Source: Planoprotostelium fungivorum (lineage: Eukaryota; Evosea; Variosea; Cavosteliida; Cavosteliaceae). Taken from it: a stretch of DNA of 64,000 nt. This document shows, one piece after another, positions 1 to 64,000 of the stretch; the first letter of the stretch is position 1, and each line of letters starts with the position of its first letter. Below the pieces are notes generated by a model. It was not told where the DNA came from. It worked only from the letters and a program-made list of their open reading frames with translations, and searched no databases. Position numbers and translations under genes: made by a program. The DNA is taken from contig MDYQ01000118.1 in the NCBI GenBank assembly GCA_003024175.1, positions 1 to 64,000 of the forward strand, in the 5' to 3' direction.

Positions 1-541
1 TCTCGGTTGTACGGCTGGTCGTATGACATCTTTAGCACTTCTCTTCACGTATCTTCCCTGCAGATTGAAGTCCGTCTCTTTCATTCTGGGTTGTTGCTTG
101 TTGGATGTTCTATCGTGTGTCGTCCTCAAAAATGCGACCTCATAATCGGTCGGTAGTCCATTCAAATGGATATTTTCGTACCTTCACGTCGTCACCATTT
201 GAGACAAATCACATCTCTGCGATGATTGCATCTGGCGATGTTGCAACTCACTTGCTAGAATCGAACCATTTGTCATCCTTCGTGGTCTTCCCCTTCGATT
301 TGGTCAATTTCGGCGGTGCGGACTCCTGTTGTGGCGTGATGTTGAATGACGCTTTTCTCTGCGTCTTCAGCTTCAGTGAACCCAATTGAAGGTGAGTGTC
401 TTCCAATGATTGATGTAATTTCAACAGTTCGACGGGCTCTAAAGCCGTCATCGTCCCTCTTCGAGCGCGATTCAGTAATTTGCGCCTAACGGGTGCGGAA
501 AATTGAGTTTCGCGCCAAAATGTTCCTTTCAAAAAATCCAC
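1..541 (-). CDS. Unrecognised protein, 5' part only (runs off the left edge)
   Basis: The ATG is at 541. Exon 1 (252-541) codes for a basic, Lys/Arg-rich segment starting MDFLKGTFWRETQ, with a helix-like stretch (VELLKLHQSLEDTHLQL) and a Lys/Thr-rich low-complexity end (KSKGKTTKDDKWFDSS). A GTGAGT 5' splice site at 251 and an AG at 182 define a 70-nt intron. Joining there gives a frame (KYENIHLNGLPTDYEVAFL...) that stays open to base 1, so the gene continues beyond the window. I do not recognise the family. An internal Met at 452 (MTALEP) is an alternative start. The first ATG lies only 10 bp from the divergent ATG of the next gene, so one of the two starts may be downstream of the one listed. 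Confidence 0.55.
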
Positions 542-551
542 ATTCTTCGAG

Positions 552-2956
552 ATGACCGATCTCGGTCAGTCCAACTTCTTAAACGTGCAATCGCCAGAGT
601 TCTATCCGTCACAGCTCGTGACGCCCAATAACCCTTACGGTTGGTCTGCCCCTGAGGTTTGGTTCAGAGAGTATGGAAATCACTACTCAAATGAGGAGCC
701 ATTATACCAACACGACCCGTTCAGCTATGCTCAGCCACCAGTAGTGCCCTCGGTCAACAGCTTCTCGGCCGTTTCTTCATTCTACTTCCAGCAGCTGCAG
801 GGAAAGTTCTCTGAGCAGACTCCATCTACCCCCGAACAAGTCCCAGCCGCTCCAAAAGAGGACAAGTCCATCCCTTTTGTCAGGAACATTATCAATCGAG
901 AGGTATGATTTCGAAATCATTTTCCCGCGCATTCTCACACATTCGACAGAATGAGAGACCATTACAATACGAGGGAGAGTCGAACTCACGCATTGCCGCC
1001 AAACAGCTCTTGGAGCGCGCCGAAGATGCCAAGAGAGCCAATGATCTCGATCTCGCCGGATCTTACTATCGTAAAGCTCTCCGCGAGTGTCCATGGATGT
1101 GGCAGGGATGGTTGGACTACGCTAAGATGGAAGAAGAGTTTGGCAAGGTCAATCGATGCCAAGAGATCCTCCTCTGTGGTCTGACCTACTGTCCATACAA
1201 CGAGCCCCTTCTCATGAGAGCCATGAAGTTGGAAGAGAAGATTGGCAACCTCACGAAAGCCAGATCTCTCCTCGCTAGGTGATGCATCGTCCATCCATCG
1301 ACACCTCTGACACGAACATCAGATTAGAGGACGTCTCGCCGGAGAAGGGATGGAGGATGATGTTAGAAGGTGCCGAACTCGAAGCGAGGAACGGAGAGAC
1401 ACAAGTGGCCAGGAGGATATACAAGTACCTCATGACTAACGTGCCCAACTATGGAAACGTCTTTCAAGAAGCATGCCTCTTGGAAGAGAGATGCAATCAC
1501 ATCGATCGCGCCATCACGCTCGCTCGCAGGGGCATCGCCGGTGAGCCCACACGATGCATCTCCATCTTCCATCTCATTCCATCTGCAGGTAATCCCAAAT
1601 ATGGACCCCTTCACATCACTCTCATCCGTCTCCTCCAAAAGTCATCGATGGACCATCACGATCTCGGCATCGCCCGCGATGCCATCTTGTCCGCCGTTCG
1701 TAGCGTCCCGAAAGAACTTCGCTGGAAGATTCATCTAGAGGAGGCACAGCTCGAGGAGCGTGCGGGCAATTTAGAGTTGGCAAGGAGGGCTTACGTTCGT
1801 TCCGTCAATGTCTGTCCCAACAATCTCGTCTACAAGGTGTGGCTGAGTGGAGCGAAGACTGAGATGAGGCTGTCCCCCGGGAGAGGTGGCATCAGCGACA
1901 ACCCCACGGCCATCAAGCTCCTCAATCGCAGTTTAGAAGACGTTCCACACAGGAAGAAGGCTCAAGTCTTATTGGACTGGGCCCGGATGGAACAGGTGCG
2001 TCGCATCATCTTCCATCGTGATGATGATGCTGATGGCGGTGCAGGTGTTCCAGTGCATGAAGTCAGCGAGGGACATTCTGACTCGCGCGAGAGAAGAGAA
2101 CCCCAACGAGTGGAAATTATACTTGGAAGCCATCCTCTTGGAGACCAGATGCCACAACATCAAGGAGGCCATCAAGCTCGCCCACGAGGCTTTAGAGGTG
2201 GGAGATGATGTCGTCGATCGTGATGATGATGGATATCAGATTCACGTGGGGACCGGAAGACTGTGGCAGGTTCTCGTCGGACTCTACAAGGAAATCGGAG
2301 AGGAAGCTCAGTGGAAGACATTCCAGGAGGCCGTTCTACAGGTACCGTCAAATTCTTCATCCACATCACATGCAGACGATCTCCGCATCACGTTCCACAC
2401 CTGCATCATCATCGTTTCCATCATCGTCTTTGACATCATCTCCTCCGTCTCACTCTCTTCCAGGTGCCCAAATCTGGTGAAGTGTGGTGCGAAGGCGCTC
2501 GCATCCTGATGAGCAAGGGCGACTACGCCGAGGCCAGGAGGTATCTCGAGTTCTCTCTCTTCTTCACGCCTCAGTATGGTGACTCCTTCCTCGAATATCT
2601 CAGACTCGAACTACTCGAAAACGGCCCCAACGTTGACCTCTCCACCCTGGAGAGGGTGAGCCACCATCCAAAATTCACGCTGACGCGATCAGATGTGCTG
2701 CAACGCCGAGCCCAACTATGGTGCTCTGTGGTTGTACTGCAAAGACGGACCTCTCACGAGTGCACAAGAGGCCTTCCAGAAGGGAAGACGCATGATGACA
2801 GATTACATCACGTCGCATGAGGCGCACATGCCGCAGGCCTTTGTTAGCTGTGGACCTGTAGAGAGAGTCGTCCTCCCCTTGGATTGTCTCGGTCAGCACG
2901 ACACGAGACACTTGAGCATCGATGATCAGTGGCATCACATCTTTGGCTATCAGTGA
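552..2956 (+). CDS. HAT/TPR-repeat protein (Prp6/Mbb1-like superhelical scaffold)
   Basis: Seven exons (552-902, 950-1278, 1323-1540, 1589-1995, 2045-2341, 2464-2655, 2693-2956) join in frame to about 685 residues. After a ~120-residue Pro/Tyr/Ser-rich N-terminus come repeated helical pairs of half-a-TPR type, for example WQGWLDYAKMEEEFGKVNRC, WKIHLEEAQLEERAGNLELA and WKLYLEAILLETRCHNIKEA. Each has the aromatic-x2-aromatic, Glu and Gly/Ala-Arg spacing typical of HAT repeats. HAT proteins act in RNA processing (Prp6, Clf1, CstF77) or organellar RNA stability (Mbb1/HCF107). The motif VPKSGEVWCEGARI followed by TPQYGDSFLEYLRLE near the C-terminus looks like a family signature, but I cannot name an exact ortholog. 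Introns are 37-49 nt except one of 122 nt. The gene converges on DRC3, with 64 bp between the stop codons. Confidence 0.85.
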
Positions 2957-3020
2957 ACAGTGTATGAGATAGCATCAAGGAAGAGGATTCCTTGCAATAC
3001 AGATTTCATTCAAGATTGTC

Positions 3021-5170
3021 TCATAGATTGTTGTAATTTCCCTCCATTGCAGATTGAATGGTCTGGCGTAAGACATCGACGTAGGTGAAAATCTCGGCGA
3101 CTCGGTAGCTGTTGCGAGCGTTCTCGTTGGCTTTGACTCCGTTGACGGTCTGCTCTAAGAATCTCGCCTCAAACTTGGTGATGTCGTCCTCCTGTGGAAA
3201 CGATCGGTTGAGACGTTTTGTTTCACGAGATCGCATGATGTGTCATCTCACCCTGGATTCGATGTGCATGATCTGGGAATCGTGAGAGGCGTTGACGACG
3301 TTGGTGAGTGCCTCTTTATCTGCTAAGATCTGTTCGTGATGAGAAGATGATGACGTCTACACGAAGCTGGAAGAGATATTTTTTCGCACCGCTTTCATCT
3401 CTTCAGGCAACTCGTGCTCCAGCTCGTTCTTTGAGAATTTCGCCATCTCTTGCATCACCACGGTTAACATCCGATCGTGGAATGCAGTCTCTAAATCACG
3501 TAATTTAGAGAAGGTGCTGATCGTCAAGGAGAGATGCATGATGTCGTAAGACATGACCCGTGAAGAAGAGATGAAATTCGAAATGGGAATCGATGGAAGG
3601 ATATTATCCTCGGATGATCTCCAGGGCATGGCCGGTCAGCTCAGATAGTCTCGTTTCAAACTCACGGATGAATTCCTGCGGCTGTTAAAGACGTTGTAGA
3701 GTTCACATCACCTCGATCTGTTCCACGATGTTGGTCTCTTGGTCCATCAGCTGATCGTAAAAGAGAGACGTAGATGTCTTTAATTCCTCCAACTTGGCGA
3801 TGGCTTCAGACCGAGCCAACTTCTCTCCTTTCAATTCTTTGAACACCTGCGGTGATCAGTCACATACTGTCTGCAGTATGTATTCCACCGTTCACCTTCT
3901 TCTTCTTCGCACCAAATTCGTCGAACAGAGCCAATGCCTTATCGTCGTTGAGCTTCTGCACCTACGCTCGTGTCAGCATCGTGAAGATGGTGCCAAGATC
4001 ACCTTCTGACACACCAAGTCGAATTGTCCTCGCTCTTGAATTCTCAGATCATGATGTTCCAACATGTGAACGACAAAATTGTTCGTCGCCTCTTGGAATC
4101 GCTCCTTGTATCTTCATCACATGAGTCATCGTGTTGAGATGGAATGTCTTAAGAGCTGGCACTCACTCAGATAACACGTCGTTCAATGCTCGGAGTGGAG
4201 CGACTTTCATGTACTCTGCATCTTCTGAGATGAGATCTTCAAAGAAAGTGTCAAAGTCCTGTAGATTGGCCCCTCTCAATAAGCTCAGCCGAGCGATTTT
4301 CGTCCTCTTTGCGTCTTCCTTCTCATCGGCCTCTTTCTCTTTCGCTTGTATGACTTGGAGGTCTTCCTGGTACTGTTCTCTGGCGCCTCTCACCTTTCGC
4401 ACCGTCAATACAGAGACACTGTAGACGTCGTCATGATGCTCACCGTCGTCTCATCCAATAGACGATAATCGAGATATCTGAGGTTGGACAATCGGGCCAC
4501 GACAAACATCTTGTAGTCAGGCAGTTCTGCGACGGGATTTTTAGCCAGATTCAGAGCAGAGAGGTTTTTAAACCTTCTAAGGTACAAGATCTGTCGTCGC
4601 ATCATCAGACAAGAGCAGTCGTGGTGCGTAGAGATCCTCACGTTGTCTAAAGAGGCGATCTTGTTGGCACCGACGGATAAGAGGGTCAACTCTTGCAGAT
4701 CGTCCATTCCTTCGAGTGTCGTGATCTGATTTGAGTGGAGCGAAATGTCCGTCAGTTTCTTCAACTGATTCAAACCTTCTATCTTCTTGATCTTATTGAA
4801 CGACAAATCTGTGTCGCTGTTAAAGATGCAGAGCATCATGCGCCATCTCACCGATCCATGTCAGGTGCACCAAGTGGTCCAGATTTTCGATGGTTTCGAT
4901 GTCGTTATTATCCAGCTGAAGCTTCGTCAGCTTATTGAGCCCACTCAAGTTATCAATGCGCCTGATTCCTGTTCGTCATCAGATTTCATTTTCATCGCTC
5001 CCCTCTTCACTCTTGTATGGAAGTTGCAGAGTAGTGAGCTCTCCCAACTGTTGAGAGAGAGGTTTGGTCTTCTCCTTTGAATCTTTCGATTCCTTTCCAT
5101 CATCTATCACGAGCTTGAGGAGCTCATCGTCTATGACGATGGGATCGATGGAGTTATAGAGCTTGTTCAT
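3021..5170 (-). CDS. DRC3: Dynein regulatory complex subunit 3 (leucine-rich repeat, coiled coil)
   Basis: The product is a subunit of the nexin-dynein regulatory complex, which links outer doublets and controls dynein in motile cilia. It starts [20 protein letters not shown], matching the family's V-I-D-E/D-x-L-L N-terminus. The first intron (42 nt) ends before [20 protein letters not shown], and the second joins HLTWI to [13 protein letters not shown]. Five or six SDS22-type leucine-rich repeats follow, then [39 protein letters not shown] and a long charged C-terminal half with coiled-coil character ([20 protein letters not shown]). Order and spacing match human LRRC48/DRC3, which is about 520 residues. 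The 3' half is split by many ~45-nt introns whose exact borders I did not resolve one by one. It starts 90 bp from the divergent bL9 gene. Its presence implies that the organism makes motile cilia at some stage. Confidence 0.92.
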
Positions 5171-5260
5171 CGTGGTGTTGTCTGTCTTTAGGCTCTGTTA
5201 GTCATCTACAACGAGGAACGAAGAATTTATATTCTCCGAGATCACATCACCAGATCGAAA
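5171..5260. promoter_or_regulatory. 90-bp divergent promoter region
   Basis: This is the whole space between the DRC3 start (minus) and the bL9 start (plus), so it must hold both promoters or 5' leaders unless the true starts lie further inside. No TATA box stands out. A ciliary gene and a mitochondrial gene sharing one control region is an inference from spacing only. Confidence 0.4.
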
Positions 5261-5943
5261 ATGTTGGGGGTTTACCGCTCATGTTCTTCCTATTCTCTTC
5301 GAACACCGTCTCTGACGATGAACACTATTCCAACTAGAGGAGCGAAGGCAGTTCCTCATAAACAGAGAGTCATCCTCACTCAAGAAATCGAGAAGTTGGG
5401 GCAAAGAGGCCAAGAGGTGATCTATTCCGTTTACTGCATCACCTCAGAGACATCCAACATCTGATCAACATAGATATCAGTTACAGCTGGATTTGCAAGA
5501 AATTATCTTTTGCTGAAGAAGTTGGCCGTCCCTGTTTCACTCACGAACCGTAAGGCTTTTCCAGCCGTTTCCGTGAGTCAATCGACCACCACACCCAAAC
5601 TCACATCATACAGATCGAAGAGATGACTCCAGCCGAACAAAACAAGGTCAGAAGAGGATCGAGCCCATTCAACAAGAACATCCTCCGAATGTTCCGCCAT
5701 GCCAACAAGAAGAAGGGTGATTGAATCGATTGTGATAGCATCTGATGATGACCAGGCAGCAACCCCATCAACCCGGTCACCCGTGAAGATATCAGCGAGA
5801 AAGTGCTTCGACAGTTTAGAATCGAATTAGCGCCAGAAGACATCCTCCTGGAAGAGGCCATCTTGGTTCCAGGAAGTCACGTGGTCCCCATCTTATACAG
5901 AGGTCACCCGGATAACCTCAAACTTTCTCTCAAAAAGATCTAA
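5261..5943 (+). CDS. MRPL9: Mitochondrial large-subunit ribosomal protein bL9m
   Basis: Four exons (5261-5416, 5474-5572, 5614-5716, 5756-5943) give 181 residues. The L9 N-domain signature is clear: QRVILTQEIEKLGQRGQE, then ISVTAGFARNYLLLKKLAVP, which matches the bacterial pattern V-x-L-x2-D-V-x2-L-G-x2-G-D-x-V-x-V-x2-G-Y-A-R-N-Y-L. The protein binds 23S-type rRNA and stabilises the large subunit near the L1 stalk. I chose the upstream Met at 5261 because MLGVYRSCSSYSLRTPS is Arg/Ser-rich without acidic residues, as expected of a mitochondrial presequence; the Met at 5320 would remove it. Introns are 57, 41 and 39 nt. The stop faces the minus-strand chimera gene, 222 bp away. Confidence 0.88.
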
Positions 5944-6165
5944 TGAACAAAATTCTGCTTCACTTAGACATTGAATCGTCGAGATAGACGTAGAACTGCT
6001 CGAGCTGGACGTTTTTGCGTTCACACGATGTTGGGATGAGACATGAATTTCATCAACTCTAGTTTATCAACGAAATAGAAGAAAGACAGCATTGTGCATT
6101 GGCAGATCAAATGAGAGACATGTTGTGTATCGAATGTGTGGTTTACTCAAGTGCATTCACTTCTC

Positions 6166-9100
6166 TCATTCATCCTCCTCCATATCATATGTCATCCATT
6201 CATCTCCATCCTGGTGGGCCACCTTCACCAATATCCCCTTCGGATCTGCCCACACTTCGATGTTCGAGTACAATCGGATGTACTTCAGCGTAGGTGTGGC
6301 GTTCAGCCACTGGTTCAGCCACACGATGAGAGGGTACCAACTGTCTCCATCTATCACATTGGTTAAAGTCATAGAACGGCGGAAGTGATCGTATGGGAGG
6401 AGAAAGGTCCATTTTTTTGGATCATATATGATGCTGAGGCTCTCGAGAGAGGGAGGCAGCTGAACGACACCGAGGAACGATCGATCGATGTTGCTGATCA
6501 CAGTCAGATCTGACTATGGGAAAGAGAACTACCTGAGATGAGAAAGATGAGGCAGCTCTTGCAAATGATGAGAGATCTCAATGGGTAAATTATAATAACC
6601 AGAGTTGAGGATGAACTCGATATGTGTGATTGGTCTGTAAGTCCCTGTGCCTTTGAGAACAAAGGAAGACAAATGACTGTTCACCATCAGAGAGGGGTGT
6701 AATGACTTCGTTCAACGACTGCGGGCAGCAGCGGACTCTCGTCAAGTTGGGTAATTGAGTCGGCTTCAGTCTTCCACTGTTCATCGTTCAGTCACAGCAA
6801 CACTGACATTCTCACGTGAAATGAAGGTCGATGTCTGTGATGGAAGGATGACGATCATAAAAGGCAGAGAAGAGGGCGATATCGTAGCCGTCTGTGCTGC
6901 TGTTGAAATGACTATTCCATCTGTCATTGTAGTGAAGTCCAAACTTTTGTAAAAGTGGCCAACTGTGGATCGTCACTATGACTATTGCAGACACAGTAGA
7001 AGCTCACGTGTGCTGCGTCAGGCTTGACTGCATGAAAGAGGGAAGATACAACTCGGTCAGGTTATTGTGACTTGCCAACTTGTCTACAAAAGAGGCCTCT
7101 CGGTTGTATACAAAGAATGGGCCGGACCGATATGCATCTGAAGATAGATGAGAATCACACACACGTTGTTGCCGACCTAGGTGGAAATGCTTTACATGGG
7201 GCCTGATGAGAGTTCGCAGGAGACAACTGCGGAGTTTGTGAGAAATGGAAGTAGACCGAATTGAAATTGAGACAAACTAGAGGCCAGATAGATATGGACA
7301 GGACGGACATACGATTGGATGAACACAAAGATCACTCACTTGTAGTATGATTCCAGCAAATCGTCCACGCAGCTATCAGTGAGGTCCATGCGAATCTTGA
7401 TACGTTCGAAATTGGCGAGAGGCAATGATGACATGGAGGCTATCCCATCAGCGGTGACCCTGATGTCCCCCTCGATCCGTCTTAGAGATGAGAACACGTG
7501 TGGGTTATCGAAAACTCGCATGGACTCGATCATCAAGTTGTTTGTGTTGTTGATGTGAAGAGTGTGAACGAGAGAAGCACTGTCTGGATGGTCCACAAAG
7601 AAGCGTTTGATTTGAGCGGGGAACTTGAAAGGAAGAGACATCCGATACAGAAAGTGTTTGAGGTAGATGGGATGGATGAAACGATACAGTCTCTGATTGC
7701 ATAGCATCTGAGATAATGAGTTGATAACAGAAGAAATGATTCTCACGAGATGGAAGACTGATCTGAACAGGGGGGATGATCGTCCGTGGGGGGACTCACT
7801 TCCGTTGCAGGAGTGAGGAAGCAACAGGCAACTGACATACTCGATGATATCTCGAGGTAGGTGATCAATGGTGGTGTACGCTCGTCTCGTTTGCACTGTG
7901 ACCTTCAGCTTCTTCAGTTGCCGCCCTATCTCTTCCTCCGCTGTGCTCTCCTCTTCGTAGTCTCTCAGCACTTCCACTAGCCCCCCTCTGCCGTTCTCTA
8001 TCGCTAGATTGACGGCTGTGTATCCGTCCGTCTCTGTCTTTGTTGTGACTGAGATGCCATACTCTTCGATCAGCCTCCTGACTGTCTCCTCGCAGCGCAC
8101 AGGATCGTCAGGCATGCAGTCTACAGCCATGTGCAGCAAGTTGTAGCCGTCGTACAGAGCCGGATGCATCTGACCAATGACTCTCTTCTCTTCTGCTGTG
8201 AGGGCATCTGATGCGAGAGAGAAGAGAGAGAAGATGTCCACGGGGGGCAGGGAACATGTTCTCGATTGAGGAGCCCAGCCGTCTTGTAAGACGCGGAAGA
8301 GCTCGAGTCCCTTGATGTGTGCTGCAGCTTGACTCTTGATGATGTCGAGAGAGGCAGGTGGCTGTGAGAGAGGCGGGTTCCAAGAGCAGTGGAGTCGAAG
8401 CTGCTGGGAGTGGTTGGGATCGTGCTCCTCCGCTTCGCCTACCACTCGATGTCGTTTACCCAACATCGGAGGAAAATCTCTGTACAAGCCAAGTATGACT
8501 GCGTCGATCTCCTCTCGTATGTGATATAGACCCATGACCTTGGATGCAAAGTCATACTGACTGCGGCTCCAGTACTCTCTCAGATACACGGATGATCCTG
8601 TCATCATTCAGATCTCTTCTCTTATATGACATTTCACCTTCTTCGATCATCTCTTCGATCAGCTCTTGGATTTGTATCATCTCTCCTGTTTTCCAAGCGA
8701 CATCAGGTATCACGAGACCCTTCCATCGCGCCGGAGGGACCACTTCCTGTATATCATTACACCAGAGCTGATAGTCTGCCCGATCGATCGTCTCGTCAGG
8801 CTTCTCCACTCGATCGATGTAGTACTGCAGGCACGTTCCATACTTTCTCCATTTGCACAAGTACCATTCTCCCGACTGATTTGTGGTGTCATTGACCCAG
8901 TCTTCGTCGTCTGTCAGTCCCTCCTTCTCTGCTCTGTCGACAATGTTGTCGAAATCATGTTCCATCTCCCATCTAGCATAAGCTTCTTGTCCTGTCTCTC
9001 CCTGTACATGGTTGAGATTCATTCGCATGGCACAATGATTCACCCAGCCTAAGGTCGTCGTGTTTTCAGCTGGGTAAGTACGTCCGTAGATCATCATCGT

Positions 9101-10602
9101 TGGACTGAACTGTTCGTCATCATAATCATTCTCCTCTTCTGAAGCACCGTAATCCACTTCGTATTCGAACAAGTTGTCCTTCGTCTGCTCCATAATATCA
9201 TCGAATTGATCTTGTCTCTGAGCTGCACTGTCATCATCATCATGACGAGTGTCAGCGTCAGACTCCATGATGTCTTTGGCTCTGTCATTGGTAGCTGACC
9301 GCTCAGAGTGACAGTCCATCAGCCGATCGATGAGTCGGTGTGATCGTTGTAGACGGACCAAATCTCTCTCGTACAGTATCTCTTCGTCCACTTCTTTCCC
9401 TTCTCTCTCTTCCAGCCTCGATATGCCTCTCATGTATCGGATCACGTGATCTTCGGCTGCCGCCTGCAGTACGTCCACTGCCTCTTCGGTCATCTCTTCG
9501 TCTGTCGCATAATCGCATATGATGTTGCCTGCCACGACCTCGAAATGGTGTTTGGAAATCGCTGATGGATGATCCTGAGAGGATGTCACGAGAGAGTTGA
9601 TACATATCGAGATGAACAGAAGAAGAAGACGAGATGCTGAGCGAAGAGATGGAAGAGATGGAGATCACAGAGATGATGCGATAGAGGATCATACAAATGT
9701 GAAACGATGAGTTGACATCACCGGATAGAGCTCATGATAGTAGAGTAGATCCATCGTGTGGTTCACATTGAGCCAGCTATAAGCTCCGTCTTGGAATGCC
9801 TGTCTCTGCATCAGCGTCTCGTTCCTGTTGTATGTACTTGCCTGAAGGTAAGCGTCGTCGGGCAGCTGAGGTCTTGGCGTGAGGTGATACAGATGAAAGA
9901 AACGCCTCTTCCAAAAGTCGCTGACAGGTGCTAGCAGCTCGTTCCACCTCTTACACACAAACTGACAGGACTGAACGAGATCGACTGTTCCAACGTGATA
10001 CAACACGATCTGCAGTCCATCGGCGTTGAGATCTGACAGCTGTTCACATCATCATCCAATTATCTTTCTGTCGTAGAATAGTAGGAACTCACCTTGACGT
10101 TGTCACTCTCCACTGCAGCAGGCATCTCTTCGGAGGTCACACCGGCCTCTCCTTTCAGAATTACAGCCAACTCGAGCAGTTCCTTGTCCTTCTTGAACGC
10201 TGTCGCAATGTGTTCCGGCTCGATGGTGCGTGCACCAGCTTCTCTCGTAGCATTACCAGCTAACTCGAGCACTTCTGCCGTCAGGTACTCCAGCACTCCA
10301 GCTAGATAGACGCAGGTGCCTGAGTTGTGTACCCGTCCTCTCGGTTTGCCGTCCGTGCCGTAGAGGGGTATCTGTTGGAGATCTTCGTAAACCCTTGACA
10401 CCCCCATCTGTAAACCCGCTGCACTTGAGATGGACCATCTTCTAAGATTATGTCGCTCGAATGTGGGTCGTGTTCGATCGAGGGGGTCTACATCAACGAT
10501 GGGAAGGATCGGCATGATCGAGCTCTGTGTTCCGAAGAGTTTGTCGTCTGATTGAAGTGGACCGAATGATCTCTTTTGGTTTTCTGATGAGAGCATTCGC
10601 AC
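6166..10602 (-). CDS. Histone H2A fold - F-box - H3-like fold - ankyrin - F-box - LRR-like chimera
   Basis: Exon 1 (10093-10602, 170 aa) holds a full H2A histone fold at residues ~57-145: SSAAGLQMGVSRVY, CVYLAGVLEYLTAEVLELAG and TIEPEHIATAFKKDKELLEL. The H2A acidic-patch positions in VLEYLTAEVLE are kept. Exon 2 (9722-10039) follows in phase 0 with an F-box (SDLNADGLQIVLYHVGTVDL, CKRWNELLAPVSDFWKRRF). Exon 3 (8638-9574) opens with an H3-like fold at ~285-356: FEVVAGNIICDYATD, EEAVDVLQAAAEDHV and YERDLVRLQRSHR. An Asp/Glu-rich linker and an unrecognised Trp-rich domain follow. Exon 4 (from 8597) has ankyrin-like units (YNLLHMAVDC, GYTAVNLAIENG) and a second F-box-like segment (IDHLPRDIIEYVSCLLLP). 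Short LRR-like exons end at 6166; their borders below ~7340 are not resolved. F-box proteins recruit targets to SCF ubiquitin ligases. The junctions at 8598-8637, 9575-9721 and 10040-10092 all keep frame, which supports a single gene, but two adjacent genes cannot be excluded. Confidence 0.72.
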
Positions 10603-10755
10603 AACAACGAGAATATTATGTATATCTTATTTAATTATACTGCTTCGCGGTTGTGGTAGTTTCATTCAACAAGGTATATATCGCGATGAGGTGCTGCTTT
10701 CTACAGGTTTGAAGGTTTTGTTCTGTGCCTGTTCTCTCTTCTACTCCCTAACATA

Positions 10756-10785
10756 TTATCCGCTCAACTCGGTTCTTGACCTTCC
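10756..10785 (+). repeat. 30-bp inverted repeat, left copy
   Basis: These 30 bases (TTATCCGCTCAACTCGGTTC plus ten more) are perfectly repeated in reverse complement at 12061-12090. Just inside, after a 10-base length difference, a weaker match continues (CAAATCCGAYGA). Read on the appropriate strand, both copies encode an IIRSTRFLTF peptide that resembles the start of an F-box. A partial inverted gene duplication is therefore as likely as transposon ends. Confidence 0.8.
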
Positions 10786-10969
10786 AGGTTCTCCCGCAAA
10801 TCCGATGAGAGACCCCGTCAGATTATGTCCCCTCAACAATAAATACACCATTTTCTTTTCCTTTTTTTATTCTTCACCGAACATTCCATCGAGCCAGCGC
10901 TGGCCTGCCCACGATGCACGATTGAACTACTAAAGATACCTCTTGATTCTTTATTAACAACAGCGTGAT

Positions 10970-11010
10970 CCAGGCACAGGTCCAGGCACAGGTCCAGGTC
11001 CAGAGTCCAG
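10970..11010. repeat. Short tandem repeat (CCAGGCACAGGT-type units)
   Basis: About three to four degenerate 6-12-bp units built on CCAGG(CACAGGT) run in a row between the chimera gene start and the small LRR-like gene. Nothing suggests that it is coding. Confidence 0.6.
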
Positions 11011-11105
11011 GGAAGGTGGTTAAACGGCTCATCATGCACCGCTCGGTATGCATCATTCGGCGTGCGTCTTTTGGTGTGTCGTTTGGTGTGCATTGCTTGG
11101 TTGAA

Positions 11106-12117
11106 TCATCTCCAGTCCATGGGCAGTAGGATGAACCTGTGCAATGATGGTTGGTGTAATCTCACCTCGTGTAGTTCAGTCTCTGTGCGACGTTAACTGT
11201 CGGTTCAGATAGCGTTAGAATCTTCCATGATGCTCAACCGAGAAATCATAAAAAAGTGACTCACCACTAAGAAACAGGGAGGTTCACCGTGTTGAGGTTC
11301 TCGGGCAAGGAGCTCAGCCATTGAATGCCTGACTGAGAAATGTGACCCAGTCATACAATCGTCAGATGCGTTGATCTATATGAGGAGTCAGGCAGAACCA
11401 TCGGTGCAGGTAACCTACCCGGCGGAGGGCACATCATTACATATGGACCTAAGATCGATCTGTGTTACGTTTCCTGTAAAACGTATATATCCATCGCATC
11501 AGACTCACCGTGGTCGTTGAGAGCATTTAGAGGAGAGGTCTGCCGGTGTTCTGTGGAGGTGCGGGGGTGGGAGGTGACGGCCTATAACTTCGAAAATTTT
11601 CGCCACCCTCTAACATGAAACTGGTATCAATACGACACATGAGCCAGAATGCCAAGGTGAGTCCATTCCCCCATCTCGAATCAATCATTTCGTGGATGGA
11701 GAGGAGAGTCCACATCCTGTCTGTCTGCTCCCCTTTCATTGTCAACGACAAGAAATACTCTTGGTCCACATTGCATTCATATGGTGGGTCGTTCCTTCGA
11801 TGTACAGCATCTGACCTTCAAAGGTCCTGCTGTAGTGAATCGAACGCTGCGACGGTTGGTGTCGCTCATCGCACGCTGGTCGAGGTGAGAGTGTCCCAAT
11901 TCAATTATTTATAATAAAGCCATGATGAGTGAGGCGTTTGTGATGTGACTACGGTGGCTCGATCGTGATTGGCCCAGCTCGAACGCTGGAAAGTTCTATG
12001 AAATTGCCAGTGTGAATAAAATGTTTGACGAATTCTGGCGAGTCTCTTCGTCGGATTTGAGGAAGGTCAAGAACCGAGTTGAGCGGATAATGTCAAGAAA
12101 CGTAATTTTAAGCAGTA
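11106..12117 (-). CDS. Possible small F-box/LRR-like gene or gene remnant
   Basis: Several minus-strand pieces look like short exons of the style seen in the neighbouring chimera gene. An F-box-like opening (LDIIRSTRFLTFLKSDEET) lies near 12036-12100. Others are NVTQIDLRSICNDVPSAG (near 11400-11480), GIQWLSSLPENLNTVNLP (near 11275-11335) and a last exon ILTLSEPTVNVAQRLNYTRF followed by ILLPMDWR and a stop at 11106. GTGAG and CAG borders flank several pieces. I found no clear start codon and could not chain all the pieces in one frame, so this may be a decayed gene. It lies between the two arms of the 30-bp inverted repeat. Confidence 0.35.
12061..12090 (-). repeat. 30-bp inverted repeat, right copy
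   Basis: Perfect reverse complement of 10756-10785; the two copies are about 1.28 kb apart. This copy lies at the presumed 5' end of the small F-box/LRR-like gene and about 115 bp beyond the stop codon of the giant gene. No target-site duplication could be identified outside the pair. Confidence 0.8.
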
Positions 12118-12205
12118 TAAATTTAATTAGCCATTTCGTTTATTCTCTAGCTAGCTAAATCTCTCTGCGTTGTTGGTGATGCGGGTGGTGTGATGACCTC
12201 CAACA

Positions 12206-13620
12206 TCATGTTTGGCGTGTAGATGCTATTCCTTGGGTCTCTGGACTGGCGCTCAGCCCCTCGTCATCCGCTTCGTTCATTTCAGAGTTGTCCAGCGCAA
12301 TCTGTGATTCTTGTTCTGCCTCTCTCTTCTCCTTCTGCTTGAGATGCTCCACCATCGATTTGAGGAAAGCCGGAAGGCAGATGATGTAGAAGAAGACCAT
12401 GGCACCATAATGAATCCAGATCATGGCCACACACAGACGAGTGCGGTCTCTACTACTGAGTGTGCTCTCGTCGACCATGAGAGCGGAGAGGATGAGGATC
12501 AATAAGATGACCGCCGAGAAGAGCAAGTCGATGACCATGGAGAATCGGTCTGCGTAAGGTCTCTGCCACAAGATGATGGCGATGTAAGCCATCAGGATGA
12601 TGAGTAGGGCTATGATCTGCACGTAGGTGGAAGCGTGAGACGAGCCGGGGGAGAAGAGGGCTATGACCAGAGCGAAGAGGAACTTCTTTGCAAAGACGAT
12701 GAGGTAGAAGTATCTGTGGATGAGGGTGTCCTTTGCTTGCCACGGTTTGTACAAGCCGGCAGTACATCCCAACACTCTCGTGTCGAAGGTATATCTTTTT
12801 AGAACATCAGATGCGATTCGTTATACAAAGTCATCCTCACCTGTCGTCTTCGTTGGGAATGGGTGCTGGTTGGCTGACCTCCTGAGCTCGTTGTTCTGCT
12901 GTTACCTCTTCGACACCGATTGAATCTGGTTGGAAGACTAACTTTCAGTCTCCTCTTCGGTATCTCTTCAGCTTCAGCTTCGTTCGATGTATATCTTCTC
13001 ACTCGCTGTCGGCTGAGCTGAGTGCATGGGTTGGTGAATCTTGTTCCATCTGGAGCGAACGGCCAAGATGTAGATGATGGGGACACGGTGAGAAGTATCA
13101 CGGATGCAAACATGATGGCAATGGACATCTCTCTCCCGGCACGTCGGCCACGGCCTGACTGATGAACTGATCGACAGACTGTAAGGTTCTGTGACCTGCA
13201 CGTCTCTCCTCTGACTCAAAGGTGAAGATGAACTGTTTCAGTGCTGTAGAGATCTGTCTCAACTGTGAGTGGTCCGAACAGGTGAACGTGTGTCATCTCT
13301 CACCTGCCAGGGCACAGAAGCAGAGAGATTGAGCCAAGAGAAGCAGCCGATGAAGTTCATGTAGAAGGTGGGATAGTTGACATTGACCTGCAATGACAGC
13401 ACCTGTTACCTTACGCTGCCACATGACATCTGCACTCACCATTAGCTGCATGAAATCAATGAGATGCCAAGCTCGTGAGGCTGAGTAGAAGGTGAAGCCA
13501 GTGAAACCGAGAAACAAACCGAAGAGAGTGAGAATGATACCGCCATAGCAGTAACCAGGCTGGGCAGCTGCAGGGAAGGAGACATGGACGGTAGACTCTG
13601 CACACTGAGACCACATGTCA
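12206..13620 (-). other. C-terminal multi-pass membrane region, TRP-like (Flc-type)
   Basis: This is the C-terminal part of the giant protein. A first hydrophobic segment (GGIILTLFGLFLGFTGFTFY) is followed by HLIDFMQLM. An intron then joins in-frame to VNVNYPTFYMNFIGCFSWLN and LSASVPWQ. The last exon (12206-12775) has KPWQAKDTLIHRYFYLIVF, a hydrophobic stretch, YIAIILWQRPYADRF and three more membrane spans. The aromatic-rich Y-P-x-F-x5-F-x-W-L segment and the later R-P-Y motif are what I know from the fungal/protist TRP-like family. The tail contains a short coiled coil (HLKQKEKREAEQESQ) and an acidic end. Confidence 0.65.
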
Positions 13621-16600
13621 CAGGCAGAATAGCTCAAGGTGTCGTTCGTAGCTTGATTGGAAGTAGGGACGTAACGAATGACAATGACGGTTTCGTTGGC
13701 ATCGTTCGCGTACACATCATCGATACTGGCAGTGCCGTGGCTTGGTTTTTTCTATATAGTGTCAATTTTAACATGTCGATGTCGATATTGATAAATAACA
13801 TGAGAGAGATATTATTCGCTCGACTCACGCTAATCTTGGCACTATCTCGATCAATATCGATGATGTTGAGAGCGACGTAGAGGTCATAAGCCTCGTCTGA
13901 TGATGTTCCAACATTCTGGGTGTTGTTGACGTATATGATCTGATAGACCTCTTGATTGGTAGAGTTGTCGTATTTCGTCGCATTCAACCATTTGGGTGGC
14001 ATTGGTGCCACGACAGTGAAGTTGAACTGCAGCAGCAAACACATCGGCTGCTCGTTACATGCTGTCAAGATAACGATGAATGAGCCAGACTTGAACGGGG
14101 GCGGTGTGTACATAGCGTCGAGAAGGTACTGTGCTATGTATCAGATGATAGACAATGTCATCTGAGACTCACTGGACTCGATGCTGGATAAGACTGAGAT
14201 GTGTTCATCGCGAACGAGCCAGAGGTGACTGAGTCGACTCGTACGAAGGACAGAGGCGAGTCAGGACAGAACAGTCTCGAGCTGATGTTCACAGAGACAC
14301 CTGCCTCCTTCAGCTTCTCTCTTTCACATCTCTTCTCACCGTTCTGAGGAGTGATGAGGGTCTGATTCAATGCAAAGGGTGCGTGTGGTCTGTAAGCGAC
14401 GACGTATGTGATATTTGCCTCCTTGCATGCGCCTGTGCTATCGCAGATCTTATAGCTGACGCTATCGTTACCCCAGAAGTATTGTTCTGGTTGATAATAA
14501 ACAGTTCCGTTGGTCAAGTTTGCACTGCCTGATAGAGTGCTCGAAGTGAGAGACAGAGTCTTCCAATCGATGTCCTGAGAGAGTGTCGGTACAATGTCAT
14601 CACAAGTCATTCACTCACTTGATAACCATCGGGATCGCTGATGTGATCGTACAGATCGACTGTGTGGTTGCCTCCTTCGTCAAAGTAGAAGGTCAAATTC
14701 TCCGGTCTAGGCTTGTAGTTGATCGTGGCGTATACATCCAAGTTTCCAGTGGTGTTCCTCACCGCTTCTGATGTCGTCGCAGAAGCGTAACTGAGAGTAC
14801 TGCTGATTTGGATAACCTGAGATGTTCAGATGATTGTACGGATGTGACGTTCACCTCTCCCTCCTTGGCTAAATCGTTCACTAAGATGGAAGGATAAGAG
14901 AATCCGATCAACTTGCCAGGTAAGAGAGTCAATGCATTGTACGTCAGAACATTCGAACGCTTTCCACTGTCGATGGTGGACGTTAATTCATCGGGCAGAA
15001 GTGTGACGATCTAAACGAATTCGTCAGAACGTACTGCATCTCTCTCCTCTCACCTGCACACCAAAAGCACTGACCAGACTGGAGCCCTTGTGGTTGGCAT
15101 CCAGTTTGAGAGTGACGTAATCGCCCGGATTGATCTATCACCCATTCAGAGATCACATCACGATGAATCGGCCTCACCTTTGGATGGGGCGTGTGGATGC
15201 TCAAGCTCAGAGACATCTCAGGCATCGTAATGTAACAGGGTGGAATGTCTAATTTGAACAGACGAGGTAGGTTGGTATCGATATCGGGCCAAGTCAGAGT
15301 CAGACTCTGATTGAGGAAGCTCTGTCCTTGGTGTGAGTGAAATAGTGCGAGGGTGGTCTCACCGAGGGAGTCGCCCACGACAGTGGCTGCACTGCAAATT
15401 TGACGACGAGATTAAGATCTTCGGACAGATCTGCAAGATGATCGAAATTCATCATCCATTGATGCTCTACCAAGCTAGAATTGGGCAGGTTCGTATCTAC
15501 CATGGTGACCATTGGTAGATCGGGTGAGTTGGATAACATCATCGTGCCGTCGGGCAGAGTGATCGAAGTCAATTCTACGCGATGTAAATTCACTACCATA
15601 CATCTCTCCTCACCCTTCAGTATGACTCCACCACCGATGCTGATGATCGATCCCGATAGAGTGAAGCGATTGACGTGGGCGGGGACAACCAAGGTGGCCT
15701 GGAAGATGACATTCTGTCCCAGCGCGATCGAAAGTGGTGCTGTACTGGCTCCGATGACGCTGGAAGGATGGATCGAATAAACAGTTGAATCTGCCACATA
15801 GGCCTGATCAGGTCAGAATTGAATGAATAGAATGCATCTCACCGTGCTGGAATCGCGAACGATGCGAGAGTATGGGTTGGGTGATGTTGCGAAGCTTATC
15901 GATTGGATGACCAGATAATTTCCGCTCGAAGTTCCAGCCAACAGTTGCAAGCTGAAAGACCATGTCTGATTGACGGAAAGAGTGTTGAGAGAAAACGAGA
16001 CGACAGTCGAATTGAATTCCGTGCTGTTTCCTCCTCCATTCACTGCTGATCCAGATACGACGGACATCTAACATGATCAATGAACACCTCACGATGGTAA
16101 ACTCACATCGACGAGCGTCAAGAAGAGCTGAATGCTCTCGGCAGTTGCCGTGGAAGCGAGAGAATGGGATACGGTGATGTTCATCGTCAGTCGACTGTTG
16201 TACGTCGTGTTTGCTGCGTCGAACGTAGATCGAATGCTCAAGGATGGCTGAATGACCTGAAGAAATAAACAGAGGTTCAAGTAAAGCGAGAATCACCGTG
16301 ATGTCTTGAGTTCCACTGACCACGACGGATGGAAGGCTTAAATCGTAAGAGAAAGATGTCACCAGCAGAGGAACGACTGAAGGTAGATCCAACAGTCGAT
16401 ATCGCAAAGTGAAGGTGATCCGTTCGGTGGAATTTGGACGAGATTGAGAGGGTGAGACTTGTAAACCGTCGACATCAAAGGTGATGCCGATCTGTCTGTT
16501 GCTGATGTCCATCATCTGTTTGTCTCAGTGACTGATCGATAGATAAAGAGGATGACACACCGGTAGAGGATGGGTAGCGTTAAAGTTGGCAGAGAAATTG

Positions 16601-19600
16601 ACATCGGATGATGAACCAATCACCCCAGCTGATTCATACTGAAGCCATTCAGTTGAATTTAATTTTTGCGTCCTCTCACCTCGACCAATGGATTGCCCTG
16701 ATTGTCCAAGGGGAAGTGCACATTGAATTTTGTGTTTGTGTACGTTCCTCTCACTGCTGCTATCGTAACATTGATGTCCGCTGATGTTCCCACTGTCAGA
16801 CTGTTCAGTGAGCCTGTAGAAGTGGCCACAGGTGATGGCACAGTGACTGTGAGGAACTTGTAGGATGATGTGGATGTGCGAGGCAGACCAAAGGATGATG
16901 GAATGGACTGCCATGAGTTGTCCACTGTCACATCGATCTTCTGTCCAGGTACAACGGTAGCATCCGTGACTAACATCATGTCGATGTGGATCTCAGCGCC
17001 GATGGAGAAGAGAGGGGCAGTGATGATGAGTTGACCAGATGTGATTACTGATGTGATGTTGTCGATGGAGAAGGCGTCAGATGTGACGTTGTCCGAGCTA
17101 CCCGAGATAACAGTGATTCTAAGATTATCAGGGTGTAGTGTCATTTGATTGAAGCGAATGGTCGTGGAGATGCTGTGAGCCTCTGCAGTAGAGCCCTCGT
17201 GTGACAGAGAGACACTACCGTTGACCGTCTGACCCGCTTGTATAGCAATGTTGCTGGGAAAGCTAGAGGCAGAGACGAGTGAGGCTTGATAGACAGAGAG
17301 AGTGAAAGGGAAGACTTGAGGTGTGCTTCCGTGACTCCATGACAGCTCTGTCGAGTGGCACAGTAGCTTGCCAGGGATATTCTGAGGCAGGTCTTGCAGA
17401 GTGCAAGCCACGTATAGTTGAAGGCAGTCATCCATGGTGGTTGAACCGTAGGCAGTACTGTTGATGGTATCCAGCAGAAGATTGAGGCTACCATCAGAAG
17501 AGACCAGAGAGGTAAGATCTTGTCCTTCGCTCAGTCCACTTCCGCTCAGATGTCTTCCGACACGTACGACTGTCACATCTGCACCGAATCAGATCACGCA
17601 CATCTCATCAGCTTCTCACTTGTCACTGTCAGTCTGGCTGTTGTGTCCACAGTCATGTTGTTGCGTGAGACAGAGGAGATGAATGAGTTGTCTGAGATGT
17701 TGACTTGATGTAGACCGTAAGGGAAAGAGATGAGAAGCATAGTGGACAGTGTCTCTCCCACTCTCAGACCTGTCATGACATGGGATGCATTTGTTGATGT
17801 GAGGTTATTCAGAGGGTCTTGAGGGTTGGGATAAGTGATGCCCGAGTCAGTGATATTGAAAGAGATCGATGGCATCATAACATCTTGCAGAATGACTGAA
17901 ATCATCTTTGGATGAGATGATGTGAAGATCAGCTCTCTTGTATCACGTAATATCCTGATCAACAGTCAGATATCGGTTGAATGACGATGATCTGGTAAAT
18001 GATGCAATAAAAATCGATGATTTGTTCACCTGGACGGAGAGGGAGCGGTCTGCCATAGCATGTACATGTCACTGTGTGGATAGTGGAATGGTATGTCATT
18101 AGACACCGTCACCATGTAGATGAATGTTGCCGTCTGTCCAGGCTGTAAGAGGGGCAAGTCGAAGCCTACAGATCCGTCTGAGGCCTCTACAAAGTTGCCC
18201 GAGCTGGCAGAGGTCGAGCCACGGACCAGACGCAAGTAAGGGTCTGTCACATTGTCCCACAGCGTGATGTTGTAAGCAGCTACTGTGTTGGCCAGACGAT
18301 GAGATACGACCAGCTGCATCTCAACGACGTCGCCCTCAGTCACAATGGACTGTGATGAGGTGAAAGAGAAGTCCAAGAGGGGTGTGACCAGGGTCATGAC
18401 ATAGTTGTAGCTTGTGTTCTTGACGTTCCAGTCAACCATGGAAGAGAGAGGCAGAGATGCATCGTAGACGTTGTAGTCGTTGTCAGAGAGCAAGAAGGTC
18501 ACTCTCACGTCCATCGTGTTGTTCACACCGACGCTAGCCACCTGCACATGATCAAAACAAAGGCATGCAGATGACACAAGCCGTACCTTGCCAAAGGAGA
18601 TGATGGCAGTAGATATGTTGTGAGCGTCTGCTGTGACCATGGGCAGCGTACCATTCTGTGGCAACTGATCGAAAGACAGGTCACCATGGAAAGAAGACTG
18701 AACAGACTGGAATGTCATCTGGTGGGCAGGAAGTGATAAGGTGACAGTCAAATTGTTTGTGATGCCATAAGGTAACTGTGCAGTCGTAAGTCATGATAGA
18801 ATGAAGAAGAGAGTATGACAGCGACTCACTTGTAGTTGAACGATGAAATCAACGAGTTGATTGGGTGTGACAAGTACATCCGAAGTTCTCAGAACATTCA
18901 ATGATTCGTAAGAGAAACTGGATATCACGTCGATGATCTCGAGCGATATCTCCGGTCCATCCACTGTGTACACCCTCGTCTCAACCGATTCTATAGCAGG
19001 AGAGCTTGCGTAGGACAGTTGAGCTGTCTCGATCAGCAAGAGAAAGTGATTTGGTGCGAAACTGATGGCTCACCGAATGAAGAGTACAGCTTCGAAAACT
19101 CAACGTCGCCTCTTATGATGGCAGAGAATTCGATGATGATCGACTCGTTAAGTGGGATGGTTGCTATGGCTACCACTACGGCACCGTGTGAATCTAGCGT
19201 GATTTTACCGGAAGTAGTGTAGAGGGAGGTGAGGCTGACGTTGAGATAACTTTCCACGTGGTAGATCAAACCGAGGTCGAATGCAGCGGCGGTGCTGAGT
19301 GTGGCGTGGGAGATGTTAGCGCGGTAGTGGATGACGTCTCCTCCTTGACCAGAAGAACGAGAAGACTGAGATGACATCAGATTCAATTCATAGATAACGA
19401 CATATAACTCACTGTGCAGTCCACGATCAGAGTGGGCTCTACAATATCAAATCCATAGCTCTTCTCGAAGAATATTCCGTGGGCAAAAGAGAAGGCTACG
19501 TCTACATCCACATGTGACATAGCGATGGAATTGCTGCTGTCATCCACATACAGTGCTATCTCCACTCTGGCCTCGTTCTCTCCCACTGCAGATGTCGTGC

Positions 19601-22600
19601 TGTTGCTCATGTTGTCTCTCGGTGACGACTGTGTGCCATCAAAGTCATAGACGATGGTAGTAGTGGGTCCAGTCGTGGGCGTGAGAGAAGCGTTGCTGTC
19701 AGTGGCAAGGCTGTGAGAGTACAAGTGATTGCCCATGTACAAACGAGTTGTGTCCACGCCAAGATGAGCGCCAAAGGTGCTGAGAGAGATGTTGACCTTC
19801 AGCTCTGATGTACTTCCATATGGCAGCTGCAGATAGACGATCAACGCCACGCGTTCACCGACAGATAACAGAGAGGATGAGTTGGTGTGGATGTTGGAGA
19901 TGATCTGTGAGCTGGCCACGGGAGATGGTGTATTGACACTCAAGATAGAATCCAGTACAGTGTACCTTCTGGCATACTGTAGATTTGGTGCACTGAAATA
20001 AGCAAGGGCCAGGGGGTGGTAGATAGTCGTATTCATCGGTATAAAGTCCCACAGTTGTGTCGTGTACGTGAGCTGAGCCACGCTATCTGGCAGGTGGTCG
20101 TACGATAAGTCGAGCGTGTTGACGCTCGTGTTCTTCTCCACGTAAGAGCCGGCATCGATCGATGTGACATTCCAGTTTGGTAGAGTATCACCGATGATGG
20201 ATACGTGGAATGGTGTTGATGTGGCCGAGAGGGAAGGCTCGATCTGGAAGCTGACGTTGAAGAAATCACCACCTTGTCCGTTCTCTCTGTCGATGGTGGA
20301 GGAGAAGACTAGATCGGGCTCTTGAAGTGTCCAAGTGTGGTCGTACGTCGAAACGATACCGTTATCTTCTGTCAAGGTCGTTGTGAGGCTGACAGTCTGT
20401 CCAACATAGTTCCTCTCCAGGTCAGGTGCGTACAGATTGAGCTCAACGATCATCTTGCCGTCACTGTTCGTTCCATCACCGATGATGTAGCCAGGCGCTG
20501 ACATCACTCGGCCAAACATTCCTTGTATCTCGTCTGCCAGCCCATCGCCGTCGATGTCGATCACGTCCAGCAAGCTCTTGTCTCTCAGTCCAGTCGAGTT
20601 GGTGTGTGAGCCGATGCTGACACTGGCGTTGATGACTTGCAGTGCGCCTGTGCCTGACAAGAGAGTAGAGAGGAAGAGAGAGGAAGTAGAGCCAAAGGGT
20701 AGATCGATGACGTGAAGTAGCGTGATGACTTGTCCTATGGTCAAGTTGTTGCTACTGCTGCTAGGGATATCCGTTGTGAAGTCGGTGGTGTAAGAAACCA
20801 ATGGAGTGGTGATACCAATCGTTATATCTTCCAGGAAATTCCTAGCGGGAGATGTGGGGGCGGTCTGGTAGTGCAGCGTCATCGGATTGTAGATGGTACT
20901 GTTGTATGAAACAAAGTCATACAGCTTGGCATCGAATGTTATGGTAGTGTTGGTAGACAGGACCAATCTTGGTATGAGGATGTTGATCGACTCGTCTCCC
21001 ACTGATTGTCCAGATAGTATGTTGTAGAGGGGAGAATCACAGATGATCGAGCCTGGTACAGGAATGAAGCCGGGAAGGAGAGGCACTTCCAGTCTGGTCT
21101 CCATGGCATCAGCAGTGGATTGAGACAAGTGAGAGATGACCAAGGTGAACTGAATGACGTCTCCTCCCTGACCGTTCGATGTGTTGGATGCCACAGTGAA
21201 GGTGAGAGAAGGCTCAGTGATAGTCCAGGAGAGCGTGGGGACGGTGATGATAGAAGCAGGTCCAGAGAAGGTGGTTGTGATGTTTGTTTCCATGTCCTTC
21301 GCGTTTGTGACCGTATTGTTGATGTAGAACACGGTCGTAATCTCGATCTGTCTTCCTGGTAGACTTGAATTCCCTCCAATGGATGTGTTGTCGGACGACA
21401 TGATAGTGCCCAGCTCAAAGTGGACCACATCAGCCAATCCATCGTTGTTCGTGTCTACCACCGATGATGCGTTCGAGCCAGTAGTCAGCAGTGATGAGTT
21501 GACGTTGCTGCCCATAGTGATGACAGATGAGACCACAGAGACAGGCACAGAGGGAAGGAAGGCATAAGTGACGTTGAGAGCATCAGTTGATCCAATGGGC
21601 AGTAGAACAGTGGTCGTGAGAGTGATTAATTCTCCCACACCGATGAGTGTAGAAGATGTACCGTGAACATCGCCAGAGAAACTATTGAATGCCGTTGTGA
21701 TCTGAACAATTATAAACGAAATCGCACGAGACAGAAAAGAATACTCACGTTGGGTGTAATGACATCAGAAGAGAGATCGATGATGGGATATGTCTTCGCA
21801 TAGATGTCTGGCGAGCTTGTATAGCTGACCGTGCCCATGTTGCTGACTACTGTGTTCATCTCTGCGTACTCGTACAGCGTGGCGTTGTATCTCAGCGTCA
21901 TCGTTGATGCTGTGGGAAGCTCATATGCCGTCAGATAGAGGCCAGTGATAGAAGGCACAACAATTGCCGAGCCGCCGGTGACCACAGCTGAGCCTGGCAC
22001 GAGAGTCCAGACAGGAGAGAGGGCATAGTTGTAGTGTATGCCAAAGGCAGAGGACGTCGATGCAGCTGAGTGAGACAAGATCACAGTGAAGGCAATGTTA
22101 GCGTCACCTTGGCCATAGGTAGGTGTGTTGCTCTGTGTGGCCACGAGAGATGGTCGAACAATTGTCCATGTCTCAGTGGAGTTTCCAATGTCACCGGTAG
22201 AGCTACTGACCGAGGAATTGTAACTGATTGAGCTTCCGACAGCGTTCTCAGGTATATCGGGCAGGTAGACCAAGGTAGTGACAGTCACTCTTCTTGTGTA
22301 TGTATCGCCCGCAGATGTCATCAGCTTGCCCAGTGTGATGTTCACCGTGTCGTTGTACGTGTTGTTTGCTGCACTGGACAAGACTGCTGGATCATCTTCA
22401 ACCAGAAGAGACGAGTTGATGTTGCTGCCAAAGCTGACTGTCGAGCTCATGATCTCAAACACTGCACTGCCTGCCTCATTTTGAAAGGACAAAGAGATGT
22501 TGACTCCTGTGGCTTGACCGATGGGCATAGTGAGGTAGTGAGAGATAGTAAGGACTTCTCCAATCGACAGCACTGATGGATTGAGACCATGGCCAGTCGA

Positions 22601-25600
22601 TCGATATCCTGCCGAGAATTGCCCGTCCAACGTGGAGACGAAGAGAGTCGTCGTGTTGATGTACTCTCTCGAAAGACTGTTGTGTCCTCCAAGGTAAACA
22701 ATTGTAGCCGTGGTGGGGCAAGTGCTTCTGTCCGGTACAAAGGTGTACATCTTCGTTGTGTAGTTGAAAGTGAGATTGCTTCCGAGAGGCAATAATGGTC
22801 CAGTGATGGTCACAGAAGAGCTGCCCATGTTGTTGCCCTCTACCACTCTGAAGCCAGCCTCACTCAGTTGGACTGACCCGGGGACCAGGACAAAGTAAGG
22901 AAGCAGCGGCACTGTGATGACCATCTCGCAGGCTGGTGAGTCGCTGATGGCCGTGTGGAAGAGAGTGATGGTGTGATTGACAGTGTCCCCTCCTTGTACG
23001 CCCATGTATGGGAAGGTGGATGAGATACTGGTGATCTGTGGCTCTGTGATGGTCCACGAAAGGTCTAGTAGATCGACAGCCGAGGCAGAGCCGATGACTC
23101 TGGTCGTCAGACTTGCGATGACTCCTCTGACGTTGGTAACCGTGTCGTTGATGAAGAACACTGTAGTGATCTGTATCTGTCTCCCTTCAACGCTGCCTCC
23201 TATCGTTGTGTTGTCTGACGACATCACAGTGCCCAGGCTGTACTTGATCACATCTGCCAGTCCGTCGTTGTTTGTATCGACCAGTGATGATGCGTTCGAG
23301 CCAGTGGGCAGAAGAGAAGAGTTGACGTTGCTGCCCATAGTGATGAATGAAGAGACCACAGAGACAGGCACAGAGGAGAGGAATGCATAGGTGACGTTGA
23401 GATCAGTAGAGCCGATGGGTAGAGCGATGAGAGTGTCGACAGTGATGAGCTCTCCCACACTGATCAAAGAAGATGATGCACCGTGGACATCACCAGAGAA
23501 CGAGTTCGATGCAGTCGTGATCTATTGAATTGATTAGATTCGAATAAAACGTAAATGAACTCACGTTAGGTGTTATGATGTCCGAAGAAGGAGTCAGAGT
23601 GGGATAAGTCCTGGCGTAGTGAACTGGTGAACTGGTGTAAATGACTGATCCAGTGTTGTCGATGACTCTGTTCATAGGGGAGTACTCGAACAGTGTGGCA
23701 TTGTACGTGATTGTGATGGACGATGTGTTGGTCAATTCAGTGGCTGTGATGTACAATCCAGAGTCAGAAGGTACAGCTGAGGCTGAGCTGCCGACGATGA
23801 CCAGAGATCCAGGAACTAAGATCCACTGAGGTGCTAAGGGGAAGTTGATGTGCAGACCATAAGCAGTGGCAGTAGATTCCGCTGCGTGAGACAGAACCAC
23901 AGCGAAGGCTACATTGGTATCTCCTTCACCAAAGGTGGGCGTGCTGTTCTGTACGACCACGAGCGATGGTTCCACGATAGTCCATGAAATAGTCGGCATG
24001 GTGATGGCTGATGCGGGTCCAGTGAAGGTGGTCGTGAGGTTGATCAGCACATCTTGTATGTTGGTGATGGTATCGTTCACGTAGAAGGTAGTGGTGATCT
24101 CAATCTGTCTTCCTAACAATGTTTGATTTCCTCCAATGGATGTGTTGTCAGAGGACAAGACAGTCCCCAGCTCGAAATGGATGACATCAGCTAAGCCATC
24201 ATTGTTCGTGTCCGCCAGTGACGATGCGTTTGAGCCAGTGATAAGCAGAGACGAGTTTGTGTTCGTTCCCATAGTGATAGTCGATGAGAGGATGGCCACA
24301 GGCACAGAGGGATCGAAGGCATAGGTAATGTTGAGGGCATCAGTTGATCCGATGGGCAGAGTGACAGTGGTAGTCAAGGTGATGAGCTCTCCCACGCTGA
24401 TGACTGATGATGATGGACCGTGTACATTGCCATAGAAAGTAGTCCCTCCTGTTGTTATCTGAAGATCGCGTCAGTGAAAGCCATGATGATTTCAGTCTTA
24501 CATTGGGTGTCGTGATGGTGGATGATGGAGTGAGCACTGGATAGTTTCTGGAATAGCTGTTCGGCGAACTTGTGTACGAGATGACTCCAACGTTATCGAT
24601 GACTCTGTTCATGGGAGAGTACTCGTACAGTGTGGCATTGTAACTGACTCTGATCAATGTCGATGTGTTCACAACAGCTGCTGTGATAAACAGCCCAGCA
24701 GCAGATGGTACGACTTCGGCTAAGCCACCAGTAATGACCACAGATCCAGGTACTAAGATCCACTGAGGTGACAGAGGATAGTCAATGTGTATGCCATATG
24801 CACTTGCTGTCGAACTGTTTGTGTGCGACAGCGTCACTGTAAAAGCTACTTCTGTATCCCCTTGACCAAAGGCAGGCGTGCTGTTCTGTGTGATGGCTAG
24901 TGTTGGCTCAGTGATAGTCCAGGAGAGGGTAGGCACAGTGATGGCCGACGCAGGCCCAGTGATGGTGGTTGTCAAGTTGGTAGCGACTTGTCTGATATTG
25001 GTGGCCGTATCATTGACGAAAAAGAGAGTTGTGATCTGAATCTGTCGTCCCAGTAGAGAAGTGTTACCATCAATGGATGTGTTGTCTGACGATAAGATAG
25101 TCCCCAAATTGTAATGAATCACATCAGCCGTTCCATCATTGTTCGTGTCCACCAGTGATGTTGCATTCGAGCCAGTAGCCAGATGAGAAGAGTTCGTGTT
25201 TGTGCCCATCGTGATCAAAGAGGAGACTATTGTGATCGGCACAGAAGGAAGGAAGGCATAGGTAAGATTGAGAGCATCGGTCGATCCAATGGGTAGATTG
25301 ATGAGAGTGTTCAATGTGATGAGCTCTCCAACGCTGATGAGCGAAGAAGAGGCACCTTGAACATCGCCGGAGAAGGTATTCACTGCCGTGGTGATCTGAT
25401 GATGGTGTTAGAATATATTAGAATATGAACGATTCTAATTCTCACATTTGGAGTTGTGATCATGGAAGATGGGCTCAGGACTGGGTACATTCGAGAATAA
25501 GCATTTGGTGAACTCGTATAGGAAATTGATCCAGAGTTGCTGATGACACTGTTCATGGGAGAGTATTCAAATAGTGTGGCATTGTAATTGACTGTAATGG

Positions 25601-28600
25601 ATGTCAAATTGCTCAGTGATGTGACCGTGATGATCAGTCCGGAAGCGGAAGGCACAACTGAGGCAGAGGTACCTACGATGACCACAGAGCCAGCGACGAG
25701 TGTCCACTGAGGAGCCAGAGGGAAGTGAATACGAATACCGTAGGCGCTCGCCGTTGATATGCCCTTGTGCGATAGGACTACAGTGAAGGCTACGTTGGTA
25801 TCTCCTTGACCAAAGGTAGGGGTACTGTTCTGTGCCACCACCAGAGATGGCTCAGTAATGGTCCATGATATGATGGGTAGAGTGATTGCAGTCGCAGGTC
25901 CAGCGATGCTTGTCGTCAGACTTGTACTGACTCCCCCCACGTTTGTAGCCGTATCGTTGATGAAGAACACTGTAGTGATCTGTATCTGTCTCCCTTCAAC
26001 GCTGCCTCCTATCGTTGTGTTGTCTGACGACATCACAGTGCCCAGGCTGTACTTGATCACATCTGCCAGTCCGTCGTTGTTTGTATCGACCAGTGATGAT
26101 GCGTTCGAGCCAGTGGGTAGAAGAGAACAGTTGGCATTGCTACCCAGAGTGAAGAAGGACGAGACCACAGAGACAGGTACAGAAGGAAGGAAGGCATAGG
26201 TCAAGTTGAATGCGCTAGTAGATCCAATGGGTAGGATAACAGTGGTCGTGAGAGTGACGAGTTCTCCCACATTGATCGATGTGGAAGATGCGCCATGGAC
26301 ATCACCAGAGAAAGAGGTTGATGCTGTTGTAATCTGATGATACATCAATAAGAGATAACGATTCAAATATTGTCTCACTTTTGGTGTGGTGACGTTAGAT
26401 GACAGGTCGATGATGGGATATGTCTTCGCATAGATGTCTGGCGAGCTTGTATAGCTGACCGTGCCCATGTTGCTGACTACTGTGTTCATCTCTGCGTACT
26501 CGTACAGCGTGGCGTTGTATCTCAGCGTCATCGTTGATGCTGTGGGAAGCTCATATGCCGTCAGATAGAGGCCAGTGATAGAAGGCACAACAATTGCCGA
26601 GCCGCCGGTGACCACAGCTGAGCCTGGCACGAGAGTCCAGACAGGAGAGAGGGCATAGTTGTAGTGTATGCCAAAGGCAGAGGACGTCGATGCAGCTGAG
26701 TGAGACAAGATCACAGTGAAGGCAATGTTAGCGTCACCCTGACCGAAGGCAGGTGTGTTGCTCTGTGTGGCCACAAGAGATGGTTGAACGATCGTCCAGC
26801 TCTGAGTTAAGTTGCCGATCAATCCAGTCTTACTAGTGGCCGAGACGTTGTAGCTGACTGAGCGTCCCACAGTGTTGGCCGTCACATCAGGCAGGTAGAC
26901 CAGGGTAGTGACAGTCACTCTTCTTGTGTATGTATCGCCCGCAGATGTCATCAGCTTGCCCAGTGTGATGTTCACCGTGTCATTGTACGTGTTGTTTGCT
27001 GCGCTTGAGAACATGCCAGACATGCCTTCGGTCAGAAGAGATGAGTTGATGTTGCTGCCGAAGCTGACTGTCGAGCTCATGATCTCAAACACTGCACTGC
27101 TAGCCGCGTTCTGGAAGGACAAAGAGATGTTGACTGCTGTGGCTTGACCGATGGGCATCGTGAGGTAGTGAGAGATTGTGAGCACTTCTCCGATCGACAG
27201 CACTGATGGATTGAGACCATGCGCCGTTGAGTTGTAGCCTGCAGAGAGCTGACCATCGATAGACGACACAGACAGAGTAATCGTGTTTGTGTATGATGTA
27301 GCCCAGGTATGTGGTGAGCTCAGATAGACGATATCGGCCGTGGTAGAAGACACACTCTTGTCTGCTATGTATGTGTACATCGTCGTCGTGTACTGCACTG
27401 TCACGTTGACGCCTTGCTGCAGCAGCGGTCCACTGATCAGCACAGATGTGTCGCCGCTGCTGTTGCCTTGTACCACTGTGAACCCACTGTTGCTCACTTG
27501 CATCGTGCCAGGTACTAGAACAAAGTCGGGAAGTAACGGCACTGTGATGACCATTCCATAAGCTGGTGCATTGCTGATAGCCGTGTGGAAGAAAGTGATA
27601 GTGTGATTGACTGTGTCTCCTCCTTGTACGCCCATGTATGGTGTAGTGGATGAGATGCTGGTGATTGATGGCTCTGTGATGGTCCATGAGAGAGAGGGCA
27701 GGCTAATGTTGGATGCAGTGCCAGAGAAGGTGGTCGTCAGACTTGTGATGACTCCCCTGACATTTGTCTTCGTATTGTTGACGTAGAAGAGACAAGTGAT
27801 CTGTAGCTGTCTGCCCACAAGCCCAGAATTGCCTCCAATCGCGATGGTATCAGAGGATAAGACAGTACCCAAATTGAAGTTGATGGTATCTGCTAGCCCA
27901 TCGTTGTTGCTGTCCACCAGTGAAGATGCGTTCGAATTAGTAGTCAGCCTTGACGAGTTAACGTTGCTTCCCAATGTGATGAATGATGAGGCAACAGTGA
28001 CAGGTACAGACGGAGAGAAAGCGTAGCTAACGTTAAGAGATGTCGATCCGATGGGAAGGACAACAGTGGTGGTGAGGGTGATCAGTTCACCGACGCTGAT
28101 CAGCGAGGGAGATGGTCCATGTACATCACCAACGAATGTGTTGGATGCTGTAGTGATCTGTACGAAAATGAGATATAAAGTTACGGATGATATGGCTCTC
28201 ACGTTTGGCGTGGTGATCAAAGTGGTGGAGCTGAGTGAGGGATATGCTCTTCCATAGCTGTTAGGTGAGCTGCTGTATGTGACTGATCCAGTGTTGCTGA
28301 TCACTCTGTTCATAGCAGTGTACTCGTACAGCGTGGCATTGTACGTAACTGTGATGGTAGACGAGTTGCTCAAAACACTCGCTGTGATGAACAGTCCAGT
28401 TGATGATGGTGTCACAGATGCTGAAGTGCCAGCGATGACCACAGAGTCAGGGACTAAGATCCACTGAGGTGCCAAAGGGAAGTTGATGTGTATACCACAT
28501 GCGGACGAAGTAGAAGCCGCAGCATGAGATAAGACTACAGTGAAGGCAACGTTTGTGTTTCCTTGACCAAAATTGGGTGTGCTGTTCTGCACGACGACGA

Positions 28601-31600
28601 GAGTTGGCTCGGTGATAGTCCATGAGAGTACAGGCAGAGTCACAGCTGTTGCAGGTCCAGTGACGACAGTCGTTAAACTGAGACTGACCCCCTTGATGTT
28701 TGTGGCTGTATCATTGACGTAGAACGCTGTAGTGATCTGTATCTGTCTACCCACAAGGCTGCCTCCTATGGATGTGACGTCGGATGACAAGACAGTTCCC
28801 AAGTTGTAGTTGATGACGTCCGAGGCTCCGTCATTGTTGGTGTCAACCAGTGATGATGCACTTGAGCCAGATGCGAGCAGAGAAGAATTGACGTTGCTTC
28901 CCATAGTTACAGTGGATGATACCACAGTCACAGGCACAGATGGCAGGAATCCATAACTGACGTTAATGGTGGTAGTTCCGATGGGAAGGATAATCGTGGT
29001 CGTGAGAGTAACGAGTTCTCCTATGTTGATGGCAGTGGAAGATACACCGTGGACATCGCTAGAGAAGTTGTTATATGCCATAGTGATCTGTGATACATGT
29101 GAATATTCCCCATTCAAAATCAAATCAAACTCACATTGGGCGTAGTCACAGACGAAGTACAGCCGAGAACAGGATAGTTTCTTCCATAGCTGTTAGGCGT
29201 ACTTGTGTACTGTATCGTGCCACTGTTGCTGATCACTCTGTTCATGGGAGAGTACTCGTACAGTGTGGCATTGTATGTGAGTGTAATTGATGAAGAGTTT
29301 GACAGTCCTGTACCCGTGATCAACAGTGCAGAAGCTGAGGGTATGACAGAGGCTGAGCTGCCAGTGATGTTCACAGATCCTGTTACTAAGATCCACTGAG
29401 GTGACAGAGGGAAGTTGATACGGATGCCGTAAGCAGTGGCAGTTGATGTGCTCTTATGTGCCAGTATCACTGAAAAAACTACGTTCGTTGTGCCTTGAGC
29501 AGTGGTGGGGGTATTACTCTGTGTGACTACGAGAGATGGCTCCGTGATCGTCCACGAAAGTGCAGGCAAGCTGATGGCCAATGCGGGCCCAGTAAATGTG
29601 GTTGTCAATCTTGCAGCAGAACCTCCAGTGTTGGTCTGGGTGTCGTTGATGTAGAAGAGAACGGTAATCTGAATCCGTCTACCGGAGAGACCAGAGCTTC
29701 CTCCTATCGTTGTGACATCTGATGACATCAATGTTCCAAAGTTGAAGTTGATGACGTCAGCCAGTCCGTCGCTGTTCAAATCGACCAGTGATGATGCGTT
29801 CGATCCGGTGACCAAGAGCGTTGAATTGGTGTTAGTTCCCATCGTGACTGTGGATGAGACCAAAGCGACGGGTACAGAAGGGAGGAAGGCGTAGGTCAAG
29901 TTGAGTCCAGTGGTTGAACCAATGGGTAGAGTGATGAGAGTGCTCAATGTTATCAATTCTCCCACACTGATGATCGAAGAGGATGTACCGTGTACATCAC
30001 CAGAGAAGGTGGTCACTGCTGTTGTGATCTGTTGTTATCATCAATATCTAAAACATTTGCATTCCTTTCTCTCACATTTGGTGTCGTGATGGTGGAAGTG
30101 GGAGCCAAAGCTGGATAAGTGCGAGAATAGCTGTTCGGTGCACTGGAATATAAGACTGTTCCACTATTGCTGAAGACCTTATTCATCGAAGAGTACTCAT
30201 ATAACGTAGCATTGTACGTGACCGTAATGGAAGCCAAATTGCCCAAACTACTGGCCGTGATGAACAGACTCGATGGAGAAGGTGCGATTACGGCTGCGCC
30301 ACCAGTGATGACCACAGATCCAGGTACCAAAGTCCACTGAGGTGCCAGAGGAAAGTTGATACGTATACCATAAGCTGTGGCTGTCGACGTGCCTCTGTGT
30401 GATAAATTCACAGTGAAGGCGACGTTGGTGTCTCCTTGACCGAACGTAGGTGTGCTGCTCTGCACTACTGTGAGGACTGGCTCCGTAATGGTCCAAGAGA
30501 TGACGGGCATAGTAATTGCAGTCGCATGTCCAGTGATACTTGTCGTCAGACTTGTACTGATACCCTTCACATTCGTTCCCGTATCGTTGATGAAGAAGAG
30601 CGTCGTGATCTGAATCTGTCTGCCCACAAGGCTGCCTCCTATCGTTGTGACATCGGATGATAAGACAGTACCCAGGTTGTAATTGATGATATCAGCTGCT
30701 CCATCGTTGTTCGTGTCGACCAGTGATGATGCATTTGATCCAGAAGAGAGCAGAGATGAGTTGACATTGCTACCGATGGAAATGGCTGATGATACAACAG
30801 TGACGGGGACAGATGGGAGGAAAGAATAGGCTACATTGAGAGCACCGGTCGATCCGATAGGAAGGACAATGGTAGTGGTGAGAGTGATGAGCTCTCCTAC
30901 ATTGATGGATGTGGAAGATGCACCATGGACATCACCAGAGAAAGTATTCGATGCTGTTGTGATCTGATGCAATTAGATACAGAGATAATATGATGTGTCT
31001 CACGTTGGGTGTGATGATGTTGGAGGATGGAGTCAATGTAGGATAGGTTCTGAAATAGCTGGTAGGTGAACTCGTGTATGTGATCGTTCCACCGTTGCTG
31101 ATGACTTTGTTCATTGTGGAATATTCGTACAGTATGGCATTGTACGTGATTGTGATCGAGGACGTGTTGGTCAGCTCAGAGACAGTGATGTACAGTCCAG
31201 AGACAGTTGGTATCACAGAGGCTGAGTTGCCAGAGATGACTGCTGATCCAGGAACTAACGTCCACTGAGGTGAGAGAGGAAAGCTGATCTGCAGGCCATA
31301 AGCAGAAGCCGTAGAGGTGGCAGCGTGCGACAAGATCATTGTGAAGGCAACGATACTATCTCCTTGTCCTGTGATGGGTGTGTTGCTCTGTGTTACTGCG
31401 AGAGATGGCTCTACGATAGTCCAGCTCTGTGACAGTGTACCGATGGTGCCGGTAGAACTCTTGGCAATGGCACTGTATGTGATGATGTTCTTCTTGACAT
31501 TATATGCCACGTCGGGGAGGTAGACTGATGTTGTGACTGTGATTCTCCTTGTGGATGCATCTCCTATGGAAGCCATGAGCTTGCCGAGAGGGAAGGTGAT

Positions 31601-34600
31601 GGTGTCATAGATGCCATTGTTGGCCGCACTGAACAATGTAGCCGAGTCACCCTCGATGAGAAGTGATGAGTTGATGTTGCTGCCGAAGCTGACTGTCGAG
31701 CTCATGATCTGGAACACTGCACTGCCTGCTACATTCTGGAAGGACAAAGAGATGTTGACTGCTGTGGCTTGACCGATGGGCATCGTGAGGTAGTGAGAGA
31801 TTGTGAGCACTTCTCCGATCGACAGCATTGATGGATTGACACCGTGTACAGTCGAATTGTAGCTGGCAGACAGCTGACCGTCCAGTGATGTAGCAGATAA
31901 CATCATGGTGTTGACGTAATTCCTTGCCAAAGCGGTGGGTGCACTGAGGTAGAAGATGTTGGCTGTGGTAGAAGACACACTCTTGTCTGCTATGTATGTG
32001 TACATCGTCGTCGTGTACTGCACTGTCACGTTGACGCCTTGCTGCAGCAGCGGTCCACTGATCAGCACAGATGTGTCGCCGCTGCTGTTGCCTTGTACCA
32101 CTGTGAACCCACTGTTGCTCACTTGCATCGTGCCAGGTACCAGAGTGAAGCTGGGAAGCAGTGGGATAGTGATATTGAGTTCATAAGCTGGCGAATTGCT
32201 GATGGCCGAGTGATAGAGAGTGATAGTGTGATTGACAGTGTCTCCTCCTTGCACACCGGTGGAAGGTGTTGTGGCCACTACCATTCCGATGTCTGGCTCC
32301 ACGATGGGCCACACTGACGTGACCATATTCAGTGCAATGCTATCACTGTAGATGGTAGTCGTCAAGCTGAATGTCTTTCCTCTGACGTTGGTCGGTATGT
32401 TGGGCAACACCGAAATGATCTGAAGGGCGATGCGCCTATCAGTGGTGTTCCACAGTGAAAAACTTCCAGCAGAGATGACAGTCATGTTGGAAGTCAATAC
32501 GGTCCCCAGGAACAATCTCGAGAGATCAGAGAATCCATCTGCATTGGTGTCGACGAGATCTCCCATCGTCCCGGACGTCGCGTTGGTCGAATTGACGTAT
32601 GGACCGAGCTCGATGGTCTGATTCAACAGCTGAGAGAGTTCAGATGGTGGAGATAGAGTGAGACGGTGTCACCTGCACGGTGGCTGATCCAGTGAAGGAC
32701 GTGACGATAACGAAATTGTTCATGGTACCGATGGGATTGATGATGACCGTGTAACTCATCAAATTCTCACCCACGGTAAGAGAAGTGGGAGCAGATCCTT
32801 TGATGGTGCCCGTGTAGTTGGCTGAAGCGACTGGTATGAGGGTCTGTAGGGTAGAAGCTCCCGTTGTGGTGTATGGGCGTGAGGGCAGGCCGGGAACACT
32901 GGTGTAGTACAGGTTCGCCGTTGTCGTCACGGAGGAGCTCAGCGTGATGTATTGATACAGCTGAGCCGTAAGATTGATCTGCGGCACAATGAGCTTTCTG
33001 TGGGTTCAAATGGGAGGAACTCACTTGTACGATGGTGTTGAGAGGTAATTGGGAGAGGTTGATAAGAGGTACAGAATCTCCGTTGCTATTTCCCGTGACG
33101 ATCGTGGCTCCGCTGTAATTGGTCGAAACTGAACCAGTGACCAGAGAGTAACCAGACAGTGTCGTATTGATGAAAAGGTTAAAAGCGTCCGCGTTCGATG
33201 TTGCGGTGTGTCCCACATAGAAGATGAACTGGATGATGTCCGTTCCTTGTCCAGAACTGGGTGTGTTGCTAGAAGTGATGTAGAGGGTAGGCTCTATGAT
33301 AGTCCACGTGTTGATAGCGTATCTGGGTGTGCCTCCCACTGACTGGTACATCGTCGAATTCAGCCATGGTACTGTTCCTCTCCTAACGAAATTATCAAAC
33401 ATCATCAATCTCGAATATATAGACAGATATCTCACTTGTTCAATGCTTGAGGTGTAACTCTACCCGAAAATGTCAGAGAGAAAGTGCCACCACCGTTATT
33501 GATCCCTGTGTTGTACGAGTACACGTCTCCCATAGAGAACACAGCAACATCATTGTACCCATATGCGTTCAGCTGTGACAGACTGGCTGCTGACCCCACT
33601 GCCATACTCGAGTTCAAGCTGCTGGCCATGCTTGTCATGTTTGTGCTGACGATCTGCATGATGGCAGTGGTAGAGCTGAAGAAAGAAAAGCTGAGAGCGA
33701 GAGAAGGCACTCGACTGCTGGGCACAGTGACAGTCACCGTGACGTTGATGACATCACCAATACGTACAAGACTACCTCCGAGAGGTGTAGCCGTAGTGAT
33801 CGTGAAGGTGGGGGTGTTGATGGTCACAGTGGTACCTATCTGCGCTTTATAATTTCTCCACACCTGACACCTTGATCAATTTAATTGTTCGAATCGTAAG
33901 TCTTACCGAAACACCATTGATGGATGTACTGTTCCAGCTAAGATATCCAGTCAAGATGTAAGTAGCTCCGGATGTCAAAAAGGACGACAGATTGGCCGCA
34001 AAGTTGATCGTGAAGCCACTCGGTCCGACAGATGAGATCGCTGCCACTCCTCTGTCTCCTTGTGTGTTGCCCTGTGTCACTGTTCCCACCACATTCGTCA
34101 GTGTGACACTGGATGATGCGCCCACAAAGATGCTGTTGAAAGGCGAGCTGAATGAGATGTCGAAAGGTGCAGAGGAAGATGCAGAGGCCAGAGGGTAGGC
34201 AAATCTGAACGACACGGCATCGCCTGACGACAAGACTGCAGATGCGTTCGTCGTCACAGATGTCGTCAACAATGGCTCTCTCACTGTCATTGTGCTGAAG
34301 CTCACTATTGCTTTTCAGCTGTCGACTCTGCATCATCAGCTCACCTGCAACAGCAGAGGCAGTGGACAGACAAGCGACAGAGAAGGTGGGCAGGATGGTA
34401 GTGCCCGCGTTAGTCGTCGTCAGATTGGACACAACCGTCTGAAGTGTGAAGGTCACAGTGGAGGTGGTTGAGCTAGACACAACATTATTCAGATTCCAAG
34501 ATGCACTCGTGCTTGTCGTTGTGTTGGCTGAAAGACCTAGAACTTCGATGGGAGTGACCGAGTTGATCGCAGACACCTATATCCACAACATCAGACGTTT

Positions 34601-37600
34601 AATCTTATCTTTCAACTCACCGTGGAAGACAGTATAGAAATAGTGGCAGGGATAGTGAATGTGGCAATGAGATTACTGCACGTGCCAGGAGGTATCGTCA
34701 CCGTGGACGTAGCATTGACGATGGTTCCTATGGTGACGCTGGGAAGAGTTACCGTACCGGTGAGACTGCTGGCTAAGCTGCTGACGCCACTGGGTGGAGC
34801 ACTGATGAAGTTGATACTGCTCGTAGTCGACTGTGGGTTGTTCGTTAGGTGAGATAATGATGAGCATCATACCTTGACTTTACCATTGGTGGGTGCTGAT
34901 GTATACACGATAGAGGAAGTGATCTGGAATGTACTGTGTAGTGCGACCGAAGATGTGGGAGAGAAGTACACGGCGATAGAGATCGTGCCTTGTGTTGCAT
35001 TGATACCCGTGTGATTCAAGTAGAAATAGGGCCAATTCACTGTGACAACACCACCAACAACATTGACTGAATTTCCAGAATAAGAGAAACCGTTGGGAAT
35101 CCTATGAGGAGAGCGTCAGTCGAATGTTCGTCGATCAATAGAAGTTCTCACGTGATGTTAACAAACAAATTATAAGAGGCAGTGTTGGTACCCGTACGAG
35201 GCACTAAGGAAAGAGTGGTAGAAATGGAATCTCCTGCTTTCACACCACTGGCTGTAGCATTGGTCACCATAGAGGCAGTCAAGAGTGGTTCGTAGACGGT
35301 GGTAGTGAAACTACTAGTGCTAGTCGTGATGAGAAGAGGCCACTTCTGTGCGCTCGTGATGACGAGACTCGTGCCTTGTGTAGTTGATGTGGCGATCAGA
35401 CCCGTCATCTGTCAACGTCGGATGTAGAACATAGAGATAAAACTCACGTTGAATGTTATGGTATGAGTTGCACCAGTTAAGCCATCTGATAGAGCAGAGA
35501 CGGTCGATGCATAGACGAAGATGGCTGCTTCTGGTATGCCGTCGTTATTTGAATCTACAAAGCTGATCGTGGGTGTGCCTGCTGTGATAGCTGATCCTGT
35601 CGATGCCACTGCACATGACTGATAGATCACGCCTGTAGGCAACGTCATCGTCACGTTGTATGACGCCATCTGTCCTCCCGGTATCACTGCTGCACTCTGA
35701 TATGTTGCTACCTCGCCAGCTTGTACGTTTGGATTGGCTGTCGATGCCAGTGACGACTCAGACATGCTCGTTGTGATACTAGGTGATCCCACTGTAAACG
35801 AGGCTGCCACACTGCCACTTGTTGTATAGCTTCTGGCCTGACTGTTGCTTATCGGCTGACTGTAGTACACTGCAGTTACGGCAGGCTGTGTGAACACTTG
35901 TCCCAGCAGCACTGTAGATGCCACCTTCACTGTGTACTGCAAGATGCAGCTAGTAGGCGTCTTTGGCAAAGAGGCAAAGCTGATATTGACAGATGTATAT
36001 GAGACTGTGGAACCAAAGGTGCCACAAGTGGATGTTGTGACCACACTGGATGACGAGTCCAACTGCACAGGTACAGGATCACTGATAGTGACGTTGTAGA
36101 TGGTAGTGGGGGTAGATGCCCAGTTGAGCGTCAGTGTAATCGTCACGCTCGTTCCTTCAGCCGTCAGCAGATATCTAGAATGATGCGCTTACCTCCCACG
36201 CCAGTGTTGACGCTGACTGCCTTTGCTATGCTCATCACTGGCTCAATGATCGTAAAGCTCGCTGCTGATTGCATACTACCATACGGGTAGCTCATCATGG
36301 CCATCATGTTACCGACCACCGTCTTCTGGTTTACCGCACTGTCTTCTGTTAGCTTTCTGTTTTGTCTTTCTTTCTCTCCCACCTCGAGTTGACAAGCAGA
36401 GTGACTGTCATGTTTATGTTCGTTAGACGATTGGTCGTCAGCTGAGAGCCCCAGCTGAAGGTAGCTGTGTCCTTCGAAGCAGAGATGGCGGCAGACGATC
36501 CAACGGGCTGAGACGACGAAGAATAAGCTGAGCTGGAAGAAGAGACGACAGCAGAAGTGATCTGACATAGAGCTGGGCCCGCCTTCGTCGTGATATTTAC
36601 GACCACCATAGAGTTAATGGAATATGGGACGCTGATGGCAAATGTGACGGTGATCGTTTCTCCAATGGTTGCACTGTCTGTGAATGGATTAGTGAGATGA
36701 ATGTACGGGAAGAGACGAAACGTACTGGGTAAGGCTGATTGCTGAGTGAGAGCTGTGAGGGTGATGGGTGCCGTGACGACGTTGAAGGTGTAAGGGTTGG
36801 GTGGGACATACGATGCACCTTTGGCAGTCGAACTGTAATTGATGATGGAGGAAGTGAAAGTCGATGTGTATCCAGAAGGCGAAGAAGAGTTGATCTTCGC
36901 TTGTGTGACGAGAATCTGTACGTTCGATCCTAACGAGGCATTAGAATTCACCTCTACGATGGTGATCTCACCTTGGATGTCAGCGGTGATGTTGGTTGAG
37001 AAACCTCCAGTGTAAGGAAGAGTCGCACCGGTGTAGCTACTGGAACAGGGAGTCGTGAGAGAGCTGATGTAACCACTCTGTACTAAACTCAAAGTGACGT
37101 CATAAGCTGTAGCCGTGAAGGTATTCATCAGAACAAACACCATGGTCACCGTGTCTCCTCCTTGTACGTTCTATATTCACTTCAGAGAAGATCTAAGATG
37201 AAAAGACTCACCGATATACCCGAATAGACCATGGGTGACCACGAAGTAGATAACTGACCTGTATAACCAGGGCAAGTGGCACCGCCAGTGAATGTCATAC
37301 CCGAGAGAGCAGGTTCACTGTTGGGCGTGTGGAGAGGGCTGTCCGTCCAAACGGCAAACTGAGCGAGGAAAGAGACAGAGGGCTCATGATAGTACACGTT
37401 CTTACTCGCCGTGTATTGAGCCGAACTCTCGAATGCATTGACGACCGCCTGTGTTGGATCAGCGATGATCAGCGGACGAACCTCTTCACTCACCAATGAA
37501 TAGATGACATCCTCCTTTCTCTGCGTTCCACTGACGACGAGTGAGACTCTGAGGACGAGAACACTGGTGGGGAACAGAGGATCGTTGTAAGCTGGAATTG

Positions 37601-39770
37601 TAAATTTGATGGAATTACTCTTGGTGTCTGCGGCGGCCTGAACGCTGAGTGATGCAGCACTGGCGGTCGTATCGTAGAAGGAAGTGACAGATCCCGTAGT
37701 ATTAGCAGATGAAACCGTGTTGGCGTGATAAAGAGCCGGGCTACCACTGGCAGTTTTCCAATTCCAAACGAATCGATCCACGCCTTCGATGATGGGAGGA
37801 AAAAAGACCTATCGACGTTCATCATATTTTCTACACAATGTCTCACCTGTATAGTAATTCCACCGAAAGTGCTGATGGGCAAGACGTACTGAATCTCATA
37901 AGTCACCATATCTCCAGCCACTACGTCGTTATTCGCATTGGGTGGCTGACTGTTGATGGCGTAGACGATGACGGATAACGGACCAGAAGAAACGACGATG
38001 GAAGCTGCAGAGGTGTCCGTCACTGCGGTACCCCCCGTGACGCCCACGTTGGCCGAGAAGACAACCGACGATCCAATTTTATCTCCTTGTCTCACCTGAC
38101 ACAGTCGTTCGTTTCATTGTCTCTCCACACGTGTAAATCCTCACCGGCACAGAAGTGGCCACGTAAAAAGCGGACGTTCTACTACCGTATCGAATGGAGG
38201 CAGTCCAGGGTCCGTAGGCCACTCCATTGCTCGTCGCGTTGATGGATCGAAGTAGAGAGCTGACGTTGAAGGTGATGACGGACTGACCGGACGTGGTGGT
38301 GATGGAGGTGAAAGCGGTTAGGTCGTACGTCTGGCTCGATAGTGTCATGGATGGAGATATACCACCGGTGACGTTGTGACCGTCGTCCAGAGTATCCACG
38401 ATGACGAGAGAGTTGAAGGTGAAGTAATCCGAGATCTACGATGAAGGTCAGAAGAGGAAGAGATGATAGAAATATGTCAGAGAGAATGAGAGATGAATGT
38501 GAGTTGAAGCTCACTTGAAAGTTTAAGGTGAAGTTGTTGACTTGATAGGGCCGAGTGTTCGATTTTAATACCGATTTCTGTATGGCCAGTGATTTGATGT
38601 TGTGGACGAGGGTCGCAGTATAAGCCGGATAATTGGCTGCCGCGAAAGAGTGGACGATGCTGTATGTGATGGCCGCTCCACTGGCAGGTAAAACACTACC
38701 TCCGGTGTAGGTCCTCGGTGCGTACCTTTCATCGTGTCATAGATGTGCATGATAACATGATGAGTCTCACCATGTGTAACTAAAGAACAGAGAAGGTGCA
38801 CCGGTTCCAACGACATTCCCCCAGCTCCACGAGGTCGAAGTTAAGTTGACCGGATTAGAAGATGTTTGCGTTTTTACGACGGGAATAGAGCCAGTTAAGA
38901 GGGGTACCGTTAAGACAGAGGAATTGAAAGACGTGGGCATCAATGTGATGGATCCACTGGCAGTGATCGGAAACGATGGTCCAGACACAGTCTCACTCTC
39001 GGGCAAAGACGAACTCAATGCGTCGATCTGAGAAGTTGAGAAGATGTTGAGAAAATGATCTCCTGAGATGCGATGATGATACGCACCGAATATAACGGAG
39101 AGACGACTCCAATAGAGGAAGTCCATGACAGACTGATCGTGTCTTTGAATAGAATTCTCGATTGAATGGTGTATGTGGTGGAAGGATTGGCTCCTGAGGA
39201 CATGGTGGCAAACAGAGATATAGAGAAGGGAGATTGATTAGTTCCTATCGTGTCCGTAGGGACAGAAAACGAAACATAGGTGTATCCCACCGTTCCACAT
39301 ACTCTGATGGCAGGTCAGAACGACGATGGAATTCGGATCATGTTTGTGATGGAGACTCACTGGATCGAGGAATTGAAGTTACTGTTCACACATCCTCCTG
39401 CAGGAATGATCGCAGAATTAAATGTGATGGCTGTTACATTTTGGAAATAAACAGAATTCAACAGGATTCCGTTGCCTCCTGCACTCGGTATGATGAGTTC
39501 TACAAATGGGGTGTAACCTTTGAAGAAGATGAGTTTCGCCTGTCACATGTTTTGTCTCCTCACATAAAAGGACGCTTCCATCGCTCGAGTCACACCCAAC
39601 GTTAGTTGTGAACTGCCCGTTCTTGCTAGCGAATATGGAGCTTGGTCCACTTAATGTGGTCGTTCCTAGGGATCTTCATGAGCTCTTAGCAGTGTCCTGA
39701 TAGTCTCACCATAGATATCAGCTCCTGCAAAAGCTATGAAGATGCTCGAGAGGAGCAAGAGCACACGCAT
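12206..39770 (-). CDS. Giant cell-surface protein: signal peptide, DUF11-like repeat array, cadherin-like domains, TRP-like membrane region
   Basis: Translation starts at 39770 with a signal peptide (MRVLLLLSSIFIAFAGADIY); the first intron (39666-39709) is at the same place and phase as in the plus-strand paralog at 55110. Removing ~45-nt introns leaves roughly 8,000 residues, very rich in Ser/Thr/Val/Asn with many N-x-S/T sites. Most of the protein is ~150-residue beta-sandwich units of the DUF11 / conserved-repeat type (VGELITLTTTIVLPIGST, GQGDTNVAFTVVLSHAAAST, WILVPGSVVI). At least twelve units carry a Ca-loop-like D-x-N-x-D-G-x-x-D motif. Near the C-terminus are cadherin-like pieces (YFWGNDSVSYKICDSTGAC, NDTLSYSACDMWSQCAES), then several membrane segments and a charged tail ending at 12206. 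The family suggests a calcium-dependent adhesin or sensor tied to a channel-like anchor; function is inferred. Exon borders between 12776 and 13292 are uncertain. Confidence 0.85.
19413..32629 (-). repeat. Array of exon-sized protein modules, all phase 0
   Basis: Ten consecutive exons of the giant gene each encode whole modules: 31004-32629, 30076-30963, 29135-30028, 28203-29087, 26379-28157, 25446-26333, 24502-25395, 23565-24458, 21749-23521 and 19413-21701. Single units are 885-894 nt (295-298 aa); double units are 1773-1779 nt, the first exon 1626 nt and the last 2289 nt, all divisible by three. For the units from 30963 down to 21749, each exon begins I-T-T-A at an AG splice site and ends T-P-N/K before GTGAG. 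The introns between are 40-50 nt and dissimilar. Each unit is a pair of domains, VGEL...DTNNDG...SWTITEP and then FGQGD...PGSVVI...YNATLYEY. Confidence 0.85.
21749..31003 (-). repeat. Two tandem copies of a four-exon higher-order unit (~4.63 kb each)
   Basis: The exon-size pattern double-single-single-single occurs twice: 26379-30963, with its leading intron to 31003, and 21749-26333, with its intron to 26378. The double exons begin 4,630 and 4,625 bp apart (21749, 26379, 31004). Stretches such as 21776-22108 and 26406-26738 are identical at this offset, and 27341-27512 matches 31967-32138. This indicates block duplication of four exons on top of older single-module duplication. Confidence 0.75.
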
Positions 39771-40068
39771 CGAGGCTGATGCTGTGAGGAACAAAATGTT
39801 GGCGATCTCCGGCAAGATGCCCTTATAAACGTACATTAAGGGGCTTATTCAAGAATAGGCCGTTCCATTCACGGAACTGGCTTGTGATCGGCACTTCATA
39901 TGAATCATCTAGCACTCCTGCCATGCGGAGGTCACAAATAGTAAGAGTACATTACGTGACGAGCTCCCTATAACTCGCAATAATCGCGAAACACGCATAT
40001 GATTCAGAGGAGAAGGGAACCATTTTCAGAAAAGGTGTGTATTCTCAAATTAGAACTCAGGACAGCTT

Positions 40069-40678
40069 TTAAAAGGCTCCAGAGCCGATGCCCTTGTAAC
40101 CGTTGATAGCATCGATGCGGTTCTCCTTGCCACCGATAAAGTTGCCTATCACGTTCAAATCTCTCAACAGAGAAAAGTCGTCGGTGGCGGCTGCGTATCC
40201 ACCTGTCAGACCGGTCAGCGCTCAAAACTAAACACCAGCTCACCAAAGGGGCTGCTAGCAGCCTTTCTGTGAGGAGTCACGAGCTGGTAGACGGCATCAA
40301 TGAGAGAGAAATCGGTGACATCGTCTCCGTAGCCTCCAAAGAGCTCATCGAAGTTCCTCTTCCGTCCGAAACCTTGAGCGTGGTGTCAGGTCATCTTCTT
40401 TTCTCAAACTCACCGGAGAAGTCTCCGCCAAAGCCGTTGATAGCATCGATTCGATTCTTTTTTCCTCCGATGAAGTTGCCGATGATGTTGATGTCGGAGA
40501 GGAGACCGCGATCGTCAGCGTCATTCTCTCCTCCCTTGAGAACACTGGCGATGGTGAGAAGGCGTGACACTTGATCCGACTGGTAGCTGGCCGCTCCTCC
40601 GGGTCCGGCAGCTTTAAAGCTTTGAGCGGAGACGAGGCAGAGAGCGGCTAGGCCGACGGTGACGAGTAAGAGTTTCAT
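40069..40678 (-). CDS. Small secreted protein with internally repeated motif
   Basis: Three exons (40414-40678, 40244-40372, 40069-40202) separated by two 41-nt introns join in frame to 175 residues. The N-terminus MKLLLVTVGLAALCLVSAQS is a clear signal peptide. The mature part contains the same motif twice: LLSDINIIGNFIGGKKNRID followed by AINGFGGDFSG, and LLRDLNVIGNFIGGKENRID followed by AINGYKGIGSG at the C-terminus. Between them lies a basic stretch (FGRKRNFDELFGGYGDD) and a helix-like FSLIDAVYQLVTPHRK. There is no cysteine in the mature part. I do not recognise the family; a secreted matrix, antimicrobial or signalling peptide precursor are all possible. The gene sits 299 bp beyond the start of the giant gene on the same strand. 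Confidence 0.82.
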
Positions 40679-40909
40679 AGTAGAGTCTGTAGGTACAGGT
40701 GTTGGTTGTTGTGCGTGTGGTGGAATGAATATAGGTTGGGGGACATCATCTCAGACTCCATCTGGAGGAAGATGTGTCTGTATTGAGATTTCGATGCGAA
40801 ACCACCTTCTTCCACACGTGTCAGACTGAAAACCGAATTCTCTATCCTTTTCGTGGACGCATGGAACGCTGCTTGATATCCAGCGATTAAAATGGCGAGA
40901 GTTCGAGTT

Positions 40910-43900
40910 TTATTTTTCAGTGATGAGGGTCCTCCACAGGAAATAGAGGACCTGATTGATGACCGAAGTCACATGCTTCGCCTCGTGAGCATCCATGGCG
41001 GCATCCGATGCGACCCTCCTGCAGGCATAGAAGAACATCCTTCCGTTACCCTCTTCGATCAGCCCGTGAATGAGCATGTCCGGCTCCCAAGGATTGAACA
41101 GTATCAGATGCATCTCCTTGTCCTTTGAGATCTGCACGGCAAACTTGGGAAACGATGCGATCAGATGCTGCATCAACTGTCCCCAGTAAAGAGGCAGCGC
41201 CATCAGTTGCGTCAGAGAGGTATCGATCTCTTCGATTCGCTTGCGAACGACGAGATTGCACAGAGAAGAGAACTGCTCTCCGGTGATGTGAGTGTCCTCC
41301 GGTGATGAGCCGGATCGTAGGAGTGACCTCCACAGGTGGTCGCGGTAATAATCTTGCGACGCTCTCTTCAAGACAGTCGAAACATGGTCCCTCGCTTTCG
41401 TCATGAGGTGGCTCATCTTGTTGACACGATTTCGTTTGCCGCCGTAAGCTGAGAGATGTCAGAGAGAATGAAGTATGGGAGACGCACTGCGGATGTTCTT
41501 GTTGACGCGGAGGAGGTAGTATTGGACTCTCATCTCTTTTTGTTTCTCCTCTCTGAAAATGATGTGAGATGTTGGTGATGACAGACAATGATGAAAGATG
41601 AGATCGTGATCGATGATGCAGATGACGATGGAAAATCTTGTTGGAGACGTCACTCACTTCTGTTGATAATCCATGAAAGCCACCATGGCGTATTGCACAT
41701 TAGGATCGACCACTTCTTCTCCAAAATTAGGAGCAACCTGACAGACAGCTGCGTCTAATCCAACGGCCGAGAGAGACACCAATCCGTACCTGTCCTCCAT
41801 TCAGATCCCTCTTGATTCCTCTACAAACCTCTTGGCATTCTCTGATAAATAATGGAAGATCTCCTCTGACTGCACGGAATTCTCGGTGGAAAACTCATTC
41901 TCTGCGTAAGAGATGTCGTTCTCTCCCTCTACACTCGTCTCGGCGCATCTACAATTCCTCTCAGTCTCCACTCCGTGAACAGTCTCTGAGATGACTCACT
42001 TTCTACAAGCTTGTAGAATGGACACGAAATGAGAAGCCGTGGATAACACTTCGTTCGAAGGTGAATCCGTGGACAATTCTTCCATGAAGAACAAGAGGGT
42101 CCTCAGGTGATAGTCGTACAGACTCGTTCCAAAAGACACACTCGTCATCAGCCGCTTGTAATCCTCTCTGAAATTCTCTCGATTGCGGATCTACATCAGC
42201 GTCACGATATGTGATGTACGATGTCATACCTGAATCGGATCCAGTCTGACCGTATTGATTCGAGGCTTCTGTGTGATGACACTCATACTCTCACAACAGA
42301 CAGTCATCCTCTCTTCTGACGTCAATCTCAACATGACGATACCACCTGAAAGGTGGTCAGATGTTATATGTACAAAATGATTCTCTCACCTCTCAGAGGG
42401 CGAATGAAGGTCCTTTGGATGATGTGATGATGAGCAGATTGTGTGATGAACAGCCACGACGTGTTGTTCTGCTGTCCCATCTTCAATCGCTGAAAGCCCA
42501 GAGCTTCCAGTTGCTCCGTGAATTCGTGGAGATACTTCTCCAGCCCCTTTTGATAATATCTGCCAAGATGAGATTCTCCATGACAGGACGGAGCATCTCA
42601 CTTGGTGTAGGCAGAGTTGTCCACAATGTCGACGGCATCCAACATGAAATTGCAGCGGAACGTATCCAGATTCCTACAGGACTTCAAGACCATGGGCAGG
42701 TGATCGCTCAAGCCATTGAGAATATTGTGAGGAAACTGCGTCACGAGCGAAGAGACGTTCGATGTGGGTAGAAACTTTGTGCACATATTGAGGATCTACA
42801 TCGGAGTCATGCTGATGACGGACGAATTCGTCTCACCTCTTGTACGGATCGACTGTGGTCTTCCACGAAGGAAGTGTGATTGGCTACCGCACGGAATTGA
42901 CTGCCGTGCAGTTTGACGGGATCCGTTATTTTGGCCATTTGACTCTGATGGAGGGGCTCTATCGGCCATTCACCCTTGAGAACTGTGTTGAAATCCCTGC
43001 GGCTCTTCCTTCCTGTGCCTTGTGGCTTGACTTCTTGCGTTGCACCGGCACGATTGGGGGATGGATTGTTGACTAACAGTTCGATATTTTCGACCGTAAA
43101 TCTCGCCACGTCAGTCTGTTGACTGCTGATGCCAGCACGTGGCATGGAGAGATGACCTATCGAATCAGTCGATTCACCAATAATAAGATGTGATGTATCA
43201 CCTTGGTTCATTGGAGGTGCGGCTGAATTCGTAGCGTGCAATTTTCCAACGGTAAGGAGGGGAGTGTGATTGAAGAGGCCCAATTTTTGGAAGAGAATGG
43301 AAGTCAACAGGTTCGATCTCATGGACGTCCACGATTTCAATCGATTGATGCAGGACTGATGATGTCATCCATCACGATGTCGATGTCTCTTCTCACCTTA
43401 AGGTGATCGGTGCCAGCCGAATTCCAATTGTACGTGAAGATCTCGATGGAGCCCGATTGGACGATAATGAAGATGGCATTCTTTCTGTTCAACGATTTAC
43501 CATCGGATGATGCCACGTGTGGGTAGAGAAGGTGCTCGTCTGGGTAAGGAATGAATTCTCCAGTGATGTCCGAAGCATCGTGATCGATGTTACCACCGAT
43601 GATGGAGAAGAGATAACGATCCTTGTTGACCAATAGTGTCTGCAGATCGAGCTCAGGCTCTTGTGAATTGTAGATCTTGTAATCGGAGTAGATGTCCTCA
43701 GAGAAACAGGCGATGGGCTGCATCTTCGCGTTGATGTCCAATAGAATGGCTTGTACCTAGTCGTAGAGTTGGTCGTGGCGAATTGTAGAATGTCATCTTC
43801 ACCTCACAGACGAAATTGTGGATGGCCCAAGTGGGAAGAGAAGACGCCAATTGAAGGTGGAAGACAGAAGCAGCATTCATCTCTTCCGCTCTCTGTAATA

Positions 43901-46900
43901 CCTGCGACCAACCTCAGTCGTCCACTTTTCCATCTCGTATCACCTGCTTTCCGGGAGACAACAACTCTTGGTACAGATTGATAACGTGACATCTTCTCTT
44001 CAATAGATACTCTTCCATGATGTACTCGCAGACCGTGTGAGCGATCGACGTCTTCAGTTGAGAGCAGAGTGCCTCCGCAGAAGAAGTGCCCTCCCTCGTC
44101 CACACTTCGATGAGAATGAGATTCATCTCCTTCTCCCAACTGTCAGAGTGGGTCGGCACGTCTTGAGCGGACATCTCCAGCCACGAAGTCTCGTTCACGG
44201 AAGATTCAGTCAGGCTGTTGTCTGTCAGTTGAGAAATGGAAGAATTCGATCACTTGTCGGACGGGTTAGCGTAGGTGAGGCGTACGATGGAGATGCCCTG
44301 GGAAGCATTCTGTTGGATGACAGAGGAAGCCTTTCGATTCAATACATTATATACAAATGCTCCTTCCGTCTCCGAATTCTCGTTGAAATCCAACGCACCG
44401 TATCTACAACGCGATCAGCGGAGAACGTAACGTGAGATCTCATTCGAAAACACACCGGGTAGAGATGATCTCGTGAGAGGTATCACCAGAGAAGGTGGTG
44501 TGGAGTGTAGATAGATACTGTCCGATGCTCTGTCTGAGAAACCTAAAGAATTTCGACATGTCCACGTGATGCGGCAGCTTGCTCATGGTGGACAGACAAG
44601 GCAACAAGGTCGATCCTCGGATGAATTGAACGTCTTCCGGTGTCAATTTGAGCAATGGATTTCTCTCTAATAGATTGGATATGTAAGCGAGAGTATGTTG
44701 TGCTAATTTGCTCTCCAGCAGTCTTCCCAATTGTTCCGTGAATTCTACACCTTTAATTTTTCGTGTTAGAATGAAATACATCAATGATATTATTATGATT
44801 TAGCTCACCCGGTGGATCAACACCGTACAATCGCAATAGAAGAGTTACACTCTCTCCGTTAGCCTGTGAGCTACCACTGCTCGTGTCCGATAACTTCATG
44901 TAAACGATCTTCCCTCCCGTATCTTTAAACACGAACAGGTCCGGTCGATTGATGACAAAGAGTGGATGTAAGGCGGTGGCGATCAGTGCTCTCACCGCTT
45001 GCTGCGGCGTCAGCCTCGTGTGAATCGGCAAGTTGATCTCCCCCACGCAGTCGCAGGCCAAAGAGCCCGGCTCGAATAATCCCCTTCGATTGGCAAAGGG
45101 TGAAGGGTTGACCAGTTGGTTCTTTGTCAATTTCTCGTCGCTGGGCGCACCTTCCTCGGGCACCAACAAGAGAGAAGAGCAGATCTTCGTCTCGTGGAGT
45201 TGGTACAAGAGGATGAGACGGTTGACTCGCTCGCAGACTTTGAGGAGAGCCGTTCGGATAGAAGAGAAGAGAGTGGTGCGCTGGACGGATGCGATGCTCT
45301 GTGAATGGAAGCTAACTCTTGTTGTATCACCCGCTCCTGATTCATTTAAAAAAAGGTTGAGATGACGTTTGATTCGTGCTTATCAAATGATAATATTGCT
45401 TGTGATGACGAATATGTATCGTCTCACCTTCGTTCGGATTGTATGATAAAATCAACCAGTAAGGAATGTTCTCCGGCTCTGATGTCTCTCGATCCTCCGA
45501 CAGATAATACAGATCGTCGATCTTATTCAGCTTCAGTGACAGTCCTTGTACGGAAGGGTCGCAGTTGATCAGTTCGTTCGAGAACAATTTCCTTCCATCC
45601 CTTGCATCCAAGAAGGGAAGGGGAACGGTGAAGCTGGACAGAGAGTCACTGAACGTGAGATTGCGCATGTGCTGTAGAACTAGATCGAGGGTCTTGCGTG
45701 TGACCGGACGTTCAAATCGTAGGGCGTTCAATATTTGCTCCGAGATGAGCTGTCGCACGTAGGTACCGGTCTGTCGGATGACCCTCCTGACGTTAGACAG
45801 TGGTAACGCCTCCACTGACATCTGTTCATCATCAGTTCTGCCTCGAAGTTTCATTGATAAAATATTTCATGAGAGAGGATGGATGAATGAGACAGGTGTG
45901 ATAAAAAGGAATGATCACCTGTTTCTCATCGTTGATGACTTTGACATCCGTATTCGAGTGACTGATCGGCTTGAACGGTGGCAGCATGACGACGATGAGA
46001 TGAAGGCAGAATTTAGCACCGTCTCCCTTGGCCAGAGTCTCCGAGACGAAAGAGTTATTCTTCGGTGTGGGTATCGTGTCGACGTTGAATTCTCTCTTCT
46101 CCTTCTTTCGATTACTTCCCTTGTACGACACGTGGCATTCCATTCGAAAGAAGATGGGAATAGGGTAGATGCCAACGTCGCTCGCTTGGTCGAGGTCCGG
46201 TGTCTTCTGTGTCTTTTCGGACAGTTCTCCCTCGTAGTCGTTGTACTCGTGTGGGTTCTCTTCTTCGTTGTCCGTCGCCTCATCGAGGCTGTCACTTTCG
46301 TTCTCTGATTCAGAACCAGCTCCAGTCTTGTGGGTAGATTGTGTCGATTTACTGCTGGAGAGATAGTAATAATCGGTGCCTTCGATGCGTTGATAATTTC
46401 CTGCTAACATCTGGACGAATTTCCTCTGATTCTCTTCTTCCTCCTCGGCGCTCTGCTTGCAGTTGTTGATGACTTGGATGTACTGCGTGATGTCGACCTA
46501 TCGAGCGTCACGGCCTTGAACACATCACGTCGTGTCACCTCGAAGAGGTACTCTTGGCAGGACTGTATCCCTCTCTTGAAATCGACGAGCGATACGTTCT
46601 GCTTCTCCCTCAAGGTAGTGTATAACACCTGTCTTCCGTCATCTTCTCTCTATCTCTCTTTCTTCACCTTGACGAAATTTCGGTTGTGAGCGTCACCAAT
46701 GGCGTGACAGAATTGAACCATCGACATGGATGGTCTCTGCTTCATCGAATGACCTTGTGATCCATTGGATCCTGTCTCAGCTTAACAAATTTCATCTGAG
46801 AAGAAAACTTACGGTGAGGGTATTGATCGATGACCTGACGATCGTCGAGAGGTGCCGTGATGGATTGGATGACAGCATCAGGAAATTTACTTCGAAGCGT

Positions 46901-49900
46901 CACGTTGAGATATTGTGCGGATGATCTCACCTCCTAGTGGGCTCCCTCAGGCTCTCCCTAGAACATTCGTAATATCTGACTTTGAAGTTTCCTTCGAGGA
47001 TAACATTCACTGGTTTCTGCAGGAAACTGAGGAGGAGGACCGAACTGTGTAAAACTTTCTCATAGCAATAACATCTGTATCTCGTCAATCATCCCTCCTC
47101 CACGCCACTCTCACTCTTGCAATCTCAATTGGATGAGATCGGCATCGTTATGGGGCAGTGGTATCTGTCGGTTGTGTAGAACGTGGATCGTGTGCTGTAA
47201 CAGATCGTACAATCGACTGTTGGTCTTGTTCATGCCCAAGCTACTGTTCCTCACATCGTTCGTCTGAAATAATTCGTACTCCCTCTCGACAACGGCACGA
47301 TTGCACGTCACGATGCTTCCCAGACTGAACGGTGGTTTCTGTTGATCAATCAGATCGCTCAATCTCACATTCTTCTCACTTGAATACGGAACGGTGTCTC
47401 TGGTTGTTCTTGACCGTCCATGGGTATAGATTTCGCCTTACCTTCCTCGCTCGGTTTTGACTTTGTGATGAGCGTATCGAATGTAGACAGGGAAGCGATG
47501 ACGTGCATATCTGTCTCGTAGATCCAGTGTCTCATCGTTTCAAAGAGTCCCTGTCGTAGGAGGTGAATGGAGAGAAATGGATGTGATTCTCACGTCTTCG
47601 ACTCCCATGGCGTAAGCGGGATCGTCGCAGAGGAGAGTACCGTACTGAGGTTCCATCCATATCTCTGTGATGATGTAATTGTCCGAAGCTCGATAGATGA
47701 CGTATTGAATCATGCAGGGAAGTAACTTTGGATGTTCTGTGTCGATTCCGATGGGAGATGTGTTGAGGTAGATGCACTGTTTCGTTCAGATGCGATAGTT
47801 ATGTGGTTCAACTTCACCTTGATGAAATTGAAAGAACAGGGGTAGCTCTGCAACAAGAAATTCTGTCTCAGTCTCGCCTTGATGATCAACTGCATGACGA
47901 GATCTTGCGTGTCCACGTTGGGTATCCTCCAGATCCACCTGTCACTGAGGTCATTCCACGTCATCACTCCATTCCTCACCTCTTATTCGGCATGTAAGAC
48001 AGCAGCAAATGAAACGAAGGAGATGCCGGAATAGAAGGAACGGGTGTGAATCTCAATCCCATCATGCTGTCTGAAGGATGAGGCTTGTTCTTTGTCGTTC
48101 CGTTGGTGTTGGTGTTGTCATATCGAATGATGAGAGGACGCAGGGGCTTGCTCAGCAAATGGAAGCGTCGACCGACTTTATCTTCTTCATCGTCGGGGGG
48201 CTGTGATGACGTGAGATGACGTCATCGTGATGATTCTCACTTGATCGGATGTCATGTTGATGATGTCCTTCAGCTCTACAATCACTGCAGCGCGAGCTGA
48301 AGGTAGGACGTTGTAGAAGGACAGGTGTAAGATCAACATGTTGATCGTCTCGTAGGTCATCTGAGCGATGACGAAACAGTGTTGGCCCAACGGTCCAGCG
48401 GAGGAACAGGGTAATATCTTCATGTACAATCTACGAGATATGAATCTATAGACATCACATAAAATCAAAGTTTTCATCGTCAGCTTGCTGAGAGATGAAC
48501 GAGATGATAGAAACATCACCTCTCTTCGTAGGTGGAAGTAGCCCACTGGTATAAAGTCGAGTCTAATTCTCTCGATGCGTCGGTGAAAGTCTGTTGTAAA
48601 TCGATGTTGACATCCCTCTCCCACTGTTTCCGATGATCGATGACCGGATGGATGATCATCTCCAACTTGTCCGTTTCGAACCATTTGTACCAAGAGGATA
48701 AACCGATGGATGTTAACAGCTTCCAGAATCTATTCATTTTCAATCGATTTATCCATTCAGACATAACAACCCATCGTAGAAAGTATGATAAATGATAAAG
48801 AATAGAATGAAGGATGACTCACCTCGAGTTATATTCCACGGATTCTTTGGCTGATATCTGATCCGCTGCATTCTCTGGAACTTCTAGCGATGGAAGCACC
48901 TGTTATCTGTGTCATTCCTAGAATGAAATTCATTGACTCTGTGTGAGGGTATACCTGACTCGTGAGGTGCCACACCATCCGATCAGCTTCGATCATGCTG
49001 GCTATAAATGTCTGCAGCCTATCATAGAGTCAGTTCGTCTCTCCCTCATCGATCTGATGCTCGTGATGAATGAATCACCTCGCTGGTGAGTTGATGGGAT
49101 GACTATTTCCGGGGTTCTGAACTAATTTCGTGTATTGTAGTAGAAATTCGTAAAATGCGACGATCTGTCACCATATCAGCCCAACGATGAGACAAACTTG
49201 AGATCCATAGATAGATCAAAATGATCTCACCTCGAAATCGATGGTGATGCAGTGATGCCCCTCTCGATGCGTGATGGTATAAAACAACGTCACGTTGGGT
49301 TGCCACAATAGAAACAATCCTACCGTCCTCGTCTGCGTGGCATTATCCATACTCGTGTGATCCAGCTGAAACCCTACCATCTATCAACCTCTCTCCCCTC
49401 TTTCGGAACAAACCTTCGCTCATTCTGATCCGAACGATGGGCAACAGATCGATAGCCATCGTGTATCGCTTCACGGACGATTTGATGACTGGTACGGGAG
49501 GTGGAGGTAGATTAGACCAAGGGAATGGATGATCCACAGCGATGGCCACGTTGACCATGGTGGCATCGCGGATCATCATCTCTCTGGCGAAGCCTAATCT
49601 TCCGCTCTTCTCTTCTCTCTGGACTCGGCTCTCTTCTTCTGGAAGGAGGCTGAATTTCTCACCGTCCCACAATCTGCTTTCGCTTGGAGAGATAGTGGAG
49701 CTGTGATGGATGGGATTGACATCTGTTTCTCATTACTTTTCAAGTTATCTTTACGAATTGTATGAGAACATTAAGATCTTTGTGAAACATTCGAATCCTA
49801 TCTCATCTTCTTTTCATCTGTTCTAATGATGAACCATATGACTCACCTTTACAGAGGATCCACTTCTGATGAGGTGAACAAGATAGAGTCACGGTCGATG

Positions 49901-51385
49901 ATTTGTTGAGACTCTCGCACTCGTATGAAATGTTAGGTCGATCGTTATTACGCTTAACCGATTTCATCGAAATGAAACACCCAGAGGTACCCAACGACAG
50001 ATGGCGTAGCGTCTCTGTTAAATATCGTTACGATCGGTATAGATATCCACTCACCGATGTCAGCGATGTAACCGAATGTGCAATGAATGGGAACGACATT
50101 ACTGGTACTGACCAACAATGTGGAGCAAGATATGTCCTCTCGATTCAACAGCATGAGTATGGAATCGTAACCGTTGCATTCTGATGGAAGGAAGGTGACA
50201 CCATCCGTGAAGACTGTGAAGGTCAGTGAGTCAAGAGGAAGAGACCCACAGATGATGTTGGGGCAGGCATCTTGAGGGAGTAATTTGAGAGCGAAGGCGG
50301 CGGTCTGCATCATGTTCTGAAGGGTGGAGGAGAACGTCAATGTCTCTTTCGAACTGATGAATTTATCAATCTTTATTCTTCTCGTCGTGTAAATGGGTTT
50401 CTACTTGTCATTCTCATACGATCATGAGTTGTTGATTTCGTAATAGAATCTCACCATCGTAAATAAATCTGTGTGACCTCGTTCTCTAATTCATCCAATT
50501 TCTGCTTCAGAGAGGACAGAGCGTCTTGTAATGAATCTTCCGATAAATAAAGTCCTTGAACGACCACCTTTGAAACACATGAGATGAGAACATTTTCGCA
50601 TTCGAGAGATGATCAGTTCACCTTGAATGTCTCTAAAAATGATCCTTGTGCGATGACCGTGACATACAGATCTGGGTTGAACTGGAGAGATATGTCAGAG
50701 ATGAAGAAGAGGTGCAACTCACCATCATGGTGCCACCTGCCAGGGTGATGGGATGGACGAGAGAACGAAAAGTGTTTTCCAAGTTGATGAAGAGGGATTC
50801 GAAGAGGACCATGCCGCTGTTCTGATCGATGACGGCCATGGACGGACTGATATCTAGATACAAAACGAGTCGATATCGTGTGTAGAGGACGGTGATTTGG
50901 GTGTCAGTCGTCAAGACTAAACTCGTGCTCTCCTGAGTCTCATTCGAATCGTCTCCATCTTCATATCCATCCTGTGATTCGTGAATCTCTTGACCATCAC
51001 CTCCTTCGTTTCTCACCTCATCTGAGATGTAGGACAGTAGTTCTCCCCTTTCCTCAAAGAGGTCTTCGTCACAGAAGTATTCATCTTCTTTCGATACCGC
51101 ACACAGGACATGAAGAGAATTACCTCCCAAATGACCATCGACCCTCTTTGTGCGTTGACGAGCTCGCCCTACCTTCGAGAGGTGAAGCACATTGTTGTAT
51201 GAGGCACGGGAAAATCCTTCGTCTACTGGATCGCTCTTCTGTTCTGACAAGAAGGCATTGTTCAGGAACCACTCGCACCGATCTGTCCTCTTGAAGAGAG
51301 AATGATCATCGGCCAAAAGTGTCAGCTCTTTACAAGTCTTCATATTGTCTTTCCCATGGTCATTGTCGACTTGATCTATCGTCAT
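40910..51385 (-). CDS. SZT2: SZT2, scaffold of the KICSTOR complex (mTORC1 amino-acid signalling)
   Basis: The N-terminal exon (50633-51385) carries LTLLADDHSLFKRTDRCEWF and, after an acidic insert, the SZT2 block TDTQITVLYTRYRLVLYLDI followed by SPSMAVIDQNSGMVLFESLF. This parallels the human protein's [22 protein letters not shown] region. Central exons have LLLRLYGVDPPGE, LLERNPLLKLTPEDVQFIRG and WYKWFETDKLEMIIHPVIDH. The last exon has YYRDHLWRSLL and ends INQVLYFLWRTLI, as in the family's C-terminus. The span of 10.5 kb with many ~45-55-nt introns fits a protein near 3,000 residues, close to human SZT2 (~3,400). KICSTOR tethers GATOR1 to the lysosome so that mTORC1 responds to amino acids; this role is known for animals and only inferred here. 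Its start is 126 bp from divergent SF3B6. Confidence 0.88.
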
Positions 51386-51511
51386 GCCCCTCTAAGAGCT
51401 TCCCAAGTATGAGGTGCTGATGTGATGCTTGTAGAATCGATCGCCCGAAAAAGTTTGGAAAATTCTCTCAACATCAGATCACATCCTCAACCACATTCAC
51501 ACACAAGAGAC
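51386..51511. promoter_or_regulatory. 126-bp divergent promoter region
   Basis: This is all the sequence between the SZT2 start (minus) and the SF3B6 start (plus). It must supply both promoters. It contains CA-rich sequence before the SF3B6 ATG; no specific element is recognised. An upstream in-frame ATG for SF3B6 at 51422 exists, but it would add residues not found in the family. Confidence 0.4.
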
Positions 51512-51865
51512 ATGGCCCTTCGCAGTAAGACCTCTCGTCTACCCCCAGAAGTAAACCGCATATTATACGTGAAGAATCTTCCCTTCAAGATCACATCGGA
51601 GGAGCTGTATGATATCTTTGGAAAGTTTGGAGGTATCCGGCAGATACGGCTTGGAACGGCCGCCGATACAAAAGGAACGGCCTTCGTTGTCTTTGACGAT
51701 ATCTACGACGCCAAGATGGCGGTTGACCATCTCTCCGGATTCAACGTCCTGAATCGGTATCTCATCGTACTCTATTATCAACAGAACAAGGTCACGAAGA
51801 AGGCAGATCCGAATGCGAAGAGACAAGACATCAACAATCTGAAGGAGAAATACAGTGTCGAATAA
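51512..51865 (+). CDS. SF3B6: Splicing factor 3B subunit 6 (p14, RRM protein)
   Basis: A single uninterrupted exon of 117 codons. The product lines up almost residue for residue with human SF3B6: [75 protein letters not shown] and a Lys-rich C-terminus ending [11 protein letters not shown]1-like (KGTAFVVF) and RNP2-like (ILYVKNL) motifs are present. In the U2 snRNP this subunit sits on SF3B1 close to the branch-point adenosine. The start [15 protein letters not shown] was chosen over the Met at 51422 to match family length. It is unusual here in having no intron. Confidence 0.96.
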
Positions 51866-52195
51866 TGATGGTCGAGGGAGTGCATTTCTTTCTGTCTATT
51901 CTTTTAAAGATGCAGAGACCCAACCACGAGTGCTTTGTGTCTTTATCGTTGGATCTCAGTTGATGTAGCCTCTCTTCACATCATACGGCGTCAAGGTCTA
52001 TATCTTGATAGATGCTGAGACGGCCGTGATGTTATATTTCGACACCGATGACGACGGTGATGGCGGACGAGACCATGATGGCTGACGATGATCGCACGAG
52101 GTTTTGCCCGTCTCCTCTCCTCTTCAAACATCAGTTTATCTCAGGACAAGATCATCGTGAGAATTGATTTATATACAAATTGAATCATGACTTGT
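51866..52195. other. Convergent 3' intergenic region
   Basis: The 330 bp between the stops of SF3B6 (plus) and the TRAF7-like gene (minus). It should hold the two 3' UTRs and polyadenylation sites. I see no coding exon, RNA gene or repeat in it. Confidence 0.5.
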
Positions 52196-54486
52196 CAGAT
52201 GGTATTGTTGGTGGTCTGTTGGTCCAAAGGAAATCTCTTCCATATCTTCGTCGTCTTATCTCCTGACCCTTCACCGCATCAGATGATGAGGCACATCGAC
52301 ATCGTTCATCACCACTAAAGAGAGTCTTTTTGGAGAGAGAGAGTGCGTGAACATATCCCTTGTGTCCGTTCAATGTCTTGACGCATTGGAACGTATCCAA
52401 GTCCCACACCTACAGGTGCGTCATGAAATGATGTCAACGATCATCACTCACTTTGATCGTATGATCGAAAGAGCCACTGAAGAGATAATTATCGGATATC
52501 AGCAATTGCCACACCTTCGCCTCTTCAATCCGATATTCGTGTCTTATATTCACATCACCTCCCAATTGTGCTCTACAAATTCGGTGATATATTCACCGCT
52601 GATACCATATACCTACCCATCTCAATTTCACGAGAGGAAACAATGACGACCGAATGGTCCCACCTTGATCTTACAATCGTCGTGAGAACCTAAACAAATG
52701 AACCCACATCCAACTGCGATGGACACGATCCTCTGACCAAGCGTGATGGTCTATGTGAATGTCAATTCTCTTGGATGTATCAATATCTCACCGACACACA
52801 CTGTGACGTCACCATATTCCACCCCTTAACCGTGTGGTCATCACTGGAGGTATAAATCATATCCGCTCCTCCATCTACAATGTGCCAGATGCAATCGTTG
52901 TGCCCCGTCAATACTTTCTTGCATTCTAACGTCTCGATGTCCCACACCTGTCATCATTAAGCCTTACGCTCCATTTGTTCACTCACTTTAATCGCACGAT
53001 CTGCACCAGCACTCAGCAGGTATTCGTCTTTGACGCACAGAGTGTACACTTTTCCATTTCCTGCGGGACAAGTCCATACGCAGCTGAAATCATCTGTATT
53101 CCAACACTGTCCGTCATGAACAGATTATTCAGAATCACAAACACATCATTATGAACGTTTATGATCATAAATACGGACGTTCATTCATTTTTCTCACCTT
53201 GATCGTTGCATCTGAAGATCCACTGAACAATTTCTTCTTGTCTCTCGACAGAGCGAGTGCCCAGACGGTGTAAAAATGACCACGCATGATACCCACACTC
53301 CTCTCGCTGACACCGTCTGGTTCGACGTCGTTCAGATCCCACACCTGCAACGTATCCATGGAAATCCATCGCACTCGATACCCACCCTGATGGTTGTGTC
53401 GTGAGATCCTGTGAAGAGATAATTCTTCTCGGTCCAGGGTAGGACGCAGGTGACTCCTCTGCTGTGACCTCCTAAAGTTCCGGCACATTGGAAGGATTCG
53501 ATGTCCCACTGTTCATCGTCAGAACCAGCCGTGAATGGAAGGTGTGGTGGTGGAGAAGAGCGGAAGGGAATATCGTGGAGTGACTCACTTCTGTCTCTCT
53601 GGCTGGTAATTTCGTCGTCTTTCTATCGGTATTTGGAGATGTTGCCTCTTCTTTTCCTCGCTCTTCGATCTGGATCAGATCAGGTGAGTCATTCGGTAGA
53701 TGTGCATTTCTACCAGAGAGCATTCGGGTGTGTGAGGATGAGAGATCAGATCAGGTGTGAGGGACCTCGCTCTATGTGTTTCCGTCTTCAATTTTAGGAT
53801 TTCTTCTTGGAGTTTCTGGTACGATTCAGAGGAAGATGAAGAGACGACATCACCTTGATGGTCTTTTTCATGTCGGAGGAGTCTTTCTTCATCTTCTCGA
53901 TGAGCGGCTATTTCGGGTCAGAGATCTGCTGCAAGTTCACATCACCTTCATCATTTCATACGGACACAATTTCAGATGCTCATCTAATTCGGAACGATAA
54001 CCTGTCTGTGTCAGACAACAAAGAAGTCGAGCGACGTACCTTCCATCTTGCAACCCAGATCATGATTTGGGCATTTTGCAGGTGCGAACGAGCAATGCGC
54101 CTCATGTGATTTTCTCTCGTCTAACCTGGGATGAGTGTTGCAGCCTTCTTTTCTGTGACATGAAACTCAGTTGCAATAGATGAGAAACTGTCCACCTAAA
54201 TCTGCAGAAAACTGGAAGTTCTTTCACAATCTCGTTCAAGATGAGATTAGAATGTGTGGCGACAAGTGATATCTGAAGATGTGAACATCTATCGCAACGA
54301 TTATGAGTGTATCACTTGGTGACGACACAGAGGACACGTAGAATTCTGTATCCGATAGATGCACTTGGAACAGAAAGAATGGGAGCATTCTGGTGTGATG
54401 ACTGGTTGCTCAAAGATCTCTCTGCAGATGGGGCAGTAGAGGTTGTCTGAGGGTGGATTGACAAATTCGAACTCATGATCCTCCAT
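52196..54486 (-). CDS. TRAF7-like E3 ubiquitin ligase (RING, TRAF zinc finger, coiled coil, WD40)
   Basis: The first exon (from 54486) is a RING finger: FVNPPSDNLYCPICREIF, CSHSFCSKCIYRI and CPLCRHQ give the C-x2-C, C-x-H-x2-C-x2-C and C-x2-C ligands. Spliced exons then give a TRAF-type zinc finger (GCNTHPRLDERKSHEAHCSF, CPNHDLGCKM, ELDEHLKLCPYEMMK) and a coiled coil (PLIEKMKKDSSDMKKTIK). The C-terminal half is a WD40 propeller, for example WDIESFQCAGTLGGHSRGVT, LFTGSHDTTIR, IMRGHFYTVWALALSRDKKK, LFSGSSDATIK, and a last blade MWDLDTFQCVKTLNGHKGYV ending SGDKTTKIWKRF. The same domain order defines animal TRAF7, an E3 ligase in MEKK3 signalling; substrates here are unknown. Introns between blades are about 37-60 nt. 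The stop codon is at 52196-52198. Confidence 0.85.
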
Positions 54487-55109
54487 CGTGATGTGCAGGT
54501 GCGTGTAAAGAGGAATTAATTAAAACATTTCCTCAAAATGACAAGACAGAGAGCTACAACATAGGCCCGATATACATGGGAAATGAACCACAAAGACATA
54601 AGACCACCTATCAGAACATTCCTAAACCCATCAGAATGTTCTGTGGGGATGACAGTTGTTCAGCGCGTATTAATAGCTTTATCGCTGGATAGATGACGAT
54701 TCGGGTCGTGACGAGGCCAGCACACATACATTCACTGGAAGCATAGATCACTTGACCAGAGGCATTGAATGATAACCCGCCTGCGTTGGAGGACAAAAAG
54801 TGGCTATTTGAACTGATATTGCGCCCATTTCCGATAGATCTGTCCCGCCACTACCAGGACCACATACCCTCCTGCCGATACGTGGGTCAAATTGCGTGTC
54901 TCACGAGATCGAAAGCATCAAGTGACTGGAACACTCATTCCACCAGTAAACACCATTGGCTACTATTGGCTGATAGAAATGACCCATTGCGCTTGCGGAG
55001 ATAACGAACTTCTCCCTGGAGATATTTACACTACCCCAAAGATCTTACACATCTCCTGTTCCGCACCCTGTGGACTCATTTATTGTACTACACCACAGCA
55101 TCAACCGCG
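54487..55109. other. Divergent intergenic region between the TRAF7-like gene and the second giant gene
   Basis: This 623-bp region is the longest clear gene-free stretch between the two giant copies and should contain both promoters. A 61-codon minus-strand open frame (54611-54796) has no recognisable features or splice partners. I see no similarity by eye to the 5' flank of the minus-strand giant gene (39771-39960), so the two giant genes may be regulated differently. Confidence 0.45.
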
Positions 55110-58100
55110 ATGCACCTTCTCGGTCTTCTCCTCTCGTGCGTCCTTGTGGCTACTGTACAGGCAGACATATATGGTGAGGAATAGAAGATCACATCGTGTA
55201 ATTAGGTGATCATCACACTGACAATCGATAGGAGCCACGACTCTGTCTGGACCTAGCTTCATCTTCGCAAGCAAGAGCGGACAGTTCACCTCCACGGTGG
55301 GGTGTAGTTCGAGTAACGGGAGCGTTGTATTATGTGAGAAAACGACAATATCGCCACAAAAACGAAGTGCTCATCTTTTGCAAAGGTTACAACCCATTTG
55401 TTGAGCTCATCATACCAAGTGCAGGAGGCAATGGACTCCTCTTAAATTCTGTGTATTTTCAAACTATAACCACCATCACATTTAATTCTGCGATCATCCC
55501 AGTGGGCGGATGCTTAAGCAGTAACGTCAATGCTTCGATCCAGTGAGTCAAAACTTCAGATCACAAACTTCTTGGGACATCGAATCGATCACATATGATG
55601 ACTGGTTTCAGGGTTTGTGGAAACGTAGGAGACACATACGTGTCCTTCTACGTTCCCGTGGATACGATGGGAACCAATGAGCCTTTCTTATCAATCACCC
55701 TCTTCACCACTATGTCAGCCACCACTAGTCCCTCCATCACATACACCATCCAGTCGAGAATCTTATTCAGAGACACGACCAGCCTGTCTTGGACCTCCTC
55801 TTTCGGGGTCGTCTCCCCACTGTATTCTGTGCGTATGATGATACACCGATGACTCCTCTCTGAATTTCCAACAGATCAGCTCATTGAACATCCCTCTATC
55901 CGAGCGTGAGACCGTATCTGGTCCATCATTTCCCATCACTGTCAGTGGTTCCATCACTCTGATGCCCGGCACGTTCAACACTTCCATATTGACAGTACCC
56001 CTCTTGATCGATTCCATCCCCGTCGTCACTTCGCAAACATCTAACCGGGCCAACGTAACATCGACTTCATGGGATTGGGGGAGTATCAACGGCACGGGTT
56101 CACCTTCTCTCTTCTTCAGTTACACATGGTGAGTCCACATCATCAAGACGATCATCACGTGACATGATCGTGAAGGTATGCACCGTTGATGTACAACAAC
56201 ATGAGCGTCTTACCTGCTAATGGGGCAGCCGTCGATGTGAATGTCCTTCACTCCTTCTAAGCAGACGATCTACCGGCTTATAATGCCACCCTCCTGGTTC
56301 ACATCCGATCTCTGGCGATACAAAAGTACGTCTCGAAATCGAACACTCGACCTTATCAAGTCAACAACTTCACTCTCAACTTCCAAGTGAGTCACATCCT
56401 CAAATCTACCCTTCTCTTCTGACTTTCATCGTAGATTTCAGATTACTTCACCTTCAACTCCCTCGTCATCGTGGACACTCTGAACGACGGTCACAATGTC
56501 ACAGATGGTATCACACCCGTAATGGTCTTGTTTGGAAGAAGCTACGATATGAATGATTTCACTTCCATCATCCCCACTGCATATGGTTCATCCGTTATCG
56601 TCTTCAACGTCAGCTCTCTACTGCGATCCATCAACGCGACAAGCAATGGAGTAGCTTACGGACCCTGGACTGCCTCCATTCGATACAGTGTCAGAACATC
56701 CGCTTATTACGTGGCCAATCTGTCACCGGTGAGAAACGTAGAAGACACAGATGATGACCTCGTCAGGTGAAACAGGGCGACAGGATATGGTCATCGGTTC
56801 TCTTCACGGCAAATTTGGGCCAAACTGGGGGAAGTGTGGTAACGGACACCTCTTCCACTTCCATCGTTGTTTCTTCTGGTCCGTTATCTGCCATCGTCTA
56901 CGCCATCAACGATCTACCACCCAACCCAAATTACGACGTAGTGGCTGGAGACATGGTGACCTATGAGATTCAGTACGTCTTGCCCATCAGCACTTTCGGT
57001 GGAATCACCATACAGGTGAGACATTGTGTCGATCGAATGATGAACGTCGACAGGCCTTCTTTCCTCCCGTCATAGAGGGCGTGGATCAATTCGTTTGGAA
57101 TTGGACAGATGCCAATGGCAGCCCTGATATCTACTACGCTAACACCGTTTCATCTGCTAATGCTACGGGATCCGTTGCTTCCTTCTGGGAGACCACTGGC
57201 GCTCCACGGCTCAAAGTGCAGGCGGTCGCAGATATCAAAAGCAACTCCATCAAGTTCACCTTTCCGGCGTACAACGATCCTCTGTTCCCCACCAGTGTTC
57301 TCGTCCTCAGAGTCTCACTCGTCGTCAGTGGAACGCAGAGGAAGGAGGATATCATCTATTCATTGGTGAGTGAAGAAACTTCACCCACAAGATCCTGATG
57401 CGATTCAGACATTGGTGAATGCATTCGAAGGCGCGGCGAAATATACTGCAAACTGTCACGTGGTATATCGTGAGCCTTCCGTCTCTTTCCTGGCTCAGTT
57501 TGCCGTTTGGACGGACAGCCCTCTTCACACGCCCAACAGTGAACCTGCTCTCACGGGTATGACTTTCTCTGGCAACGCTACTTGCCCTGGTTATACAGGT
57601 CATTTATCTACATCATGGGCGCCTGTACTCTATTCGGGTATATCGGTGAGTTGAATCGCCTTGAACTTTTTATTCAAGTTGTGTACAGAACGTTCAAGGA
57701 GGAGATACGGTGACTATGGTCGTCCTTGTCATGAACACGTTCACAGCCACCGGTTACGGTGTGACAACAAAACTTGCACAGAGTGGATACATCAGCACTC
57801 TCACGACTCCCTGTTCTTCTGATTACAACGCTGCCTTTCTTCCTTACACGGGGGGTTTCTCATCCAACATCGTGGCTAATATACAAGGTGAACTACTTCG
57901 CTCAGCCACCATCTCACGCCTCAACAGGAGCGAATGTTCAGATCCTCGTCACACAAGCAAAGATCAACTCTTCCTCACCCTCGAATTACACTTCCACCTT
58001 CACTTCATCCATCGCCAAGTATGGTTCCACTCGAAGTGATACGTCCTTCAATCTGCCCAATCCTTACAACTTCACTGTCATAACGGCACCCATCACCCTC

Positions 58101-61100
58101 TCAGCTCTCACTCAGCAATCAGCCGTACCCAGTACGTTTCGTCTCTTCACGTACATTCATCTCACTGATCTGTTCATAGATAGCCCGACCATTGGAGAGA
58201 CTATCACGTTGTCGTTCAGCATTACCGTTCCGTGTTCGATCAACTCGATGGTTGCCGTTACCATATCTTCGACCGGTCCGGCTTTATGTCAAATCACTTC
58301 TGCTGTCGTCTCTTCTTCCAGCGCAGTATACTCTTCTTCATCTCAGCCCGTTGGTTCGTCTGCCGCCATTTCTGCATCGAAAGACACAGCTACCTTCAGC
58401 TGGGGCTCTCAGCTGACGACTAGTCGTCTGACGAACATCAACATGACAGTCGCTCTTCTTGTCAACTCCAGGTGAGAGAAGAAGGACATAACAAAAAGCT
58501 GACAGAAGATAGTGCGGTAAACCAGAAAACGGTGGTCGGTAACATGATGGCCATGGTGAGCTATCCGTATGGCAGTATGCAGTCGTCAGCAAGCTTTACG
58601 ATCATCGAGCCAGTGATGAGCATAGCAAAGGCAGTCAGCGTCAACACTGGCGTGGGAGGTAAGCGCATCATTCCAAACATCTGCTGACGGCGGAAGGAAC
58701 GAGCGTGACGATCACACTGACGCTCAACTGGGCATCTACCCCCACTACCATCCACAACGTCACTATCAGTGATCCTGTACCCGTCCAGTTCGACTCGTCA
58801 TCCAGTGTAGTCACAACATCCACTTGTGGCACCTTCGGCTCTACAGTCTCATCTACGTCTGTCAACATCAGCTTTGCCTCTCTGCCGGAGACGCCTACTA
58901 GCTGCAGCTTGCAGTACGCAGTGAAGGTGGCATCTACAGTGCTGCTGGGACAAGTGTTCACGCAACCTGCTGTGGCTGCAGTGTACTACAGTCAGCCGAT
59001 GAGCAACAGTCAGGGCAGAAGCTACACAGCGAGTGGCAGCGTGGCTGGGTCGTTTACAGTGGGATCACCGAGCATCACAACGAGCATGTCTGACTCGTCA
59101 CTGGCATCGACAGCCAATCCAAACGTACAAGCTGGCGAGATAGCGACATATCAGAGTGCAGCAGTGATACCGGGAGGACAGATGACGTCATACAACGTGA
59201 CGATGACGTTGCCGACAGGCGTGATCTATCAGTCATGTGCAGTGGCATCGACAGGAACAGCTATAACAGCAGGCACACCCACGATCAGCTTTGTAGATGC
59301 AAACAACGACGGCATACCAGAAGCAGCCATCTTCGTCTATGCATCGACTGTCTCTGCTCTATCAGATGGCCTTATAGATGCAACACACACCATAACATTC
59401 AACGTGAGAAGCTCATGTGACCTATGATCGATGATCTCTGATATATCTAGATAACTGGTATCATCTCCACAACTACTGCTCACGGAAATGTCTTGTCCAT
59501 TACTGGTGCGCAGAAGTGGCCCCTTCTCACCGCGACTAGCACTAGCAGTGACAGCATTACTGTATTAGAGCCACTGCTGACTTTGAGCGTAACAACGAAT
59601 GCCACAGCCAGTGGAGTGAAGGCAGCTGACATCATCTCTGCCACTCTTCTCTTAGCTCCTCGTACGGGTACCAACACTGCATCTTATAATGTGGTTATCA
59701 GCGTCACGTGAGCATCTTAAATCGTAGAGATGGCTCAATTTGAATAGGACTCCAAGCGGTTTTTCTTATCTAGGGAATCTGATCAATATCGTTGGAGCTG
59801 TGGTCACCGTCAATTGGCCTTCCTTCTCTGTAGATTACAATGGCATCAACTCAACACAAGGCACAGCCTCCATCATCATCTACTTCTCCCCCACCTTACT
59901 GCTTCCATTGCATAGTACATTCCAGATCAGTTCTTCCATCACATATTCATCAGCACTCACCAATGGTAAAGTCAAGGTCAGTCATCTGTTTGCTCTTGTC
60001 ATCTTCTGAACGATGTAGATGGCCACGGCCAGCGTCAACTTGATTAGTGCTCCACCCAGTGGCGTCAGCAGCTTAGCCAGCAGTCTCACCGGTACGGTCA
60101 CTCTTCCCAGCGTCACCATAGGAACCATCGTCACCGCTTCTTCCACGGTAACGATTCCCCCGGGCATATGTACTAATCTTATCGCTACATTCACTATCCC
60201 AGCCACACTGTCCATACTATCAAACTCGGTGAGTTCCATTCAAACCAGTCATCTATTGACGTATGATAGGTATCGGGTGTAAACATCGTTCTTCCTTTGG
60301 GTGTTTTGGGTATAACACCTAACACCCTCACCAGCACGAGTGCCTCTTGGAATCTGAATACTCTCCTGCCCAGCCTCATCTCTTCTACTGTCACGTTCAC
60401 ACTTCAGACTGTTGTGTCTAATCTGACTACAACTAACGCGGGCACTACCATCCTGCCCACCTTCTCTGTCGCTTGTCTGTCCACTGCCTCTGCTGTTGCA
60501 GGTGAGCTGATGATGCAGAGTCGACAGCTGAAAAGCAACAGTGAGCTTTAGCACAATGACAGTGAGAGAGCCATTGTTGACGACATCTGTGACGACAAAC
60601 GCATCTGCAGTCTTGTCGTCAGGCGATGCCGTGTCGTTCAGATTTGCCTACCCTCTGGCCTCTGCATCTTCTTCTGCACCTTTCGACATCTCATTCAGCT
60701 CGCCTTACAACAACATCTTTGTGGGCACATCGTCCAGTGTCACGCTGGCGAACGTGGTGGGAACAGTGACACAGGGCAACACACAAGGAGACGGAGGAGT
60801 GGCAGCAATCTCATCTGTAGGACCGAGTGGCTTCACGATCAACTTTGTGGCTAATCTGTCACCTTTCTTGACTTCGGGTGCCTCGTACATCTTGACTGGA
60901 TATCTTAGCTGGAACAGTACATCCATCAATGGTGTTTCGGTGAGTATGAAACATTTCGGCCCGTCTGAATTGACCGTGCTGATAGATTTGGAGAAATTAT
61001 AAAGCACAGATCGCTGCTACATTGACCATCAACACACCCACCTTCACGATCACTACGGCTACACCCCTCGGAGGTAGTCTTGTACGTATCGGTGATGTCA

Positions 61101-64000
61101 TCAACGTCACGGTGACTGTCACTGTGCCCAGCAGTCGAGTGCCTTCTCTCGCTCTCAGCTTTTCTTTCTTCAGCTCTACCACTGCCATCATGCAGATCGT
61201 CAGCACAAACATGACAAGCATGGCCAGCAGCTTGAACTCGAGTATGGCAGTGGGGTCAGCAGCCAGTCTGTCACAGCTGAACGCATATGGCTACAATGAT
61301 GTGGCTGTGTTCTCTATGGGAGACGTGTACTCGTACAACACCGGGATCAACAACGGTGGTAGCACTTTCTCACTTTCATTTTCGGGTAGAGTAACACCTC
61401 AAGCATTGAACAAGTGAGATATCTGTCTATATATAATCAAGATCGATGATGTCTGATAATTTCCACAGGAGAGGAACAGTATCATGGCTCAATTCGACCA
61501 TGTACCAGTCAGTAGGAGGCACACCCAGATACGCCATCAACACGTGGACTATTATAGAGCCTACCCTCTATGTCACTGTCACAAGTGCTCCCATCTCTGC
61601 ACAAGGAACGGACATGCTTCGATTGACTTTCTATGTCGGCCACACTTTGGTGTCGAATGCAGACGCTTTCAATATTATCCTAAATTCGACTCTATCCGGC
61701 TATTCCCTGGTGGCTGGCTCGATCTCGACCAATTACAGTGAAGCAACCATTATCGCTGGAAACAACAACGGAGATGTTCTACCTTTCATCGGCTTATCCC
61801 AATTACCTCTCAACACCATAATTCAAGTGAGCTCTTATGGTTGTCATCTCGATCGATCTGACTCGCGGATAGATCAATCTGACGGCTCAGTTGTACGAAT
61901 ACATCACGTTAAACTCGACTGTGGTCACCACGGCCAATCTGTACTACACTAGTCTTCCCAACATCTTCTCTCGCTCTTACACCACCACGGGAACATTCAA
62001 TTTAGTGACCATCGTCCCTTCCATTTCGGCTTCATACATTGCCACAATCAAAGGTGCAGCTCCCACAGCTCTGTCGATTGGTGAGAGCCTCAGCAGCTCG
62101 ACGGTCATCATCAACCCCATCGGTACCATGAGCAATTTTAACATCATCACGTCTTTCACTGGAACTGCTACGATCGAGGTGAGTCTATTACTCTGATTCT
62201 CTATCGTCTGATATCTTGGCAGCTGTATAATCAGATTCTCGTCTTCGGTCCCTACGTCAACTCGACCAATGCCACTTCGGGCATCATGGGAGGTCTCATT
62301 GACACCAACGCAGATGGACGCTTCGACCAATCAAGGTTCATCCTGGGAACAGTCATGACGTCCAACATGACTGTCATCTCCAGCGGAGGCTTTACACTGT
62401 GGAACACCACCGACAGGCGCATCGCCCTTCAGATCAATTCAGTAGTGCCGAATATACCAGTCAACAGCAGAGGAAAGAGCTGCAGCTTGACCAGCGTGAT
62501 TTATAGTGGTGGGAGTACTATGGGATCCATTACATCAGTGTGGCCCATCGTGAAGCCAGACATCGGAATGGTAGTGACGACAACACCTTCCACCAATGTG
62601 CAAGGAGGAGACACTGTCAATCACATCATCACTCTCTATCACTCAGCCATCAGCAACTCGCCAGCTTATCAGCTCAGCATCACCGTTCCGCTACTACCCA
62701 GCTTCATTCTAGTGCCTGGCACGATGCAAGTGAGCAACAGTGGCTTCACAGTGGTACAAGGCAACAGCAGCGGCGACACATCTGTGCTGATCAGTGGACC
62801 ACTGCTGCAGCAAGGTGTCAACGTGACAGTGCAGTACACGACGACAATGTACACATACATAGCAGACAAGAGTGTGTCTTCTACCACGGCCAACATCTTC
62901 TACCTCAGTGCACCCACCGCTTTGGCAAGGAATTACGTCAACACCATGATGTTAACTGCTACATCATTGGACGGTCAGCTCGCTGCAGGCTACAACTCAA
63001 CGGCGCATGGTCTCAATCCATCAGTGCTATCGATCGGAGAAGTCCTTACCATCTCTCACTACCTCACGATGCCCATTGGACAAGCCACAGGAGTCAACGT
63101 CTCTTTGTCCTTACAGAATGTGGCAGGCAGTGCAGTGTTCGGCATCATGAGCTCGACAGTCAGCTTTGACAGCAACATCAACTCATCTCTGTTGGTGGAA
63201 GGTAACTTGGGAGTCCTGTCCAGTGCGGCCAACAATGGAATCTATGACACAATCACCTTCTCTCTTGGCAAGTTGATGGCATCACCTGGCAGCTCTTTGA
63301 CAAGGAGAATCACAGTCACAACATCAGTCTACCTCCCCGACGTGGCATCGAATGTCAAGAGTAACATCATCACATACAGTGCCATTGCCAAGAGTTCTAC
63401 TGGAACTATCGGAACACTGTCACAGAGCTGGACTATCGTGGAGCCATCTCTTGTGGTCACGCAGAGCAACACACCCATCACAGGACAAGGAGATGCCAAC
63501 GTCGCTTTCACAATGATCTTGTCGCACGCTGCCACCTCTACAGCCTCTGCTTATGGCCTGCAGATCAGCTTTCCTCTGGCACCTCAGTGGACGTTAGTTC
63601 CTGGTTCAGCAATCATCTCTGGCAACTCAGCCTCTGTGACCTCGTCTGCCTCAGGATTGTCCATCTCAGCCACTGAAATGACCAACACGTCCTCGATCAC
63701 GGTCAAGTACAATGCCACACTGTACGAGTATTCAAGTATGAACAAAGTCATCAGCAATGGTGGAACGATCACCTATACTAGTTCATCATCTCCTTATTTT
63801 AGAACGTATCCGATGCTCAATCCTTCTTCCAACATCATCACACCCAACGTGAGGATTCATATAACATGTATAATGCTGATTACTCGACAGATCACAATGG
63901 CATCGAACGCTTTCTCTGGTGATGTTCACGGTGCATCTTCTACATCCATCAACGTCGGAGAGCTCATCACACTTACCACTACCATTGTCCTTCCCATCGG
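55110..64000 (+). CDS. Second giant cell-surface protein, N-terminal part (continues past the window end)
   Basis: The signal peptide MHLLGLLLSCVLVATVQADI starts at 55110. Exon 1 (55110-55173), exon 2 (55232-55333) and exon 3 (from 55386) have the same lengths and phases as, or lie within a few codons of, those in the minus-strand copy; both copies read Y-G-x-T-T-L-S-G-P-S across the first junction. The modules then run in the same order: FNVSSLLRSINATSNGVAYG, TVSDPVPVQ-type sandwich, VDANNDGIPEAAIF, SSLNSSMAVGSAASLSQL, IDTNADGRFDQSRF, and finally a unit starting MASNAFSGDVHGASSTSINV at 63899. That last point corresponds to ~30,960 in the minus copy, about 8.8-8.9 kb from the start in both. 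Whether this copy also ends in a TRP-like membrane region cannot be seen. Confidence 0.85.

Follow-up and report, generated by a model that had tools for sequence, protein, structure and literature searches.

On the minus strand of the window, the whole 64,000-nucleotide stretch of DNA analyzed here, we found a gene that likely encodes both an H2A histone fold and an F-box in one protein, as judged from homology and from the strong intron that would join the two. Three open exons (10596–10093, 10039–9722, and 9574–8638) can be joined by two phase-0 junctions, in agreement with the earlier note on this DNA. Exon 1 (168 codons, with an ATG at 10596) carries an H2A-type histone fold at residues 57–145 and is followed by intron 1 (10040–10092; 53 nt, GTGAGT...GAACAG, phase 0). 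Exon 2 (106 codons) encodes the F-box in its first half and then a tail without a known family. Beyond it, a doubtful putative intron 2 (9575–9721; 147 nt, GTGATG...CTCAG, phase 0) leads to putative exon 3 (312 codons). As the best explanation of this arrangement, we tentatively propose an F-box protein in which a captured N-terminal H2A acts as an SCF receptor by pairing with H2B-type histones.

The window is eukaryotic in kind, with introns present and a G+C content of 48.5%; no tRNA and no Rfam family was matched within it. Codon usage was tried as proof of coding and was uninformative: exons 1, 2, and 3 yield +0.006, +0.172, and +0.016 bits per codon, values near or below those of some other frames, and give no clear coding signal.

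The H2A match, which had been proposed to run from an AGLQ start to the alpha-3 segment, is real. The best PDB match of exon 1 is an H2A (phmmer E 1.9e-13); of the 210 distinct PDB sequences matched at E ≤ 1, the best 60 belong to H2A or its variants. Pfam Histone matches the spliced protein above its cut-off (E 1.3e-7) and exon 1 alone barely above it (E 8.5e-6; 26.5 versus 26.4 bits). The pairwise score of exon 1 against H2A is 159, which none of 1000 shuffles reached, and 42 of 79 aligned residues are identical to the human H2A core. A single-sequence model of the H2A part, of low confidence (mean pLDDT 43.9), places helices at residues 59–73, 93–119, 127–136, and 138–152. When this low-confidence model was searched with Foldseek, the best 50 of 1463 matches were chains of nucleosome or H2A–H2B entries at 30–49% identity, none of these 50 with E < 0.001.

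Within the fold, 21 of 27 residues are identical in helix 2 and 3 of 10 are kept in helix 3. The acidic patch retains five of its six residues (E56, E61, E64, D90, and E92), in line with the Glu and Asp residues that the earlier note had described as kept, and E91 is replaced by Lys. DNA-contact positions are kept at 2 of 11 aligned sites (12 listed, one unaligned), although loop 2 has an Arg shifted by one position (R123, at T76) that may retain a DNA contact. In the segment that docks on H3–H4, 2 of 11 aligned residues are identical; an insert of 8 residues lies in and near loop 1, and the net charge of the aligned core is −3 here versus +5 in human H2A. For the H2A numbering, and for the positions and roles of the acidic patch and the DNA contacts, we follow their assignment in nucleosome structures. 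Set against the core histone H2A, the domain has the histone-fold sequence and lacks most of the DNA contacts, the basic charge, and a conserved H3–H4 docking segment.

Because helix 2 and the acidic patch are kept and most DNA contacts are lost, we infer that the domain would pair with H2B without wrapping DNA. Docking onto H2B by mimicry of H2A would fit both the features that persist, helix 2 and the acidic patch, and those that have disappeared, most of the DNA contacts and the docking segment. The kept helix 2 and acidic patch would also suit a variant of H2A that is built into nucleosomes and uses the F-box as a tail to bring SCF to chromatin. Such a variant is decidedly unlikely given the 2 of 11 aligned residues retained at the DNA contacts, the same tally in the docking segment, and the net negative core.

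The F-box assigned by the earlier note, a domain type that couples proteins to a ubiquitin ligase, is recognizable, although its scores fall below the Pfam cut-offs. Exon 2 alone matches F-box-like at E 1.3e-4 (22.1 bits versus a cut-off of 24.3) and F-box at E 8.6e-4 (19.6 versus 20.5 bits); with the spliced protein as query, the values are E 0.004 and E 0.017, respectively. Three of the four PDB matches of exon 2 are FBXO2, FBXO6, and FBXO44 (E 0.013–0.24), with FBXO2 as the best (E 0.013).

The junction between the histone fold and the F-box was evaluated with donor and acceptor matrices built from the window's own introns, which were gathered by iterated ORF joining in a search range of 36–74 nt, so that long introns are under-represented in the matrices. 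The 42 introns collected are 38–74 nt long, and most begin with GTGAG and end with CAG. When intron 1 is withheld from training, the remaining 41 score 15.2–24.9 bits and intron 1 scores 21.9 bits, below 7 of the 41; none of 2000 dinucleotide shuffles of its region reached this value (median best 6.5). A stop at 10049–10051 precedes the open frame that carries the F-box, and the first ATG of this frame comes only behind the F-box; an upstream exon is therefore needed. If intron 2 is not used, exon 2 extends 10 codons to a stop at 9689–9691, giving an H2A–F-box product of 284 residues.

When intron 1 is left unspliced, the exon 1 frame passes the donor and meets a stop ten codons on, at 10060, making an H2A-only product possible. 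This readthrough, together with the lack of a clear codon bias, would be compatible with a gene-model artefact or a decaying gene, in which an H2A-like gene that reads through intron 1 happens to lie beside the remains of an F-box. We regard this as quite unlikely in view of the score of intron 1, the intact frames of 168 and 106 codons, and a helix 2 that is far better kept than the rest of the fold.

In known nucleosomes, the H2A fold folds only with a partner. For the F-box protein favored here, the H2A fold would pair with free or chaperoned H2B, or with an H2B variant, and the F-box would bind Skp1, carrying the histone pair to an SCF ubiquitin ligase. The SCF could then ubiquitinate the partner histone or neighboring proteins, with clearance of surplus histone as a possible outcome. 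With most DNA contacts and the H3–H4 docking segment gone, the protein would stay out of ordinary nucleosomes. With a little more reserve, we suggest that the captured H2A, most of its DNA contacts gone, may have become a substrate-binding domain of SCF that traps H2B-type histones as a natural dimer. If this is true, a ubiquitin ligase would recognize a histone through mimicry of that histone's obligate partner, an unusual mode of recognition by which free histone pools could be controlled, and the protein would offer a rare true core-histone domain inside a non-histone eukaryotic protein.

The earlier note had proposed a larger protein, comprising the H2A fold, the F-box, and an H3-like fold in exon 3, that would act as an SCF adaptor mimicking histones twice. 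The residues listed for the H3 match are present at the start of exon 3. This H3-like stretch aligns with H3 without gaps (pairwise score 48, unmatched in 1000 shuffles; Gumbel p 0.0011), a match that is one of 12 exon-by-histone comparisons and was picked after the sequence had been seen. Our own four-sequence H3 profile assigns it 4.7 bits, a value that 6 of 5000 shuffles attain and that exceeds the best of 231 decoy ORFs (1.7). Pfam Histone gives E 0.19 for a hand-trimmed 50-residue piece of exon 3 only and has no match to the 79-residue H3-like piece or to whole exon 3, and no histone occurs among the PDB sequence matches of the stretch at E up to 10. In its single-sequence model, also of low confidence (mean pLDDT 64.7), short loops connect helices of 20, 29, and 41 residues, of which the first two resemble those of a histone fold; no histone entry is found among the best 50 of 77 fold matches of this model. 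A significant histone match, anticipated in the earlier note for both segments, was thus obtained for the H2A segment and not for the H3 segment.

The link from exon 2 to exon 3 is doubtful as well. Intron 2 scores 6.4 bits, which 499 of 2000 shuffles reach, no better than chance, and its 147 nt exceed the length of all 42 collected introns (search range 36–74 nt). Better splice sites joining exon 2 to exon 3 were sought and none was found. Accordingly, neither an H3-like second fold nor its presence in the H2A–F-box protein is established. The gapless match, the top score against the decoy ORFs, and the available phase-0 join do favor the three-domain protein; set beside the missing PDB histones, the weak Pfam score, the fold search, the chance-level intron, and the choice of the H3 match after the fact, they leave it very unlikely. 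Of the proposed mimicry by an SCF adaptor, what stands is the F-box joined through intron 1 to an H2A fold, and what stays unproven is the H3-like second fold.

At 8639–9187 on the minus strand, exon 3 contains an acidic region and then, near its end, a GEWYLCKWRKYG motif that by eye is like a chromodomain core, an idea prompted by a resemblance to CHD1. We rejected a chromodomain in exon 3, as the Pfam values (E 0.15–1.2; E 1.2 for the 8639–9187 piece) are far below the cut-off, and no PDB match was obtained.

The 3' end of the gene had been set at 8638, and this position does not hold: the frame either continues without a stop to 8552 or is spliced into an ORF that ends at 7336. This adjoining minus-strand ORF (7336–8607; 423 codons) matches ankyrin weakly (Ank_2 E 0.0031, under the cut-off), has an F-box-like motif seen by eye without an F-box profile match, and could be a fourth exon or a separate gene. 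The exon 3 frame overlaps the ankyrin-like ORF (8552 versus 8607), which speaks for a single gene or for a later start. A possible intron 3 (8598–8637; 40 nt, phase 1) that would connect them is doubtful, its 11.0 bits being reached by 444 of 2000 shuffles, no better than chance. The gene may continue into the ankyrin-like ORF. No BTB domain was matched in exons 1–3 or in ORF 7336–8607. A TATATA at 10680 and an ATTAAA at 10635 lie just upstream of exon 1; on the minus strand from 10630 down to 5500, none of AATAAA, ATTAAA, TATAAA, or TATATA occurs, and the absence of these promoter- or polyA-like motifs makes a longer gene possible.

A longer gene would also accommodate a different role for the H2A fold, as an internal or assembly module whose partner would be a second histone-like fold, located either in its own chain or in another copy, with substrates held by other parts (exon 3 or the ankyrin repeats). 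Double histone folds are described for SOS and ABTB2 and provide a precedent (PMC13088155), and the H3-like stretch contributes its p of about 0.001 against shuffles and the first two helices of its low-confidence model. We nevertheless find an assembly role unlikely: no histone appears among the best 50 of 77 fold matches or among the PDB sequence matches, introns 2 and 3 are no better than chance, and H2A does not naturally pair with an H3-type fold.

Among known systems, the receptor that we favor would be closest in kind to ABTB2 (Cca3), as judged from the described domain architecture. ABTB2 combines a double histone fold with ankyrin repeats and a BTB domain (PMC13088155), and BTB proteins appear as Cul3 adaptors in reference titles of a second source (PMC12664368). 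ABTB2 thereby offers a precedent for placing a histone fold in a protein presumed to serve as a cullin adaptor; the difference is that ABTB2 has a BTB domain and a double fold of low identity to histones, whereas here one near-true H2A fold accompanies an F-box. Histone folds also occur in fusion proteins as giant-virus and archaeal histone doublets, which are unlike the present protein in having other histones as fusion partners and in being made for DNA (PMC10919886).

F-box proteins have been connected with histones in other ways. KDM2B (FBXL10) is tied to histone H2A ubiquitination, with the H2A ligase activity assigned to RNF68–RNF2 (PMC6037479), and SCF-Rcy1, SCF-Met30, and SCF-Cdc4 target the histone Cse4 for degradation (PMC13079627), a precedent for SCF ligases acting on histones. 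The latter resemble the proposed receptor in being F-box proteins that act on a histone. They bind Cse4 via other domains and are not known to use a histone fold for it, and no histone fold is known in KDM2B. A search of titles and abstract beginnings found no description of an H2A–F-box fusion or of another histone-fold F-box protein. In viral contigs, neither the spliced protein nor the H2A segment has relatives, and exon 1 has none in a genome contig collection; both collections hold few eukaryotes. Human H3 and H2A also matched nothing in the viral contigs, so the negative result there carries little weight.

Elsewhere in the window, a minus-strand ORF at 12209–12820 has a match to the Pfam family of TRP ion channels (E 2.7e-10), and the plus strand encodes an RRM protein at 51413–51862 (E 1.6e-17) that presumably resembles splicing factor SF3B6/p14. 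A very long minus-strand gene at 19386–32668 is built of tandem units of about 930 bases (spacing judged by eye from introns), with direct repeats of 66–74% identity for the eight longest among 20 listed, and includes one 904-codon exon without a Pfam match above cut-off. A large inverted duplication (30854–39649 and 55248–64000; 8882 aligned columns, 80.4% identity) reaches the end of the window and contains a minus-strand gene that is very long and repetitive.
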